Positions 1 to 64,000 of a stretch of DNA of 64,000 nt are shown here, in pieces. The stretch's first letter is position 1; the number at the start of each line of letters is the position of its first letter. Origin of the DNA: Chryseobacterium gleum (lineage in GTDB: Bacteria > Bacteroidota > Bacteroidia > Flavobacteriales_D > Crocinitomicaceae); assembly GCA_945897805.1 (NCBI GenBank), contig CAMDFX010000012.1, forward strand, positions 1-64,000, written 5' to 3'. The notes beneath the pieces are model-generated. The model saw only the letters and a program-made list of their open reading frames with translations, did not search any database and was not told the DNA's origin. A program made the position numbers and the translations under genes.

Positions 1-1713
1 ACAGGTCCTTTCTGGGGTTGGGATCCAAATGCAGGTCCAATCGCAACGAACAATGGGAATGGAACATTTACATTTACATTTGCTCCAGCTCCAACAGCGA
101 ACATGGAATATTTGTTGATTGTTGACGGTGTTCAAGAAAATTTGATTTCTGCGATGGTAAATGGCGGAACTTGTGCACCAATTACAGATTATACAAATTA
201 CGCAAATCGTATTTGGACTACAACAGATGCTTTAACTGTTTCTAATACTTACGGTCAATGTGGCGCTTGTTCAACTGTAAACCCTAATCAAATGGATTTA
301 CCTGTTACTTTCGAAGGTTCAGTTATTGAATACGGAGTAATTGGATTTGAAGGTGCTGAGGCTTCAACGATTGAAGTTGATCCAACAAATGCCGCAAATA
401 CTGTTGTAAAAGTGATTAAAGTAAACACAGCACAGCCATGGGCAGGAACAACAGTTACAGCTCCTGAAGAATTAGGTTTTGCTTCTCCGATTCCTTTCAC
501 TTCTGCTCAAACTCAAATGTCTGTGCGTGTTTGGTCTCCAGATGCAGGAATTGTTGTCAGACTTAAAGTTGAAAAACACAACAATCCAACGATTTCAGTT
601 GAAACAGATGCAATTTCAACAGTTGCAAATGGCTGGGAAACATTGGTGTTTGATTTTGCAAACGAAGGAACGGGAACAGCGGCTTTGAACTTGGCAAATA
701 CGTATGACAAAGCTTCAATCTTCTTTAATTATGGGGTGAACGGCGCAACAGCTGGTGAAAAAACATACTATTTTGATGACATTCAAATGTACAATCCAAC
801 AAGTGGAAATGACTTGTTAATCACAGTTGATGTTTGTTCTACAACAGCAAACGAAGTTAGAATGACAGGGCCTTTCTGGAATTGGGATCCAACAGCAGGA
901 CCATTCGCTGTGGACAATGGCAACGGAACATGGACTTTCACTTTTTCTCCAGCACCAACGGCTGATATGGAATATTTAGTGATTGTTGATAGTGTTCAAG
1001 AAAACTTAATTGCTGACATGCAAAACGGTGGAACTTGTGCGCCAGTAACTGACTATTTTGCTTATGCAAACAGAAAATGGATAGTAGGTTCTGGAGATGT
1101 GAATATCGCTTACGACCGTTGTGTTTCTTGTTCTTATCCTGATTTAATTATCACTACAGAAATCTGTGATAGTGCAAACAGTGTGAATCTGACAGGTCCA
1201 ATTTGGGGATGGAATCCAGCTTTTGGTCCTCAAGCGGTTAATAATGGAAATGGAACTTGGACATTTACAATTTCTCCAGCACCAAACGATACCTTGGAAT
1301 ATTTGTTAGTTAAAAATGGCGTTGTAGAGAACTTGATTCAAGAAATGGTAAACGGTGGCGGATGTGCTCCAATTACTGATTATGCAACTTACGCAAATCG
1401 TAGATGGTTGCTTGGTCAAGGTGATGTAGCCAACACTTATGGAAAATGTGGTTCTTGTATCGTTGGAATCGATGAAACTTCTTTTGAAAACTTGATGGTT
1501 TATCCAAATCCTTCTGCTGCAATCTTTACAGTTTCAAACAATACACAAATTGAAAAACTTACTTTGTATTCAATCATCGGAGAAAAAGTACTTGAAAAAT
1601 CAATCCAATCAACAACATCAACGTTGGATTTATCTGCAATGGCTGCTGGAATCTACCACTTGAATATTCAAGTTGGTGGCGAAACGAAAACCATTCAGTT
1701 GATTAAAGAATAA
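1..1713 (+). CDS. T9SS-exported multi-domain carbohydrate-binding protein (5' end missing)
   Basis: The frame is open from base 1, so the N-terminus lies outside the window. In order it holds the tail of a roughly 107-residue repeat (to nt ~273), a beta-sandwich CBM-like domain (nt ~290-810), two full copies of the repeat (nt ~815-1137 and ~1138-1460) and a T9SS type A sorting domain (nt ~1480-1713, beginning around VYPNPS). Repeat copies share TGPxWxWxP, GNGTWTFT, EYL, VQENLI, a GGTCAP-type cysteine motif and a closing CxxC. From memory, such repeats and the middle CBM-like domain recur in flavobacterial GH16 laminarinases, so the missing part may be catalytic; that is inference. The GH16 gene follows after a terminator, which supports a role in beta-glucan binding outside the cell. 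Confidence 0.8.
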   Translation, partial: TGPFWGWDPNAGPIATNNGNGTFTFTFAPAPTANMEYLLIVDGVQENLISAMVNGGTCAPITDYTNYANRIWTTTDALTVSNTYGQCGACSTVNPNQMDLPVTFEGSVIEYGVIGFEGAEASTIEVDPTNAANTVVKVIKVNTAQPWAGTTVTAPEELGFASPIPFTSAQTQMSVRVWSPDAGIVVRLKVEKHNNPTISVETDAISTVANGWETLVFDFANEGTGTAALNLANTYDKASIFFNYGVNGATAGEKTYYFDDIQMYNPTSGNDLLITVDVCSTTANEVRMTGPFWNWDPTAGPFAVDNGNGTWTFTFSPAPTADMEYLVIVDSVQENLIADMQNGGTCAPVTDYFAYANRKWIVGSGDVNIAYDRCVSCSYPDLIITTEICDSANSVNLTGPIWGWNPAFGPQAVNNGNGTWTFTISPAPNDTLEYLLVKNGVVENLIQEMVNGGGCAPITDYATYANRRWLLGQGDVANTYGKCGSCIVGIDETSFENLMVYPNPSAAIFTVSNNTQIEKLTLYSIIGEKVLEKSIQSTTSTLDLSAMAAGIYHLNIQVGGETKTIQLIKE

Positions 1714-1734
1714 TTTATTTAATTAAATTTACAA

Positions 1735-1764
1735 AGAAAGGGAGGTATTTATATCTCCCTTTTT
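1735..1764 (+). terminator. Rho-independent terminator
   Basis: A hairpin with arms GGGAGGT and ATCTCCC (one G-T pair) is followed by five T. It separates the preceding T9SS protein from the GH16 gene, 13 nt before the next ATG. Confidence 0.75.
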
Positions 1765-1777
1765 AATACAACAAACA

Positions 1778-2794
1778 ATGAAAAAAATTATCTTATTTGC
1801 AGCATTTCTAATTCTTCATTCATTTTCTCATGCGCAATGGGTGATGGTGTGGTCAGACGAATTTGAATCAACAACCTTAGACAATTCCAAATGGAATTTT
1901 GATATTGGAGGCAATGGTTGGGGAAACAACGAAGCGCAATATTACACCAATAGTGCAACGAATTTGAGTATCGCTGGAGGAGAAGTAACAATCACTGCGC
2001 GAGAAGAACAATTTGGAACGAATGACTACACCTCTTCAAAAATTTTATCGAAAGGATTATTTGATGTAAAATTTGGAAAAATTGAAGCAAGAATCAAATG
2101 TCCGATGGGAAAAGGTATTTGGCCGGCTTTCTGGATGCTTGGTACAAATATCTCTGAAGTTTCCTGGCCTGCTTGTGGCGAAATTGATGTAATGGAGCAC
2201 ATCAACAACGACACAAAAATCAATGGAACTGCGCATTGGGACAATGTTGGACACATTTATATGGGTGGAATTTCAACTTTAGATGCGGCACAATATCACA
2301 TTTATGCTATTGAATGGACAGCAACCAACATCAAATGGTTTGCGGATGGCAATTTGTATTATCAGCTAAATATAACAAACGGAATTAACGGAACTAATGA
2401 ATTCCAATTGCCTTTCTATTTAATTTTAAACTTAGCAGTTGGTGGCGATTGGCCAGGTTATCCTGATGCTACAACCGTTTTTCCTGCTGAAATGAAGATT
2501 GATTACGTCCGCGTGTACAAAGATCAATTGGAAGCGACTCTTTCGGAAAACGAATTGGGAAATATCTCAGTAAGTCCAAATCCTACTTCAGGAATATTGA
2601 CCATCGAAAATCCTTCTGAAAGCAAATTGATTGCATACAAAGTTTTTGGTCTTGATGGAAAATTGAAACAAAACGCAACATTGGAAATCAATCAAAAAGA
2701 AATCGATTTACATAAACTTGAAAATGGTGCTTACTTTTTGAAATTAACGAATGAATTGAACCAAGAAAGCACGCAAAAAATTATCATTCAATAA
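1778..2794 (+). CDS. GH16 beta-glucanase (laminarinase type) with T9SS sorting domain
   Basis: Predicted extracellular endo-beta-1,3(4)-glucanase. Residues 1-20 form a signal peptide ending in SHAQ. The GH16 domain spans about 22-250, with the catalytic motif GEIDVMEH placing the nucleophile at Glu135, the helper at Asp137 and the acid/base at Glu140. The E-x-D-x-x-E spacing is the laminarinase/lichenase-type bulged version. Residues ~258-338 are a T9SS type A sorting domain (SPNPTSG near its start), so the enzyme should be secreted or anchored through type IX secretion. The ATG is 13 nt past the upstream terminator. Placement between a carbohydrate-binding protein and a glycosidase operon suggests laminarin or a similar glucan; the exact linkage cannot be read from sequence. 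Confidence 0.92.
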   Translation: MKKIILFAAFLILHSFSHAQWVMVWSDEFESTTLDNSKWNFDIGGNGWGNNEAQYYTNSATNLSIAGGEVTITAREEQFGTNDYTSSKILSKGLFDVKFGKIEARIKCPMGKGIWPAFWMLGTNISEVSWPACGEIDVMEHINNDTKINGTAHWDNVGHIYMGGISTLDAAQYHIYAIEWTATNIKWFADGNLYYQLNITNGINGTNEFQLPFYLILNLAVGGDWPGYPDATTVFPAEMKIDYVRVYKDQLEATLSENELGNISVSPNPTSGILTIENPSESKLIAYKVFGLDGKLKQNATLEINQKEIDLHKLENGAYFLKLTNELNQESTQKIIIQ

Positions 2795-2847
2795 TACTGT
2801 TGTCGGATAAAGAAACAAAAGATTATATGCTACTTTATCCAATAGTA
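2794..2847. other. Stem-loop after the GH16 gene
   Basis: Arms containing GGATAAAG and CTTTATCC, extended by imperfect TACTGTT/AATAGTA pairing, form a long hairpin directly behind the GH16 stop codon. There is no strong T run, so it may be an RNA 3'-end structure rather than a standard terminator. The flanking genes converge here. Confidence 0.45.
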
Positions 2848-2906
2848 GTTTTGTCATGGTTTTTAAACAAAAACAAACGCCAAAACTGAATTTATCTGTT
2901 CTTTTT

Positions 2907-2953
2907 ACGACGGATTTACATCCGTCGTTACAAATATTGCACTCCTACGGAGT
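2907..2953. repeat. Pair of perfect palindromes, probably a dispersed repeat
   Basis: A 9-bp perfect stem (ACGACGGAT, loop TTAC, ATCCGTCGT; 2907-2928) is followed 12 nt later by ACTCC-TAC-GGAGT (2941-2953). Both lie in the 193-bp gap between convergent genes. The GC-rich palindromes stand out from the AT-rich surroundings. I recall similar paired palindromes scattered in other Bacteroidota genomes, but no second copy is in this window. Confidence 0.5.
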
Positions 2954-2987
2954 TATGGGGGAAAGAAACGGATAATTATTAGAGAAA

Positions 2988-4253
2988 TTATTCAATAATC
3001 ATTTTACCCCATACAGAAGGGTTTGTATTAAATCCTTCTTTGTCTGAACTATTCCAGCGTTGTTGCTCGCTTCTGAGTTCATTTGAACCGCTTAAATCAA
3101 CCGCAATTTCAAATCCTAATGTCATTCCTGAAACCAAAGAAGTTTTATACAAATCTTTAAATGGAATGGCCATTTCAACTGAATAACCAGTGCTGTTTCC
3201 TTTGATTTTATAAGCTACTTCTTTCAAAATTTCTTCATTTTTCCAATTCCAAACGTAAGGATTTGCGCCGCAATTAATTCCAATGTGGTTGTCGCTCATC
3301 AATAAAAATTTGCGTTTTTCGCTGCTGTTTTGATTGGTTGAAAAGGCAATTTCAATCGCATCGCCGTTCCACAAATTGTTGCTTGTTTGATAGTTTACTC
3401 TTGGCGTTGAATCAGTGATTTGAAAAGCCATAAACAAACTGTCATTTTTTTGCATCACGGCAAATTTTTGATTTTCTCCGAAATTGGTAAAAGGTTGTTT
3501 CCACTCGCTTAAATCGCCGTCGATTTGAATCTTTTGTTTTGCATTTAATGCAGTCGTTTCTAATTTCAATTTCCCTGAAAAAGGAACAATTTTAATAGCG
3601 TTTATTTCAAATTCTCCTTCTGCAAAAAACTGGATAATCAATTGTTTCATGCTCGACATTTCAAAATCATTTTCCTCAAATGGAAACAGCGAAAATGGAA
3701 TTGTTACTTTGCTCCAAGCTTGCGTGATTTCTTTGTTTTGCACAAAGTTTTTCGAAAATCCTAGCCAAGATTGTTTGCCGGTATAATCCTCAAAACCAAA
3801 CGCCAAAGGGAGATTTTTAATGTTTTTTCCGGTCGAGCGAACTTCCAATTCCAACGCAATGGTATCGTTCAATCCGCCCATGTCTTTTGCCGTCCAAAAA
3901 TCCCAGCCAAAACCTAATCCAACCCAATCGCATCCGTCTAGGTCTTTGTTCCATTTGACATTCAAAAAAGTGTTTTGCGCATCTTCTTTCAATTTGACGT
4001 TAATGCATGAAGTGTTTTTCGAAAACCAAACTTCATCCGACATGTCGTTGCTGAAAATATCCAATTGATTGAATCCACGAATTGAAAATCCACTCGCATC
4101 CGCAGTTTCGTCATACAAGCCGATTCTTTTGAAAACGCGGTAGTCATTTACATCAACTTGATCTAATTTTTGGATTTTTAAAGTATCCTTTTGCGCTGCA
4201 ATTTGAAAGATGGACAAACAAATTGAAGCAATAGAAAGCGCTTTTATCATCAT
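2988..4253 (-). CDS. Secreted protein with CBM9-like C-terminal domain
   Basis: Residues 1-20 are a signal peptide (ends QIAAQ). The first half (~30-230) looks like a beta-sandwich of the galactose-binding type. The second half (~240-421) carries CBM9-like signatures: IDGDLSEW near its start, a WNGDAIEIAF stretch and a final NPSVWGKM. CBM9-like modules bind sugar chain ends or act as surface substrate-binding domains. No catalytic residues were recognised and no sorting domain is present. It is the last gene of the five-gene minus-strand operon; its ATG overlaps the upstream stop by 4 nt (ATGA), so the two are probably translationally coupled. Role inferred: glycan binding in the periplasm or at the surface. 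Confidence 0.7.
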   Translation of the reverse strand: MMIKALSIASICLSIFQIAAQKDTLKIQKLDQVDVNDYRVFKRIGLYDETADASGFSIRGFNQLDIFSNDMSDEVWFSKNTSCINVKLKEDAQNTFLNVKWNKDLDGCDWVGLGFGWDFWTAKDMGGLNDTIALELEVRSTGKNIKNLPLAFGFEDYTGKQSWLGFSKNFVQNKEITQAWSKVTIPFSLFPFEENDFEMSSMKQLIIQFFAEGEFEINAIKIVPFSGKLKLETTALNAKQKIQIDGDLSEWKQPFTNFGENQKFAVMQKNDSLFMAFQITDSTPRVNYQTSNNLWNGDAIEIAFSTNQNSSEKRKFLLMSDNHIGINCGANPYVWNWKNEEILKEVAYKIKGNSTGYSVEMAIPFKDLYKTSLVSGMTLGFEIAVDLSGSNELRSEQQRWNSSDKEGFNTNPSVWGKMIIE

Positions 4254-5257
4254 GGATTCAATGGTCCGTTTTCAGTGAAAATAATGTAATCCAATTTAGA
4301 TTTAGCAAAACCTGAAATTGGATTCGCCAAATGCAACATGTTGATTTGATTTATTTTATCTGAATTGTGTTGTCCGTTTCCATTCGCCGTGGCTGGACTT
4401 CCATTCACCAAACATGGAATGTCGCTGTATTTGATAGAAACCAATTTCCAACCAACCCAATCAATCGTAATTTGGTGAGAATACAAGTCTTCGGTCGCAG
4501 AATCAAAAGTACCGTTGGCATCTTCATCTTCTTGAAATTGGAAAAGCACCAAACTGTTTGTCAATCCAACTTCGCCATAAACCATCACATTGAAATACAA
4601 ATTACTTGGATTGGATGTCAATGGAAACAATGTCGCGCCGCTGTATGCCGTTGCTTTGAAATTGATCAAACCAACCAACCAATCCCAATCCACAGTTCCT
4701 GCCATATTGTAATATGAATTGCCTTCAGGTGCTGTGACATCCGATTTGATTTGGAAATCCATGTCAGCGCCAGCTTGAATAAAAGAAGTCCATCCTGTGT
4801 TGAAACCTGTTTCAAAATCTGTAATCAAAAAACCTGCATTTACTTTTGGATTAATTACTTTCACGTCAGTTATCAACGTATCTGGTAAACCTGGAAATGT
4901 AAGTTCTACTTTACATATTTCAGCGCGAAACATCGGTAAATTCGTCGTTGAACCATTCCACAAAGTTTGACTTGCATCAATAATTTTACTTGTTCCTGTC
5001 ATGATTTTTTCAGCGCCGCTGGTCATTCCGATCACACGCAATTTCCAAGGCGTAGTTTTCGCAATTTCTGCGGTGAAAAATACGGTTTCGGCTGCAGCAA
5101 AATCAACAGAGTCTTGGCTAGATTGCAATCCGTTGATGACACTGAAAGCGCCATTCAAATCCTCTAAAGAAGGCCCGTCAATTTTGTTTATTTCCTCCTT
5201 GCGACAAGAAGTGAACAAACTGAAACCTACTATTGAAATGATAAATATCTTTTTCAT
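4250..5257 (-). CDS. Predicted surface-exposed lipoprotein, glycan-binding candidate
   Basis: A lipoprotein signal peptide ends LFTSC with the lipidated Cys at residue 18. The next residues are Arg-Lys-Glu-Glu, which fits the K-(D/E)2 surface-export signal described for Flavobacteriia lipoproteins. The rest (~335 aa) looks all-beta: an N-terminal immunoglobulin/PKD-like part (~30-140) and a C-terminal beta-sandwich (~145-335) with several Trp residues (TVDWDW, IDWVGW). No SusD-like TPR helices are visible. It sits 4 nt behind the barrel gene and overlaps the CBM9-like gene. By position it could be the surface glycan-binding partner of the barrels, in the way SusE/SusF-type proteins accompany SusC; this is inference. 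Confidence 0.65.
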   Translation of the reverse strand: MKKIFIISIVGFSLFTSCRKEEINKIDGPSLEDLNGAFSVINGLQSSQDSVDFAAAETVFFTAEIAKTTPWKLRVIGMTSGAEKIMTGTSKIIDASQTLWNGSTTNLPMFRAEICKVELTFPGLPDTLITDVKVINPKVNAGFLITDFETGFNTGWTSFIQAGADMDFQIKSDVTAPEGNSYYNMAGTVDWDWLVGLINFKATAYSGATLFPLTSNPSNLYFNVMVYGEVGLTNSLVLFQFQEDEDANGTFDSATEDLYSHQITIDWVGWKLVSIKYSDIPCLVNGSPATANGNGQHNSDKINQINMLHLANPISGFAKSKLDYIIFTENGPLNP

Positions 5258-5261
5258 GCGA

Positions 5262-6959
5262 TTAAAATTTCATAACATAAAACAACATCAATTGTTTGAT
5301 ATTGTATGGGTTTAAAGTATTAAAATTGTTTTTGTTTTGTTCATATAAACAAGCCAAATAAACGTCTTTCGAAAAGTTGAATTTCAAACCTGCAGAAAGA
5401 TTAAGCTCTTGTCCATCTACAATAAACGGACTAAAATTAATGATTTCTCCTTTGTCATTTCTCACAGGCAACAATTCATTTCCAACGCTTGAAAACATAA
5501 ATGCGTTTCCAAGAATAGACAAATCTTTCACAATTTCCAATTCAATACCCACATTTACTGTGGTTGATTTCAAACTGATTTTCTCAAAAGATAAATCACT
5601 TTTGCGTTGTGTATTTTGATAAGCAACACCAATATTGACGATTTGTTTCAATTTCCATTTCAACAAATTTGAAACATCAAAAACCAAGTTTCCTTTCAGG
5701 TAATCAAACGTTTTCAAATTCAATGTTCCTTGTCCTCTGATTTCGCTCAACTTGTAGTAAGTTGCAGTAACGGCTACAATCTTCTTTTTGTCCTCAAAAG
5801 AAAGTGTTGAATAAATTCCTTTTCGATTGAAAGTTGCTGTTCCATAAGGCAACGCGTTGTTGATTGAAGGATTGTATGCCATAATTCCCGTGTTGATTGA
5901 ACTTGTGTACAAAGTTGGATCATTATACAAATCATACATTGACAAAGGCCTCACAATTTGTGCGTTGGTGTAACGATCGTAGTAATTATTTACTTGATTG
6001 TAATCCACTCTTTTGGATTGTGCACCGGCACTTCTAAAATCTGCGCCATTGTCCATGTAACCCAAATTGAATTTGATGCCCAATTTTTTCGCTTCGACAT
6101 TCAATTTTGCATTCATGAAATAATCTGACAATTTTCCTTCATTGTCTTGCGATGAAAAACTGTTAGAAAATCCTGTTTCACCATCAATTCCCAATTTGAT
6201 TTTATCGAATTCCATACCGGATGCAAATGTTCCTGTTGAAACGCTGTTTCTATATGCATCGTTGGATGCTGCAGTTTGTTTCAAATCAAAAACGCTGACA
6301 TGATTTCCTCCAATCGTGAAATATTTACTTTGCACAATGGTGATATTTCCACCGCCGTAAAATCTTTCCAAAATATTGGTCATGTTCGTTGGATTCATTC
6401 TCGTGATAAATCCGTTGAATTTCATTTCTTGAATCACTTTTGGAAATTTCAACGCAAAATCTGCTGCAGCACCTTGTTGACGCCAAGTGTTGTTTTTGTA
6501 GAAAGTTTCATAGTTCACAATGTCTTCCTTGATTTTCAGGGAAGCCGTTGATTGAACCAACATATCTGCATTGTGATTGTAAAAAGTATAAGGCGATAAT
6601 TTGTAGTCAATGTTTCCTATTTGATATCTCAAAACATTGGCCGCAACACCTTTGACATACAATTGTCGAACGTCAAAATTGACGCCACTTCCCCAAAAAC
6701 CACCGAAATCGTTTTTGATACGGATCATTCCTAAAATTTCTGTTGTTGCATTTGGATTGATTTTAAAACCTAAATCAAGCAAGGCATATCCACCGGTCAT
6801 TTTTCTTGCAGTGACTGTATCCTCCGCATCTGTTTTGGAGGTGAAATCAGAATGCGATAACAATGAACGAGCGCCACCGACAAATTGTACTTTTTTTCCT
6901 TCTTGTGCAAAAGCGGAAAAACTGCCTAAAAGGATTGCTATATATAATGTAAATCTCAT
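5262..6959 (-). CDS. Outer-membrane beta-barrel protein of the glucan operon (565 aa)
   Basis: A signal peptide (residues 1-19, ends AFAQ) is followed by a long run of alternating amphipathic beta-strands. The protein closes with a terminal Phe (YVMKF), the usual outer-membrane assembly signal. There is no TonB box, plug domain or carboxypeptidase-like N-terminal domain, so it is not a SusC-type receptor. Gaps to its neighbours are 2 and 4 nt. I cannot place it in a named family. Working idea: a porin-like or enzyme-bearing barrel for glucan fragments, acting with the adjacent 617-aa barrel. Confidence 0.6.
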   Translation of the reverse strand: MRFTLYIAILLGSFSAFAQEGKKVQFVGGARSLLSHSDFTSKTDAEDTVTARKMTGGYALLDLGFKINPNATTEILGMIRIKNDFGGFWGSGVNFDVRQLYVKGVAANVLRYQIGNIDYKLSPYTFYNHNADMLVQSTASLKIKEDIVNYETFYKNNTWRQQGAAADFALKFPKVIQEMKFNGFITRMNPTNMTNILERFYGGGNITIVQSKYFTIGGNHVSVFDLKQTAASNDAYRNSVSTGTFASGMEFDKIKLGIDGETGFSNSFSSQDNEGKLSDYFMNAKLNVEAKKLGIKFNLGYMDNGADFRSAGAQSKRVDYNQVNNYYDRYTNAQIVRPLSMYDLYNDPTLYTSSINTGIMAYNPSINNALPYGTATFNRKGIYSTLSFEDKKKIVAVTATYYKLSEIRGQGTLNLKTFDYLKGNLVFDVSNLLKWKLKQIVNIGVAYQNTQRKSDLSFEKISLKSTTVNVGIELEIVKDLSILGNAFMFSSVGNELLPVRNDKGEIINFSPFIVDGQELNLSAGLKFNFSKDVYLACLYEQNKNNFNTLNPYNIKQLMLFYVMKF

Positions 6960-6961
6960 GA

Positions 6962-8815
6962 TTAAAAGAATATTTTTAGTTCAACAGTAGTTTCTGTGCC
7001 GGCATATTTGTCCAAGGAATAATTGGCGTCGTTGTATTTAAACCAGCGCTGACGGACATACAAACCAGTGTTTTTTGCCAATTGAAAATCCAGTCCGATG
7101 GCATAGCTCAATCCCGTTTGATTTTTGGGAAGATTTGAAACAACATCTAATTGCGTTTGTGTATTGGCAATCATTCTGTCGTATCCAAAATAGTTTGAAA
7201 TCACCAATTTTGGGAATAACAAGTAATAAATCTCCAATTGATTGTTGTAGCTCTGCAAATATGCTTTTTTAGAATATTTTGGAAGCGCTGAAAAATCACT
7301 TTGAACAGTATGAAATCCACCCAAATAAAAGAACATCAATTCACGGTTGAACAATTTGAAGTTGGTTTTATAACTCACTTCCAAAGAATTAAAACCTTTT
7401 GCAGTGATTGAATCTGTGATTTGCAGCGTTTCATAAACGCCTCTGTAGATCTTATTGATATTGTTGTAAGGACCAACATTTGCCGGAAATCCCCATCTCC
7501 AAAATCTTGACATGGCTAAATTATTCGCTGTATGTCCATAAGTGATTTTATCTGAAAGCGCGATAATTTCTTTCGCAGCGCTGTATCCGATGGCAATTTT
7601 TTGGTGTTTGAAAGGCATTTCTAAATTCAAAATCAATCCGCGGCGGTTGTTGGTCAATTGTCCGATTGAAACCAACGAACTAGCAAAAGGAATCAGTGAA
7701 GGTTGACTTCCTGGCGTTTCAGTATTGGTGAGCGCGCTGTTGTATTCCATGATGGAGGAATTCCAGAAAACACCATTGTTGTTGATCACATAAGGACTGA
7801 TTTGGTAGTATCGAACTTCCAAAGGAAAGTAAGTCGCTTTTTTCGAAAATTGAATTTTGATGTCCAACGCTTCGCCCCATTTTGCTTGGTAAGTTGGACT
7901 GTGGTAATTGCCGCTTCCAATTTCACCCAAAAGCGTTATTTCTTTGATTTTGAAATTGAATTCGGAAGTAATCAATTCATAACCCAAAACATTTTTTGTC
8001 AAACTATCAGAATACGTTTTGCTAGAAATGACATTTGCACTGACGAAATTCGATCCAAAATTCTTTTTGATTTTTCCAGCTGTCATCGTGTTTGGCAAAG
8101 GCAAAGCGCCACCGTTAAATTGCGATTTTCCGTGCATGAAAGCAAATGAAAAATCTTTCGGCAATCGCGCACCTTCGAGAATAAATCCTTGAAATGCTTG
8201 TTGTCCCCAACGAACATCTTGATTCAGAGCGCCATCTGTGTAAAAACGTTTGTATCGTTCTAAAACAGAACTTGTATTTGGATCCCAAGGATTTCTTTCA
8301 AACAAACTAAAACGATTGTAGCCAATGTTAGTCGCAAAAGTCATCGGACTCAATGAATACCAATGAATACCGCCTGTTTTTACAGAAAACATTCCGTATT
8401 TTGTAGAATGTGTTCCCGTTAAATTGATTCCTAAATTTAGTCCTTTTACATAATTTTTATCCGAACCTGTCATAGGATTCCAAAGGTAAAAATCGGTGCT
8501 GATCGAAGTGTTTTTCGATGGTCTTAAACCAATATTCAGCATCAATTCAGGAATGTTGCTATCGTCGCCAATAAAAACACGTTTATTGACACCTTTAAAT
8601 TCCGGATATTGCGTTTCCATACTTGAATAGCAAGCCAAAAAGCGGTAATAACCAGAAATAGAAATGTTGTCTAACGCTTTTGGTGCTTTTTTGGGAAATA
8701 GGCCAATTCCTGATTCACTTTTTGCAGTATCAGCGGGAGATTGAGCCATTCCAAAAAAGCTTTGAAAAGCAAAACCGACAATAAGTGAAGCGATATGTAG
8801 CTTTTTATTCTTCAT
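6962..8815 (-). CDS. Outer-membrane beta-barrel protein of the glucan operon (617 aa)
   Basis: Start taken at the ATG at 8815; an in-frame TTG one codon upstream (8818) is less likely. The signal peptide ends FGMAQ (~residue 25). After a short Lys/Pro-rich linker the chain is composed of amphipathic beta-strands with many aromatic residues, ending KIFF with a terminal Phe. No plug or TonB box was seen. The start overlaps the stop of the upstream glycosidase gene by 11 nt, implying coupled translation. Function unknown; with its neighbour it forms a two-barrel pair that is unusual for a polysaccharide locus. A structure prediction would show strand number and pore width. Confidence 0.6.
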   Translation of the reverse strand: MKNKKLHIASLIVGFAFQSFFGMAQSPADTAKSESGIGLFPKKAPKALDNISISGYYRFLACYSSMETQYPEFKGVNKRVFIGDDSNIPELMLNIGLRPSKNTSISTDFYLWNPMTGSDKNYVKGLNLGINLTGTHSTKYGMFSVKTGGIHWYSLSPMTFATNIGYNRFSLFERNPWDPNTSSVLERYKRFYTDGALNQDVRWGQQAFQGFILEGARLPKDFSFAFMHGKSQFNGGALPLPNTMTAGKIKKNFGSNFVSANVISSKTYSDSLTKNVLGYELITSEFNFKIKEITLLGEIGSGNYHSPTYQAKWGEALDIKIQFSKKATYFPLEVRYYQISPYVINNNGVFWNSSIMEYNSALTNTETPGSQPSLIPFASSLVSIGQLTNNRRGLILNLEMPFKHQKIAIGYSAAKEIIALSDKITYGHTANNLAMSRFWRWGFPANVGPYNNINKIYRGVYETLQITDSITAKGFNSLEVSYKTNFKLFNRELMFFYLGGFHTVQSDFSALPKYSKKAYLQSYNNQLEIYYLLFPKLVISNYFGYDRMIANTQTQLDVVSNLPKNQTGLSYAIGLDFQLAKNTGLYVRQRWFKYNDANYSLDKYAGTETTVELKIFF

Positions 8816-10154
8816 CAAATGATTTTAAATCTTGCTTTTTAAATTGAATTGATTTCGCATTTGCGCTGCTGTTTGCATCATATTGAACGTAAAATGGCAC
8901 ATTCAAATAAGCAATTTTTTTGCCATCGCTCACAGTTACAAATAAGCGATATCTGCCTTCAGAATTGGGCGCAATGACTTGAACCGTTGAACTATTTTTT
9001 CCTTTCAGTTTCCCCGGAATCAGCGTTGGTTTGGCTTCAGCATCACCGCCAGATTTCAAGTCGGTACTTTCAGGATACAATTCCCATTCGTAAGATAATT
9101 TGTCTTGGTTCAAATCCTTGGCAAAAACTTCAAAGTCATATTTTTCCTTTGAATTCATAATTACATTTTTGACCAAAATTTGACCATTAAAATGAAGTGA
9201 ATCCACCGAAGGACTTCTATTTTCAGGATATTTTCCAGTGAAATCAAACTCCAATGCGTCGATGGCTTCTGTTGGCATGCCTGCGTCATTAAATAAGCCG
9301 TACCAAGTGTGCGTATATTCCTGTTTTTGTCCCCACAAAAAGGCGAACGAACCGATGCATTGTTTGCCTTGTCCAGCGATACATTTTTGGTATCTGTCTA
9401 AATAAACTTTCGCTTTTTCTGTGCTTGTTTGTTCGATGGAAGTTCCCCATTTGGTTTTGGGAGATTCCCAATGTCCGTTTGGACCCCATTCTGTGATCAT
9501 GTATGGACCTTGATATTGTCCATCTTTCAACACTTTTTCAACGCCCTCAATATCGCCGTAAGTATTGATTCCGTAGATATCAACGGCTGACATTACTTCT
9601 TTGATAAATTTCAATTTTTCAGGATTTGTTCCAGCTGTAACAGTGGAAGTTGGATGATTTGGATCTTCTTCTTTCACCATTTTGGCAATGTCGTTTACCG
9701 CCGCCCAAACTTTCGTGTTGCTGTATTCCAATTCATATTCGTTTCCAACACCCCAAAGCAATAAAGCAGGATGATTTTTGTATTTTCTTACAGCCAAGCG
9801 AAAAGATTCTAATTGCGCAGCGATTTTTTCGGTATTGTCGTAATCAAATCCATGGCGCTCATGTTGCACCCACAAGCCCAACATCACCTTCATATTCATC
9901 TTTTGTGCGGCATCCAAAATTTCTTGCGCGTTTTCAATTCCCCAGGTTCTAATTGTATTTCCTCCACAAGATTTCAAAACATCTAAATGAACCGTTCCAC
10001 CGCCGCCTTTGATGTAATAGTTTTCATTATTGACTTTCAATTGCCATTGTCCAGCATCATCAGCAGCAATCGTTACTTTGTCTACTTGCGCAAAAAGCAT
10101 TGCAGTGAAAGCAACGATAAATTGAAAATAGATGAAAATTAAAATTTTACGCAT
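8805..10154 (-). CDS. Clan GH-A glycoside hydrolase (GH2 TIM-barrel-like)
   Basis: Signal peptide to about residue 23 (MLFAQ). A TIM barrel spans ~30-310. WGVGNEYE supplies the probable acid/base Glu139, and MITEWGP the probable nucleophile Glu222, the layout of retaining clan GH-A enzymes. HERHGFDY (~98-105) is typical of a GH2-like TIM-barrel group that lacks the beta-sandwich domains of classical GH2. A beta-sandwich of the Ig/PKD type follows (~320-430). No sorting domain or lipobox was found, so a periplasmic location is likely. First gene of the five-gene operon and divergent from the sugar permease, it probably trims glucan oligosaccharides; substrate is inferred from the locus only. 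Confidence 0.75.
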   Translation of the reverse strand: MRKILIFIYFQFIVAFTAMLFAQVDKVTIAADDAGQWQLKVNNENYYIKGGGGTVHLDVLKSCGGNTIRTWGIENAQEILDAAQKMNMKVMLGLWVQHERHGFDYDNTEKIAAQLESFRLAVRKYKNHPALLLWGVGNEYELEYSNTKVWAAVNDIAKMVKEEDPNHPTSTVTAGTNPEKLKFIKEVMSAVDIYGINTYGDIEGVEKVLKDGQYQGPYMITEWGPNGHWESPKTKWGTSIEQTSTEKAKVYLDRYQKCIAGQGKQCIGSFAFLWGQKQEYTHTWYGLFNDAGMPTEAIDALEFDFTGKYPENRSPSVDSLHFNGQILVKNVIMNSKEKYDFEVFAKDLNQDKLSYEWELYPESTDLKSGGDAEAKPTLIPGKLKGKNSSTVQVIAPNSEGRYRLFVTVSDGKKIAYLNVPFYVQYDANSSANAKSIQFKKQDLKSFDEE

Positions 10155-10330
10155 TCAATTTTATGTTATGGTAATTTGTACAATATTAAATTTTATTTTT
10201 AAATTGCGCAACAATTTGACAAGAAATGTTAATTTATTTAACAATCGAAGTTGGTAAATGTTTGAATTTCCAATCATTATTGAATTTATTCTAAATATTT
10301 AAAATAGAAGCTAATATAAAAAACAAAACG

Positions 10331-12130
10331 ATGTCACAAACAAATAATCTAAAAACAAATTACGGGGCACTTTCAACCCTTTCAACGGTTTTTTTCTTCT
10401 GGGGATTTATCGCCGCAGGAAATAGTGTATTTATTCCTTTTTGTAAGAATTACTTTCATTTAGATCAATTTCAGAGCCAGTTGATTGATTTTTCATTTTA
10501 CATCGCATATTACACTGGCGCACTGGGAATTTTCATTTTCAGCACCACCGTTTCCAAAGACATTGTCGGCACTTGGGGTTACAAAAAAAGCATTGTTTAC
10601 GGCCTTTTATTTTCCGCATTTGGCGCTGCAATCATGATTGTATCCGTTTATTTCAATGTTTTTGTGGGCATGTTACTCGGACTTTTCATCGTTGCCTTAG
10701 GATTTTCATTGCAGCAAACTTCTGCCAATCCATTTATGATTATGCTCGGAGACGAAGCAACGGGCGGAAACAGAATCAGTTTGGGTGGCGGAATCAATAG
10801 TTTGGGCACAACGATCGGACCGTTGATTGTTGCATTGGCGCTTTTCGGCACAGCTTCCGCGATTAGCGACGACATGATCAGATCGCTTCCTTTGACCAAA
10901 GTCATTATTTTGTATGCTTTCGTGGGGATTTTATTTGTGGCTGTTGCAGCGCTTTTTGGATTTTCAAAAAAAGTTCCTGCAGGAAAAATCACGCCAATTT
11001 TGGAAGACAACACGATGATGATTGAAGGTGTAAAACCCAAAAAAGCGATGTACACTTTATTGGTCATCACAATTTTATTAGCAGCTTGTTTTGCACCAGT
11101 TTTCAATAGTTATAGAACCAAGGAAGCTAAAAATTTGGTGATTTACGAAGGTTGGTTAGACGAAATTCATAAAACCAAAGAACAAATTAATTTTAATCCA
11201 ATTAAACTCAAAGAAATCAACCAAGACGAGGCAGACATTCAATCGAAATTGGAAGCGACTAAAATGCCTTTGGAAAAAAACCGACTTTATTGGCTTTCTG
11301 GCGGATTGTTAGTTGTTGTTGCAGGACTTTTATTTGCCTTTGCAAAAGGAAAAAAGCAAAAAGTAGGATGGGGCGCAATGCAATATCCGCAATTGACTTT
11401 GGGAATGCTGGCGATTTTCGCTTACGTTGGCGTGGAAGTTGCCATCGGAAGTAATTTAGGAGAACTTCTGAAACAAAAAGAATTTGGCGGTTACGGTTCT
11501 TCTGAAATTGCACCATTTATCGCCATGTTTTGGGGAAGTTTGATGATTGGTCGTTGGGCTGGAGCGATCAATGCGTTCAATTTTTCTGAGCAAACCAAAC
11601 AGATTTTGAAAGTGATTGTTCCTTTGGTCGCTTTTGGTTTGGTACTTGGATTCACCAAATTGGCTGGCTACAACATCGACAAATTATACATGTACACAGG
11701 TTGCGTCGTTTTTCAAATAATCGCTTCCTTTTTAACGAAAGACAAACCAGCATTGACTTTAGGCGTTTTTGGATTTTTGGGAATCGCAGCGATTATCGTA
11801 GGAATGATGACCACAGGATTGACCGCAGTTTACGCATTTTTGAGTTGTGGTTTATTTTGTTCCATCATGTGGCCATCGATTTTCTCACTTTCCTTGGCAG
11901 GTTTGGGCGGACATCAATCTCAAGGTTCCTCCTTTTTGGTCATGATGATTTTAGGAGGTGCCATTTTGCCTCCAATTCAAGGAAAATTAGCAGACATTAT
12001 TGGCATTCAATTTTCTTTTGTAATTGGCGCAGTTTGCTTTGCTTATTTGGTGATTTTTGCTTTTTCAGCAAGAAGAATTTTGAAGAAGCAAGGGGTATTG
12101 TTGGATGAGAATGCAATTGCTACGCATTAA
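10331..12130 (+). CDS. FHS-family sugar:H+ symporter (GluP/FucP-like) with central insertion
   Basis: Inner-membrane major facilitator of the fucose-galactose-glucose group: QQTSANPFMIMLG (~128-140) and GGGINSLGTTIGP (~152-164) match the family. Typical members have about 410-440 residues; this one has 599. The excess lies mainly at ~239-345, where one hydrophobic helix (239-258), a charged loop of about 60 residues (259-318) and a second helix (319-337) separate the two six-helix halves. Another hydrophobic stretch near 430-495 may add more. It probably imports glucose or short products of the glycosidase operon, from which it is divergent across a 176-bp AT-rich gap. Its last 4 nt overlap the end of the convergent next gene. 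Confidence 0.85.
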   Translation: MSQTNNLKTNYGALSTLSTVFFFWGFIAAGNSVFIPFCKNYFHLDQFQSQLIDFSFYIAYYTGALGIFIFSTTVSKDIVGTWGYKKSIVYGLLFSAFGAAIMIVSVYFNVFVGMLLGLFIVALGFSLQQTSANPFMIMLGDEATGGNRISLGGGINSLGTTIGPLIVALALFGTASAISDDMIRSLPLTKVIILYAFVGILFVAVAALFGFSKKVPAGKITPILEDNTMMIEGVKPKKAMYTLLVITILLAACFAPVFNSYRTKEAKNLVIYEGWLDEIHKTKEQINFNPIKLKEINQDEADIQSKLEATKMPLEKNRLYWLSGGLLVVVAGLLFAFAKGKKQKVGWGAMQYPQLTLGMLAIFAYVGVEVAIGSNLGELLKQKEFGGYGSSEIAPFIAMFWGSLMIGRWAGAINAFNFSEQTKQILKVIVPLVAFGLVLGFTKLAGYNIDKLYMYTGCVVFQIIASFLTKDKPALTLGVFGFLGIAAIIVGMMTTGLTAVYAFLSCGLFCSIMWPSIFSLSLAGLGGHQSQGSSFLVMMILGGAILPPIQGKLADIIGIQFSFVIGAVCFAYLVIFAFSARRILKKQGVLLDENAIATH

Positions 12131-14622
12131 TTCGCAACCCTCTTCTTCTTCAATGCACTTTTCAAAGATTGATAATCCAACCAGTAAATCACTTTGATGG
12201 AAATGCTATTCAATGCGCCATTTTCAAAGGTTGAATTCAAATTTTGCATGTAACTTTCTTGCACGCGTTTGTCGTTGGTGAAAATCGAATTTTTCCAAAC
12301 TAAATTGATTTCACTTCCTGGTTTGAAAACCCAACGGTAAACCATGTCTATCGTAAATGCATTGAAATTGGTGTTGTAAGCTGATTCGCCATTGACGTCT
12401 AATCCGGTGAAAGTGTTTCTCGTCAAATCTCCATTGTCCTGTAAATCATAGAAATAATTATATTTCACGTTGGATCTGTAATGTCTCAAACGGAAAGTAA
12501 AGCCCATTCTTTTGGTAAAGGTGTAGCGCAAATTGATGGTGTTTGTCAAATCTGTTCTATCTCGGTTCCCGAAAAGAATCGCATTGGTCGTTTCTGCAGG
12601 AATTCCGAAAGGCACGGCGAACGCTTGACTTCCTTTGTTAATCGTATGTTCCAATTCGTACACCAAGAAAATTTGATTGCTAATTCTCCAACGGGGCGAA
12701 ACGCTGTAGCCATATTCTTGCCAATTTTTGCTGTCGATGGAATTCCAAGATGTATTTACATCAAGGGCAAATTTTTTCTGGTAATTTGTCGAAATCCAAC
12801 CGCTATAATTTACTGATTTTGGGCGTGTGAAAAATTTTCCCCAAACCCTCGGCTCAAAATAATCGTAATTCGGTGTCACTGATGCATCGATGTTGAAACC
12901 CATGGCATGAAATTTTTTGGTGTTCACAAAGCCGCTGAGCGCGATGACAGTTGAGACGTATACATTTGGCTGATAGAGGCGACTGTAAGTAACATTCATT
13001 TTGGTGGTCAAGCGATTGAGTCGCCAAAAAGGTTTAAAAATTCGATAACTAAATAGTTGATTTAACACGCGACTGTTGTTGTTCATCAAAAATCCCAAAT
13101 CGTTTGGGTCATACGTATCCGATTCTTCGTAGTAACTGGATGTAAAAATGAATTTTCCCGTTTGCTTTCCGAAATTGAATCCGCCTGTGTGGCCAAATTG
13201 CTTTTTGTCTGTATAATATTTCCCTGAAACTGCGCCAAAAGCGCCTGCAAAATAGCGATTGTCTTTGGTGTTAAATTTACTGTCAAATCCTGTAACATTG
13301 GCATCATAAAATGATCCTGAACGTGTTACATTTGTGTTGGTTAAAGTAATACTGCTGTTGTTTTTCAAATTTTGATCTAGCACCAAAACATTGTAATTCG
13401 TAAGTGGCGAAACCAATATTTCTCGCGTTGTGCTGTCTGTCAAATTAAAAGCTTTGGCTGTTTGAGGCGCAGTAATTCCATTGAAAATACCAATTCCAAG
13501 TCCTTTTTTGGTGCGGCCAGAAATTTTCGAAGCGTTGTATAATTGAGAAGATTGAGGTACTTCACTCAAGATTTCATTGTCGTTCAACAAAGTCGTCAAA
13601 ACGCTATTGGGCGCTTGAATTCCAATTCTTCGGCTGTAAAATAATCCCGATTTATTGAACAATTCTGTTCCTTCGGTAAAAAACTGTCTGTTTTCGTTGA
13701 ATTGAATTTCAAATGGACTCAAATTCAGCACTTGGTTGTCAAAAACCACTTGACCAAAATCAGGCACCAAAGTCATATCCAAAGTAAAAGCTTCGTTCAA
13801 TCCCAATTTGATGTCCATGCCGCCATTGAGCTGTTGCGAAACATTTCTCATATTCGGATCATTGAACGGATAATGACTTACATAACCAGAAAGATAAGGA
13901 ATCAACGCCAATCTCAAAGGCGGAGCAATTCCTTCCAGGCCTTTCAATTGACCACACTGTGCCATGTAATTTTCGAAATCAGGTTTCACAGGACTCCAAG
14001 AAGAAACTTCGCGGTTTCGGCTGATGTAACGTTCAAAGTTTACGCCCCAATTTTGTAAGGCAGTTTTCGGAAAACGAATGGCAGAGTAGGGAATTTTGAT
14101 TTCCAATTGCCAACCATTTTCAGTGTGTAGCACTTCGCTTTGCCAAACCATATTCAATTCCTGACTTTCTTCGCCTTGGTAAGTTTTAGCATCGTATTGC
14201 ACACCCATGCTGCTAACGCCAAAAACGAAGCCATTTTGATCGTCGTTGTAAGTGTCGATGAAAAGCTTGAAATTGTCAATATTCGCATGAAAATCATCGC
14301 GCAGTGAAAGAATTTTGGAAGCCAAATGCGGCTCGTCGAAACAGGTTACGGCAATATAAAGCGCATTGTCGTCGTAACTTAAACGAACTTCTGTTTTTTG
14401 CGAAGGATTGCTTCCCGGCGCCGGAGTGATTTGCGAAAAATCAGTGGCTACAAATTGTGTTTTCCAGGTGTTTTCGTTAAATTTTCCATCAATTTGAATC
14501 CTTTCAGCTGTTTTAGAAATAGAAATTTCCTTTTGTGAAAAAGCAAAATCAGCGGCAGAAAAAATTCCTAAGCCAATCAAAATGAAACGATTTAAAGCAA
14601 GTATGAATTGGAGTTTTTTCAC
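12127..14622 (-). CDS. CBM9-like / DUF5916 outer-membrane barrel protein
   Basis: Starts with GTG (14622). The N-terminus is basic-hydrophobic and ends in a cleavage-like AFSQ (~residue 30). Residues ~35-230 form a CBM9-like domain (QIDGKFNENTW near its start, then IPYSAIRFP). The remaining ~600 residues are barrel-like and carry a FNENRQFFTEG motif, as in DUF5916 proteins, which usually pair this domain with a barrel. Biochemical role of the family is not established; substrate recognition at the outer membrane is plausible. It converges on the sugar permease with a 4-nt overlap of stop codons. The terminal residues are basic rather than the usual Phe. Confidence 0.75.
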   Translation of the reverse strand: MKKLQFILALNRFILIGLGIFSAADFAFSQKEISISKTAERIQIDGKFNENTWKTQFVATDFSQITPAPGSNPSQKTEVRLSYDDNALYIAVTCFDEPHLASKILSLRDDFHANIDNFKLFIDTYNDDQNGFVFGVSSMGVQYDAKTYQGEESQELNMVWQSEVLHTENGWQLEIKIPYSAIRFPKTALQNWGVNFERYISRNREVSSWSPVKPDFENYMAQCGQLKGLEGIAPPLRLALIPYLSGYVSHYPFNDPNMRNVSQQLNGGMDIKLGLNEAFTLDMTLVPDFGQVVFDNQVLNLSPFEIQFNENRQFFTEGTELFNKSGLFYSRRIGIQAPNSVLTTLLNDNEILSEVPQSSQLYNASKISGRTKKGLGIGIFNGITAPQTAKAFNLTDSTTREILVSPLTNYNVLVLDQNLKNNSSITLTNTNVTRSGSFYDANVTGFDSKFNTKDNRYFAGAFGAVSGKYYTDKKQFGHTGGFNFGKQTGKFIFTSSYYEESDTYDPNDLGFLMNNNSRVLNQLFSYRIFKPFWRLNRLTTKMNVTYSRLYQPNVYVSTVIALSGFVNTKKFHAMGFNIDASVTPNYDYFEPRVWGKFFTRPKSVNYSGWISTNYQKKFALDVNTSWNSIDSKNWQEYGYSVSPRWRISNQIFLVYELEHTINKGSQAFAVPFGIPAETTNAILFGNRDRTDLTNTINLRYTFTKRMGFTFRLRHYRSNVKYNYFYDLQDNGDLTRNTFTGLDVNGESAYNTNFNAFTIDMVYRWVFKPGSEINLVWKNSIFTNDKRVQESYMQNLNSTFENGALNSISIKVIYWLDYQSLKSALKKKRVAN

Positions 14623-14685
14623 AAAATGTTTAAAATAAAGAGCGGTGCAAAAATAGTAAAAAAAGCGTCGCGTCGCTTTGAGGAA

Positions 14686-14774
14686 TTAAGATTTTAGGAG
14701 TCGTTGTTTTGCAACTTTAAGACTAGATTTTTGCTGTTACTTTTAGATTAATTTCAATTTTTACGAAAATCAAA
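14686..14774 (+). repeat. Dispersed repeat, copy A
   Basis: About 89 nt that align with 28886-28975 (opposite strand) at roughly nine of ten positions with one gap. The shared core runs from TTAAGATTTTAGGAG to TTACGAAAATCAAA and contains a small hairpin GTTG-TTTTG-CAAC. It lies in the gap upstream of the DUF5916 gene, beside the decayed BRO-type gene. A shorter diverged copy is at 37506-37556. Confidence 0.7.
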
Positions 14775-14841
14775 AGTCTCAATATCTCATCGAAGCAAAA
14801 GGTTATTAGTTAGCGGGACATTTCTTCAGTTAAAAATGCAA

Positions 14842-15442
14842 TTATTCTTCTAGTTCATTTTTTCCGGTCAAATTTTTAAAATTTTGATTGCTGACAACTT
14901 TAGCCCCAGATTCTTTTTCCAATTCTTTTCTAGCATTTCCAGCCACACTTCCACCAGCTTCGAGATTTAGATTATTGGAACTTTCGATTATTAGATAGTT
15001 GGAATTCGAATAATCTAAAAATCCAATAATCTAAAAATCCAATATTTTCAGTTTTATACGTTGCTCTAATTCTAGCTTGAGCCAGTTCTGGGTTTTCGAT
15101 TTCAGCGATTCTTTCAGCGCCAATTTGTGCGAGCCAATGTTTGAAAGGCTCGGCTTTTGGTGATGGGATGGATTGTATTAATCGCAAAATTTGCTCTGTA
15201 TCAGCCATATCAGTCATTCTCATTTTGCCGTCAATAGCGAGCATTTTCAAACCGTTACAATTTGTAACGGTTTGATTTCCCTCGACAATTAATCTCTTTT
15301 TTAATACCCTCCAATACACTTGAGGATTAGGACTTTCGGTTAAAACCGCAATTACATCAATTATTGAACAATATCATTTTTCTTCTTGCTCCTTGAAAGC
15401 GGAACGCACATTTTTCTCTTCAAATAATTTAATATTACTCAT
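14842..15442 (-). pseudogene. Decayed BRO-N / DinD-like gene
   Basis: Conceptual translation from the ATG at 15442 begins MSNIKLFEEKNVRSAF. It then hits TGA at 15376-15374, where relatives have Trp (EKWYFS-type motif), and continues in the same frame through IDVIAVLTESPNPQVYWR to IQSIPSPKAEPFKHWL and the AERIAEIENPELAQ region. After that the frame is lost. The C-terminal end of the family (GGSVAGNARKELEKESGAKV) reappears in another frame at 14842-14961. The central stretch is missing and replaced by short repeats (14967-15040). The family occurs in prophage-like and accessory regions and binds DNA through the BRO-N domain. One open fragment (14972-15319) could be mistaken for a small gene. 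Confidence 0.8.
14967..15040. repeat. Short direct and inverted repeats inside the pseudogene
   Basis: Two abutting copies of AATAATCTAAAAATCC (15009-15024 and 15025-15040) are preceded by TTAGATTATTGGA (14967-14979), an exact 13-nt inverted match to 15022-15034. This segment sits exactly where the central part of the BRO-type gene is missing. It could be a small palindromic insertion or a repair scar. Confidence 0.6.
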
Positions 15443-15704
15443 GTTATCTTGTTTTTATTAATGATTTATAAAATCATTATCGTTTAATTGTAAAGGCTTT
15501 TTAATAGGTTATCGATCATGAATATACAAAAAATACAGCACAGAAAACCAAACATCTTAAAAATGCTTTTATATCGCGCTGTCATAATGTTTGATGTTTA
15601 CTGCGAGTGAATTTTGGTGCAGGATCCTAGACATTAAAAACCCCAAACTTGTTACCAAAACCAATTCTTGAATTATAGTCTAAGAACTTCCAAAATCTTA
15701 GGAT

Positions 15705-16868
15705 ATGAAATCATCTATTTTGCTTTGCGTTGCCATTCTTGCAGCAACATTTTCATCTTTCGCTACAGTAATTCGCACCGCTACGGAAATTGTGGGACAA
15801 ATTGAAATTCAACGTCCGCGGTATTTATTGAAGACCACTTCTTTGAAAGCTGCAGTTTTCAACATGCCATTTGGCGAAAGTTATTTGATCTCGGAGAAAG
15901 ACAAATTGTTTCTAAAAACGGCCGACGTGCGACAAATAGATTTGGTTTTTACCGATTATCCAAAGGGACAAGATTTAAAAAAATTGAATTTGAATCGCAT
16001 CAAAGAAGTTGAAAGTTGGCAAAAATCTTTGGTGTCGAATTACAACATCACATGGAAAATCATTCGCCAAACGGATTGCAAAAACGAAGCGGAAGCAAAA
16101 ACGATGTTTCACGGCATTGTGGTTCATTACAAAGGCCCGCAAACCGAGGAAGACCGCTTGATGGAAATTGCAGCAGCGAATAAACTTTTACCGCTGGAAG
16201 AAGACCTCAAAGACCCTGTAAAATTTAGAAAAAGTTTGCCTGATTCGACCATCTTAAAGGTTTTTGAGCGCAATAAAAACTGGAAAAACATGGCTGTGGT
16301 GGCTGACATGACAGGCTCCATGTCGCCATACACTGCCCAATTGGTTTTGTGGTTTAAGTTGAAGGTAAACGACCAACGTATCCAAGATTTGATTTTTTTT
16401 AACGATGGAGATGCAACGCCCGACGACCAAAAAGTGATTGGCAAAACTGGGGGCATTTACCACGACAAAGGCAATAATTACAAACAAGTGCGTGAATTGG
16501 CGATGAAAACCATTCGTGCAGGTTGCGGAGGCGACGCACCGGAAAATGATTGTGAGGCATTATTGTATGCTTTTGACGTGGCGCCCAAAGCTTCAGAATA
16601 CATCCTCATCGCCGATAATTTGGCGCCAATAAAAGACATCATTTTATTGGAAAAACTCAATAAACCCGTACGCGTCATTTTGTGTGGCACTACCTACGGC
16701 ATCAGCCCCGAATTTCTCAATCTCGCCCGCAAAACAGGCGGCTCTGTTCACACGATGGAAGCCGATTTGGAAGATTTAATCAAAAAAAGCGAAGGAGAAA
16801 AATTTACTTTTATGAAAGAGAAATTCAGGGTAGAGAAAGGAGTGATTTTGAAGGAATATGGGAGGTAA
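15705..16868 (+). CDS. Exported von Willebrand factor A domain protein
   Basis: A hydrophobic N-terminus (~1-20, ending SSFA) predicts export. Residues ~195-370 resemble a vWA fold: VVADMTGSMSPY gives the first metal-site motif D-x-T-G-S-x-S (Asp201, Ser205, Ser207), and ILIADN and VRVILCG look like later beta-strands. The first ~190 residues match no family I know. The middle contains an acidic, Asp-rich stretch and two Cys (GCGGDAPENDC). vWA domains usually mediate metal-dependent protein contacts. The gene is monocistronic, with 265 bp of AT-rich sequence upstream that shows no clear gene. Confidence 0.7.
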   Translation: MKSSILLCVAILAATFSSFATVIRTATEIVGQIEIQRPRYLLKTTSLKAAVFNMPFGESYLISEKDKLFLKTADVRQIDLVFTDYPKGQDLKKLNLNRIKEVESWQKSLVSNYNITWKIIRQTDCKNEAEAKTMFHGIVVHYKGPQTEEDRLMEIAAANKLLPLEEDLKDPVKFRKSLPDSTILKVFERNKNWKNMAVVADMTGSMSPYTAQLVLWFKLKVNDQRIQDLIFFNDGDATPDDQKVIGKTGGIYHDKGNNYKQVRELAMKTIRAGCGGDAPENDCEALLYAFDVAPKASEYILIADNLAPIKDIILLEKLNKPVRVILCGTTYGISPEFLNLARKTGGSVHTMEADLEDLIKKSEGEKFTFMKEKFRVEKGVILKEYGR

Positions 16869-17055
16869 TGTGAAATTGGTGTATGATTAAATATTTGAAA
16901 CGATTATAAATTTGTGTTTTCAATCTCTGGGGTCAAAATTAATCCCGACCCTAGGGTGTTATACAAACGGAATTCAAAACCAAATTAATGGTTTATCCCT
17001 AACTTTGCCCTTCTTGATTTATTAAATAAATGGAAATAATTGACAAGGAATAGTT

Positions 17056-18330
17056 TCACTTCGAATAATAAAATCGCGTCTCAGAAATCAACTGATCTTT
17101 CTCTCCGTCAAAATTTTGATTCACCAAAATGCGTCCATGTTCATCGTAAACCAAGAATTGACTTTTGTGAATTTTTTTCGGTTTCTTGTATTTGAAATCA
17201 TCGAATTTTCCTTGCAAAATCGCATTGTAACCATAACTGTATTTTTTCCCTTTTCGAGTTTTGGTAATGGTCAATCCGTAATAATTTTGAAAGCTACTTT
17301 GATAAACCCAAACTTCTGAACGATTCTTTTTTATTTTTCGCGCATATAGATTTTCACTTTGCAAGGTTGAATCTGCTTTGAAAGTTTTACTTGCAAGGAT
17401 ATTTCCTAAACTGTCATATGACAGCACGAGAAAATGAGTGATTTTACCCTTGGTTTTATTTTGAAATCCAATTTGTTTATGCGCATTGTTGTAAATCCAA
17501 TATCCTTCAGTGAATTTACTTGAATCGCCGTTTACGAGCGTACTCATGAAAATCAAAACAGTGTCTTTATCATGGTAATTGAAATGAGAAACTCGGTGTA
17601 CCAGCGCATTGTTTGTGCTATCAACATGTTCTGTAGCGGCAAGTGTCCCGAAAGTATCATATTGGTAACGAAATCTGTTTTCGCGTTCAAATTTCCCTTT
17701 GACGTACGAAACCGTTCTTTGCTTCAATTTGTTGGGATAATAAAAAGTAGAATCAATAATCAACGTGGTATCGTCATCGTAAATGGCAATTCCGTTTGAA
17801 ATATCTAAATTTAAATTGTAGTTAAAAATAGTTTTCCGAACATACGATGAGGTACAAATTGAATCTACAACTTCAATCGGTTTTTCGGCCATTTTTCTTG
17901 ATTTTCGGCGTTCTTTTTTGGTTTCTCCATCATACCAAATTGTCAGCGGCAAACCCATCGGGTACAAGGAATATTCGTTGAATGAAGTTGGTATAGGTTG
18001 CGGACAATCGATCGGACTTTTCTCAACAGATTCTAGCGTTAATCTTTCGCCTCTCAAATCATAATTTGTAAATGTCCACGAACTATCTTCCCATTTGTCG
18101 TCTCTCAAATTGACCTGAAAAGTATAGATTTCTTTGCTTTTCAAATAACCAATTTCCTGCGTCAATTCACTATACAGCGTATCAGCGTTGTAATCAAAAG
18201 TGACTCTTTTTGCTATGCTATCGGCCATTAATTGTCGGCGATTGATTTCACTTTTTTGGGCAAAAAGCGAAGCAAAACCCGCAATAAAGATGGTTATAAA
18301 AGTGGTGATATATTGATTCAAAAAAAGCAT
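17056..18330 (-). CDS. Exported protein with YD/antigen-like repeats, unknown function
   Basis: Signal peptide ~1-24 (ends SLFAQ). The mature chain is beta-rich and tyrosine-rich with recurring Y-D-(S/E/T)-x-G phrases, for example YDTFGTLAATEHV, YDSLGNILASKTF and YDEHGRILVNQNF. These recall YD-repeat or MORN-like strands of surface proteins, though too few for a classical Rhs shell. No enzyme motif, lipobox or sorting domain was recognised. The gene stands alone between convergent and divergent neighbours. Confidence 0.6.
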   Translation of the reverse strand: MLFLNQYITTFITIFIAGFASLFAQKSEINRRQLMADSIAKRVTFDYNADTLYSELTQEIGYLKSKEIYTFQVNLRDDKWEDSSWTFTNYDLRGERLTLESVEKSPIDCPQPIPTSFNEYSLYPMGLPLTIWYDGETKKERRKSRKMAEKPIEVVDSICTSSYVRKTIFNYNLNLDISNGIAIYDDDTTLIIDSTFYYPNKLKQRTVSYVKGKFERENRFRYQYDTFGTLAATEHVDSTNNALVHRVSHFNYHDKDTVLIFMSTLVNGDSSKFTEGYWIYNNAHKQIGFQNKTKGKITHFLVLSYDSLGNILASKTFKADSTLQSENLYARKIKKNRSEVWVYQSSFQNYYGLTITKTRKGKKYSYGYNAILQGKFDDFKYKKPKKIHKSQFLVYDEHGRILVNQNFDGEKDQLISETRFYYSK

Positions 18331-18542
18331 TTATTTATCAAAAAAAAACGTCGGTTTCTTTACAAATTTATTCATTTTTTGCTAATTTTTACTCCTCTCA
18401 AGAGAAGCAATTTTCAAGAATAATCAACGTCAAAAAAAGAAAAGGTAACTTTAGGTATTATTAACGAAATATTTATCTAAAAACATAGCATATTTCTCAC
18501 TTTTTTGGGCTAATTTTACACCCTATTTCACAGCATCTGTTT

Positions 18543-20078
18543 ATGAGTACTTCTTTAACGATCAAAAGCGCTTTAATTTCCGTTTATGATAAGTCAGGTT
18601 TAGAGCCAATTATACATCGTTTGAATGAACTTGGCGTGACCATTTATTCTACCGGAGGAACGCAAGCTTTTGTGGAAGAATTAGGCGTTGCTGTTGAAAG
18701 AGTGGAAGACCTAACTTCTTATCCTTCGATTTTAGGTGGCCGAGTGAAAACATTACATCCAAAAGTTTTTGGAGGAATTTTGAATCGAAGAAATCACCCT
18801 GAAGATCAAAGTCAAATTGCTGAATTTGAAATCCCTGAAATTGATTTAGTGATTGTTGATTTGTACCCATTTGAAGCAACGGTTGCCTCTGGTGCGGCCC
18901 ATGACGAAATCATTGAAAAAATTGATATTGGTGGAATTTCCTTGATTCGCGCAGCAGCTAAAAATTACCAAGATGTGGTCATTATTCCTTCGCAAGGTCA
19001 ATATGCGGAGTTTTTGGAAATTTTGAATGCTTCAGAAAATGGCGCTACTTCTTTGGGTCAACGCAAATCTTTTGCCCGCGATGCTTTTGAAGTTTCATCA
19101 CACTACGATACCCAAATTTTCAATTACTTCAACCAAGAAGGGAAAAAAGAAATATTCAAACAAAGTGTGAAACCAGCACAAGTGTTGCGATATGGTGAAA
19201 ATCCGCATCAAAAAGGAATTTTCCATGGAGATTTAGATGCGATTTTTACTAAATTACACGGAAAAGAATTGTCTTACAATAATTTGTTAGACGTGGATGC
19301 CGCGGTCAATTTGATGGGTGAATTTAAAAATGACGGACCAACTTTCGCAATTTTAAAACACAACAATGCGTGTGGCATTTCAACCAGACCAACAATCAAA
19401 GAAGCTTATGAAGGCGCTTTGGCTGGAGATCCAGTTTCTGCCTTCGGAGGAATTTTGATTTCAAACACCAAAATTGATTTGGCTGCAGCAACCAGCATGA
19501 ATGATTTGTTTTGTGAAGTGGTAATTGCTCCCGCTTATGAAAAAGACGCATTGGAAATGTTGCAAAGCAAAAAAAACCGTGTCATTTTAATTCAAAATGA
19601 AGTTGAATTACCCAAACGTCAATTCAGAACTATTTTGAATGGCGTGTTGGAGCAAGACAAAGATTTGATTACTGAAACTGAAGCTGATTTTAAATTAAGC
19701 ACGAAAGTGGCTCCAACAGCGCAAGAAAATAAAGATTTTATTTTTGCCAATAAATTGGTGAAACATACGAAATCCAACACGATTATTTTGGCTAAAAATG
19801 GTCAACTGTTGGCAAGTGGAACGGGGCAAACATCTCGCGTGGATGCCTTGAGACAAGCTATTCACAAAGCACAATCATTTAATTTTGATTTGAAAGGTTC
19901 TGTGTTGGCTTCTGATGCATTTTTTCCTTTTCCTGATTGTGTAGAAATTGCGCATGAAGCAGGAATCGATGCAGTAATTCAGCCGGGTGGATCAATCAAG
20001 GATGAATTATCAATTCAATATTGCGATGCCAACGGAATGGCTATGGTGATGACAGGAAATAGACACTTTAAGCATTAA
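18543..20078 (+). CDS. purH: Bifunctional AICAR transformylase / IMP cyclohydrolase
   Basis: Catalyses the last two steps of de novo IMP synthesis in the cytoplasm. The N-terminal MGS-like domain (~1-195) carries YDKSGL and ILGGRVKTLHPKVFGGIL, typical of IMP cyclohydrolase. The C-terminal transformylase domain (~200-511) has RYGENPHQK and the catalytic Lys-His pair at about 272-273 in KHNNACG, and DAFFPFPD near the end. Length (511 aa) is normal. It precedes mreB by 95 nt on the same strand, an arrangement common in Bacteroidota. Confidence 0.97.
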   Translation: MSTSLTIKSALISVYDKSGLEPIIHRLNELGVTIYSTGGTQAFVEELGVAVERVEDLTSYPSILGGRVKTLHPKVFGGILNRRNHPEDQSQIAEFEIPEIDLVIVDLYPFEATVASGAAHDEIIEKIDIGGISLIRAAAKNYQDVVIIPSQGQYAEFLEILNASENGATSLGQRKSFARDAFEVSSHYDTQIFNYFNQEGKKEIFKQSVKPAQVLRYGENPHQKGIFHGDLDAIFTKLHGKELSYNNLLDVDAAVNLMGEFKNDGPTFAILKHNNACGISTRPTIKEAYEGALAGDPVSAFGGILISNTKIDLAAATSMNDLFCEVVIAPAYEKDALEMLQSKKNRVILIQNEVELPKRQFRTILNGVLEQDKDLITETEADFKLSTKVAPTAQENKDFIFANKLVKHTKSNTIILAKNGQLLASGTGQTSRVDALRQAIHKAQSFNFDLKGSVLASDAFFPFPDCVEIAHEAGIDAVIQPGGSIKDELSIQYCDANGMAMVMTGNRHFKH

Positions 20079-20173
20079 TTTCAATTATTTTTTTGAAAAT
20101 TGAAACAAAAAATGCAGTTTTACGATAAAATGAATTAAATAAAGTCTTCTTTCGATAGAAGCAAAACGATAAA

Positions 20174-21199
20174 ATGGGATTATTTAGTTTTTTAACACAA
20201 GAAATCGCAATCGATTTAGGAACGGCAAACACATTGATCATCATGAATGACAAAGTGGTTGTTGACGAACCGTCAATTGTTGCGAGAGACATTCAAACCG
20301 GCAATATTGTTGCTATTGGTAAGAAAGCCCAACAGATGCACGGGAAAACCCACAAATTGATTGAAACAGTTCGTCCGTTGAAAGATGGTGTAATTGCAGA
20401 TTTTCAAAGTGCAGAAGCAATGATTCGCGGGATGATTAAAATGATCAATACCGGAAAAAGTTTGTTCACTCCAACTTTGAGAATGGTTGTTTGTATTCCT
20501 TCTGGTATCACCGAAGTGGAAAAAAGAGCTGTTCGCGATTCATGTGAACACGCTGGAGCAAAAGAAGTTTATTTGATTCACGAGCCAATGGCTGCTGCAA
20601 TTGGAATTGGTATCGACGTTGAAGAACCAATGGGAAATATGATCATTGATATAGGTGGTGGTACTTCTGAAATTGCTGTAATCGCTTTGGGCGGGATTGT
20701 TTGTGATAAATCAATCCGTATTGCAGGTGACGATTTTACGCAAGATATTGAAGAATACATGCGTCGTCAACACAACATTTTGGTTGGAGAACGTACTGCT
20801 GAACAATTGAAAATTGAAGTTGGTGCTGCCATTCCAGAATTGGACAATCCACCGCCAGATTTTGCTGTTCGTGGTCGTGACTTGATGACTGGTATTCCAA
20901 AAGAAATTATTGTTTCTTACACGGAAGTTGCACACGCTTTAGACAAAACAATTTCTAAAATTGAAGAGGCAATTTTGAGCGCATTGGAAATGACACCGCC
21001 AGAATTATCAGCAGATATTTACAAAACAGGAATTTACTTAGCAGGAGGAGGTTCAATGCTTCGCGGATTGGATAAACGTATTTCTGCCAAAACAAAACTT
21101 CCAGTGCACATCGCTGAAGATCCATTGAGAGCAGTAGCAAGAGGAACAAGTATCGCATTGAAAAACATCGATCGTTTCCAATTCTTGATCAAAGATTAA
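20174..21199 (+). CDS. mreB: Rod-shape protein MreB
   Basis: Actin-like cytoskeletal ATPase that guides lateral cell-wall synthesis. IDLGTANTLI near the N-terminus is the phosphate-1 loop, MIDIGGGTSEIAVI (~155-168) the phosphate-2 loop and LAGGGSMLRG (~290) the adenosine motif. Length (341 aa) is standard. A hairpin follows the stop codon before mreC, which could lower expression of the downstream genes relative to mreB. Confidence 0.98.
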   Translation: MGLFSFLTQEIAIDLGTANTLIIMNDKVVVDEPSIVARDIQTGNIVAIGKKAQQMHGKTHKLIETVRPLKDGVIADFQSAEAMIRGMIKMINTGKSLFTPTLRMVVCIPSGITEVEKRAVRDSCEHAGAKEVYLIHEPMAAAIGIGIDVEEPMGNMIIDIGGGTSEIAVIALGGIVCDKSIRIAGDDFTQDIEEYMRRQHNILVGERTAEQLKIEVGAAIPELDNPPPDFAVRGRDLMTGIPKEIIVSYTEVAHALDKTISKIEEAILSALEMTPPELSADIYKTGIYLAGGGSMLRGLDKRISAKTKLPVHIAEDPLRAVARGTSIALKNIDRFQFLIKD

Positions 21200-21225
21200 G
21201 TTTAGTCAATAAATTTTAATAGTTT

Positions 21226-21255
21226 TAAGTCCTGATATAATGTCGGGACTTTATT
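21226..21255 (+). terminator. Hairpin between mreB and mreC (partial terminator or processing site)
   Basis: AAGTCCTGA pairs with TCGGGACTT (one G-T pair), followed by TTATTTG. The T run is interrupted, so read-through into mreC 13 nt later is likely. Confidence 0.55.
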
Positions 21256-21267
21256 TGTTTAATAAGC

Positions 21268-22107
21268 ATGCGCAATCTCATTGCATTTTTTAAAAGATTC
21301 AGGGTTTTCTTGGTTTTTGCTGTTCTACAAGGATTGGCACTTTCAACCTATTTTACCTATTTGAATTTTCCAAGAGCGCAATATTTGACCAGTGCTTCGA
21401 TTGTAAACGGACAAATTTTGACCATCAAAAACGACGTGACCAAACACTTCAATTTGTCGTATAACAATTACAAATTGCAAAAGGAAAACATCTCTTTGCG
21501 TAAGCGTTTGCCTCAAAGTTTTATTCCCGTTCAATCTAATATTTTTAAAATTGATGACACTTTATATCATCAACAATATGAATACATTGCTGCGACAGTC
21601 ATCAATTCAACTTTCGACAAAAGGAACAATTTTTTCACATTAAATATTGGTAAAAGTCAGGGAATAAGAAGAGGAATGGGTGTTTTTTCAGACAAAGGAA
21701 TTGTTGGAATCGTGCACAATGTTAGCGATCATTTTTCTGTGGTTAAATCCGTGTTGACAGAAGCCATTAATATCGATGTCATGATAGAATCAACGGGCGC
21801 TTTTGGTTTGCTGAAATGGGATGGAGGAAGTCCAAAAGTTGGCTCTATTTCAGGAATTTCAAACGACATGAAAATGAAACGATGGAGTAAAATTGTCACA
21901 AGAGGCGGTTCAGGAATTTTTCCTCGTGGATTGCCAGTTGGAATTGTTTCTTCATTTAAACCCGTTGAAGCCGAGCCACTTTGGGATATTTCATTTTACT
22001 ATTCGGAAGATTACAGAAAAATACAAAGGGTTTATGTCATAAAAAACCTTTTGAAGTACGAACAAAAAGAATTGGAAGCACAAATTCCACCTGATAAAGA
22101 AGAATAA
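21268..22107 (+). CDS. mreC: Rod-shape-determining protein MreC
   Basis: Periplasmic scaffold of the elongasome. One N-terminal membrane helix (~10-30) is followed by a coiled-coil-like stretch (~60-85) and two beta domains of the MreC fold (~95-265), with the typical GKSQGIRRGMGV and VTRGGSGIFPRGLPVG phrases. Its stop overlaps the mreD start by one base (TAATG), so the pair is translationally coupled. Confidence 0.93.
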   Translation: MRNLIAFFKRFRVFLVFAVLQGLALSTYFTYLNFPRAQYLTSASIVNGQILTIKNDVTKHFNLSYNNYKLQKENISLRKRLPQSFIPVQSNIFKIDDTLYHQQYEYIAATVINSTFDKRNNFFTLNIGKSQGIRRGMGVFSDKGIVGIVHNVSDHFSVVKSVLTEAINIDVMIESTGAFGLLKWDGGSPKVGSISGISNDMKMKRWSKIVTRGGSGIFPRGLPVGIVSSFKPVEAEPLWDISFYYSEDYRKIQRVYVIKNLLKYEQKELEAQIPPDKEE

Positions 22108-22622
22108 TGCGGATATTTATTTTACATACATTGAGATTCGTTCTCTTTTTGTTTGCACAAGCATTATTGTTCAATCAGTTAGAGGTTGGTTTTGGAATGC
22201 AAGCAATGATTTATCCTTTGTTCATTTTATTGTTGCCTTATAATATCAATATTTTCTTAAGCATGCTGATTGCATTTGCACTTGGCTTTGGAATTGATTC
22301 TATTTCGAACACTTATGGTTTACATGCTTCTTCAGCAGTATTATTGGCTTATTTGCGCCCATTAATTTTTAAAGCTTTTGAGCCAAGAGATGGCTACGAA
22401 GACACGCAAGAAATGAATTTTTACAAAATGCCTACAAGTTGGTTGCTTTCTGTTTTTGGCTTGATGTTGTTGATTCACCATTTCTGGTTTTTCACTTTGG
22501 AATTATTCAAACTCAATGAAATCGGCTTTATACTTCAAAAAACAATTCTCAGTGTTCCCGTTTCGATGATTGTTTGTATTTTGATCCAAATTGTATTTAT
22601 TCGAAAACCATCAAATAAATAG
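22107..22622 (+). CDS. mreD: Rod-shape-determining protein MreD
   Basis: Small inner-membrane partner of MreC with about five hydrophobic helices in 171 residues. Identified mainly by size, topology and position behind mreC. The elongation transpeptidase and RodA genes that often follow mreD in this phylum are not here; instead a toxin-antitoxin pair on the other strand begins 8 nt after the stop. Confidence 0.88.
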   Translation: MRIFILHTLRFVLFLFAQALLFNQLEVGFGMQAMIYPLFILLLPYNINIFLSMLIAFALGFGIDSISNTYGLHASSAVLLAYLRPLIFKAFEPRDGYEDTQEMNFYKMPTSWLLSVFGLMLLIHHFWFFTLELFKLNEIGFILQKTILSVPVSMIVCILIQIVFIRKPSNK

Positions 22623-22629
22623 ACTTTTT

Positions 22630-22938
22630 CTATTTGGTATAAAATGTTATCCCGTTGCGGTCAATATGATTTAAAAATTCCTGATTATTGATCTTTTCGT
22701 AAATAGAAATATCAAATTTATAAGGAAACATCAAATCATCTAATTCAAATTCAATTGTTTGCAAGAGTTCTAAATCAACATTTTCACCAATGATGGATAA
22801 ATCAATATCTGAGGAGGGCTTAAAATTTCCTTTTGCCCTAGATCCATAGAGAAGTACTTTTTCGATGGCAGTATGTTTTGCAAAAATGCCATTTATTGCT
22901 TCAATCTCTTCTTTATTCAATCCTGTTTTTGACATCAT
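22630..22938 (-). CDS. mntA: MNT-type nucleotidyltransferase antitoxin (MntA-like)
   Basis: A minimal nucleotidyltransferase domain. GSRAKG (32-37) and D-I-D (Asp44, Asp46) form the GSx10DxD active site of the DNA polymerase beta superfamily. In characterised HEPN/MNT modules the MNT protein inactivates the toxin by AMPylating it near the HEPN motif. The ATG overlaps the stop of the HEPN gene by 4 nt (ATGA). It lies tail to tail with mreD, only 7 nt apart. Confidence 0.88.
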   Translation of the reverse strand: MMSKTGLNKEEIEAINGIFAKHTAIEKVLLYGSRAKGNFKPSSDIDLSIIGENVDLELLQTIEFELDDLMFPYKFDISIYEKINNQEFLNHIDRNGITFYTK

Positions 22939-23396
22939 TCGAATAAATTGCCTTGTTCACCAGCGCTTTTTTCATCCATTTTTTGAAGAAAAGCAAGAAA
23001 AGCAGGGTAATAATCACCTATAATCTTGTTGTAAATTTCTTTCGCAGTATCTTCATTATAAGTATGTGAAGTCTTATTTCTGCTGCCGATCATGTCCATC
23101 CAGATTTTTCCGTTTTCAATGATTTGCAGTTGAAATGCTTCCCTGGTAGCATCTCTGCTTCCTCCAATGGCAGAATTTCCTTGAAATGAAGCATAATCTT
23201 TCATTAAATTCCAAGCCAATTCATGTGTATATTCGAATCGTTGAATCAATCCTTCTTTGATCATCTCATCCAACACAATATCCAACTCAGAATTTATTTG
23301 TTTCATTTTTTGAATATATTCAACTGATTGAGAAAGCTTTGTTACTGCTTTTCTATAGTTAGATAACCGTTGCTCCCACCTAATGTCTTGCTCCAT
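22935..23396 (-). CDS. hepT: HEPN-domain toxin, HI0074 family (HepT-like)
   Basis: All-helical 153-residue protein. RNKTSHTY (106-113) is the R-x4-H-x-Y RNase motif (Arg106, His111, Tyr113) of HEPN toxins. RDATREAF (~81-88) is a further phrase of the nucleotidyltransferase-substrate-binding family. The pair is expected to act as an RNase toxin with its AMPylating antitoxin. Both key motifs are intact, so the module looks functional. The gene is first in a two-gene unit; a TAGTTTTG box (23419-23412) lies 15 nt upstream. Confidence 0.9.
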   Translation of the reverse strand: MEQDIRWEQRLSNYRKAVTKLSQSVEYIQKMKQINSELDIVLDEMIKEGLIQRFEYTHELAWNLMKDYASFQGNSAIGGSRDATREAFQLQIIENGKIWMDMIGSRNKTSHTYNEDTAKEIYNKIIGDYYPAFLAFLQKMDEKSAGEQGNLFE

Positions 23397-23545
23397 GGAA
23401 TTTATTTATTTCAAAACTATGTAAATTTACAAAACTTTAATTGTTAGTTGTCATTTCTTCGAATCTTAGGAATTTTAATTCTTTCCTGTATCTTTTTTCA
23501 AACTTTCCGTTAAAGGTTTAATGACATAAATTTAATCAAAGAACT

Positions 23546-24328
23546 ATGAAAACACTCTTTACTTTATCACTATTCTTATTTGCACATCTTTTTGCCTTTG
23601 GACAAATTGAAATTAAGCAACTCGACAAGTCAATTGAAAAAGTTCACGAAAATTTATATGCGTCTCGAAGTGAAGTTTCGAATCGTTTGTACAAAACATT
23701 TTTGGAGGACTTGAAAAAGACAAATAATCAACAAACCTTGGCTATTGCGCAACTCGACAGTTTGAAATGGGGCAATAAAGCCCCGCTTTATGTAAAATAT
23801 TATCATCAGCATCCGGCATACCAAAATTTTCCAGTTGTAAATGTTTCTTATGCGGGTGCGCAAAAATTTTGTGAGTGGCTGACAACACAATACAATGACT
23901 CTCCCAAACGCAAATTCAAGAAAGTTATAATTCGCCTACCTTCGGAAGCAGAATGGATGGAAGCGGCGCAAGCTGGAGACCCAAGCGCACAATATGCGTG
24001 GCATGGAAATTCATTTTTCAATAGCAAAGGACAAGTCTATGCCAATTTTACTTATAATATCAAAGACACCTCAGTAATCAAAGCTGAAATGAAAGTTACT
24101 GACAATGTGGATATTATTGCGCCGATTGATTCATATTGGAAAAACGATTTCGGAATTTTCAATATGTGTGGCAATGTGGCAGAAATGATTGACCAAAAAG
24201 GAATTGCCAAGGGAGGAGGTTGGTGCAATAAACCAGAAGATTTACAAATAAAATCAAAGTATGCTTACGAGGGCGATGGACAAAATTTCATTGGTTTTCG
24301 CTATTTTTTAGAAGTGCTAGAGAAGTGA
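23546..24328 (+). CDS. Exported FGE-sulfatase (SUMF1)-domain protein
   Basis: Signal peptide ~1-19 (ends AFGQ). The rest shows the SUMF1/formylglycine-generating fold: VVNVSYAGAQKFCEWL (~92-107), RLPSEAEWMEAA (~130-141), MCGNVAEM (~210) and a closing GGGWCN...GFRYF. True sulfatase activators have a redox Cys close to the final GFR; here GFR is followed by Tyr-Phe, so that activity is unlikely. In this phylum such domains also serve as non-enzymatic parts of gliding/T9SS proteins (GldJ, GldK); this short member may be a related structural protein. Monocistronic. Confidence 0.75.
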   Translation: MKTLFTLSLFLFAHLFAFGQIEIKQLDKSIEKVHENLYASRSEVSNRLYKTFLEDLKKTNNQQTLAIAQLDSLKWGNKAPLYVKYYHQHPAYQNFPVVNVSYAGAQKFCEWLTTQYNDSPKRKFKKVIIRLPSEAEWMEAAQAGDPSAQYAWHGNSFFNSKGQVYANFTYNIKDTSVIKAEMKVTDNVDIIAPIDSYWKNDFGIFNMCGNVAEMIDQKGIAKGGGWCNKPEDLQIKSKYAYEGDGQNFIGFRYFLEVLEK

Positions 24329-24455
24329 CAAATTAAATGAGTGATTAATGTTTTCGCTTAAATTTCTAGTCTCTTTGATAAAAAATAATTTTTTTCTTAA
24401 TTTTTTGTAACCTTTTATCTCTATTTAGAGTTATATAAATCAAAAATTACCAGTT

Positions 24456-24680
24456 ATGAAAAACATGAAAAATAAAATTACAGCAAGCATCTTATTTTTA
24501 TGCTTCTCAATTGGAATCAACGCTTTAATGGCTGCTCCAATGAAGCAAACCTCTTCAATCAGTGCAAACGGATTTGAAATGTCTCAAGGAACAGAGGCAA
24601 CTTCTAATTCGAAAGACAGAAAAATGAAGAAAAAGAAAAAGAAGAAAAACAGACATCTTTGTTCTGCATATTCATATTAA
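24456..24680 (+). CDS. Small exported Lys-rich protein
   Basis: A 74-residue protein with a hydrophobic segment (~10-28, ending ALMAA) that looks like a signal peptide, a Ser/Thr-rich middle and a strongly basic tail of nine consecutive Lys followed by NRHLCSAYSY. A second ATG three codons in (24465) is an alternative start. A strong terminator follows directly, which supports a real transcript. No family recognised. Confidence 0.6.
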   Translation: MKNMKNKITASILFLCFSIGINALMAAPMKQTSSISANGFEMSQGTEATSNSKDRKMKKKKKKKNRHLCSAYSY

Positions 24681-24684
24681 AACG

Positions 24685-24714
24685 AAAAGCCTGAAGTAAT
24701 CTTCAGGCTTTTTT
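24685..24714 (+). terminator. Rho-independent terminator
   Basis: Perfect stem AAAGCCTGAAG / CTTCAGGCTTT with loop TAAT and a T run, 5 nt after the stop of the small Lys-rich gene. Confidence 0.9.
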
Positions 24715-24743
24715 ATTATGATAATTTTTTGATTGTAAAGTAA

Positions 24744-25538
24744 TTACTCCACCCAACTGCCTCCTGTGTACAATTGATATTCAAATCCAGAGTTTTCTGC
24801 AACTTGAAACGAAACGCGACATTTTTTGTTCAAATATTTCTTTTGATTTTTGATAGCATCTTTGATAAAATTGTCTTCCACTTCAATCCTCAAAGCGCTT
24901 GTATAACCGCCTTCTTCAGGCTGTCCAACAACCAAATAATTCAAAATTTCTGTGATGGCAAAACCTTGAAAAGTAGTTTCAAAATCGCCTTTTTGTTCTA
25001 AAACTTGCATTGCTCTGTTGATAGAACAGGTTTTTAATGGAACTGAAACAAAGGAAACATTGGGCAATTCTTCCTGGTAATTCACTCTTTTTTCTTTCGT
25101 TGAGATGGCTTTTCCTTTTTTGTCGTAGTATGAAACACGCTCCACATATTTGGCCGCTGAAGGATTTGAAAGATCTTCAAACAATTCTTTGCTTACGAAG
25201 GGATATTTGTCTTTGAGGTAATAAGTAATTATCCCGCTATTTTTTGCGTTTCCATCCGAAAATTTTTCTTCCATTTTCAAAATCACATTGTCTTTGGAAA
25301 GATGTGCCAATACTTCAATCGCTTCACCATTTTCTTTAGAATAATTGAGTGAAGACGCCACCAAATCTGCCTTCACGATTTCTTCCTCAATCGCCTCAAT
25401 TTCAGCTTCAATTGCATCTTCATTGTCGAGTTTTTGAGAAACTTTTTCAACTTTTTTCTCGTTTGAACTGTCTTCTCCGCAAGCATTTAAAATCGTTAAT
25501 CCTCCGATTATTGCTACCAATAAAATCTGCTGTTTCAT
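24744..25538 (-). CDS. Lipoprotein of unknown function
   Basis: The lipobox LNAC places the lipidated Cys at residue 20, followed by Gly-Glu-Asp-Ser-Ser. The Lys-Asp/Glu-rich segment ~28-60 is probably a helix or linker. The C-terminal part (~60-264) is mixed alpha/beta with YYDKKGKAIS and two Cys (~172 and ~244) that could form a disulfide. No domain recognised. Single gene convergent with the Lys-rich gene. Confidence 0.65.
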   Translation of the reverse strand: MKQQILLVAIIGGLTILNACGEDSSNEKKVEKVSQKLDNEDAIEAEIEAIEEEIVKADLVASSLNYSKENGEAIEVLAHLSKDNVILKMEEKFSDGNAKNSGIITYYLKDKYPFVSKELFEDLSNPSAAKYVERVSYYDKKGKAISTKEKRVNYQEELPNVSFVSVPLKTCSINRAMQVLEQKGDFETTFQGFAITEILNYLVVGQPEEGGYTSALRIEVEDNFIKDAIKNQKKYLNKKCRVSFQVAENSGFEYQLYTGGSWVE

Positions 25539-25762
25539 CTTAAAAAAATTGAATGTTCAAAAGCATAATTCGCCATTTGGTAAAAGTAACATGAAAAATT
25601 TAAAAAATTGAGATTGAACAATGGATATCTCTGTTTGACATGATTGTTGTGAATTCAAAGAAAATTTGAATGCATTTTTCCACAAATTTTTGTTGTAAAC
25701 TTTTCCTTGGAAACATCGAAAAAAAATGTAATTTCAATCTTCAATTATAGAAACATTGCATT

Positions 25763-25939
25763 ATGGAAGAAGTTCAAATCCAGGCGCAAATTGCGCATTT
25801 AAAAACACTTTTAACCGGAAATCTTTTCGAAGATGGTGAAACACAGCAACAAATTTACGATTTGAAAAAAATGCTTAATCCAGCGATTGAGTTGCAACCA
25901 GAATTAGACGATGATGAGTGTTTGTCTTGCGGAAGCTAA
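25763..25939 (+). CDS. Small acidic cytoplasmic protein ending in a CxxC tail (58 aa)
   Basis: An ATG-started frame of 58 codons with no signal peptide. Residues ~1-40 look helical (EVQIQAQIAHLKTLL, then IYDLKKML). The tail is acidic and ends DDDECLSCGS, a CxxC two residues from the C-terminus. Codon use matches the neighbours. The CxxC could bind metal or act in thiol exchange. No family name known to me. The 224 bp upstream hold no other gene; a run of eight A precedes it. Confidence 0.65.
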   Translation: MEEVQIQAQIAHLKTLLTGNLFEDGETQQQIYDLKKMLNPAIELQPELDDDECLSCGS

Positions 25940-26015
25940 AATTTACCCAACAAATAGGTGAATGTACAAGTTTTAAATTGTCCATTTTTTTTTGATCAAC
26001 AAATTTATCTTTAGA

Positions 26016-26255
26016 CTATTTCGAAATTAAGCCTTTGAAAAATGCAAGGATTCTTTTTCTGAACAAAAAGAAAATCAATAAATATGGAATAATCATCAAG
26101 TACATGATTCCCGAATTGATGTTTGACCCGAAAGATGCTTCGTCCATTTCTGAACCTTGTTCTGCTACCAATTTACATTGTGAACAACCTTGCGCATAGA
26201 TGTTTTGACCTACTAAAATCACTGATAATACCAATGTGATGGCGAACTTTTTCAT
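26016..26255 (-). CDS. Small CxxC membrane protein (79 aa)
   Basis: Signal peptide ~1-21 (ends IYAQ), then GCSQCK, a short acidic stretch, a conserved-looking NINSGIMYLMIIPYLLIFF transmembrane helix (~46-64) and a basic cytoplasmic tail. The CxxC would face the periplasm. Similar short proteins occur in Flavobacteriia genomes as far as I recall, without assigned function. A TACTTTTG box on the minus strand (26303-26296) may be its -7 element. Confidence 0.6.
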   Translation of the reverse strand: MKKFAITLVLSVILVGQNIYAQGCSQCKLVAEQGSEMDEASFGSNINSGIMYLMIIPYLLIFFLFRKRILAFFKGLISK

Positions 26256-26367
26256 GCTATTCTCTCTTTACAAAATACATTCAATTGAACTACCACAAAA
26301 GTACGAAATAATCAAAGTTGAAAGTTGTAAATCGACTTTTTTTGCTTTCTTTATGATTAAAATAAAC

Positions 26368-27894
26368 TTAATATTCTACCAAACTTCTCCCGGTCATTTC
26401 CATTGGCGCTGCCATTCCCATGCGATTCAAAATCGTGGGGGCAACATCTGCTAAAATTCCATCGTTCAATTTCAAATGATTTTCTGTTATCAAAACCACA
26501 GGAACGGGATTCAATGAATGCGCAGTATTGGGCGAACCATCAGGATTGATGGCAAAATCTGCATTTCCATGATCTGCGATGACCAAGAATTCGTATCCTA
26601 ATTTTTGCCCACATTCTACCACCGCTTGCAGACAAGAATCTACCGTTTCAACTGCTTTTACGATTGCTTCATAAACACCAGTATGACCGACCATGTCTGG
26701 ATTGGCGAAGTTTAGACAGAAAAAATTCGGTCTGTCTGTTCCCATGCTTTTAATGATAGTATCTCTCACACCAAAAGCACTCATTTCAGGTTGTAAATCG
26801 TAGGTAGCCACTTTAGGTGAATTGACCATCAAGCGCGTTTCACTTTTAAATATTTCTTCCCTTCCTCCACTAAAAAAGAATGTCACATGCGGATATTTCT
26901 CTGTTTCTGCAATGCGAACTTGGGTGCGGTCTAATTTTGAAAGTACTTCTCCAAAAGTATTTTGTAGATTGTCTTTGTCGAAAATAACATGCACATTTTT
27001 GTATGTCGCATCGTAATTTGTCATTGTAAATAAATGCAAATCAAGTGCATGCATATCGAATTCATGAATATCTTTTTGGGTTAATGTGGTCACAATTTCA
27101 CGTGGTCTGTCCGTTCTAAAGTTGAATGAAATCAACACATCTCCATTTTGAATAGTGCTGATAGGTGCGCCATTGTCAGTGATAACAACTGGTTCGATAA
27201 ATTCATCTGTAATATTCGCTGCATAAGCGGCTTCAATTGCGTCACTTGCTGATTGAAATACTTGACCAGTTCCGTGGACCATCAAATCGTAGGCTTTTTT
27301 CACTCTTTCCCAGCGAGTATCGCGATCCATTGCATAATAGCGCCCAACGATAGAGGCGATTTTTCCAGTAGTTTTTGCGATATTTTGTTCCAATTCTTGG
27401 ATGAATCCCAAGCCACTTTTTGGATCACAATCGCGGCCATCTGTAAATGCGTGAATGAAAACTTTTTTTAAGCCAAAAGAATGCGCCATTTCGCACAATG
27501 CATAAATGTGCTCTTGCGACGAATGCACGCCACCTTTGGAAACCAATCCCATCAAATGCAAAGCAACATCGTTCTTTTTAGCCGTTTCCATCGCCAAAAT
27601 CAGCGCTTCGTTTTTGAAAAATTCTTTGTCACGAATGGATTTATTGATGCGCGTCAATTCTTGGTAAACAATTCTTCCAGCACCAATATTTAAATGTCCC
27701 ACTTCAGAATTTCCCATTTGGCCTTCAGGCAACCCAACATCTTCGCCACAAGTTTTCAATTGCGCAGTTGGATATTTGGCCATCAAAGCATCCATAAACG
27801 GAGTATTGGCATTGTAAACCGCATCCGATTTAGAATGATCTCCGATACCCCATCCGTCTAAAATGATTAAGCCAAAATGTTTGGTCATTTCCAT
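26368..27894 (-). CDS. gpmI: 2,3-bisphosphoglycerate-independent phosphoglycerate mutase
   Basis: Glycolytic/gluconeogenic enzyme interconverting 3- and 2-phosphoglycerate; alkaline-phosphatase superfamily with two Mn ions. LIILDGWGIGD (~8-18) begins the phosphatase domain, GQMGNSEVGHLNIGAG contains the phosphorylated Ser, and VIADHGNAD and an AHSLNPVPV phrase supply late metal ligands and the C-terminal motif. 508 aa is typical. It starts 22 nt after the histidine-kinase gene on the same strand, so the two may be cotranscribed. Confidence 0.96.
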   Translation of the reverse strand: MEMTKHFGLIILDGWGIGDHSKSDAVYNANTPFMDALMAKYPTAQLKTCGEDVGLPEGQMGNSEVGHLNIGAGRIVYQELTRINKSIRDKEFFKNEALILAMETAKKNDVALHLMGLVSKGGVHSSQEHIYALCEMAHSFGLKKVFIHAFTDGRDCDPKSGLGFIQELEQNIAKTTGKIASIVGRYYAMDRDTRWERVKKAYDLMVHGTGQVFQSASDAIEAAYAANITDEFIEPVVITDNGAPISTIQNGDVLISFNFRTDRPREIVTTLTQKDIHEFDMHALDLHLFTMTNYDATYKNVHVIFDKDNLQNTFGEVLSKLDRTQVRIAETEKYPHVTFFFSGGREEIFKSETRLMVNSPKVATYDLQPEMSAFGVRDTIIKSMGTDRPNFFCLNFANPDMVGHTGVYEAIVKAVETVDSCLQAVVECGQKLGYEFLVIADHGNADFAINPDGSPNTAHSLNPVPVVLITENHLKLNDGILADVAPTILNRMGMAAPMEMTGRSLVEY

Positions 27895-27916
27895 AAATAT
27901 TTTAAAATGCTAAATA

Positions 27917-28807
27917 TTATAATGTTATTTCAAAAACTGAACCTGTTGGTTTATTTGGGTAATAATTCAACTTACCGCCGTTCAATTTGGTAAATTCAGC
28001 AGCGATGAATAAACCCAATCCTGTTCCTTTTTGTGAACGTGTTTCTTCGTTTTCAATTCGAAAAAACTTTTTAAAAATATCTTTTTGTAAATCAGCAGGA
28101 ACCCCGGGGCCAGCGTCTCTAGTTCCAAATTTTACATGGTTTATTTCTCGTTTCAAGAAAACGATGAAACGCTCAGAGTTGGAGGCATATTTCAACCCGT
28201 TTTCAATTAAATTTCTTAAGATGGTTTTGATCATAAACGCATCAGCTTCGATTTTTACGGTGACTTGATTTTCAAAAATAATCCAGTCTTTTCCTGAAGT
28301 AATATTGTAATTGTCAATTAATTGCTGAATTAATTCATTCAAATCAATCCATTCTTTGTGCAATTTTAAAGTGCGATTTTCTAATCTTGTTGCCGTTAAA
28401 ATCGATTCCACAATTTCTTCCAATCGCTGATTTTCAATGATCGCTTTTTGCAACATTTCTTCCCTTTTTTCAGTCGAGAAGTCTCGCTTAATTAAAGTTT
28501 GTAAGTACAATTTGGTCGAAGCTAAAGGCGTTTTTAATTCATGCGTGACAGAAAGCAAAAAATTACTTTGTCGTTCTGAAAGTTGTTGATCTTTTTTAAT
28601 TGAGATTTTGATGCGCCAAAGTCCAAAAAGAAGAATTGAGAAAAAAACAATGCCTTCACCTACAATCATGATGGCTTTGTTGTTCGCTTTTCCGTTTACA
28701 GCTTGCAATTCGTGGGTAATTTGTATCAAGTGAAAGCCCCACCAAGCAAATTGCAAAACGACATATATCCCAAGAATATAAAAGAATAATGCCGTCTGTT
28801 TTTTCAT
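27917..28807 (-). CDS. Sensor histidine kinase
   Basis: Two membrane helices (~5-25 and ~45-63) flank a short (~20-residue) periplasmic loop. A HisKA domain follows with the phospho-acceptor His in SVTHELKTPLAS (~87-98), then an HATPase domain with NLIENGLKYA (N box), DAGPGVP (G1) and GTGLGLFIAAE (G2). The near absence of a sensor loop suggests it senses the membrane or a partner. No response regulator is adjacent, so it is an orphan here. Confidence 0.9.
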   Translation of the reverse strand: MKKQTALFFYILGIYVVLQFAWWGFHLIQITHELQAVNGKANNKAIMIVGEGIVFFSILLFGLWRIKISIKKDQQLSERQSNFLLSVTHELKTPLASTKLYLQTLIKRDFSTEKREEMLQKAIIENQRLEEIVESILTATRLENRTLKLHKEWIDLNELIQQLIDNYNITSGKDWIIFENQVTVKIEADAFMIKTILRNLIENGLKYASNSERFIVFLKREINHVKFGTRDAGPGVPADLQKDIFKKFFRIENEETRSQKGTGLGLFIAAEFTKLNGGKLNYYPNKPTGSVFEITL

Positions 28808-28885
28808 TCTTTAGTGCTGATTTTCTAGTTCAAAATTACTAATCAAAAACCGTGCTAGAATGTGATTTTTTTGTTAAAAAAGATA

Positions 28886-28975
28886 TTTGATTTTCGTAAA
28901 AATTGAAATCAATTTAAAATTAACAGCATAAATTAAAGTCTTAAAGTTGCGCAGCAACGACTCCTAAAATCTTAA
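28886..28975 (-). repeat. Dispersed repeat, copy B
   Basis: Minus-strand copy of the element at 14686-14774. Its hairpin is GTTGC-TGC-GCAAC, while copy A has GTTG-TTTTG-CAAC, so the loop differs and the stem is kept. It lies in the 193-bp gap between the end of the PurF gene and the start of the histidine kinase. Confidence 0.7.
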
Positions 28976-29000
28976 CATCTTATAGCGCAGCCGGTCTTTT

Positions 29001-30902
29001 TTAGTACGCGCGTTCGTTTTTTCCCTCAACAAAATTAATAAATGCGCGATTGACCACTTTGTTTCCACCTGGTGTTGGGTAGTTTCCTGTGAAATACCAA
29101 TCTCCTAAGTGGTTTGGAATTGCCGCGTGTAAGTTTTCGATGGTTTGATACACAATTTCAACTTTGGCTTGAATATTTGCAGGTGTCAATAATTCTGCAA
29201 TTTTTGCAGAGATTTCTTCTGCTTTGAATGGGGCATAAATTTCTTTGACGTAATTTTTTATTTGTTCTTTGGGCAATTTTGCTTGATCCAAACATTTTCT
29301 ATAAACATCGTCAATGATGTGGCCTTTTCCTTGCTCTTTCAATAAATGAATAGCCGCATCAAAAGCGATAAAGTCGCCCATTTTCGCCATGTCGATTCCG
29401 TAGCAATCAGGATAACGAATTTGAGGTGCTGATGAAACAACCACTATTTTTACTGGTTCAAGGCGGTCTAAAATTCGCAAGATGCTTTGTTTTAGTGTCG
29501 TTCCGCGAACAATACTGTCATCAATCACAACCAAATTGTCTTTTCCGCTAACAACTGAGCCGTACGTGATGTCGTAAACATGCGCTACCAAATCATCTCG
29601 TGCATCATCTTGTGTGATGAATGTCCTCAGTTTCGCGTCTTTGATGGCAATTTTTTCGATGCGTGCTCTTTGGTAAATGATGTCTTTCAATTGCTCTGGA
29701 GAAGGATTCGCACCTAAATCCAAAATCGCTTGAAATTTTCTGTCATTCAAATAATCTTCTAAGCCTTTGATCATTCCATAAAAGGAAGTTTCTGCAGTAT
29801 TTGGAATGAATGAGAAAACAGAGTTATCTAAATCATAATCAACTGCTTTCAACACTTGATTTACCACCAATTTACCTAAATTGATCCGTTCTTTGTAGAT
29901 ATCAATATCGTTGCCTCGGGAGAAATAAATGCGCTCAAAAGAACAACTTTTTCTCTCTCTTGGGTCATTGATTTTTACTTCACTTATATCGCCTGATTTT
30001 TTGATAATCAAAGCGCTTCCTGGAGTCAATTCTTGGACTTGGTCAAATTTCAGACGGAAAGCTGTTTGAATTACCGAACGTTCTGATGCGACCACACAAA
30101 CTTCTTCATCTTCATACCAAAAAGCCGGGCGAATTCCTGAAGGATCTCGCAACACAAATGCATCACCATGACCAAATAAACCAGCCATCGCATATCCACC
30201 GTCCCAATCAGAGGAGGCTTTTTTTAATATTTTTTCGATGTTCAAATTTTTAGCAATGCGGTCGTAAATTTCAGGAATTGAAAATCCCTGCGTGGTCAAA
30301 GATTGCAGCATTTCGTCATTTTCTTCGTCCAAGAAATGACCGATTTTTTCTAATACTGTTACAGTATCTGATTTCTCTTTTGGATGCTGACCAATTTCTA
30401 ATAAAACGTCAAAAAGTTCGTCAACATTGGTCAAATTAAAATTTCCGGCAACAGCTAAATTTCTGGTAATCCAATTGTTTTGTCTTAAAAATGGATGACA
30501 ACTTTCGATGCTGTTTCTTCCAAATGTTCCATATCTCAAGTGTCCTAAAAATAGTTCCCCAGTAAAGCCAGCGTTTTTTTTCAGATACTCAATGTCTTTC
30601 AATTTTGAAGCATCTTCTTCTTCAATTTGTTTGAAGCGACTATTGATTTGATCAAAAATATCTTGAATTGGTTTGCTATCGATTGAACGATAACGCGAAA
30701 TATAGCGCTCGCCAGGTTGCATGTCAAATTTTATATTTGCCACGCCGGCACCGTCTTGTCCGCGGTTGATTTGTTTCTCCATCAGAAGATGAAGTTTACT
30801 TAAACCGTAAAAGGCTGTCCCATATTTTTCGAGATAAAATTGAAGGGGTTTTTTCAATCTTAACAGTGCTATTCCGCACTCATGTTTGATCGGATCACTC
30901 AT
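29001..30902 (-). CDS. purF: Amidophosphoribosyltransferase, long Bacteroidota form
   Basis: First enzyme of purine synthesis: glutamine amide transfer to PRPP. Start set at the ATG 30902 (MSDPIKHECG) because a good promoter overlaps an upstream in-frame ATG at 30926. The class II amidotransferase Cys would be residue 9, implying removal of a short N-terminal peptide. NRGQDGAG, LFLGHLRYGTFG and SDWDGGYAMAGL are glutaminase-like; NLVVIDDSIVRGTTL is the PRPP-binding loop. At 633 residues it is longer than the ~500-residue classical PurF and may be a paralogue. It lies beside lspA but has its own promoter. Confidence 0.88.
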   Translation of the reverse strand: MSDPIKHECGIALLRLKKPLQFYLEKYGTAFYGLSKLHLLMEKQINRGQDGAGVANIKFDMQPGERYISRYRSIDSKPIQDIFDQINSRFKQIEEEDASKLKDIEYLKKNAGFTGELFLGHLRYGTFGRNSIESCHPFLRQNNWITRNLAVAGNFNLTNVDELFDVLLEIGQHPKEKSDTVTVLEKIGHFLDEENDEMLQSLTTQGFSIPEIYDRIAKNLNIEKILKKASSDWDGGYAMAGLFGHGDAFVLRDPSGIRPAFWYEDEEVCVVASERSVIQTAFRLKFDQVQELTPGSALIIKKSGDISEVKINDPRERKSCSFERIYFSRGNDIDIYKERINLGKLVVNQVLKAVDYDLDNSVFSFIPNTAETSFYGMIKGLEDYLNDRKFQAILDLGANPSPEQLKDIIYQRARIEKIAIKDAKLRTFITQDDARDDLVAHVYDITYGSVVSGKDNLVVIDDSIVRGTTLKQSILRILDRLEPVKIVVVSSAPQIRYPDCYGIDMAKMGDFIAFDAAIHLLKEQGKGHIIDDVYRKCLDQAKLPKEQIKNYVKEIYAPFKAEEISAKIAELLTPANIQAKVEIVYQTIENLHAAIPNHLGDWYFTGNYPTPGGNKVVNRAFINFVEGKNERAY

Positions 30903-30922
30903 GGCTCTTCCTGAAATTTTTT

Positions 30923-30954
30923 GCAAAGATACTTATAATATGCAGGGTTTACAA
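30923..30954 (-). promoter_or_regulatory. Bacteroidota-type promoter for the PurF gene
   Basis: On the minus strand TTG (30954-30952), 20 nt, then TATCTTTGC (30931-30923): a near-perfect -33/-7 pair. The gap from the -7 box to the ATG at 30902 is 20 nt. It rules out the 30926 start. Confidence 0.7.
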
Positions 30955-31009
30955 TTTAAGGAAAGGAATAAAAAGGAATTAAACAAACCGAAATGTAAAG
31001 ATTTTATTT

Positions 31010-31747
31010 CTAAGGAATTAATTCTGTTTCGTTCATTTCTTCAGCATTTTCAGAAATGTCTTCATCGACTATTGAGTTTTTCTTTTTCTTGGAAAAATAG
31101 CTTCGTTGTCTGATTAGAATTAACAGCACGCCACAAGTGATTGAACCGTCAGCAACATTCCAAACTGCTGGAAAAACATCTTTGCCACCCAGCCACGGCA
31201 ACCAAGTTGGCCAAGTGAAATCGAACTGAAACATATCGACGACATTTCCAAATAAAAATCCTGCGTGACGTACTTCTACTTTTCCGTAGAAATCACAATT
31301 TGCAAAAACGCCTGAACCTTCTAATTGATTGAAAGACATGCAAGGTTTGAAAGGAAAAATAAAATCATAAAACATGGAATCGATTAGGTTTCCAGTGGCA
31401 CCGGCAAATATCAATCCGAGGGCGATTAAAAACTCCATTTTCATACCTGCCTTGGCTTGTTTTATCCAATAATATCCTATACCACCAATGGCAATAATTC
31501 TGAAAATACTGAGTGCTAATTTTCCCCAAATCCCTGCGCCAAGTGTTGTGCCGAAAGCCATTCCTTGATTTTCAACGTACACAATTTTGAACCAACTTCC
31601 TAAGAGATTAATGGGTTGATCCATGCTTGAAACAGAGGTTTTGACCCAAACTTTAATCAATTGGTCCAATAACAAAATAAGGGCCACGACAGCCCCTACA
31701 ATAATTAATTTTTTTCTCACAATATTATTTTTGAGCATTTTTGGCAT
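31010..31747 (-). CDS. lspA: Lipoprotein signal peptidase
   Basis: Membrane aspartyl protease that cleaves prolipoproteins after lipidation. Four hydrophobic helices; GNLIDSMFYDF (~120-130) and WNVADGSITCG (~205-215) hold the two catalytic Asp. The 245-residue length reflects an inserted loop and a C-terminal basic/acidic tail, as in other Bacteroidota LspA. The start overlaps the end of the DksA-like gene by 23 nt; a second ATG at 31738 is possible. Several lipoproteins in this window are its likely substrates. Confidence 0.93.
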   Translation of the reverse strand: MPKMLKNNIVRKKLIIVGAVVALILLLDQLIKVWVKTSVSSMDQPINLLGSWFKIVYVENQGMAFGTTLGAGIWGKLALSIFRIIAIGGIGYYWIKQAKAGMKMEFLIALGLIFAGATGNLIDSMFYDFIFPFKPCMSFNQLEGSGVFANCDFYGKVEVRHAGFLFGNVVDMFQFDFTWPTWLPWLGGKDVFPAVWNVADGSITCGVLLILIRQRSYFSKKKKNSIVDEDISENAEEMNETELIP

Positions 31748-32105
31748 CGATGCTTAATGTTGCATGAGGCACCAAGCGCAGTCTTTCTTTTTGAATCAAT
31801 TTTCCTGTAGCACGACAAATTCCGTACGTTTTATTTTCAATTCGAATCAAGGCATTTTGCAGATTTTGAATGAATTTCTCTTGACGTGCTCCTAATTGCG
31901 CAACCTCCTCTCGAGATAGTGTTTCGGAACCATCTTCCATCATATTGAAAGTGCGCGCCGTATCGTCTGTTCCATGATTGTCGCTATTTGAAAGTGAGTT
32001 TTTCAACATATCGTAATCTTCTTGTGCTTCCTTCAATTTATCGTTGATCAAAGCTCTGAACTCATCCAATTCAGTATCGGAATATCTTGTTTTTTCTTGT
32101 GACAT
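31725..32105 (-). CDS. DksA/TraR-family regulator
   Basis: Predicted RNA-polymerase-binding transcription factor. Start at 32105 (MSQEKTRYSD); an ATG-less extension upstream runs into a TATATTTG -7 box. Residues ~8-85 form the long coiled coil, with D-D-x-A phrase GTDDTAR. The C-terminal region has YGICRATGKLI and LRLVPHATLSI, the zinc-finger position, but only one Cys remains, so zinc is not bound; this is usual for this Bacteroidota group. Overlap with lspA by 23 nt implies coupled expression. Confidence 0.9.
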   Translation of the reverse strand: MSQEKTRYSDTELDEFRALINDKLKEAQEDYDMLKNSLSNSDNHGTDDTARTFNMMEDGSETLSREEVAQLGARQEKFIQNLQNALIRIENKTYGICRATGKLIQKERLRLVPHATLSIDAKNAQK

Positions 32106-32150
32106 AATTTTCAACTTTTTCGAGATTGCAGTCTCATAAACAAATGCGGA

Positions 32151-32158
32151 CAAATATA
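32151..32158 (-). promoter_or_regulatory. Candidate -7 box for the dksA-like/lspA unit
   Basis: TATATTTG on the minus strand (32158-32151), with TTG 15 nt upstream (32176-32174), shorter than the usual spacing. It lies 45 nt before the chosen DksA-like start. Confidence 0.45.
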
Positions 32159-32346
32159 ATCCAAAATAATTTGCAATATGAACTAAATTTTAGCACTTTA
32201 TCAACAATTTAAATAAATTTAATCTGTGTTTAATTTCAATATTTTTTCTTTAAAACGCCTGTAATTAAACACTTATTTCCCGCGCAACTATTTTATTATT
32301 CTCTTTATTTGTTAACTTTCTAATTTCTAACGTTTTTCTTGTTAAA

Positions 32347-32736
32347 TTGTACAAGATTAAATTCCAAATAATATACAATCATGAAAAAAAGTTCTTTTTA
32401 ATCGTTTTTTCCTTTATTTCTTTGAATTTGATGAGTCAAGTAGAAAATAAAGTAGCGCAAGAATTGATTCCAACTTTTAGTCAAACACTTTCGCCTAATT
32501 CAGAAAATCCATTTTTTTCCGTCAAGAATTTAAGTTTTTTTCCCAACAATGAACTGGTTGTTTTCAATAGATGGGGAAATGAAGTCTATAAAGCTTCTCC
32601 ATATAGTGGAAAATGGGCAGGAAGAAAAGGTGGGACAAAAAAAGAAGTTTTATTAGAAGAAGGCACTTATTTTTACATTTTTACAGATAAAATGTCTCAA
32701 ACAAAATACCAAGGATATTTTAATTTATTGCATTAA
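32347..32736 (+). CDS. Small CHU_C/T9SS type B-like domain protein with disrupted start
   Basis: The open frame encodes a gliding-type C-terminal domain: LVVFNRWGNEVYKA, SGKWAG and EEGTYFYIF (T9SS type B style) after only ~45 residues, so it is almost a bare sorting domain. The in-frame start would be TTG 32347 or an internal ATG at 32431. A perfect signal peptide (KKFFLIVFSFISLNLMSQ) is in frame, but its natural ATG (32381) is one base out of frame: ATG is followed by A7 (32384-32390), and A8 would join them. This suggests a deletion, a sequencing indel or slippage. A 193-bp gene-free AT-rich gap lies upstream. Confidence 0.6.
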   Translation: MYKIKFQIIYNHEKKFFLIVFSFISLNLMSQVENKVAQELIPTFSQTLSPNSENPFFSVKNLSFFPNNELVVFNRWGNEVYKASPYSGKWAGRKGGTKKEVLLEEGTYFYIFTDKMSQTKYQGYFNLLH

Positions 32737-33407
32737 TCAAATTTCACGGGAAAAATGAAATAAGAACGCACCGCGCGACCATTATTAATTGCGGGGTGCC
32801 ATTTAGGCATTGATTTTACAACTCTCAATGCTTCTTTGTCGCACTCGGGGCAATTGTTTACTCCTCTTACAACTTGAAATTTAGACAACATTCCGTCTTT
32901 TTCAACGATCATTTTTATATAACATTTCTGATTGGTTCTTTCTTGCTCTGAGGCAGGGTTTCGAATCATTTTTGAAATGTACAAATTCATTTTTTCAGGA
33001 CCACCTGGAAAAGATGCTGCAACTTCTGGAACGTCATAAATTTTCTCTTCCTCCTGATTTACGTCTTCTGGCATAACAAGTACATCATCAAAACCAAGGT
33101 CAATTCGCTCTGTGACTGGATCTAACTGTAATTCTATTTCTTGAAGCTCTTTTGGATTATTCGTGCTTGCAATATAAAAATAGGTTTCGTAATCTTTGTC
33201 ACTTTTGAATACAACAGAATCATTTTTTTTGATGGTTGCCACTTTAATCATTCCTTCTTTGTCTGTTTGGCCAATGTTCGACTTGTTTAGAATTACATGA
33301 ATGTTTGAAATAGGAATTCCTTCGCCATCCGTGACTAAAAAAGTGGTTTGTGCTTGCAAGGAGGTTAGATGTAAACTTACAAGTAGGAGGATAATCAAAT
33401 TTTTCAT
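32733..33407 (-). CDS. TonB C-terminal-domain protein with CarboxypepD_reg-like N-terminus
   Basis: Start at 33407 (MKNLIILLLV); an upstream ATG six codons earlier is less likely. Signal peptide to ~residue 20 (SLQAQ), a carboxypeptidase-regulatory-like beta domain (~20-95), an acidic linker, and a TonB_C-like domain (~120-224) with FPGGPEKMNLYI, VVRGVNNCPECDKEALRVVKSMPKW. No N-terminal membrane anchor is kept, so it is not a classical energy-transducing TonB. Convergent with the CHU_C protein; stops overlap by 4 nt. Confidence 0.75.
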   Translation of the reverse strand: MKNLIILLLVSLHLTSLQAQTTFLVTDGEGIPISNIHVILNKSNIGQTDKEGMIKVATIKKNDSVVFKSDKDYETYFYIASTNNPKELQEIELQLDPVTERIDLGFDDVLVMPEDVNQEEEKIYDVPEVAASFPGGPEKMNLYISKMIRNPASEQERTNQKCYIKMIVEKDGMLSKFQVVRGVNNCPECDKEALRVVKSMPKWHPAINNGRAVRSYFIFPVKFD

Positions 33408-33524
33408 AAGCAAGGATAAGAACAAGTTGTGATGCTGTGTTTACTCAAATGTACGATTTTTATTGGAACAAAAAAATTTAATTTAAATCTTGTATAATTT
33501 GCTTTGAATGCAAAACTCAAGCCA

Positions 33525-33563
33525 TAAAAAAGGGACAATTACCAACCGTAATCGCCCCTTTTT
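33525..33563 (-). terminator. Rho-independent terminator
   Basis: On the minus strand a GGGGCGATTAC / GTAATTGTCCC hairpin with a T run follows the DUF2911 gene. The opposite side also ends in T, so it may work in both directions. Confidence 0.75.
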
Positions 33564-33580
33564 GAGTGAAATGATATTTA

Positions 33581-34438
33581 TTACTTTCCGCCTTTTTTCG
33601 CTGTTGCGATAATTTCATCTGCCATTTTAACGTAGGCATTGTCGCCATCTGTAGTCGCTAATTTTTTCACGATTTCAGCCGTTGCAATGGCATTTTTGTA
33701 ATCTTTTAATTCCAATTGGATTTTTGCTTTCAAATTGGCAACCCAATAGGCATCAGGATTTAATTCAAACGCTTTTGTTGCCCAATCCAAGGCTTGTTTC
33801 ATGTCTTTTTTGTTGTCGTAGTAATAAGAAGCCGCAGTGTAAAATGGTCTTGCATCCTTCGCCATCGTTGTTTCGATGTTTTTCATTACGCGTTCATCTA
33901 CTTCTGTAGTGATATCAAAAGCAATAACCGTATTTTCCCAAGACATTTCTATGGTTGCTTGAAGTGGTTTCAAATTGGCAAAATCGATGGTAAAAGTTTC
34001 AGTTTTTTCTGCTTTGTTTTTAACAGTTGCTTTGAAACGCATCAAATCTTCTGTTTCAGCATAACCGAAAGCACCACTTAATTTGGTGTTTTTATTTAAA
34101 ATAATCGTCCATTCTGTTTTGCTAGGAATGGTAAACAAAGAGTAAGTTCCCGCAGGCACAGTTTTTCCTTCGATTTTAACATCTTCACCAAAAGTAATTT
34201 TTGTACAAGCATTTGCACCTGTTCTCCAAAGCGCATCAAATGGCACTACGTCTCCAAAAACGGCTCGTCCTCGCGCACTTGGTCTACTGTATTCAACGGT
34301 CAATTCGGTTAAACCAAAGTTTTGTTTTACAGTTGAAAAAGGACTTAAAGTGGGTGTTTTGATTGATTGCGCTTGGCTATCTAAACCAAATCCAACTGCG
34401 ACAAATACTGTCAAAAATGCTGAGATTACTTTTTTCAT
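33581..34438 (-). CDS. Exported DUF2911 / TPR protein
   Basis: Signal peptide ~1-24 (DSQAQ). DUF2911 covers ~30-180 with the motifs VEYSRPSARGR, WRTGANACTKI, GTYSLFTIP and WTIILNK. A short TPR-like helical region (~195-280) follows. The family is common in Bacteroidota and has no confirmed activity. Monocistronic with its own terminator. Confidence 0.88.
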   Translation of the reverse strand: MKKVISAFLTVFVAVGFGLDSQAQSIKTPTLSPFSTVKQNFGLTELTVEYSRPSARGRAVFGDVVPFDALWRTGANACTKITFGEDVKIEGKTVPAGTYSLFTIPSKTEWTIILNKNTKLSGAFGYAETEDLMRFKATVKNKAEKTETFTIDFANLKPLQATIEMSWENTVIAFDITTEVDERVMKNIETTMAKDARPFYTAASYYYDNKKDMKQALDWATKAFELNPDAYWVANLKAKIQLELKDYKNAIATAEIVKKLATTDGDNAYVKMADEIIATAKKGGK

Positions 34439-34581
34439 TTTGAATTTTTTAAATTTTATTGAAGCGTGAAATTACGAAATATTCTGGATTCAATTCTGTA
34501 TAGAAACAAGTTGATGAGGGAATTGTTTTGGAAGTTAAAACTGCGATTAAAAGAAAAATCAGTTGCTGATTTCTATCGTTT

Positions 34582-36033
34582 TCACCCTTTTTTCAAACTT
34601 TTTAAAGGGTCTTCCAAAAACCAAAAGACACCTATAAAAAGAAGTAATAGGAGATTGTTGAATAAGAATTTTACGATTCCTCCAGGCTCAAAACTGAACC
34701 ATGTTGAAATCCAGAAAAGCAACAAACTGCTTCCAAGATAAACCGCAAATTTGCGTAAATTATATTTGATAGGATAATATTTTTGTCCAAGTAAATAAGA
34801 CGCAACCATTTGAGCGCCATATACAATCATCGTTGCCCAAGCACAAGCCATGTAGCCATATTTTGGGATAAAAAGCAAATTGATAATAATTGTCAAACTT
34901 GCTCCACCAATCGCGATATAAGCGCCAAATTTGGTTTGTCCGCTCAATTTATACCAAATGCTTTGGTTGTAATAAATTCCTAGAAAAATATTTCCGAGCA
35001 ACAAAACTGGCACAACATCTAAACCAACCCAATAACTCTCCTTGCTGATGAAATGTTTGAAAATATCAATGTTTAAAGTCACCAATAAAAACACAACGCA
35101 AACCATTGCGATGAAATAATTCATGACTTTTATATACACTTTATTTTTGTCTTGATTTTTAGCTTGCGCAAAGAAAAACGGTTCGGCTGCGTAGCGATAG
35201 GCTTGTAATAAAATCGTAACCAACATCGCCAATTTGTAGCATGCGCTGTAAATTCCCACTTGAATCATGGAATATTCAATCGATTTTCCGCTAGCGTGCG
35301 TCACGTGTTTTAGCAAAATGCGGTCAATTGTTTCATTAATAATTCCCGCAAAACCAGCAATGACCAATGGCGCAGCATATTTGAACATTTCCTTCGCAAG
35401 TTCAACATTGTAAGTCCATTTGAGGTACAAAAAATCTTTGTATAGCATCACAGGTTTCACTAAGGAAGACAATAAATTGGCAATCAAAATGAAGAAAACA
35501 GCTTCTTCGGGATTGCTTCTATCGACTACAAAACCAATCAAAATCACGTTGAGTAAAATATTGACTCCGATGGAAGTAAATTGAATTGCCGCAAATTTGC
35601 CCGCTTTTTCCTCCGCGCGTAATTTGGCTAAAGGTAGACTTGTGACCGCATCAATGCAAACGATGGTGATGAGGAGAATAATGTATTCATTGTGATCTGA
35701 ATACAGCATTGCATCGGCAATATTTTGATTGAAAAATAGCATGATTGCAAAAAATGCAATATTGATTCCTATCACGGTGAGAAAACTATTTCGAAAAACT
35801 TCTTCGCGGTCTTCTTTGTCGTGCAAAAATTTGAAAAAAGAAGTTTCCATCCCAAAAGTTAGAATGACAATCAAAAACGCCACCCATGCATATAATTCAG
35901 AAACGACGCCATATTTTTCTGGGTCAATCACTTTGGTATGCAGCGGAACGAGCAAATAATTTAGCAGACGACCTAAAATACTTGGAAGTCCATAAATGGC
36001 TGTTTGCCCTAAAAGTTTTTTAATTGGATTCAA
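34582..36033 (-). CDS. Wzx-like polysaccharide flippase (MOP superfamily)
   Basis: About 12-14 hydrophobic helices over 483 residues. GLPSILGRLLNYLLVPLHTK near the N-terminus and LRAEEKAGKFAAIQF (~145-160) are typical of O-antigen/lipid-linked sugar flippases. The start is TTG directly behind the TAA of the enoyl-CoA hydratase gene, so the genes are translationally coupled, although functionally unrelated. No glycan synthesis cluster is next to it. Confidence 0.88.
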   Translation of the reverse strand: MNPIKKLLGQTAIYGLPSILGRLLNYLLVPLHTKVIDPEKYGVVSELYAWVAFLIVILTFGMETSFFKFLHDKEDREEVFRNSFLTVIGINIAFFAIMLFFNQNIADAMLYSDHNEYIILLITIVCIDAVTSLPLAKLRAEEKAGKFAAIQFTSIGVNILLNVILIGFVVDRSNPEEAVFFILIANLLSSLVKPVMLYKDFLYLKWTYNVELAKEMFKYAAPLVIAGFAGIINETIDRILLKHVTHASGKSIEYSMIQVGIYSACYKLAMLVTILLQAYRYAAEPFFFAQAKNQDKNKVYIKVMNYFIAMVCVVFLLVTLNIDIFKHFISKESYWVGLDVVPVLLLGNIFLGIYYNQSIWYKLSGQTKFGAYIAIGGASLTIIINLLFIPKYGYMACAWATMIVYGAQMVASYLLGQKYYPIKYNLRKFAVYLGSSLLLFWISTWFSFEPGGIVKFLFNNLLLLLFIGVFWFLEDPLKSLKKG

Positions 36034-36813
36034 TTAAGCGCGAAAATTTGGTTTTCTTTTTTCGATAAATGCCGTGGTTCCTTCTGTGAAATCTTCAGTA
36101 CCAAAACTAGCGCCAAACTCAGCAATTTCAACTTCAAAACCATTTACACCACTTCGGAAATTGGCATTCACAGCGTTGATAGCACTTGCAATTGCGGAAG
36201 CGGAGTTATTTAGAATTTTATTTGCCATTTTTTCGGCAGTTGCATGCAATTCTTCCAAAGCACAAACATCGTTCACCAATCCCCATTTCAACGCTTCTTC
36301 AGCTGGGATCATTCCTGCGGTGAAAACCATTTCATTCGCTTTTCCTCGTCCCACCAATTGCGGCAATCGTTGGGTTCCGCCGTAACCAGGAATCAATCCC
36401 AAAGACACCTCTGGAAGTCCCATTTTTGCGTTTGATGAAGCGATTCTGATGTGACAAGACATGGCCAATTCCAATCCGCCACCCAACGCAAAGCCGTTAA
36501 CAGCTGCGATGACTGGTTTGGTCATGTTTTCAATGAAATCGAACAACAAAGCTTGGCCTTTTGCCGCCAGTTCTTTTCCTTGCGCAGTGTCAAAGTCAGC
36601 GAATTCTTTGATGTCAGCACCAGCAACGAAAGCTTTTTCGCCTGAGCCGGTTAAAATCACAACGCCCGTTTTGGAATCATTGTTCGCAGCATCTAATGCC
36701 AATCTCAATTCTTGGATTGTTTCTTTATTCAAGGCGTTCATTTGCGATGGACGATTGATTGTGATCCAAAGAATTTGACCTTTTTGTTCTGAAATTATAT
36801 TGTTGTAAGCCAT
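36034..36813 (-). CDS. Enoyl-CoA hydratase/isomerase family protein
   Basis: Crotonase-fold enzyme of fatty-acid or amino-acid breakdown. Start at 36813 (MAYNNIISEQ), giving 259 residues as usual; ATGs at 36831 and 36855 are alternatives. AGADIKEFADF forms the first part of the oxyanion hole, ALGGGLELAMSCHIRIAS the second, and GLPEVSLGLIPGYGGTQRLP carries the catalytic Glu region. Precedes the flippase gene without a gap. Confidence 0.92.
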   Translation of the reverse strand: MAYNNIISEQKGQILWITINRPSQMNALNKETIQELRLALDAANNDSKTGVVILTGSGEKAFVAGADIKEFADFDTAQGKELAAKGQALLFDFIENMTKPVIAAVNGFALGGGLELAMSCHIRIASSNAKMGLPEVSLGLIPGYGGTQRLPQLVGRGKANEMVFTAGMIPAEEALKWGLVNDVCALEELHATAEKMANKILNNSASAIASAINAVNANFRSGVNGFEVEIAEFGASFGTEDFTEGTTAFIEKRKPNFRA

Positions 36814-36936
36814 GATTTCCACATTTTTCATTGTAAAGATAAAAATATCAGGCAAGGAACGAAAGAAATGGGGGAGGAATTATTTTGATTGGGATTAAAA
36901 CAGCTGCACGAAAATAGATACAGTCTTAATACAGCG

Positions 36937-37473
36937 TCATTTTTTAGAACGCAAGCGTTTGTAGATTTGAATGGCAATCATCAAACCAACAGCCACGCCA
37001 AAAAAACCGAGTGTACCGGCAATCCAATTGAAAGTTGATTTCAAAACAACGAGAAAAACGATGGCAACTAAAAACAAAGTAGCTAGTTCGTTCCACAAGC
37101 GCAATTGGTTAGATTTCCAGCCGAAAATATTTTGCTGGAATTTGACCATGATATTTTGACACAAAAAATGATAAATTACAAGCAATAACACAAAAACCAA
37201 TTTAATTTGAAACCAAGGCGCATACAACAAACCAGGTCTGAGAATAACCATCCAAGTGCCAAAAATTACGGTCAAAACCATGGCGGGCGTGGTGATTATC
37301 CACCACAATTTTTTCTCCATAATGATAAATTGATTGGAAAGAATTTCTTTCTCAATATCAGATTTTGCTTGCGCTTCCACATGATAAATAAACAAGCGAA
37401 CCATGTAAAACAACCCGGCAAACCAACTCACCACAAAAATGATGTGTAAAGCTTTAACTGTATCATATTCCAT
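36937..37473 (-). CDS. hemJ: HemJ/CopD-like membrane protein (protoporphyrinogen oxidase HemJ)
   Basis: A 178-residue protein with four to five membrane helices. ALHIIFVVSWFAGLFYMVRLFIY (~9-31) holds the conserved His and Arg, and RLWNELATLFLVAIVFLVV matches HemJ phrasing. HemJ oxidises protoporphyrinogen IX in haem synthesis. A TACTTTTG box (37485-37478) ends 4 nt before the ATG, predicting a leaderless mRNA. Confidence 0.82.
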   Translation of the reverse strand: MEYDTVKALHIIFVVSWFAGLFYMVRLFIYHVEAQAKSDIEKEILSNQFIIMEKKLWWIITTPAMVLTVIFGTWMVILRPGLLYAPWFQIKLVFVLLLVIYHFLCQNIMVKFQQNIFGWKSNQLRLWNELATLFLVAIVFLVVLKSTFNWIAGTLGFFGVAVGLMIAIQIYKRLRSKK

Positions 37474-37505
37474 ATTGCAAAAGTAATGAAAAAAAGACCC
37501 GCTTC

Positions 37506-37556
37506 GTTTTAGGATTATAAGATATTAGGACACGTTGCCGTGCAACTTTATGGCTG
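37506..37556 (+). repeat. Dispersed repeat, copy C (diverged, partial)
   Basis: Resembles the first half of copy A (AGGATTATAAGATATTAGGA followed by GTTGC-CGT-GCAAC and ACTTTA). The hairpin stem GTTGC/GCAAC is kept with a different loop. It lies in the 256-bp gap between hemJ and the bacilliredoxin gene. Confidence 0.5.
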
Positions 37557-37729
37557 ATTGTAGATTATTGAATTTTCTCCAATCTAATGTCTTCGGTCTA
37601 ATGTCTTTTGTCCGAAGTCGTAAAAAATCCAAGGATAAAAAGCAATATCGATTTGATAAATGATTACCTTTGTCTATAATTATAAAACACTTAGTTTAAT
37701 TGAAACTTTGTTAATCAAATTTAGAAATT

Positions 37730-38143
37730 ATGTATCCAGAACAATTAGTTGCCCCGATGAAAGAAGATCTTATTAAAGTGGGCTTTAAACAATTAGTTAC
37801 TCCATCAGAAGTTGACGCTTCCATCCCAGATTCTTCTGGAACTGTATTGGTTGTGGTGAATTCTGTTTGCGGTTGCGCAGCGGGAAATATGCGTCCAGGC
37901 GTAAAATTATCTTTGTCTAATGGTAAAGTTCCTGCTAACCTGACAACTGTTTTTGCCGGTGTTGACGGTGAAGCAGTGGCGCAAGCAAGAAAATACTTTT
38001 TGCCATATCCTCCATCATCTCCATCGATTGCACTTTTCAAAGATGGCGAATTGGTTCATTTCCTAGAAAGACATCACATTGAAGGTGGAACAGCGCAAAT
38101 GATTGCAGATAATTTGGCAGAAGCATACAACGAATTCTGTTAA
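37730..38143 (+). CDS. Bacilliredoxin (BrxA/BrxB, YphP family)
   Basis: Thioredoxin-fold protein that removes low-molecular-weight thiols from oxidised proteins. NSVCGCAAG puts the CGC active site at Cys47-Gly-Cys49. The 137-residue length matches the family, and FKDGELVHFLERHHIEG is characteristic. Monocistronic, with a TACCTTTG box at 37665-37672 and a terminator downstream. Confidence 0.92.
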   Translation: MYPEQLVAPMKEDLIKVGFKQLVTPSEVDASIPDSSGTVLVVVNSVCGCAAGNMRPGVKLSLSNGKVPANLTTVFAGVDGEAVAQARKYFLPYPPSSPSIALFKDGELVHFLERHHIEGGTAQMIADNLAEAYNEFC

Positions 38144-38162
38144 TTCATTGATTCAAATTTTG

Positions 38163-38198
38163 AAAGGATTGTAAGCTCAAGTTTACAGTCCTTTTTTT
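38163..38198 (+). terminator. Rho-independent terminator
   Basis: AAAGGATTGTAA pairs with TTTACAGTCCTTT with small mismatches, followed by seven T, 20 nt after the bacilliredoxin stop. Confidence 0.8.
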
Positions 38199-38303
38199 GT
38201 TTTAGCCATTATCGGAAGCACAAATTTTCACAAAACAAAAGATTGCAAACAATGTTTTTACTAATATTGAATTGTATTTATTCATCCAATTAAAATTTAA
38301 AAA

Positions 38304-39467
38304 ATGCTCAATTTTGAAATTCACAATCCTACCAAAATCGTTTTCGGAAAAGACCAATTAAGTAAACTTGGGCAATATATTTCTAATGCCACAGACTCCA
38401 AAAAAATCTTGTTGGCATATGGAGGAGGAAGTGCTGAAAAAATCGGCTTATTAGCTAAAATTAGAACTGAATTGCATGATTTTGAAATCATCGAATTTGG
38501 CGGAATCGAGGCAAATCCAGAGTTTGACACTTTGATGCAAGCGGTAGAAGTTTGTCGTACTAGAAACATTGGATTCATCCTAGCTGTCGGAGGTGGTTCG
38601 GTAATTGACGGTGTGAAATTTATCTCAGGTGCCATCAACTACGCCGGCGATCCGTGGGAAGTTTTGCTCCGCGAAGAAGGAAAAGTGTTCACTTCAGCCG
38701 TTCCATTTGGTTCCGTATTGACAATTCCTGCAACTGGCTCTGAAGCCAACAGTGGTGCCGTGATCAGTCGTTCGTCTTTGAAAGAAAAACGCACGATGGG
38801 CGGACCGTTATTTTTTCCGGTTTTCTCTTTTTTAGATCCAACAGTGGTGGCGACTTTGCCGAAACGACAATTGGCAAACGGAATTACCGATGCTTTCATG
38901 CACACTTTGGAGCAGTATTTAACTTATCCAACAGCCAATTTATTGCAAGAAAGAGAGGCGGAAGCGGTGTTGTCAACGTTGATTGAGATTGCCCCAAAAG
39001 TGCTGGAAAATCCTACCGATTATGAGGCTGCTGCAAATTTGATGTGGTGCGCAAACCATGCATTGAACGGCAATTTGCGTTGCGGCGTTCCTACGGATTG
39101 GTCAACGCACATGATAGGACATGAACTGACAGCATTGTATGGCATTGACCATGCGCAATCGTTGGCCATTATTTGTCCGAGATTATTTGAGGTGAAGTTC
39201 GAAAATAAAAAAGCAAAATTAGAGCAATACGGGAAACGAGTTTGGCGACTTTCTGGCGACAATGTTGGGGGAGAAGCGATCGCGAAAACGGAATCATTTT
39301 TCCATTCATTGGGAATTAAAACGCACATTTCTGAATATACGTCTGAAGGCAAAGATGCAGCACAGATAATAAAAGCCCGTTTCGCTGAACGGCAATGGAT
39401 TGCTATGGGTGAACGACAAGATTTAACGCTGGATGAGGTGGAGAAAATCGTGATGAACGCACAGTAA
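38304..39467 (+). CDS. Iron-containing alcohol dehydrogenase (YqhD/BDH type)
   Basis: Type III alcohol dehydrogenase acting on aldehydes or alcohols with NAD(P)H. FEIHNPTKIVFG opens the family, VGGGSVIDGVKFI (~95-107) binds the nucleotide, and PATGSEANSGAVIS (~138-151) and the DAFMH, MIGHELTALYGIDHAQ segments provide metal ligands (Asp and His). 387 residues is typical. No pathway partner is adjacent. Confidence 0.92.
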   Translation: MLNFEIHNPTKIVFGKDQLSKLGQYISNATDSKKILLAYGGGSAEKIGLLAKIRTELHDFEIIEFGGIEANPEFDTLMQAVEVCRTRNIGFILAVGGGSVIDGVKFISGAINYAGDPWEVLLREEGKVFTSAVPFGSVLTIPATGSEANSGAVISRSSLKEKRTMGGPLFFPVFSFLDPTVVATLPKRQLANGITDAFMHTLEQYLTYPTANLLQEREAEAVLSTLIEIAPKVLENPTDYEAAANLMWCANHALNGNLRCGVPTDWSTHMIGHELTALYGIDHAQSLAIICPRLFEVKFENKKAKLEQYGKRVWRLSGDNVGGEAIAKTESFFHSLGIKTHISEYTSEGKDAAQIIKARFAERQWIAMGERQDLTLDEVEKIVMNAQ

Positions 39468-39517
39468 TTGAAATTATACCATTCACCAATTCATTTTAGT
39501 CCAATCAAAAACCCGTA

Positions 39518-39582
39518 TAATGCCGATATAGTTTGAAAATAGTCCAGTTCATTGGACTATATTGAAAACATAATCGGTATTA
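39518..39582. repeat. Long imperfect inverted repeat
   Basis: Arms of about 29 nt, from TAATGCCGATATAG to CATAATCGGTATTA, with a perfect inner core ATAGTCCA-GTTCAT-TGGACTAT. It sits between the dehydrogenase stop and its terminator. It may be an RNA 3' structure or a miniature mobile remnant. Confidence 0.55.
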
Positions 39583-39589
39583 GATTGAT

Positions 39590-39627
39590 TGAACACCGTT
39601 CGAACTTGTTTTGAGCGGTGTTTTTTC
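39590..39627 (+). terminator. Rho-independent terminator
   Basis: AACACCG pairs with CGGTGTT, enclosing a partly paired TTCGAAC / GTTTTGAG region, followed by a T run. Confidence 0.75.
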
Positions 39628-39681
39628 GTTTTAATCGCCCTAAGTGTGGGAGAAACAAATGGATGTTTTTATCAAAAGGTT

Positions 39682-40950
39682 TTAAACGTGAATTACCAAT
39701 TTCACCAATTCGATTCGCCTGTCAGAAACGGCCTCAATCGTGAAATGATATTTACCCAAATCAAGCACGTCGCCAGCTTCGGGAATGGACGCTAAATGGT
39801 GAATAATTAATCCGCCCAACGTTTCGTATTCGTCTGATTCTTCGAATTCAAATTTGTAGTTTTCATTCAGATAATCTATTTCGATTCGGGCAGAAAAGCG
39901 GTATTCATTTTCGTTGATTTGCTCTTCCAACATATCTTCGACATCGTGTTCGTCTTCAATTTCTCCGAAAATTTCTTCAATTACGTCTTCAATCGTCACA
40001 ATTCCTGCAGTTCCGCCGTATTCATCCACAACGACAGAAATATTTGCGGATTGCTTGGTAAACATTTCCAACAATTCTTTCCCCGGAATCGCCGCAGGGA
40101 CGAATGCAATTGGACGCATAATTTGGTTGATGGCGGTCGGTTTTTTGAACATTTCGAAAGAATGCACATAGCCGATAATATTGTCGATGTTGTCCCGATA
40201 AATAATCACTTTTGAAATTCCTTTAAAAACAAAAAGATTATTCAAATTCTCAATGGAATCGTCTACTTCCAAGCAGATAATTTCTGGTCGTGGCACCATG
40301 CAATCACGGGCTCTGATTTTCGAAAAATCCAAGGCATTTTGCAAGATTTGCATTTCATTTCCAAAATCCTCTTCTTCATTGCTTCTCTGCTTCAAATCTT
40401 GGATGTAATGTTCTAAATCGACTTTGGAAAACACTTTTTCAGAATTGGTAATTTCAACGCGCATTAGCATGAAAAACAACTTGCTTATCAAGAGCACAAA
40501 AGAGGTTGGGATAAACAGCAACCAATACATGACCAATGTTGGAATTGCCAGTGTTTTCATAAATCCATTTGGATTCAATTGAAAAATCGCTTTGGGAGAA
40601 AACTCAACTGTAATTAAAATTATCAGTGCAGAAATTACGGTTTGCACGATTAGTAAACTGATTGATCCATTGGTAATTCCGATATTCCAGTCGATAATTG
40701 GCGCACCCAAAACCTTGGCAATAAAGATGGCGAAAAGTACAAGCGCAATGTTATTTCCAAGAGATAAGGTAGCAATAAAATTTGCGTCTTTGCTGTAAAA
40801 ATATCCCACAATTCTGCCATTGAGCGAACCTTTGTTTTTGTCCAATTCGATTTTTAATCTGTTGGAAGAAATGAAAGCGATTTCAACTCCTGAAAAAAAA
40901 GCAGAAAGAATCAGGGTGCTAATGATAATTATCAGATCGGGTGAGTCCAT
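39682..40950 (-). CDS. CNNM/CorC-HlyC family membrane protein (hemolysin-like)
   Basis: N-terminal DUF21/CNNM domain with about four helices (~1-165; FFSGVEIAFIS, then VEFSPK), two CBS domains (~200-330; MVPRPEI, VDEYGGTAGIVTIEDVIEEI) and a C-terminal CorC_HlyC domain (~340-422; FEFEESDEYETLGGLI). The family is implicated in Mg2+/Co2+ homeostasis. Some Flavobacteriia relatives (GldE) belong to gliding; no gliding genes lie here, so the metal role is preferred. Confidence 0.9.
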   Translation of the reverse strand: MDSPDLIIIISTLILSAFFSGVEIAFISSNRLKIELDKNKGSLNGRIVGYFYSKDANFIATLSLGNNIALVLFAIFIAKVLGAPIIDWNIGITNGSISLLIVQTVISALIILITVEFSPKAIFQLNPNGFMKTLAIPTLVMYWLLFIPTSFVLLISKLFFMLMRVEITNSEKVFSKVDLEHYIQDLKQRSNEEEDFGNEMQILQNALDFSKIRARDCMVPRPEIICLEVDDSIENLNNLFVFKGISKVIIYRDNIDNIIGYVHSFEMFKKPTAINQIMRPIAFVPAAIPGKELLEMFTKQSANISVVVDEYGGTAGIVTIEDVIEEIFGEIEDEHDVEDMLEEQINENEYRFSARIEIDYLNENYKFEFEESDEYETLGGLIIHHLASIPEAGDVLDLGKYHFTIEAVSDRRIELVKLVIHV

Positions 40951-41047
40951 TTACAAAACTTGCTAGGGGAAAGATAAGAATAAAATTAAAAAAGTCGATT
41001 GACCGTATAAAATTTTCGATTCATTTTTTTGCTTGATGAGTTCAAAA

Positions 41048-41614
41048 TCATGAAATCTGAATATCAAATCGATATAAAAGGCCCGCTAAATCTTGCGCAC
41101 GAAATTTCGCTTTTTTGATGAAATTTTGCGTTGGATCAATTAAAAATTGACTGCAAGAACGCATGTCAACGCCAGTCAGATTCGTTTTATCAAATAATGC
41201 ATTTGTAAAATCACACTGGTTTAATTTGGCTTTTGTAAAATCTGTTTGAGTCAAATTTGCCTCATGCAAAGTACATTGATCAAAGGTGCTTTTATTCAGT
41301 TTTTTTCGTTCAAATGCGCTGTAATTCAAATTGCAATTGAAAAAATGTGCTTCAAAAGCGAAATCTTTTGTTTGCGTAAATTGTGCGCCAACCATTTTAC
41401 ACCCGTAAAATTCAACATTGTCTAACTTGCAATTATTGAATTTCACATTGCTTAAATTACATTCTTCAAAAACGCAATCTGTGAAATCAATATTTCCAAA
41501 ATCTGTGAAAAGACATTGAATAAAAGCCATGTTTTCACAACGACTTAAATCCATTCTTTGTTTCGTAAAATCAATGTTTTCTATCGTTTCAACGATTGTT
41601 AATCTTGTTTTCAT
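41048..41614 (-). CDS. Pentapeptide-repeat protein
   Basis: Start at ATG 41614; a TTG one codon upstream is less likely. From residue ~15 to ~150 nearly every fifth residue is Phe or Leu (for example DFTDCVFEECNLSNVKFNNCKL), giving a right-handed quadrilateral beta-helix. Cys is frequent at repeat ends. The pattern and ~188-residue length resemble Qnr/McbG-type DNA mimics, but function is not proven. Starts 7 nt downstream of the barrel receptor, so probably cotranscribed. Confidence 0.85.
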   Translation of the reverse strand: MKTRLTIVETIENIDFTKQRMDLSRCENMAFIQCLFTDFGNIDFTDCVFEECNLSNVKFNNCKLDNVEFYGCKMVGAQFTQTKDFAFEAHFFNCNLNYSAFERKKLNKSTFDQCTLHEANLTQTDFTKAKLNQCDFTNALFDKTNLTGVDMRSCSQFLIDPTQNFIKKAKFRAQDLAGLLYRFDIQIS

Positions 41615-41621
41615 CAATGAT

Positions 41622-44195
41622 TTATTGCGTTATGTCTTCGCCCGTGCCCTGACTTTTGCGTTTGAAAAGTACCACATCAATTTTTCCAAAAGTATAAGTG
41701 AAATTCAATCGTACCATTTGTGGATTGCTAATTCTGCTGTAATCTTGCAAAAAGTATGCGCTGTAAGAATGACTGACGCTGTAGCGCGTTCTAAAAATGT
41801 CATTCACATTGATTGAAACAGACATTTTATTCTTCATAAAAGTCTTTTTCACCGCGATATCGACCGCATAAAAAGCCTTGATGTAACCTTGAGATGCACT
41901 TTGCGCCTGCATATTTCCTCCTCCTCCAGGACCGCCACCACCATGGCCTTGACCACCAGAACTTCCGCTCGTTGGAATGTTTGTCTTCGATTGATACAAA
42001 GCACTCAATTGAATAGAGAAATTAGCGGGCAATCTGAAATTAGAATTCAATTTGGCAAACCAACTCCACAAAGCCGCTTGAGAAATAGCATCGGTTTGCG
42101 AAACATTAATTTTAGAATTGTAAACATTCAAATTGGAAGAAATATCCCACCATTTTGCCAAGTAATTTTGCGCGGTCAATTCTATTCCTGTGGCATAACT
42201 TGAATTGGCATTGATGTAGGTATTTATTAGCTTACCATCAGTTGCTTGTTCTATGTATCGGGTGATTAAATCGTCTGTGTATTTGTAATAAACCGAAGCC
42301 AAAATGGTATTTCTGTTTTTGAATCTTTTCATGTAAGACAATTCAAAAGCCTGCGTAAATTCTGGTCTCAACGCTGGATTTCCGCGACTGATATTGAATT
42401 GATCCACTGAATCGACAAAAGGAATCAATTGACGGAAATTTGGACGCTCAATCCTTCTGGTTACGCTCATTTGCAAATCTTGGTCCTTAGGCAATGTTTT
42501 GGTCAAAAAGAGGGAAGGAAATAAACTGATAGGATAAGTATTTCCAAATTTTTCGTCAGTATTGGTTAAAACGCCGCTGTAATTTGAACTTTCCGCGCGC
42601 AAACCAATTTTGTAGCCAAAAGTTTTATATTGTTTGGAGATAGTTCCATACGCTGCATAAACATTGTCGTCGTTGTTGTAATTTGACGCCGGCGAATAGA
42701 TTAAATCGTAGACATCTGTTGATTGATTCAACATGTAATTTTCATTCACATTGGTTCTTTTTCTCATGGCAGCTCTTAAGCCCGTTTCCAATTTGAAATA
42801 TTTCATTGGGCGCACATAATCGGTTTGAAGCACCAAATTATCTTCATTACCAATGCCTTTGATTTTTTGAGAAGTAAATCTTTCGATGCTTGAGTTTTCA
42901 TCTGTGGCGTAAAAATCAGAACGATAAATGGCGTCAGAGTTATTTCTTCCACGGTTAAAATTGGCATCAAATGTCCACTCTTCGCCCGATTTTTGAAATA
43001 AATGTTTCATACCGAAAACCAAACCGTAATTATTGATTCCTCGCCGATTGTCCGTATTTCTTCTGCTGAACGAATTTCCAGAAGTTGTTGAAATAACAGT
43101 ATCTGTGTAAATATCCATATCAGAAAATGAATTTCTTGTGCCGCGCCAATTATTTGCAGAAAGAGAAATAGTTGTTCGATTGGTAATCATATAATCAAGT
43201 CCAACTTTTCCAAAATAACCACCGCCACCGCTTTTATCGACATTGTCTTGATTTAAAACTGTTTGAGAATTTCCATTCAAATAATTTGTCCTGTCAACAG
43301 TACCGAAAGAAACGCCATTGTTTAAACGTGACATCAAACTTCCAGTGAAATTGATTTTGTTTTGTCGCAAGTTAATGTCTGCCCCAATATTTCCGCCACC
43401 ATATTGATTGATTCCAACTCTTACGCCACCATTGTAACCCGTTTTTTTGTTTTTCTTGAGCACAATATTCAAAATTCCGCCACCGCCGCCAGAAGCGTCA
43501 TATTTGGCTGATGGATTGGTGATTATTTCAATGGATTCAATTGACTCAGCTGGAATTTGGTCTAAAGTCAAAGTCGTAGGTCGACCATCTAAAAAGATTT
43601 GCGGAGAACTATTTCTCAACGAAACATTTCCGTCCATATCCACATTTACTCCTGGCACATTTTTCATCACGTCAGTAGCTGTGCCTCCTTCACTCATGGT
43701 GTTTTGACCAACATTGAAAACTTTTTTGTCCACGTCTAATTTCAATGTTGATTGAATGGCTGTAATTTCAAGTTCTTCAAGTTCATTGACCTTAATTTCC
43801 TTGAAATCGATGTTTCCCAAATCTCGCTCAATCAATCCTGTTGTGGCATCTGCAGGGTCAAAAAAGAAAGGTTTTTCAATCGTTTCAAATCCATAAAAAG
43901 CCACTTTGATTTTTAATCCTTGTGTGATTTTGATATCTTCAATACTAAATTCTCCATTGTTTTCAGTTGTGGTAGATTTCAAAACAAAATCATTTTTCTT
44001 TTTGGTAATGGTATCCATTCTGTTTTGCAACAATAAAATGTTAACCATCGGGATCCCTTGCCCTTTTTCATCCACAATTTTTCCAAAAACGTGGCCTGTT
44101 TTGTTGTTTCCGCCCATGCCACGACCTCCAGGATTTTGTCCTAAAATAGCAAAAGAGAGAAACAATGAGCTAAGAAATAATCCGATTTTTGACAT
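41622..44195 (-). CDS. TonB-dependent-receptor-like outer-membrane barrel (OMP_b-brl_3 family)
   Basis: Start at ATG 44195, because a TATCTTTGC promoter box lies between it and an upstream in-frame GTG (44300). Signal peptide to ~residue 19 (ILGQ), a Gly-rich stretch, a CarboxypepD_reg-like domain (~30-135), a plug domain (~150-260; DVMKNVPGVNVDMDGNVSLRN, FLDGRPT) and a large barrel to ~857. A very Gly-rich extracellular loop (GGQGHGGGGPGGGG) occurs at ~775-790. The substrate is unknown; no SusD partner is present. Confidence 0.85.
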   Translation of the reverse strand: MSKIGLFLSSLFLSFAILGQNPGGRGMGGNNKTGHVFGKIVDEKGQGIPMVNILLLQNRMDTITKKKNDFVLKSTTTENNGEFSIEDIKITQGLKIKVAFYGFETIEKPFFFDPADATTGLIERDLGNIDFKEIKVNELEELEITAIQSTLKLDVDKKVFNVGQNTMSEGGTATDVMKNVPGVNVDMDGNVSLRNSSPQIFLDGRPTTLTLDQIPAESIESIEIITNPSAKYDASGGGGGILNIVLKKNKKTGYNGGVRVGINQYGGGNIGADINLRQNKINFTGSLMSRLNNGVSFGTVDRTNYLNGNSQTVLNQDNVDKSGGGGYFGKVGLDYMITNRTTISLSANNWRGTRNSFSDMDIYTDTVISTTSGNSFSRRNTDNRRGINNYGLVFGMKHLFQKSGEEWTFDANFNRGRNNSDAIYRSDFYATDENSSIERFTSQKIKGIGNEDNLVLQTDYVRPMKYFKLETGLRAAMRKRTNVNENYMLNQSTDVYDLIYSPASNYNNDDNVYAAYGTISKQYKTFGYKIGLRAESSNYSGVLTNTDEKFGNTYPISLFPSLFLTKTLPKDQDLQMSVTRRIERPNFRQLIPFVDSVDQFNISRGNPALRPEFTQAFELSYMKRFKNRNTILASVYYKYTDDLITRYIEQATDGKLINTYINANSSYATGIELTAQNYLAKWWDISSNLNVYNSKINVSQTDAISQAALWSWFAKLNSNFRLPANFSIQLSALYQSKTNIPTSGSSGGQGHGGGGPGGGGNMQAQSASQGYIKAFYAVDIAVKKTFMKNKMSVSINVNDIFRTRYSVSHSYSAYFLQDYSRISNPQMVRLNFTYTFGKIDVVLFKRKSQGTGEDITQ

Positions 44196-44226
44196 CAAAA
44201 GAGATTTAAGGAGAGAAAAATATGTT

Positions 44227-44235
44227 GCAAAGATA
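44227..44235 (-). promoter_or_regulatory. Candidate -7 box for the barrel receptor gene
   Basis: TATCTTTGC on the minus strand (44235-44227), 31 nt before the ATG at 44195. No clear TTG at the expected distance. Confidence 0.5.
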
Positions 44236-44326
44236 AGTTTCTTCCAGAGATGAATTTTTTTAAATGGTTTTTTAACACTCTTTTGATGCTGTTTTTTCAC
44301 TTTTCACTCAGTGTGTTTTTCTGGAA

Positions 44327-44354
44327 TTGAATCAGATTTTTGTCCTTACTTTTG
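44327..44354 (+). promoter_or_regulatory. Bacteroidota-type promoter, predicted leaderless start
   Basis: TTG (44327-44329), 17 nt, TACTTTTG (44347-44354). The ATG of the next gene follows after 5 nt, so transcription should begin at or very near the start codon. Confidence 0.65.
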
Positions 44355-44359
44355 CGCTT

Positions 44360-46381
44360 ATGGAGAAACACACCAATGCGCTTATTGAGGAAACAAGTCC
44401 TTATTTGTTGCAACATGCCCATAATCCAGTAAATTGGGTTTCGTGGTCTGAAGAAGCTTTCGAACGAGCAAAATCTGAAAATAAATTGGTTTTGGTGAGT
44501 ATCGGTTATTCGGCTTGTCATTGGTGTCATGTGATGGAGCATGAATCTTTCGAAAACGAAGAAGTTGCTGCCTTGATGAATCAATTTTTTGTTTGCATCA
44601 AAGTGGATAGAGAGGAACGTCCGGATGTGGATCAGGTTTATATGACTGCTATTCAATTGATGACACAGCGCGGGGGTTGGCCATTGAATTGTTTCACTTT
44701 GCCTGATGGAAGACCGATTTATGGCGGAACTTATTTTCAGCGCGAACAATGGATGCAAGTGCTGAAAAGCTTGGAACATTCGTATCGAAACAAACCAGAA
44801 GAAGTGCTGGAATACGCCGAAAAATTGCACGATGGAATTCAACAAAGCGAATGGATTCAAACACCTGAACCTATTGTAAAATTTGAGGTCGAAAAACTGA
44901 AAGAATTGGTTTTGCGTTGGTCACACAATTTTGATAACCGTGAAGGCGGAAGCAGCAGGGCACCCAAATTTCCTTTGCCATCTAATTATGAATTTTTATT
45001 GCGTTTTGGCGATTGGCAAAAAGACGAATTGCTTTTAAAACATGTGCATTTGACGCTTGAAAAAATGGCGCAAGGTGGAATTTATGACCAAATTGGTGGT
45101 GGATTTGCAAGGTATTCTGTCGATATGCTTTGGAAAGTTCCGCACTTTGAAAAAATGCTTTACGACAATGGTCAATTGGTTTCTTTGTATGCCAAAGCGT
45201 ATCAACAAACGCCAAAGTCAATCTACAAAAGAATTGTTTACCAAACCGTTGAGTGGATAGAACGAGAAATGTTGACTCCAGAAGGTGCTTTTTATAGCGC
45301 AATTGACGCCGACAGTGAAGGCGTTGAAGGAAAGTTTTATGTTTGGCAAAAAGATGAATTAGAAAATCTATTGGGCGCAGATTTCAAATGGGTGAAAGAT
45401 TTCTATTCTGTAAATGGAAAAGGGTATTGGGAGGAAAATAATTACATTTTGCTGAGAGATGCCACTGACGAGGTTTTCGCCAATCAAATGCGTTGGTCTT
45501 TGGATGAATTGGAGGATAATATTCAGCGCGTCAATGAAATTTTGCGCAGAGAAAGAGCACATCGTATAAAACCAGGCGTGGACGATAAATGTTTGACTGC
45601 TTGGAACGCCTTGATGTTGAAAGGATGCGTAGATGCATATTTTGCTTTTAGCGATGATTATTTTTTGCTTTTGGCGCTTAAAAACGCAAGGTGGATCAAA
45701 CAATATCAATGCGGAGAAAATGGAAAATTGCGCAGAAATTATAAAAATGGGAAATCGAATATTGATGGATTTTTAGAAGATTACGCCAATTCTATCGCTG
45801 CTTTTATTCGCTTGTATGAAGCAACATTTGATGAATCTTGGATTGAAATTGCCGCTGAATGGACCGTTTTCACTAAAGTGCATTTTCAAGATGAAAAGAG
45901 CAAAATGTTCTATTTCACAAGCAACGAAACTGAATTGATAGCTAGAAAAATGGAATTGAATGACAACGTCATGCCTGCAAGCAACAGCGTAATGGCTTCA
46001 AATCTATTTTTACTCGGAAAATATTTAGACGAATCGAGTTATATCGAAGATGCTGAACAAATGATTTCCAACATTTATGACGGCATGGAAAATTATGGCT
46101 CAGGCTATTCAAATTGGTCAAACGTGCTGTTGAATTTTGTGCAGCCATTTGGTGAAATTTGTATTTCTGGCCCTGATGAAGCACAAATTAGATCAAAAAT
46201 AGCTTCCGTTTATTTGCCAAACGTGATTTTGTATGGAGGACAAAAAAGATCATTGCCGATTTTAAAAAACAAGCTGTTTAATGCAGATAATCAGATTTTT
46301 GTCTGTCATAATCAAACTTGTTTCCCGCCAGTTTCTGATGCTCTTTCAGCCATTGAGATTGTCAAAAATATAAACAATTAA
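44360..46381 (+). CDS. YyaL-type thioredoxin-domain protein (DUF255, SPATA20-like)
   Basis: Start at ATG 44360; the upstream in-frame ATG at 44327 overlaps the promoter. Thioredoxin-like N-terminus (~1-160) with [15 protein letters not shown] (a CxxC at ~49-52), [11 protein letters not shown] and [13 protein letters not shown]. An alpha/alpha-barrel of the glycoside-hydrolase-like type follows (~190-660; [55 protein letters not shown]). Widely conserved; the activity is not settled. No signal peptide. Confidence 0.92.
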
Positions 46382-46484
46382 GGCAGTAAAGTGTTTGATA
46401 ATAATTCATTGATACTAAATTATGCGATTATTAGAATCATTTAATTACTTTCGAATCGAATATCACAATTAGTTAAATTATTCA

Positions 46485-48725
46485 ATGAAAAAGAGCATCA
46501 TTTTTTTTATATTTCTATTGGTCGGATTTACTGCTCAATCTCAAATATTAGTCAAAGGAATTGTCAAAGACAGCAAGGGAAAACCGATTAAATTAGCGGC
46601 TATCACGTTGATTGACACCTATGATGGCGCAACGTCAGATTCTCTAGGGAAATTCTCTTTCAAGTCTTATGACAAAGGCGAATATGCCATTTCTGCTTCA
46701 TTGATTGGTTATCGCACACAAACAATTAAAATTTTGCTCGAGAAAGACACAGTAATTGTCAATTTTTCGCTCAAAGACGATATCACAGAATTAGACGCGG
46801 TGACAATCACTGCTGGTTCATTTGAGGCGAATGACAAAAAACGAGCGACAGTTTTAAATCCTTTAGACATTGTAACAACCGCAGGAGCTGGCGCAGATAT
46901 TTCCTCCGCTTTGCAAACGCTTCCGGGCGCTCAAAGAGTTGGCGAACAAGAAGGATTATTTATTCGTGGAGGTTCTGCGGAAGAAAGTAAAATCATCATT
47001 GATGGCGCTGTTGTAAACAATTTCTTCTTCAGTTCGGTTCCTGGAATTCAGCAACGAGGAAGATTTTCTCCATTTTTGTTTAGCAGCACCGCTTTCAGCA
47101 CAGGAGGATATAGCGCCTTGTATGGACAAGCTTTGAGCGCCGTTTTGAATTTGGAAAGTATTGATATTCCTGATGCTTCTGAAGTTCAAGTTGGAATTTC
47201 TCCAATCTTTACCACAGCAGGTTTTCAGCGGGTTGCGAAATCTAAAAAAGCCAGTTTCGGAATGAGCTATTCTTACACCAATTTGGCGTTGTACATGAAA
47301 TTGATTCCACAAGGGCCAGATTTTTTCAGACCTCCAACTTCCCACAATGTGGACGCCAATTTCAGAATGAAAACTTTCAAAAATGGAATGGTAAAAGTCT
47401 ATGGTTATCTCAATACTTCTAGACTTGGGCTAAAAAATAATTCTAACGACAGCGTTGGACTTTACAATCAATTCAAGCTCAATAATGTAAATTGCTTTTT
47501 CAATGTCAGTTGGAGACAACCGTTGGGAAAAGGCTGGAAATTATTTGCGGTCACAAGCTATAGCAACAATGTGGATAATATCAGCGGCGAAGTGCAAGAC
47601 AAAGATTACAATCGTTTGCCAATTACAGGAATCGCGGCTTTAGACAATGGAAGTTTTGATATTGATGCTTACAAAACGATGTTGCAATTCAGAACGGTAG
47701 TTGAGAGAAAAATCAAAGGATTAAACGCTATCAGATTTGGTGGTGAAACTTGGCGAAATGAAGACAGAAGTAATTTTAAATTTTATTATGCTGATTTCAA
47801 AACTTTTGTGCCAGAAACCTATTCCGCTGGATTTGTGGAATCTGACATTTTTATCAGTAAAAAACTGGCTTTTAGACCTGGTGTTCGTTACGAATATTCA
47901 GCATTGACACAAAAAGCTAATATTGCGCCGAGAGTGAGTATTTCTTATTTGATTGCAAAACCAACACAAATAAGTTTCGATTATGGGATTTTTTACCAAA
48001 CGCCAGATCGAAAATACTTGACGCAACAAAGCAATTTTGATTTCACAAGAGCAGATCATTACATCTTGACATTCCAACATTTTACCAAAGATTATACTTT
48101 CAGGGCACAAGTTTTTGACAAAGAATACAGAAGTTTGCTGAAAACAGATTCAACCAATCAATTTGCGGTGAGTAATGACGGTTTCGGCTATGCTAGAGGA
48201 ATTGAAATCTTTTGGAGAGATAAAAAAACCATCAAAGGATTGGATTATTGGATCAGTTATTCCTACTTGGACACCAAAAGAGATTATTTGAATTTCCCGA
48301 TTTATGCGCAACCAAATTTTGCAGCCAATCATACCGGAAGTGTGGTGATTAAGAAATTTTGGGCCAAGAAAATGTTTGGAATTAATTGGAGTTACAATTG
48401 GGCAACAGGAAGACCTTATTACAACCCAAATAAATCTTCGGAACAATATTTGAGTGACAGAACGAAATTTTATAGCACAAATAATTTCAGTTTCAACTGG
48501 ATTACAAAAGTGATGAAAAGCAATGCCGTTTTTGTAGTGGGCGTGAACAACGTTTTCAATCAAAAACAAGTCTTTGGATATACTTACAGTTCAAGAATCA
48601 AAGACGACGCAGGTTTATTTTTAAAGCAAGCCGTTGGACCACCAGCATCCATGGGCTTTTTTGTAGGTTTATTCATGAGCTGGGGTGTAGATAGAACGCA
48701 ACAATCTATCAATAATAATTTATAA
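46485..48725 (+). CDS. TonB-dependent receptor with CarboxypepD_reg-like domain
   Basis: Signal peptide ~1-20 (AQSQ), CarboxypepD_reg-like domain (~22-100; VKGIVKDSKGKPI), plug (~110-220; ALQTLPGAQRVGEQEGLFIRGGSAEESKIIIDG) and a beta-barrel to residue 746. Lacks a SusD neighbour. The next gene, a TPR-like exported protein, starts 10 nt later and ends at a terminator, so these two form a unit. Substrate unknown. Confidence 0.88.
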   Translation: MKKSIIFFIFLLVGFTAQSQILVKGIVKDSKGKPIKLAAITLIDTYDGATSDSLGKFSFKSYDKGEYAISASLIGYRTQTIKILLEKDTVIVNFSLKDDITELDAVTITAGSFEANDKKRATVLNPLDIVTTAGAGADISSALQTLPGAQRVGEQEGLFIRGGSAEESKIIIDGAVVNNFFFSSVPGIQQRGRFSPFLFSSTAFSTGGYSALYGQALSAVLNLESIDIPDASEVQVGISPIFTTAGFQRVAKSKKASFGMSYSYTNLALYMKLIPQGPDFFRPPTSHNVDANFRMKTFKNGMVKVYGYLNTSRLGLKNNSNDSVGLYNQFKLNNVNCFFNVSWRQPLGKGWKLFAVTSYSNNVDNISGEVQDKDYNRLPITGIAALDNGSFDIDAYKTMLQFRTVVERKIKGLNAIRFGGETWRNEDRSNFKFYYADFKTFVPETYSAGFVESDIFISKKLAFRPGVRYEYSALTQKANIAPRVSISYLIAKPTQISFDYGIFYQTPDRKYLTQQSNFDFTRADHYILTFQHFTKDYTFRAQVFDKEYRSLLKTDSTNQFAVSNDGFGYARGIEIFWRDKKTIKGLDYWISYSYLDTKRDYLNFPIYAQPNFAANHTGSVVIKKFWAKKMFGINWSYNWATGRPYYNPNKSSEQYLSDRTKFYSTNNFSFNWITKVMKSNAVFVVGVNNVFNQKQVFGYTYSSRIKDDAGLFLKQAVGPPASMGFFVGLFMSWGVDRTQQSINNNL

Positions 48726-48735
48726 ATTCAAAAAG

Positions 48736-49374
48736 ATGAAAAAAGGTTTGATTTTAATGTTTGTGTTGATCACAGGAATGTTGTCTGCGCAAGAAATGAG
48801 TAAGTACGAAGCTGGAATGACTAAAGCCTTGTCAAAAATGAAAAAAGATTCAACAATCGCTGATTATACTGCAACTTCAGCGTTATTTGAGCGCATTGGC
48901 GATGCGGAAAAAGACAAATGGTTGCCTTATTATTATGCTGCTTACATAAACAATATGACAGGCTGGATGGATGAAAAATCGGACAAAGACAAAATTGCCG
49001 AAAAAAGCATCCAATTAATTGAAAAAGCGGAAGTTTTAGAGCCAAAAAATGCTGAATTATATTGCCTTAGAAATTTGGTTGCAGTGCAGCAAATGATGGT
49101 TGATGCTAATTCACGTTGGATGAGTTATGGACGAAAAGCGAGTAAAGCATTAGAACAAGCAAAAGATATAGATCCAACAAATCCGCGTATTTACTATTTG
49201 GAAGCGCAATCAACTTTGAACACACCAGAAGCATTTGGCGGTGGCAAAAAAGCAGCCAAACCAAAATTTGAAAAAGCAGTTGAGTTATTTTCAACTTTTA
49301 AACTTGCATCACCTTTTCATCCTGTTTGGGGAAAAGAAGAAGCAACCAAAATGTTGGAAGAATGCAATAAATAA
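48736..49374 (+). CDS. Exported TPR-like protein paired with a TonB receptor
   Basis: Signal peptide ~1-19 (LSAQ). The remainder is helical with TPR spacing: YYYAAYINNM, IEKAEVLEPKNAELYCLRNLV and LEQAKDIDPTNPRIYYLEA. About 212 residues in total. It starts 10 nt behind the receptor gene and precedes a terminator. It may be a periplasmic partner of the receptor; this is inferred from position. Confidence 0.75.
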   Translation: MKKGLILMFVLITGMLSAQEMSKYEAGMTKALSKMKKDSTIADYTATSALFERIGDAEKDKWLPYYYAAYINNMTGWMDEKSDKDKIAEKSIQLIEKAEVLEPKNAELYCLRNLVAVQQMMVDANSRWMSYGRKASKALEQAKDIDPTNPRIYYLEAQSTLNTPEAFGGGKKAAKPKFEKAVELFSTFKLASPFHPVWGKEEATKMLEECNK

Positions 49375-49393
49375 AATCAAGTATTTTAAAATT

Positions 49394-49424
49394 TAAAGGA
49401 ATCTAATAAGGTTCCTTTTTTTTT
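49394..49424 (+). terminator. Rho-independent terminator
   Basis: AAAGGAA and TTCCTTT arms around a loop rich in A and T, followed by eight T, after the receptor/TPR pair. Confidence 0.8.
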
Positions 49425-49476
49425 GATACATTTTTTAATTTTTCGATAAAATGTGTGCTTCAAAAATTGAAAATGT

Positions 49477-49484
49477 TACCTTTG
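49477..49484 (+). promoter_or_regulatory. Candidate -7 box for kbl
   Basis: TACCTTTG, 27 nt before the ATG at 49512. No clear TTG at the expected distance. It lies inside the longer reading frame and argues for the shorter kbl start. Confidence 0.5.
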
Positions 49485-49511
49485 AGTCACAAAAATAAAA
49501 AGTTGCAGGTC

Positions 49512-50702
49512 ATGTACGGAAAAATGAAAGATTTTTTGGCAAACGAATTAAAATCGATAGAAGCGGGTGGAATTTTCAAAAAGGAAAGAATCATTGTTTC
49601 GCCTCAAGGGGCAAAAGTAACAGTTCAATCTGGTGAGGAAGTGGTCGTAATGTGTGCCAATAATTACCTCGGACTTTCCTCTCACCCTGAAGTGATTCAG
49701 GCCGCCAAAGACACTTTAGATTCTCATGGTTTTGGAATGTCTTCCGTACGGTTTATTTGCGGAACACAAGATATTCACAAAACATTGGAACGCAAAATCG
49801 CTGAATTTTATGGAACTGAAGATACTATTTTGTACGCAGCAGCTTTTGATGCCAACGGAGGAGTTTTCGAACCGCTTTTTTCAGAAGAAGATGTCATTAT
49901 TTCAGATGAATTGAATCATGCGTCAATTATTGATGGCGTGCGTTTATGTAAGGCGCAACGCTATAGATACAAGCATTCAGACATGGCTGATTTGGAAACG
50001 CAATTGATTGCATCGCAGGCGCAAAGATTTAGAATTATCGTCACAGATGGCGTTTTCTCTATGGATGGCGACATTGCCAAAATGGATCAAATCAATGAAT
50101 TGGCAAAAAAATATGATGCTTTAGTCATGACTGACGAATGTCATTCAGCAGGATTTATTGGTAAAACTGGCCGTGGTGTTCCTGAATATTGTGGCGTAAA
50201 TGGAGAAATCGACATCATTACAGGAACCTTAGGAAAAGCCTTGGGTGGCGCAATGGGCGGTTATACGACAGGAAGAAAAGAAATCATAGAATTGTTGCGT
50301 CAACGTTCAAGACCTTATTTATTTTCAAACTCACTCGCTCCTGCAATCGTAGGCGCATCGATAAAAGTGTTTGATATTTTGAGTTCAAATACTGAGTTGA
50401 GAGATAAATTGGAAACAAATACGCAATATTTCAAAGAAAGAATCATCGCAGCAGGTTTTGATATCAAGCCAGGAAACTCTCCAATTGTTCCAATTATGCT
50501 TTATGATGCAGCTCTTTCTCAGCAGTTTGCAGATAAATTATTGCAAGAAGGCGTTTATGCCATCGGATTCTTTTATCCGGTTGTAGCGAAAGGACAAGCA
50601 AGAATTAGAACTCAAATTTCTGCCGCGCATTCAATCGCTGATTTAGACAAAGCAATCGCTGCTTTCATCAAAGTAGGGAAAGAATTAAAAGTAATACAGT
50701 AA
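49512..50702 (+). CDS. kbl: Glycine C-acetyltransferase (2-amino-3-ketobutyrate CoA ligase)
   Basis: PLP enzyme of threonine degradation, forming glycine and acetyl-CoA from 2-amino-3-oxobutyrate. Start at 49512 ([10 protein letters not shown]), giving 396 residues. [40 protein letters not shown] and [15 protein letters not shown] are family motifs, and Lys242 in [10 protein letters not shown] binds PLP. Threonine dehydrogenase is not in the window. A small gene follows after 7 nt. Confidence 0.95.
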
Positions 50703-50709
50703 TATTATA

Positions 50710-51009
50710 ATGACCACATTTTTGCAAAAAGCTTCCATCATTTTAATGACCATAATTTTTATGGTGGCTATTTTGCGCATTCCTTCTTTTTCTAATTTTG
50801 AAGAAGATGAGGTGGAAGAAAACATCGAAAAATTAGCAGATATTGATGACGAAGAAAGTTTTTATTACTTTCAATGGTCTTCCAATTTATTTGAAATCAA
50901 ACGACAAAAACGAGAGAAAACTGAATTTAAAACAGCTTTCAGAAACAGATTAAATTACCTAAATCCATACATTGATAAGATTTTGATGCCTCCTGAATTA
51001 CTTGTTTAA
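50710..51009 (+). CDS. Small acidic exported or membrane-anchored protein (99 aa)
   Basis: Hydrophobic N-terminal segment (~8-23), then an acidic stretch (FEEDEVEENIEKLADIDDEE, ~31-50) and a basic-aromatic C-terminus. Starts 7 nt behind kbl, so probably cotranscribed with it. No known domain. Confidence 0.6.
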   Translation: MTTFLQKASIILMTIIFMVAILRIPSFSNFEEDEVEENIEKLADIDDEESFYYFQWSSNLFEIKRQKREKTEFKTAFRNRLNYLNPYIDKILMPPELLV

Positions 51010-51067
51010 TAAGCAAATAATTTATTTATCAAGTTTCTCTAAATAGAGGAAAATTAAAATCTTACAC

Positions 51068-52633
51068 ATGAAAAATTTTTTCAGCCATTGGCGAAACGAT
51101 CTTCCTGCAAGTTTGGTCGTTTTTTTAGTAGCACTCCCTTTGTGCTTGGGCGTTGCGTTGGCTTCTACAGGCGCAAAACCAATATTATTTTCTGGAATCA
51201 TCGCGGGCGTTGTGGGGGGCGTTATTGTCGGTTTTTTCAGCGGTTCAAAATTGGGCGTTTCTGGTCCAGCTGCAGGTTTGATAACCATTGTTCTGGCAGC
51301 TATCACAACTTTAGGAAGTTTTGAAAGTTTTTTAGTCGCTGTAATTTTAGCTGGCTTTATTCAGTTAATTGCTGGATTTATTGGCGCTGGAGTCTTGGGA
51401 AACTTTTTCCCTTCTTCAGTGATCAAAGGAATGCTGGCCGCAATAGGTTTGACATTAATTTTGAAAGAAATTCCTCATTTAGTCGGTTATGACAAGGATT
51501 TCATGGGAGATGAATCTTTCTTTCAGTTTGACGGTCACAACACTTTTTCAGATTTGATGTATGCAACGAACGCATTAAGTCCGGGAGCGATGATTATCGC
51601 TGCCATTTCAATTTTTATTTTGGTATTTGTAGACAAGCCTTTTATGAAAAAATGGGCTGTCTTTAAAATTTTACCGGGTGCACTTTTTGTGGTTGTTTTG
51701 GGGATAGGAATCAATCTTATTTTCCATTATTTTCTTCCCAATTTTGAAATGAAAGGACAACATTTGGTTCAATTGCCCGTTGCAAAATCATTGGAAGATT
51801 TCGGTTCATTTTTCATTTTTCCAGATTTTATGGCGTTGCAAAATCCCAAAGTCTATGTTGTCGCATTGACCATTGCTTTGGTTGCAAGTTTGGAAACTTT
51901 ATTGAGCGTTGAAGCAACAGATAAACTTGATCCTGATAAAAATTTCACTCCAACCAACAGAGAACTTAGGGCGCAAGGAATCGGCAATATTTTTAGCGGT
52001 TTGTTGGGTGGTTTGCCTGTTACGCAAGTGATAGTTAGAAGTTCTGCGAATATCAATTCGGGAGGAAAATCTAAGTTATCGACTATTTTACATGGTTTTT
52101 TACTGCTGGTTTGTGCGCTTTTTATTCCTCAAGTTCTGAACTTGATTCCTTTCGCTTCCTTGGCTGCCATTTTGTTGATGGTGGGATATAAATTATCAAA
52201 AATTTCGCTTTACAAAAGCATGTATCAATTGGGTTTTGAACAGTTTATTCCATTTATTTCAACGATTTTAGGGGTGCTTTTTACTGACCTATTGAAAGGA
52301 ATTGCCATTGGTATTGCCATCTCAATTTTTTATATCTTGCGGAAAAATTTGAGAAATAATTTTCAGAAAAATATGATTTCAAACGAAGGAAATGAAACTT
52401 TAGAAATCATCCTTTCAGAAGAAGTAACATTTCTAAATAAAGGAAGCATCATTGAACTTATTCAAAATATGCCGAATAATTCGACCTTAATCATTGACGG
52501 CTCGAATAGCAAAGCCATAGATTATGACGTATTAGAATTAATACAAGAATTCAAAGTACACGGAGCAAAAACGAAAAATATTATTTTAAAAACAATCAAT
52601 ATTCCAGAAGTAAAAATTTCTGGAGGTCATTAA
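51068..52633 (+). CDS. SulP-family anion transporter (bicarbonate/sulfate)
   Basis: About 10-14 membrane helices with SulP phrases: LPASLVVFLVALPLCLGVALA, GSKLGVSGPAAGL, and NRELRAQGIGNIFSGLLGGLPVTQV. A short degenerate STAS-like domain ends the protein (~435-521). Carbonic anhydrase follows after 13 nt, which points to bicarbonate rather than sulfate as substrate; this is inference. Confidence 0.92.
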   Translation: MKNFFSHWRNDLPASLVVFLVALPLCLGVALASTGAKPILFSGIIAGVVGGVIVGFFSGSKLGVSGPAAGLITIVLAAITTLGSFESFLVAVILAGFIQLIAGFIGAGVLGNFFPSSVIKGMLAAIGLTLILKEIPHLVGYDKDFMGDESFFQFDGHNTFSDLMYATNALSPGAMIIAAISIFILVFVDKPFMKKWAVFKILPGALFVVVLGIGINLIFHYFLPNFEMKGQHLVQLPVAKSLEDFGSFFIFPDFMALQNPKVYVVALTIALVASLETLLSVEATDKLDPDKNFTPTNRELRAQGIGNIFSGLLGGLPVTQVIVRSSANINSGGKSKLSTILHGFLLLVCALFIPQVLNLIPFASLAAILLMVGYKLSKISLYKSMYQLGFEQFIPFISTILGVLFTDLLKGIAIGIAISIFYILRKNLRNNFQKNMISNEGNETLEIILSEEVTFLNKGSIIELIQNMPNNSTLIIDGSNSKAIDYDVLELIQEFKVHGAKTKNIILKTINIPEVKISGGH

Positions 52634-52646
52634 TTTCTTATTTATT

Positions 52647-53282
52647 ATGTCAACATTTTATAGCAAATTATTAGAAAACAATAAGTTGTGGGTTTTAGGA
52701 AAACTTAAAAAAGATCCCCAATTTTTTCAGAAACTGTCAGAAGGTCAAGCACCACCTGTTTTATGGATTGGATGTGCAGACAGTCGAGTACCTGCAAATG
52801 AGATTATTGGCGCTGAACCAGGGGAAGTGTTTGTGCACAGAAATATCGCCAATATGGTTTTACACACAGACATGAGCATGTTAAGTGTTTTGGATTATGC
52901 AGTAAATGTATTGAAAGTAAAACATGTAATTGTCTGTGGCCACTATGGTTGCGGTGGTGTAAAAGCCGCGATGGGAAATCAACATATCGGATTAATTGAC
53001 AATTGGATCAGACATATTAAGGATGTTTACAGATTTCACGCCAAGGAATTGAATGCAATTGAAGATGAAAAAGAAAGATTTGACAGATTTGTTGAGTTGA
53101 ATGTTTTTGAACAAGTGCAAGATTTAGCAAAAACTTCAATCATACAAGAAGCGTGGCTGAAAGGGCAAGAGGTTGCAATTCACGGCTGGGTTTATGGTGT
53201 TCATGATGGCGTTATCAAAGATTTGAAATTAACAGTACTTGATAATAATCAGCTTTCAAAAGTCTATCAGCTAGATTTTTAG
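52647..53282 (+). CDS. Beta-class carbonic anhydrase
   Basis: Interconverts CO2 and bicarbonate. Zinc ligands are visible: Cys43 (with Asp45 and Arg47 in GCADSRVPANE), His99 and Cys102 in CGHYGCGGVKAA. EPGEVFVHRNIANMV is the second family motif. 211 residues. Forms a two-gene unit with the SulP transporter. Confidence 0.95.
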   Translation: MSTFYSKLLENNKLWVLGKLKKDPQFFQKLSEGQAPPVLWIGCADSRVPANEIIGAEPGEVFVHRNIANMVLHTDMSMLSVLDYAVNVLKVKHVIVCGHYGCGGVKAAMGNQHIGLIDNWIRHIKDVYRFHAKELNAIEDEKERFDRFVELNVFEQVQDLAKTSIIQEAWLKGQEVAIHGWVYGVHDGVIKDLKLTVLDNNQLSKVYQLDF

Positions 53283-53332
53283 GCGTGGGTGGGTTTTAAA
53301 TTACAAGACCGATGCGTGCTCAAGTATATTCC

Positions 53333-53722
53333 TTAAACAAGGCGCACATCCGCAAGTTCTTTGCCGATACTTTGAATGCCTTGGATTATTTTGTCCGTTT
53401 GTTTGGAAGATGGATGCTTTTTCCCTCGCACATATTGAGATAAAAGCGTCGGATTCATGCCAATTCTTTTGGCCAAAAAGTTAGCGTTTAAAACCTTATA
53501 ATATTGGAAAAACTGTTGAAAATCTAAATTTAGTTTTAGATTTTCAACGGTAACTTCATATCCCAAATCTTCATAAGCAAAATTCAATGCTTCAAGTAAA
53601 TTTGCGTAAAGTTCGGTAATATCTTTGCCTGTGGAGAAGACATTCATATTTTCGGCATAGGCTGAATAACCAGAGTCTGTTTTTTCAACTGTGATTTCTA
53701 TCTTTTTTTTCAAATTTTTCAT
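53333..53722 (-). CDS. hicB: HicB-like antitoxin with helix-turn-helix
   Basis: N-terminal HicB fold (~1-60; VEKTDSGYSAYAENMNVFSTGKDI) and a C-terminal HTH (~78-125; LNANFLAKRIGMNPTLLSQYVRGKK). Neutralises the HicA toxin and represses the operon by DNA binding. The start is 4 nt after the hicA stop, in the common toxin-first order. Confidence 0.88.
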   Translation of the reverse strand: MKNLKKKIEITVEKTDSGYSAYAENMNVFSTGKDITELYANLLEALNFAYEDLGYEVTVENLKLNLDFQQFFQYYKVLNANFLAKRIGMNPTLLSQYVRGKKHPSSKQTDKIIQGIQSIGKELADVRLV

Positions 53723-53726
53723 GGCG

Positions 53727-53915
53727 CTATATTTTTATTCCTGCTTGTTTGAAAAGCTTTTTCTCTAGTCCTTTACCTAATTCTTGACTCCCGTGATTCG
53801 GAAAAATGATAACTCCATCTTTTGAATCATGTTTCAGTTTGACATGAGATTCTTTCTGCGAAATAGGATACCATCCATCCTTTTGTAGTAGTCGATAAGC
53901 CTCAGAGCATTTCAT
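53727..53915 (-). CDS. hicA: HicA-like mRNA interferase toxin
   Basis: Start at ATG 53915; the TTG two codons upstream (53921) overlaps the promoter. 62 residues with the dsRNA-binding-like HicA fold: KDGWYPISQKESHVKL with catalytic His24, and IIFPNHGSQELGKGLEKKL. All expected motifs are intact. Very close to a -7 box, so the mRNA may be leaderless. Confidence 0.9.
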   Translation of the reverse strand: MKCSEAYRLLQKDGWYPISQKESHVKLKHDSKDGVIIFPNHGSQELGKGLEKKLFKQAGIKI

Positions 53916-53918
53916 TTT

Positions 53919-53949
53919 CAAAGGTAAATTATTATTTACTTTTATACAA
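53919..53949 (-). promoter_or_regulatory. Bacteroidota-type promoter of hicAB
   Basis: Minus strand TTG (53949-53947), 20 nt, TACCTTTG (53926-53919), then AAA and the ATG. The -7 box ends 3 nt from the start codon, predicting a leaderless transcript. Confidence 0.7.
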
Positions 53950-54163
53950 CTTTTACACCATGTTTTTCATGGAGCTTTATCTTTCTTTTACGGTATCAAA
54001 CTTAAAGCTCAGCGCTAAGATGGTATTTCTTTACATTAAATATGCAATTTTATTTTATCCTCTTAATTAGCAAAATGTTTAATTTACAATCGTTAATCTG
54101 TATAAAATATATAACTTAACTTCCTCAAATGAACCAATCCCCAACTAAAATGTATCACCACTC

Positions 54164-55642
54164 ATGAAATCCATTCTTTGTTTTTTCCTATTGTCTTTGA
54201 GCGCTGCGGCGCAAATTTCTCCTTTTAATCAAAGTCCTATCATTTCTCTGCCCATTTACTATTATCCGTTTTACGACAGTGTGCAAATTATTGAGGTCGA
54301 TTACTATACGAAATCTTTGGACGAAGGTGCACTCCAAGATGCCATGTATCCGCGTGGTGGCTCTTCTTATCATGATGCTATGCTATTCAATCGCCCAAAT
54401 GGTTACCTCGTGAGACACCTCAACGGGAAAATTATCGCCAATTATGGTGTACCGAATTTGGAGCAATTCCAGTTGACTTCGCCTGATTCCTGCCAAAAAA
54501 TTACCCACAAAGAGCGCCTGAATACCATTCGAAATCACGGTTACCAAGCCGATGAAAAAGTGCTCAAAGACATCAACGGCTATGGTTATCGAATCATGCG
54601 ATTTTTCGTGCCCAAACCACGCACTGAAATGCCTGAAATGGGCGTCCAACTTTTTGGAATTTTAGATACACTCGGGAAAATTGCCATTCCCATGAACCAT
54701 TTAGGCATTGACTATGCCAATGGCGAATATTTGGTTTCGCGACACACGCGCTTATTTGAAACAGCAACTTTTCCGTCCATCCAACTGGTAGAAAATCCAA
54801 AAACAACGCATCCCGAATACAAGGCTTTCGCCATCTACGATAGTACTTTTCAATTGACCTTGCCCGGTTCTGATCTTCCATTGCGACGCATCGCACCCAA
54901 TCGGTTTGCGACGGTTGCGCCTGGTTGCATTTCTTTCATGGATCGCAACGGAACTGGATTGCACCAAAACAATTACCAAGCGCTTCAAGATGCTAGTTAC
55001 GGTGAATTAATGATTTACACCGCTTACCACAACGATTCTCTCCGTTGCGGATTACTTTCGCGCCAGTTGGAAGAAGTAACACCCGCCATTTATTATGCCA
55101 TTGTTCCCCAAGAGTACGGTTTTCTTTTGGGAAATCCTCCCAGAAAAAATGGTTATTTGAACTTACAAGGAAAAACCTTGGTGCCGTTTGAACTGCAAGC
55201 TGAGCACATCGAATACCGCCGAGATCATTTCATCGTGTTCACGCGCTATGTAGATATGCCCAACGGAAAAATGCTGTGTTCTGGCTTGATCGACACCACA
55301 GGGAAAATTCTACTGCCAGCAGAATATTGGGAAATTGGGCATTTTCAGAATGAACTTGCGCTTGTAAAAAAGGACAACAAATGGGGTTTCATCAACCGTT
55401 CGGGCGAAGTTTTGTGTCCTCCGATCTACAACATTATCGGTCAAATGCACCGCAATTTCATTGAAGTAACATTGGGCAACAAACAAGGCCTCGTGGACCG
55501 CATGGGCAAAATCATCTTGGAGCCGAATTACACCGATTTAGTCTGGTACGATTCGCTCATCCACTACGCCAACGATCAAATTCGCATTTCATTTACGATT
55601 TGCGAACGGGAAAAAAACACGAACATACTTTTGGAAAATTGA
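54164..55642 (+). CDS. WG-repeat protein, N-terminal part (frame broken at 55611-55617)
   Basis: Signal peptide ~1-17 (AAAQ). Residues ~145-490 contain KWG/WG-type repeats, such as KDNKWGFINRSGEVLCPPIYNII and NKQGLVDRMGKIILEPNYTDL. The frame ends at a TGA (55640) that follows an A7 run at 55611-55617. One extra A would fuse it with the following frame (55600-55881), which carries further WG repeats and a natural end. Base composition is less AT-rich than neighbouring genes. The upstream 242 bp hold no gene besides the hicAB promoter. Confidence 0.75.
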   Translation: MKSILCFFLLSLSAAAQISPFNQSPIISLPIYYYPFYDSVQIIEVDYYTKSLDEGALQDAMYPRGGSSYHDAMLFNRPNGYLVRHLNGKIIANYGVPNLEQFQLTSPDSCQKITHKERLNTIRNHGYQADEKVLKDINGYGYRIMRFFVPKPRTEMPEMGVQLFGILDTLGKIAIPMNHLGIDYANGEYLVSRHTRLFETATFPSIQLVENPKTTHPEYKAFAIYDSTFQLTLPGSDLPLRRIAPNRFATVAPGCISFMDRNGTGLHQNNYQALQDASYGELMIYTAYHNDSLRCGLLSRQLEEVTPAIYYAIVPQEYGFLLGNPPRKNGYLNLQGKTLVPFELQAEHIEYRRDHFIVFTRYVDMPNGKMLCSGLIDTTGKILLPAEYWEIGHFQNELALVKKDNKWGFINRSGEVLCPPIYNIIGQMHRNFIEVTLGNKQGLVDRMGKIILEPNYTDLVWYDSLIHYANDQIRISFTICEREKNTNILLEN

Positions 55643-55881
55643 TCCCGCAGGTTAATGGTTTATCTTTTTTCCTTAAAGACAACAAATACGGACTGGTAAA
55701 TGCCCAAGGAAAACTCATACTTCCTGCACAATATGACAAAATTCGCGCCTACCGAAATAACCGCGCGGTGGTGGAAATCAACGGGAAATACGGACTTATT
55801 GATGAACACGGAACAATCATACAGGCGATTAAGTATTCGGGATATGGAAATGATGCGGATGGGAATTACATGTTGAAATAG
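55600..55881 (+). CDS. WG-repeat protein, C-terminal part in shifted frame
   Basis: Continues the preceding gene in another frame from the A7 tract. Contains two or three WG repeats (DNKYGLVNAQGKLILPAQYDKI, then GKYGLIDEHGTII) and ends NYMLK. It has no plausible start of its own other than a TTG inside the previous gene, so it is best read as the 3' end of one protein of about 572 residues. Confidence 0.7.
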   Translation: MRTGKKHEHTFGKLIPQVNGLSFFLKDNKYGLVNAQGKLILPAQYDKIRAYRNNRAVVEINGKYGLIDEHGTIIQAIKYSGYGNDADGNYMLK

Positions 55882-56102
55882 AAGTAAAGCACACACCAGT
55901 TCCAGCAATTTAACTTAAAAAACCTTAAAAGATAATTTTTTGTTGGCTGTTTAGTGTCTCTGATGCGTCAATGAAAATGATTAAAGGGAGTTCTTTTCGA
56001 CAGTCCAAGCAGCATTAAGCAATTTTATAACCAAGCACAACCTTTGCTGTCTGCTTGCCCCATCGAGGACAATACAAGCTTCTTTGACTTTCGCGAGTCC
56101 TT

Positions 56103-57083
56103 CTATGCCTCCAAGAATTTTTTCAGGCCTTCTACAATGACGATTTCATTGACGTCAATTTCTTTCAATTCTGATAAATAGTAGGAAGCCCAATCGACTA
56201 CATGGATGAAATAAATAGAGCGCTCAACCGCCGAATTTCCTTTGGCGGTTAAAGTGTAAACAAAATCAGTTCGGGTTTTTAGGTAATCTTTGGTAAACTG
56301 AATGCGTTTCACATTTTGTGGATGTTCGTCAGGCGTTTGTAAAAACAACGCTCCGAAACGATTATCACCCCCGCCCCAAGCGACCAATTCGTTGTGGTTC
56401 ATCTCAGGTAAAACGTGCTGCCAACAAAGTAATTTTCCGTTTTCATTGAATTGTTGTTTGGCACGAATTGCGACCGCTTCATAAGCGCTTGTTGCGTAAA
56501 TAGCGATTACTTTATCTTTCAAAAAAGCCGCTAATTTTTGTGCTTCTGCATGAATTGCTTTTTCTTCAGTAACAATCAATCTTCGCCCCATTTCAACAGA
56601 TTCAAGTACATTTCCTTGAATGAAATCCAACTGAAGAAACAAATTTAGAATTTGAATTAAAGAAAAAGCAACTGCTGCACGTGGCTGATTTCCGCTCGGA
56701 ACCAAGGCACAATCGAAACCTTTTTCTTTGCAAAAAGCTGCCAATTTTCCACCGGAGCAAACACCCACAATGTGCGCACCTCGGGCATATGCTTTTTGAA
56801 TCGTTTCCAAAGATTCCTCCGTATTACCGGAATAGGATGAACCGATAACCAAAGAATTTTCATTCACAAAATGAGGTAAATAATAATCTTGCAAGAAAAT
56901 CACCGGAATTTTCAATTCATCTTGCGTCCATTGCACAGCCAGTTTAGCCCCAATTCCAGAACCGCCCATACCGCAAACCACGATGTTATGGATTGCATTT
57001 GCAGGTTTTTGGTATTTCATTTCAGAAGCAATTTGAAAAGCTTCAGTAATATTTGCTGGAAATTGAGTGATAAGTTTATGCAT
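56103..57083 (-). CDS. Bifunctional phosphoglucose/phosphomannose isomerase
   Basis: Interconverts glucose-6-P or mannose-6-P with fructose-6-P. Two SIS domains: IVVCGMGGSGIGAKLA (~34-49), GSSYSGNTEESLE (~81-93) and, after IYATSAYEAVAIRAKQQFNENGK (~212), VLPEMNHNELVAW (~240-252) with the catalytic Glu/His. 326 residues, as in the archaeal-type PGI/PMI. The 221 bp on its 3' side contain only an unexplained 60-codon frame. Confidence 0.88.
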   Translation of the reverse strand: MHKLITQFPANITEAFQIASEMKYQKPANAIHNIVVCGMGGSGIGAKLAVQWTQDELKIPVIFLQDYYLPHFVNENSLVIGSSYSGNTEESLETIQKAYARGAHIVGVCSGGKLAAFCKEKGFDCALVPSGNQPRAAVAFSLIQILNLFLQLDFIQGNVLESVEMGRRLIVTEEKAIHAEAQKLAAFLKDKVIAIYATSAYEAVAIRAKQQFNENGKLLCWQHVLPEMNHNELVAWGGGDNRFGALFLQTPDEHPQNVKRIQFTKDYLKTRTDFVYTLTAKGNSAVERSIYFIHVVDWASYYLSELKEIDVNEIVIVEGLKKFLEA

Positions 57084-57101
57084 GGTGTCTATGATTTTTT
57101 C

Positions 57102-57110
57102 GCAAAGTTA
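57102..57110 (-). promoter_or_regulatory. Candidate -7 box for the PGI/PMI gene
   Basis: TAACTTTGC on the minus strand (57110-57102), 18 nt before the ATG at 57083. No TTG at a standard distance. Confidence 0.45.
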
Positions 57111-57171
57111 AGGATTAATGAATAAAATGAAATCACTTCATTTTGAAAATCATTGAGCGTACAATTTTGTT

Positions 57172-57179
57172 TACCTTTG
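57172..57179 (+). promoter_or_regulatory. Candidate -7 box for the thioesterase gene
   Basis: TACCTTTG, with TTG at 57154-57156 (15 nt spacing, slightly short). It lies 18 nt before the ATG at 57198 and excludes the earlier in-frame start. Confidence 0.5.
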
Positions 57180-57197
57180 CTCCACAAATCAAAGACA

Positions 57198-57713
57198 ATG
57201 AAATCAAGAAAAGCGTCAGAAACATTAGCCATCACCACAAGAATTGTTTTACCGAACGATACCAATACTTTAGGAAATTTATTTGGCGGTCAATTGCTCG
57301 CGTGGATGGATGTAATCGCCAGCGTTTCAGCACACAGACATTCACGTCGTGTGGTGGTAACTGCTTCGGTCAACAATGTTTCATTTCGCGAACCGATCGG
57401 ACATTCTTCAATCGTAACTTTAGAAGCGAAAGTTTCTCGTGCGTTCAGTTCTTCGATGGAAGTGTTTGTGGATGTTTTTGTAGAAGATCCTGTTACTGGA
57501 AAAACCAGAAAATCAAACGAAGCGATTTATACTTTCGTTGCGGTTGATCAAAACGGAGGACCGATTCAGGTTCCAGAATTGATTCCTGAAACGGAGGAAG
57601 AAAAAGCAAGATTTGATGGCGCAATGCGCAGAAAAGAATTGAGTTTGATCTTAGCTGGAAAAATGAAGCCAAGCGACGCAAAGGAATTGCGCGCATTGTT
57701 TAATGAGGAATAA
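57198..57713 (+). CDS. Acyl-CoA thioesterase (hotdog fold, YciA/BACH-like)
   Basis: Hydrolyses acyl-CoA esters. Start at 57198 (MKSRKASETL), 171 residues. NTLGNLFGGQLLAWMD (~28-43) is the substrate-binding signature of acyl-CoA hydrolases, with SVNNVSFREPI following. C-terminal tail is charged. Ends 14 nt into the convergent glycosyltransferase gene. Confidence 0.9.
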   Translation: MKSRKASETLAITTRIVLPNDTNTLGNLFGGQLLAWMDVIASVSAHRHSRRVVVTASVNNVSFREPIGHSSIVTLEAKVSRAFSSSMEVFVDVFVEDPVTGKTRKSNEAIYTFVAVDQNGGPIQVPELIPETEEEKARFDGAMRRKELSLILAGKMKPSDAKELRALFNEE

Positions 57714-58704
57714 CAGCTGAACGTAATTTCAAATTCACATCCTCTGCAATCGCTTTTGCGTTTTGCAAATACATACAATTGAAGTGCTTTTTTGGGCAAG
57801 TTTTAAATCCAATTTTAGAACACGGTCTGCAATTTAAATCAGCCACCTCGTGGATAGAAAAACCATTTTCGTTTGTTGGAAAATAAGGATACATTCCCAA
57901 GGCTGGAACGGTATTTCCCCAAACACTCACAATCGGAATTTGAAATGCAGATGCGATGTGCATCAAGCCTGTGTCATGCGTCAATAAAACAGCTGCTTGT
58001 TTGACAATACTTGCTGATTGTTGCAGCGAAAACTTTCCGCATGCATTTACAATTTGTTGATTTGGAAGCATTTTAATGATATCTTCAGCATTTTCGTTAT
58101 CCATTTCACCACCGGCTAAAACAATTGGATGTTGAATTTGTGACACCACTTCAATCATTTTTGAAATAGGCATTCTTTTGGTGGCAAATTGAGCGCCGAT
58201 GGCAAAAGCAACAAATTTTTTGCTTTCAACTCCAAGCGAAGCAACATCAATTTCGTCTCCAGATTGAAAGAAGAAATCGCAAGGAAGGTTGTCGTTTACA
58301 ACATGTAATTTTTCAACTGCTTTAAAATATCTTTCAACCACGTGAAGATTGGTTATCATGGGTTTTTTGAACTTCACCAACAACCATTTTTCAATATGCA
58401 ATTTTGGAAAACTAGCATGCGGAACACCAAGTTTGCGAATCAAACTTTTGCTTCTGATATTGTTGTGTAAATCAACTAAAAAATCAAATTTTTCTGATTT
58501 TAATTGCGGAATAAGTTCATCGATGGATTTCTCCATGGACCAAGTTTTGTGTATGAAAGGATTTGTAGCAACGATGCTTTCAAAAAATTTTTTGGTAATA
58601 AAATGAATTTCAGCATTTGGAATTTGCTGGTGCATGCATCTAACGACAGGAGAAGTCAACACAAGATCTCCTATTGAACTAAAACGCACCACTAAAATCT
58701 TCAT
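57700..58704 (-). CDS. Glycosyltransferase family 9 (heptosyltransferase-like)
   Basis: Start at 58704 (MKILVVRFSSIGD); the longer frame upstream overlaps a terminator. GT-B fold with the N-terminal FSSIGDLVLTSPVVRCM motif and LTHDTGLMHIASAF (~230-245), VSVWG. A Cys-rich tail (CRPCSKIGFKTCPKKHFNCM) is common in GT9. Transfers sugars to lipopolysaccharide core; kdsB 5 kb downstream also serves LPS. Confidence 0.9.
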   Translation of the reverse strand: MKILVVRFSSIGDLVLTSPVVRCMHQQIPNAEIHFITKKFFESIVATNPFIHKTWSMEKSIDELIPQLKSEKFDFLVDLHNNIRSKSLIRKLGVPHASFPKLHIEKWLLVKFKKPMITNLHVVERYFKAVEKLHVVNDNLPCDFFFQSGDEIDVASLGVESKKFVAFAIGAQFATKRMPISKMIEVVSQIQHPIVLAGGEMDNENAEDIIKMLPNQQIVNACGKFSLQQSASIVKQAAVLLTHDTGLMHIASAFQIPIVSVWGNTVPALGMYPYFPTNENGFSIHEVADLNCRPCSKIGFKTCPKKHFNCMYLQNAKAIAEDVNLKLRSAVIPH

Positions 58705-58733
58705 GAATTCAAAGGTAATAGAATATTTGAAAC

Positions 58734-58768
58734 AAAAAAAGGTGTGTATCAAATGACACACACCTTTC
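58734..58768 (-). terminator. Rho-independent terminator
   Basis: Minus strand: AAAGGTGTGTGTCA pairs with TGATACACACCTTT, followed by a run of T. It ends the T9SS-protein gene (stop at 58787). Confidence 0.9.
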
Positions 58769-58786
58769 AAAAAATGATTGAGAATA

Positions 58787-59506
58787 TTATTCTTTAATCA
58801 ATTTCAATACTTCAGTTCCTTTGTCGTGATTTACAGTAACAAAGTATAACCCATTGTTCAATCCTTCTAAATTCATTTCCAAAGAAGCACCTTCAAACAT
58901 GTTGTATGTTTTAACTGTTTTTCCTTCAGCATTTGTTAAAGCAATGTTGTTTTGTCCTTTCAATCCATCAATAACAACTTTACTGTAAGCTGGATTTGGA
59001 TATAATTTGAACATTGAATTTGTGTTTTCATCAATACTTGCAGCGCAAGCTCCGATTACAATTTTGTAATAATCAACCGTAAAATCTTGAGACTGTTGAA
59101 TACCTTGAACTGATGCATAAGCAGTCAATTCAAAAACTAAATTGTAAGTTCCAATAGTATTACAAACACCTTCAATAACAGCACAACCAGTAGCTCCACC
59201 TACGTAAGAACAGTTGTTTGGATTACAAGCGAAATTAATCCCTGCAGGAAGGCCAGAAACATTTACAAGAACAATACTGTCGATAGTTGCAGGGACAGGA
59301 AATCCAAAAACAGGAACAGTCGTATCTAAAGGCACAACATTTTGAATAATTTGAGTGTATTGTTGTCCAACACATCCTCCGACAAAGTTTGTTGCGCTAT
59401 CAGGATAGATTCCAGAAGCAGTTAACGACGCATCTGGCGTACATTGTGCATTCAAGTTTAAAGCTCCGAAAAATGCTACAGAAGCTACAAGTAATAATTT
59501 TTTCAT
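58787..59506 (-). CDS. Secreted protein with T9SS type A sorting domain
   Basis: Signal peptide ~1-20 (LNAQ), a beta-rich, Cys-containing domain (~22-155; several Cys including GGCVGQQY, CNPNNC) and a T9SS type A sorting domain (~163-239; YPNPAYSKVVIDG and a closing VLKLIKE). No catalytic motif. Similar to small secreted proteins of unknown role. Monocistronic. Confidence 0.85.
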   Translation of the reverse strand: MKKLLLVASVAFFGALNLNAQCTPDASLTASGIYPDSATNFVGGCVGQQYTQIIQNVVPLDTTVPVFGFPVPATIDSIVLVNVSGLPAGINFACNPNNCSYVGGATGCAVIEGVCNTIGTYNLVFELTAYASVQGIQQSQDFTVDYYKIVIGACAASIDENTNSMFKLYPNPAYSKVVIDGLKGQNNIALTNAEGKTVKTYNMFEGASLEMNLEGLNNGLYFVTVNHDKGTEVLKLIKE

Positions 59507-59608
59507 AGTTATTAATTTATGTTTTTCAAGGTAAAAGTAAACAAAAAATAGATATTTGAATATTCGCTAAATATTTTTTTTCTTTAACATTACACAGCAT
59601 AAAAAAAA

Positions 59609-60733
59609 CTAAGCCAATTTATATCTTTTTCCTGGTAGGGATTTCACTAAGCCTAAAAATTCAAGATTCAAAAGTAATCCACTCATTGTACCTGTTGAAA
59701 CACCAATCTTAAGCGTTAAAAAATCTATGCTTGCTATTTCCTTTTCTTTTAAAAATGTCACGATTTCCTTTTCTTCTTCAATCAAATCGTCTAGAAATAA
59801 ATTCTTTTGAACCGGAATAGGATTTTTAACATTTTCCCAATCCATGATTCTAAAAAAATCTTTGCTTTTGGTTATAAGATGCGCGCGATCTTGTTGAATC
59901 AGATAATTACATCCTGCAGAATATTCTTTAAAAATATCGCCTGGAAAAGCGAAAACATCTCGGCTGTAATCGTTTGCCAGTTCAGCAGTAATCAAAGAAC
60001 CACCTTTTGCGCCGCTTTCAATCACTATTGTGGCATCGCACATGCCAGCAACAATTCTATTTCTCATCGGAAAATTCATTCGATCAGGATCCGTTCCCGG
60101 AAGAAATTCTGTTAAAAGACCTCCTTTTTTTTGCATTTGTAAAGCCGTGTTTTTATGCATTGACGGATACATTCTGTCTAATCCATGACCCAAAACACCT
60201 ATGGTTTCGATGCCATATTTTAAGCAAAGTTGATGCACATAAATGTCAATTCCATAAGCTAATCCACTTACAACTACAATATTTTTACCAATAAAAGACG
60301 CTATTAATTCATCACAAATAGCTCTTCCATAGTCAGAGGCGTTTCTTGTTCCAACAATCGCAACAGTTTTAGTAGAATTGAAATTCATTTCACCCTTTCC
60401 ATACAGAATTAAAGGCGCATCGTCGCATTGATTTAAGCGATATGGAAATTCTTGAGATTGATAAAAATAACTTTTAATGGAGTTTTTAACAAAATATTCA
60501 ACGTAAGGTTCGGCCATTTTTAGCGCTTCTTCACGGTTGATTTGAGACAAAGTTACTTGTCCTAAACCTTTAATTTTAAATAAATTGTGTATTTTTTCTT
60601 CGAAAAATGATTCGACACTATCCACTTGTGAAAGAATATTTCTGATTCTTTTTTTTCCAACTTTATTCAATAAAGTGAGTGCAATTTGTTGTTGTAAATC
60701 GGTATAATTCAAAATAATTGGTATTTTCGGCAT
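59609..60733 (-). CDS. dprA: DNA-processing protein DprA
   Basis: Loads RecA on incoming single-stranded DNA during natural transformation. Start at ATG 60733; a TTG five codons upstream is less likely. HhH/SAM-like N-terminus (~1-70), Rossmann domain (~80-290) with VGTRNASDYGR, VSGLAYGIDIYVH, VLGHGLDRMYPS, FPMRNRIVAGMCDATIVIESG and GGSLITAELAND, and a C-terminal winged helix (~310-374). Divergent from a TonB receptor with only 23 nt between start codons. Confidence 0.95.
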   Translation of the reverse strand: MPKIPIILNYTDLQQQIALTLLNKVGKKRIRNILSQVDSVESFFEEKIHNLFKIKGLGQVTLSQINREEALKMAEPYVEYFVKNSIKSYFYQSQEFPYRLNQCDDAPLILYGKGEMNFNSTKTVAIVGTRNASDYGRAICDELIASFIGKNIVVVSGLAYGIDIYVHQLCLKYGIETIGVLGHGLDRMYPSMHKNTALQMQKKGGLLTEFLPGTDPDRMNFPMRNRIVAGMCDATIVIESGAKGGSLITAELANDYSRDVFAFPGDIFKEYSAGCNYLIQQDRAHLITKSKDFFRIMDWENVKNPIPVQKNLFLDDLIEEEKEIVTFLKEKEIASIDFLTLKIGVSTGTMSGLLLNLEFLGLVKSLPGKRYKLA

Positions 60734-60735
60734 AC

Positions 60736-60765
60736 TAAAGTTAAGCAAAAAACCCTATGAAACAA
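60736..60765 (-). promoter_or_regulatory. Promoter of dprA overlapping the receptor gene
   Basis: Minus strand TTG (60765-60763), 19 nt, TAACTTTA (60743-60736), then GT and the ATG. The -33 box lies inside codons 3-4 of the divergent receptor, and the -7 box ends 2 nt from the dprA ATG (leaderless prediction). Confidence 0.55.
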
Positions 60766-63135
60766 ATATTACTCTTAATTTTTCTTCCTGTATTTTGCTA
60801 TGGTCAGGAAATTAAAGGAAAAGTTGTCGATAATGCTAGCAATCAAGGTGTACCTGGTGTTAAATTGCAAACTTCCGAAGGAAAAAAAGCCACGGCAAAT
60901 CCAGATGGATCTTTTAGCATCACTTACAATCAACTGCCTATTAAATTGATTGTTTCAGCAGAAACGTTTATTACTGATACAATAGTTGTCGCCTCTAGTG
61001 AATTCATCACTTTAAAATTAAATCCTGAAGTGATTGAAATTAATACGTTAGTTGTTACAGCTTCTCGAAGAGGACAAAAAATAGAAGAAGTCCCTATTTC
61101 TATGGAGGTTATTAAGCCAGCTTTAGTAGATCATAAAGCAATTTCAGATCTTGAACAGGCGGTTGACCAAAGTCCAGGTGTTTATGCGATGGACGGGCAA
61201 GTCAGTATCAGAGGAGGTAGTGGATATTCTTATGGCGCAGGAAGCCGCGTTTTATTGCTCTGGAATGATGTTCCAATGTTGTCTGGTGATGCAGGTGATG
61301 CCAAGTGGAATACCATTCCGATAGAACTTTCATCAAGAATTGAAGTTATTAAAGGCGCCTCCTCCGTGCTTTATGGAAGTGGTGCATTGAATGGAATAAT
61401 AGCAGTAACTGAGCAAGATCCGAGTAGAAAAGGGCAGTTAAAAGTCAAACTTCAATCTGGAATTTATGATGATTCTAAAAGGGAAAGTTTAAATTGGCGG
61501 AGAAAAAACCCAACTTTTCAATTGGCTGAGATCACTTATGGAAAGATGTTCAAAAATTTCGGATACAATATTTCTACGACTAGTTTTATAAACAAAGGCT
61601 ATCGAGATGGAGAATCAGAACGACGAGGCAGAGTAAGCGGCTCTTTTGTATATAAGCCAGAAAAGGCAAAAGGCCTGAAAATCGGACTCGGCTATTCAGT
61701 TCATTACCAGGAATTAGGTTCCTTTGTAGTTTGGGAAAGTGATTCCTTAGCCTATCAACCGCAAGGAGGAAGCGATGTTTCTATTCCTGGATCTTCTCTA
61801 ATTATCAATAAAGGAACAAGAATAAATATCGATCCATATTTGAAATATGTAACCAAAAACGGAAACAAGCATAACTTGAGAACCAGAGTGTATAGAGTTT
61901 TAAATGAGAGCATTACAAATTCTGCGCAAAATTCTGTTGCTTTGACCTATTATGCTGATTACAATTACCAGAAAACCTGGAATAAAACTTGGTTTTTAAC
62001 GACAGGTGCTACTTCAAATATTTCAGTTGTTAATTCGGCATTGTATGGTGATCATCAATCTTATAATTATTCAGGATACGCCCAATTGGATAAGAAATTA
62101 AAAAAATTAGATTTTACCGCAGGCTTAAGGTTTGAATATTTCGAGCAAGATGGGAAAAAAGGAGATTCTGATTTTTATTTTGGGAAAGATGATAAAAATA
62201 AAATACCTGTTTTTCCAATTTTCAGAACGGCTGTCCACTATGAATTATTCAAATATACTCACTTAAGAGCCTCTTTTGGCCAAGGTGTTCGATATCCTGC
62301 TATCGCTGAGCGTTACACACAAACTTCTGTTGGTGGTTTAAACGTATTTCCAAATCCTTTCTTGAAAAGAGAAACAGGATGGGCAGGAGAAATTGGTTTC
62401 AAACAGGGTGTAAAAATTGGCAAAAATTGGAAAGGATTATTAGATATCTCAGGTTTTGTGAATCAATATGATGACATGATGGAATTTACTTTTGGTGTTT
62501 ACGATCCAAGAAATGGAAATCCATTAAATCCATTAATCCCTGCAGATGCAGCGATTTTTTCAGAGTTAATAGGCATGGGATATCAAATTGCAAATTTGGT
62601 CGGATTTAGAGCTGCAAACTCTGAAAAAGCAAGAATTTCTGGTATAGAAGGTTCATTTAGTAGTGAAGGAAAAATTGGTAATGTCGAATTGATTGCATTG
62701 CTGGGCTATACTTATATGAATCCAATTTCGCTGAATTCTAATAAAGATTACCGATCAACATTTTCCGACACAACAGGAAATTTGTTGAAATACAGATTTA
62801 AACATTTGGCAAAAGCTGATATTGAGGCTGTTTACAAAGTTTTCAGTATTGGGTTTTCAGTGAGATATAATAGCTACATGAAAAACATAGATAAGATTTT
62901 TGAAGAAGAAGTTTTACCATCGTCAGGAATTTACATCCTACCAGGTTTGAAAAAGTACAGAGAAGAAAACAACAAAGGGAATTTGGTTTTTGATGCTAGA
63001 ATTGGATACGATATCAACGAAAAATACCGATTGGGATTTGTGGTAAATAATTTCTTGAACACTGAATACATGGGTCGACCTGGAGATATACAAGCGCCTA
63101 GAAATTTCATTTTGCAGATTCAAGCCAAAATTTAA
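60757..63135 (+). CDS. TonB-dependent receptor
   Basis: Signal peptide ~1-16 (CYGQ), CarboxypepD_reg-like domain (~18-95; IKGKVVDNASNQGVPGVKL), a plug (~100-215; VVTASRRGQKIEEVP, LEQAVDQSPGVYAMDGQVSIRG) and a 22-strand-type barrel to residue 792 with a terminal KI. The plug wording (SSRIEVIKGASSVLYGSGALNGI) is that of siderophore/vitamin receptors rather than SusC. Ligand unknown. Ends at a clear terminator. Confidence 0.9.
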   Translation: MKQILLLIFLPVFCYGQEIKGKVVDNASNQGVPGVKLQTSEGKKATANPDGSFSITYNQLPIKLIVSAETFITDTIVVASSEFITLKLNPEVIEINTLVVTASRRGQKIEEVPISMEVIKPALVDHKAISDLEQAVDQSPGVYAMDGQVSIRGGSGYSYGAGSRVLLLWNDVPMLSGDAGDAKWNTIPIELSSRIEVIKGASSVLYGSGALNGIIAVTEQDPSRKGQLKVKLQSGIYDDSKRESLNWRRKNPTFQLAEITYGKMFKNFGYNISTTSFINKGYRDGESERRGRVSGSFVYKPEKAKGLKIGLGYSVHYQELGSFVVWESDSLAYQPQGGSDVSIPGSSLIINKGTRINIDPYLKYVTKNGNKHNLRTRVYRVLNESITNSAQNSVALTYYADYNYQKTWNKTWFLTTGATSNISVVNSALYGDHQSYNYSGYAQLDKKLKKLDFTAGLRFEYFEQDGKKGDSDFYFGKDDKNKIPVFPIFRTAVHYELFKYTHLRASFGQGVRYPAIAERYTQTSVGGLNVFPNPFLKRETGWAGEIGFKQGVKIGKNWKGLLDISGFVNQYDDMMEFTFGVYDPRNGNPLNPLIPADAAIFSELIGMGYQIANLVGFRAANSEKARISGIEGSFSSEGKIGNVELIALLGYTYMNPISLNSNKDYRSTFSDTTGNLLKYRFKHLAKADIEAVYKVFSIGFSVRYNSYMKNIDKIFEEEVLPSSGIYILPGLKKYREENNKGNLVFDARIGYDINEKYRLGFVVNNFLNTEYMGRPGDIQAPRNFILQIQAKI

Positions 63136-63160
63136 ATTTTTCAAATCAATCAATTTTTTA

Positions 63161-63198
63161 AAACTGTCAATTTCTGCATGAAGTTGACAGTTTTTTTA
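63161..63198 (+). terminator. Rho-independent terminator
   Basis: AAACTGTCAA pairs with TTGACAGTTT, loop of about 14 nt, followed by a T run, 25 nt after the receptor stop. Confidence 0.9.
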
Positions 63199-63244
63199 TG
63201 CCATTTAATTTCTAATTTAGCAGGGTAATCAAAACAACACCAAA

Positions 63245-63988
63245 TTGAAAGTTTTAGGAATTATACCAGCAAGATACGGTTCATCTCGATTTCCGGGAAA
63301 ACCATTGATAGATTTGAAAGGCAAAACCATGATTCAACGCGTTTATGAAGGCGCAAAAAAATCAACCCTACTTTCGGATGTTATTGTGGCCACCGACGAT
63401 GAGAGAATTGTTGACGCCGTAAAATCTTTTGGAGGAAAAGTAATGATGACCAAAGATTCCCATCCAAGCGGAACAGATCGATGTGGAGAAATTGCCGCAA
63501 ATTTCGAGGATGTTGATGTTGTAATCAACATTCAAGGCGACGAGCCTTTGGTCGATTTTAGACAACTTGACGCTTTGATAACAGCATTTGAAGACACAAA
63601 TATTCAAATTGCTACATTAGGAATTAGAGACGTTGATATGGAAGCGATTTTGAATCCCAATCGGATCAAAGTGGTTGTGAATAATGAAAATAAGGCTTTG
63701 TATTTTTCACGAAGTCCGATTCCTAATTTTGCAAATTCAAAAGAAAATCCTTTGACTCAATATCCCTATTTGCGCCACATCGGATTGTATGCATATCGCG
63801 CGGATACTTTAAAAAAAATTATTCAATTAGCACCAACCGCTTTGGAACAAATTGAATCCTTAGAGCAACTGCGTTGGTTGTATTATGGATTTGCGATTAA
63901 AGTGGTAGAAACAAACATTGAAACGCCTAATATAGACGTGCCAGAAGATGTTGCAAAAGTACTGGATTTTATAGTTGATTTTTTCTAA
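63245..63988 (+). CDS. kdsB: 3-deoxy-manno-octulosonate cytidylyltransferase
   Basis: Activates Kdo as CMP-Kdo for LPS. Starts with TTG (63245); the sequence IIPARYGSSRFPGKPLIDLKGK follows at once, so no earlier start is needed. IVATDDERI, HPSGTDRCGEI and NIQGDEPLVD are family motifs. 247 residues, normal length. An ATG (63990) just past the stop may open the next gene beyond the window. Confidence 0.95.
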   Translation: MKVLGIIPARYGSSRFPGKPLIDLKGKTMIQRVYEGAKKSTLLSDVIVATDDERIVDAVKSFGGKVMMTKDSHPSGTDRCGEIAANFEDVDVVINIQGDEPLVDFRQLDALITAFEDTNIQIATLGIRDVDMEAILNPNRIKVVVNNENKALYFSRSPIPNFANSKENPLTQYPYLRHIGLYAYRADTLKKIIQLAPTALEQIESLEQLRWLYYGFAIKVVETNIETPNIDVPEDVAKVLDFIVDFF

Positions 63989-64000
63989 AATGCCTAAGAA

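Follow-up and report, generated by a model that had tools for sequence, protein, structure and literature searches.

How might a glucan cross the outer membrane when the genes beside a laminarin-type enzyme include no SusC/SusD pair? The question is raised by a tight five-gene operon on the minus strand at positions 2988-10154 of the window, i.e., the whole 64,000-nucleotide stretch of DNA that was analysed (Table 1). The gene order is GH158, barrel A, barrel B, lipoprotein, CBM30/CBM9-like protein. Barrel A overlaps GH158 by 14 nt when counted from its listed TTG start, and by 11 nt when counted from the ATG just inside it. Gaps of 2 nt (barrel A-barrel B) and 4 nt (barrel B-lipoprotein) and an overlap of 4 nt (lipoprotein-CBM9-slot gene) follow. 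The coordinates therefore agree with the five ORFs and the spacing of 11, 2, 4 and 4 nt given in the original prediction, the first value holding from the inner ATG. The five-gene unit is present in the window; however, the unit conserved elsewhere comprises only the four genes after the glycosidase. A promoter and terminator scan found no more sites than in shuffled sequences. The operon is not due to chance, because the same order recurs in other genomes. Quite probably, the locus is a beta-1,3-glucan (laminarin-type) PUL in which this conserved four-gene outer-membrane module replaces SusC/SusD, although no transport, binding or growth data are available.

Table 1. Positions and supporting matches of the operon genes and their neighbours in the window.
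Feature	Position	Strand	Evidence
T9SS-secreted repeat protein, adjoining GH16	103..1713	+	Por_Secre_tail; weak CBM48
GH16 enzyme of laminarinase type, T9SS-tailed; neighbour in convergent orientation	1778..2794	+	PF00722, E 3.1e-22; PF18962
CBM9-slot protein; N-terminal half weakly CBM30-like, C-terminal half CBM9-like	2988..4253	-	PF06452 (CBM9_1), 57 bits (cut-off 23.4)
Lipoprotein (LIPO): Cys-Arg-Lys-Glu-Glu, weak CBM11-like stretch	4250..5257	-	CBM_11, 18.4 bits (below cut-off 27)
Barrel B (BARB): plug-less, with 22 strands in the model; 565 aa, C-terminal Phe	5262..6959	-	model pLDDT 81.1
Barrel A (BARA): plug-less, with 22 strands in the model; 618 aa, C-terminal Phe	6962..8818	-	model pLDDT 71.9
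GH158 endo-beta-1,3-glucanase	8805..10154	-	PDB phmmer: 9oro (named GH158), E 1.4e-84; 6pal, E 1.6e-70
FHS-type glucose/galactose permease, divergent neighbour	10331..12130	+	TIGR01272 gluP, E 1.1e-50, under its cut-off

The first gene product belongs to family GH158 by sequence similarity to 9oro. The second PDB match, 6pal, is listed as 'Uncharacterized protein'; we take it to be the GH158 enzyme of B. uniformis. Residues N138/E139 and E222 aligned with the GNE and EWG motifs in 9oro as well as in 6pal. N138 and E139 were kept in 46 of 47 relatives and E222 in 45, the remainder being gaps. By this alignment the enzyme has the Asn-Glu acid/base and Glu nucleophile to which the excerpted text of PMC7157763 assigns these roles in GH158. 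The window enzyme carries an apparent Sec signal without a lipobox and is probably periplasmic, a location that we infer. A crude lipobox pattern was present in 2/47 GH158, 35/56 lipoproteins and 24/47 CBM9-slot proteins.

Pfam and NCBIfam searches confirmed the GH16 enzyme, FHS permease and DUF5916 protein expected beside the operon. DUF5916 was rejected as part of the system; it does not adjoin the operon in two congeneric loci (L029 and L030). The window thus holds co-located glycanases and a sugar permease (GH158, GH16, FHS), and GH3, transporters and regulators occur in relatives; for the operon in the window itself, no adjacent regulator was identified. The repeat protein next to GH16 is possibly a secreted glucan-binding partner. 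It was matched in 19 of 56 related stretches, some of the matches perhaps through the sorting tail only, and all eight large matches carried CBM48-type repeats. CBM48/CBM20/X25-type repeats, which the T9SS-secreted neighbours bear, are alpha-glucan binders, so these neighbours are no argument for a beta-glucan.

The last two genes of the module encode likely binding proteins. As predicted, the lipoprotein has a Cys followed by RKEE, and this Cys was invariant in 16/16 alignment rows; the protein is a candidate surface glycan-binding protein. The CBM9-like character claimed for the last product was upheld by its CBM9_1 score. Its CBM30 score in the window (18.7 bits) fell below the cut-off of 27, and CBM30 passed the cut-off in the CBM9-slot proteins of L043 and L044. 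Profile searches with this protein hit 2c24, 1wmx and 7nwn (E 2.5e-4 to 8.9e-4), which are chains of CBM families. Homology between the lipoprotein and the CBM9-slot protein was considered and rejected (hhalign probability 3.5). The two fall in one blastp cluster, perhaps because they are fused in L121.

Conservation of the gene order was checked in other genomes and held. Barrel B followed barrel A in 56/56 testable cases among 59 barrel A genes, and all four module genes stood in sequence for 47/59. Most of the others were cut by contig ends (three barrel A genes at contig ends, four more cut before the fourth gene). Three had a different protein in the fourth slot, which was CBM_4_9 with a T9SS tail in the two that were scanned (L101 and L120). 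The lipoprotein was split into two ORFs once and fused once. The barrel A ORF of L084, masked by an overlapping ORF in this count, was seen separately. A survey of 399 genomes from the order found barrel A in 118 (E to 1e-3), GH158 in 115 (E to 1e-40), and both in 111; seven barrel A genomes had no GH158 match. On the same contig as barrel A lay 104 of 123 GH158 matches, all of them within 10.4 kb and 64 within 1 kb. Barrel B was present in 110 of 339 genomes; 108 of these also had barrel A, and the other two had barrel B at contig starts. Gene content, fixed order and co-occurrence were observed directly.

Pairwise distances correlated between barrel A and barrel B (r 0.95) and between barrel A and the lipoprotein (r 0.93) in 46 loci, and between barrel A and GH158 (r 0.93) in 30 loci. 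Only loci with exactly one copy of each gene were kept (46, of which 30 had one GH158); lipoproteins <290 aa, barrels <550 aa and GH158 <400 aa were left out. Neither Fisher's test nor these correlations take shared descent into account.

Partners in the 56 related stretches were GH158 (46), GH3 (29) and GH16 (25). An inner-membrane sugar transporter was present in 20 and a regulator in 25; an FHS permease was found in six, and Entner-Doudoroff genes adjoined the operon in two. Five stretches had no GH158, GH16 or GH3. Sulfatases occurred in 18, so plain laminarin cannot be the substrate in every case; a sulfatase-rich type of module locus exists. Of 35 ORFs of at least 620 aa outside the GH3 and Y_Y_Y clusters, the 21 unlabelled and 8 of the 14 labelled ones were Pfam-scanned, leaving six labelled as GH16, GH158 or T9SS proteins.

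The operon had been described as lacking SusC and SusD, and this was borne out. Pfam assigned no SusC or SusD family to the operon products of the window, PF07980 being absent, and the only SusD match of the window genome lay on another contig. Local SusC/SusD profiles gave no hits in the 56 related stretches; in a control, both were found in 30/30 SusD loci, 18 of which were not seeds. A plugged TonB receptor was seen nearby in one distant locus (L083). In G728 (L162), from another genus of the family, the order is FHS<-GH158->SusC->SusD->PKD protein. In L034, which comes from a second genome of that genus (g17), the order is FHS<-GH158->barrel A->barrel B->LIPO->CBM9, and the two GH158 proteins are 61% identical. 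SusC-SusD thus occupies the module's place in G728 after the same permease and GH158; the evidence for this swap comes from one genome only, on a contig of 18 kb.

This replacement also bears on whether the module imports anything. The barrels could instead anchor or display glucan-binding proteins in a surface capture or attachment complex, with sugars entering by ordinary porins or by a TonB receptor whose gene lies elsewhere. In favour of this, two of the module's four products resemble binding proteins, SusD is present elsewhere in 81 of the 118 barrel A genomes, and conserved segments between the strands might close the pore. However, the other 37 genomes have no SusD match, a SusC-SusD pair holds the module's place in G728, and two 22-strand barrels exceed the needs of an anchor. 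We consider a capture complex unlikely.

The barrels themselves were examined by sequence and structure prediction. Both end in Phe, which was invariant in 16-row alignments. Neither had a Pfam or NCBIfam family or a PDB sequence match, and their sequence profiles gave no credible match in the PDB. By profile comparison (hhalign probability 95.5, E 1.6e-8), barrels A and B are distant paralogues of each other. The models, built from 16 sequences each, give no pore width; in each we counted 22 strands of at least 7 residues, with moderate confidence, the first beginning at residue 52 (barrel A) or 24 (barrel B). No TonB-dependent receptor plug (PF07715) was found in either barrel by Pfam, and no plug was seen in the models. 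Sequences and models therefore support the earlier description of two different plug-less barrels that end in Phe and belong to no nameable family. Long segments between strands are conserved in the barrels and could close the pore. A maltoporin-like sugar slide was also considered; it is counted against by the lack of enrichment of aromatic residues among the conserved positions of either barrel.

TonB receptors are 22-strand barrels, so the strand count leaves room for TonB-energised transport after all, by means of a separate plug protein or of short segments folded inside, such as the conserved inter-strand segments. Among the better structure matches was SusC (5t3r_D), which aligned over 382 and 387 residues (3.8-3.9 Å). 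However, Foldseek and structure comparison returned many barrels at similar Z (best 16.0 and 16.7) with none standing out, and SusC did not rank above unrelated barrels. Comparison with the SusC profile yielded nothing (E 0.068 and 0.016), whereas the barrels matched each other at 1.6e-8; an identity as plug-less SusC was rejected on this basis. With no plug domain detected by Pfam or in the models, the barrels are not known TonB receptors, and energisation by TonB appears quite improbable. Export or remodelling of a self-made beta-glucan trimmed by GH158, in the way AlgE handles alginate, is hardly tenable: both barrels had AlgE in their lists of structural matches, but no glycosyltransferase was found among the scanned representatives of recurring neighbour families, the partner genes encode GH3, GH16, sugar permeases and sugar-type regulators (plus Entner-Doudoroff enzymes at two loci), and SusCD stands in the module's place in G728.

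The module is probably an outer-membrane uptake module without TonB dependence; import, substrate, assembly into one complex and the lack of TonB drive are inferred. The GH158, GH3 and GH16 partners, the sugar permeases and the SusC-SusD swap in one genome support the idea of glucan uptake in the original prediction. The type IX-secreted GH16 would cut glucan outside the cell, and the surface lipoprotein and CBM30/CBM9 protein would bind it. Chains might then cross via barrel A and/or barrel B, in one complex with the lipoprotein. GH158, plus GH3 where present, would cut them in the periplasm, and an FHS, MFS or SSF permease would move glucose across the inner membrane.

How does such a module compare with known systems? 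As with SusC-type transporters, its outer-membrane barrels (modelled with 22 strands) are encoded next to glycanases and together with a lipoprotein of surface type; it differs in lacking the plug, the carboxypeptidase-regulatory domain and any detectable sequence relation. The 22-strand barrel of a TonB-dependent transporter is met in the models but the N-terminal plug domain is not. A SusCD-type PUL would have SusC and SusD, which are missing, and co-located glycanases, permease and regulator, which are present (the regulator in relatives only). Chitoporin, ScrY, LamB, OprD/Occ and AlgE are plug-less like the module barrels and were among the best structure matches; however, they have 16-18 strands, not the 22 of the models, and identity in the listed Foldseek matches was only 6-13%. 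We know of none encoded as a paralogous pair with binding lipoproteins.

The locus described in the excerpt of PMC7157763 has a GH158 with the same motifs at its catalytic residues, is likewise accompanied by GH16 and GH3, and includes surface glycan-binding proteins and a co-located regulator; however, uptake there is by SusC/SusD and its GH158 has a lipoprotein signal, whereas the present locus has two barrels that lack plugs and belong to unlisted families, no lipobox on its GH158 and a T9SS tail on its GH16. A laminarin locus without susCD was reported for the NS4-clade MAG W_MB115 (PMC10108472, in part); it too has a laminarin-type CAZyme set in a marine flavobacterial clade, and the passage names no alternative transporter. 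SusC/D-type laminarin PULs are reported in related families such as Cryomorphaceae in the excerpted text of PMC6794258. We found no description of the module in the open-licence papers that were searched; subscription papers, preprints and supplements were outside the scope.

Glycan-use surveys of the phylum, for example the available part of PMC10108472, define loci by susC/susD genes, so module-based loci would be overlooked or recorded as CAZyme clusters. Barrel A, which travels with a laminarin-type enzyme, is carried by 118 of the 399 genomes surveyed in the order. We see even chances that the two paralogous barrels, each of 22 strands and without a plug, form with the surface lipoprotein and the CBM30/CBM9 binding protein an as yet unnamed outer-membrane glycan importer, which takes up polysaccharide fragments without TonB energy and substitutes for SusC/SusD across much of one Bacteroidota order. 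The swap in G728 makes the equivalence of module and SusCD directly testable. If TonB-free glucan import is true, uptake by these bacteria would have to be counted differently, and the phylum would have a second solution to polysaccharide import.

Five ORFs lie end to end on the minus strand in the window, a GH158 gene followed by those of two predicted outer-membrane barrels (A and B), a lipoprotein (LIPO) and a last protein (CBM9-slot); the last four are here termed the module. The glycosidase matched two PDB chains: 9oro, annotated as GH158 (E 1.4e-84), and 6pal (E 1.6e-70), which is labelled uncharacterized and which we take to be the B. uniformis GH158. In both alignments, N138-E139 and E222 of the operon enzyme fell on the GNE and EWG motifs. 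These residues correspond to N136, E137 and E220 of BuGH158, described as catalytic, with alanine mutants reported inactive (PMC7157763). Pfam found nothing in LIPO beyond a sub-threshold CBM11 stretch. The CBM9-slot family profile matched PDB entries 2c24, 1wmx and 7nwn (E 2.5e-4 to 8.9e-4), presumably CBM30 and CBM9 chains. On its flanks the operon has a T9SS-tailed GH16 and a permease of the FHS type. A protein with CBM9 and DUF5916 domains (12127-14622) adjoins the permease and is not kept in congeneric loci L029 and L030.

Positions of the operon genes and of the SusC-SusD locus of genome G728
Feature	Position	Strand	Content
GH158	8805-10154	-	PDB chain matches
Barrel A	6962-8818	-	no named family
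Barrel B	5262-6959	-	no named family
LIPO	4250-5257	-	lipoprotein, sub-threshold CBM11 stretch
CBM9-slot	2988-4253	-	CBM9_1 above cut-off
G728 SusC-SusD GH158 locus	L162 (G728 contig 50) 370-16617		Entner-Doudoroff genes, phosphoglucose-isomerase-like gene, Nudix regulator nearby

Neither barrel matched a Pfam or NCBIfam family at E up to 1, or a PDB sequence by phmmer; of their profiles searched against PDB, one returned no row and the other only an antibody chain at E 0.95, which is not credible. AlphaFold2 models from 16-row alignments had 22 strands of at least 7 residues in each barrel, counted from secondary structure. Strands begin at residue 52 in barrel A (pLDDT 71.9) and residue 24 in barrel B (pLDDT 81.1), and thus too early in the sequence for a plug to precede them. 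Foldseek and VIA-align scored porins, AlgE, pilus ushers and TonB receptors about equally for both barrels; because none stood out, the barrels were not assigned to any of these families. The profile of barrel A matched that of barrel B over 486 columns (prob 95.5, E 1.6e-8), and a control profile of eight SusC sequences matched neither. On this profile evidence, A and B are distantly related paralogues that cannot be recognised as SusC. The long inter-strand segments 429-474 of A and 305-378 of B had conservation of 0.58 and 0.55, versus 0.51 and 0.43 for the strands; aromatic residues were not enriched at conserved positions of either barrel.

Barrel A neighbourhoods were collected from 53 genomes, leaving out the window's genome, as 56 stretches measuring 4.6 to 19.9 kb (G642, G490 and G758 gave two each). 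Three of 59 barrel A genes were at contig ends; in all 56 others barrel B was the next gene, with a gap of -4 to +11 nt in 50. All four module genes occurred in order in 47/59 cases. Another protein held the fourth slot in L098, L101 and L120; in L101 (4556-6256) and L120 (13587-15296) it is a T9SS-tailed CBM_4_9 protein instead of the CBM30/CBM9 protein, forming one sub-type. LIPO and the CBM9-slot protein are a single ORF of 687 aa in L121 (3803-5866), hinting at a physical partnership. Barrel A was present in 6 genomes of a 395-genome phylum sample; 4 of these share no rank below phylum with the window. In loci of these 4, and so outside the window's class, all four genes were found in L083, L084 and L085; L082 is cut by a contig end.

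Within the order, barrel A (E up to 1e-3) was detected in 118 of 399 genomes, GH158 (E up to 1e-40) in 115 and both in 111 (Fisher p 2.6e-84, ignoring shared descent). Both were absent from G003, a 99% complete genome of the window's genus. Among 123 GH158 matches, 104 were on barrel A's contig, all within 10.4 kb and 64 within 1 kb; 19 were not on a barrel A contig. Barrel B was found in 110/339 genomes, 108 of which also had barrel A; in the other two (G519, G694) it lies at the contig's first bases.

SusC and SusD profiles seeded by 12 pairs of the same order gave no match at E 1e-3 in the 56 stretches, which contain 1784 ORFs. As a control, both were positive in 30/30 SusD loci, including 18 that had not contributed seeds. 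A Pfam scan of 29 large ORFs (6 labelled ones left out) gave a single plugged TonB receptor, in L083. A SusD match was present in 237/399 genomes of the order; it was present in 81 barrel A genomes and absent from 37, 25 of these having completeness of 90% or more and contamination of 5% or less. The single SusD match in the window's genome (3.19 Mb) is on a different contig. The window encodes three proteins that carry plug domains of TonB receptors, at 41622-44300, 46485-48725 and 60757-63135.

Four genomes had GH158 and no barrel A match. The contig of G519 starts within barrel B, and those of G616 and G786 end at or just past GH158. In G728, SusC lies 259 nt past GH158, followed by SusD and a PKD protein whose N terminus is lipobox-like. 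Its upstream side has an FHS permease in divergent orientation, a feature shared with L034 of the same genus (identity 61% for both GH158 and FHS), a Nudix regulator, as in 18 of the 56 stretches, and Entner-Doudoroff genes, as near GH158 in L033 and L088. Because this side resembles module loci of the family, the four-gene unit and SusCD are found at equivalent positions in loci that are otherwise alike. This swap is the strongest hint of module function and rests on a single case.

Neighbour families, named from scanned representatives, included GH158 (46/56 stretches), GH3 (29), GH16 (25), SSF (9), FHS (6) and MFS (5) permeases, a Nudix-type regulator (17) and a Y_Y_Y regulator (8); five stretches showed no GH158, GH16 or GH3. 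CBM48-type repeats, an alpha-glucan-binding class, occurred in 8/8 scanned T9SS-secreted neighbours and do not help a beta-glucan reading. Many CBM48/CBM20/X25-type repeats were seen in such proteins beside the module in the window (103-1713), L107, L109, L111, L112, L113 and L115. Sulfatases marked a second locus type (18/56: L093-L106, L116, L119-L121), ten with a formylglycine-generating-enzyme homologue. GH158 is often diverged there, and L093-L095 contain two modules ~13 kb apart. Such loci, with an enzyme still matching GH158 (L093), suggest more than one glucan substrate for the module.

The module is most likely an uptake system, import being inferred. The T9SS-secreted GH16 would cut glucan outside the cell, LIPO and the CBM protein would bind it, and chains would pass through one or both barrels; GH158 and GH3 would cut the chains in the periplasm and the permease would bring in glucose. 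Cys-Arg-Lys-Glu-Glu of LIPO may be a surface export signal, read by analogy with that of Capnocytophaga and Flavobacterium lipoproteins. The original prediction raised TonB independence; a need for TonB is inferred to be unlikely, because the barrels have no plug.

No description of the module was found in open-licence literature. One paper reports a laminarin locus without susCD in an NS4-clade MAG and, in its methods, uses 'CAZyme clusters' for groups of CAZymes that lack susCD (PMC10108472). The abstract of another reports a Crocinitomicaceae strain without PULs (PMC12313589). SusC/D-type laminarin PULs are reported in Cryomorphaceae and other related families (PMC6794258); therefore, with import by the module inferred, both importer kinds would coexist in this part of the phylum.
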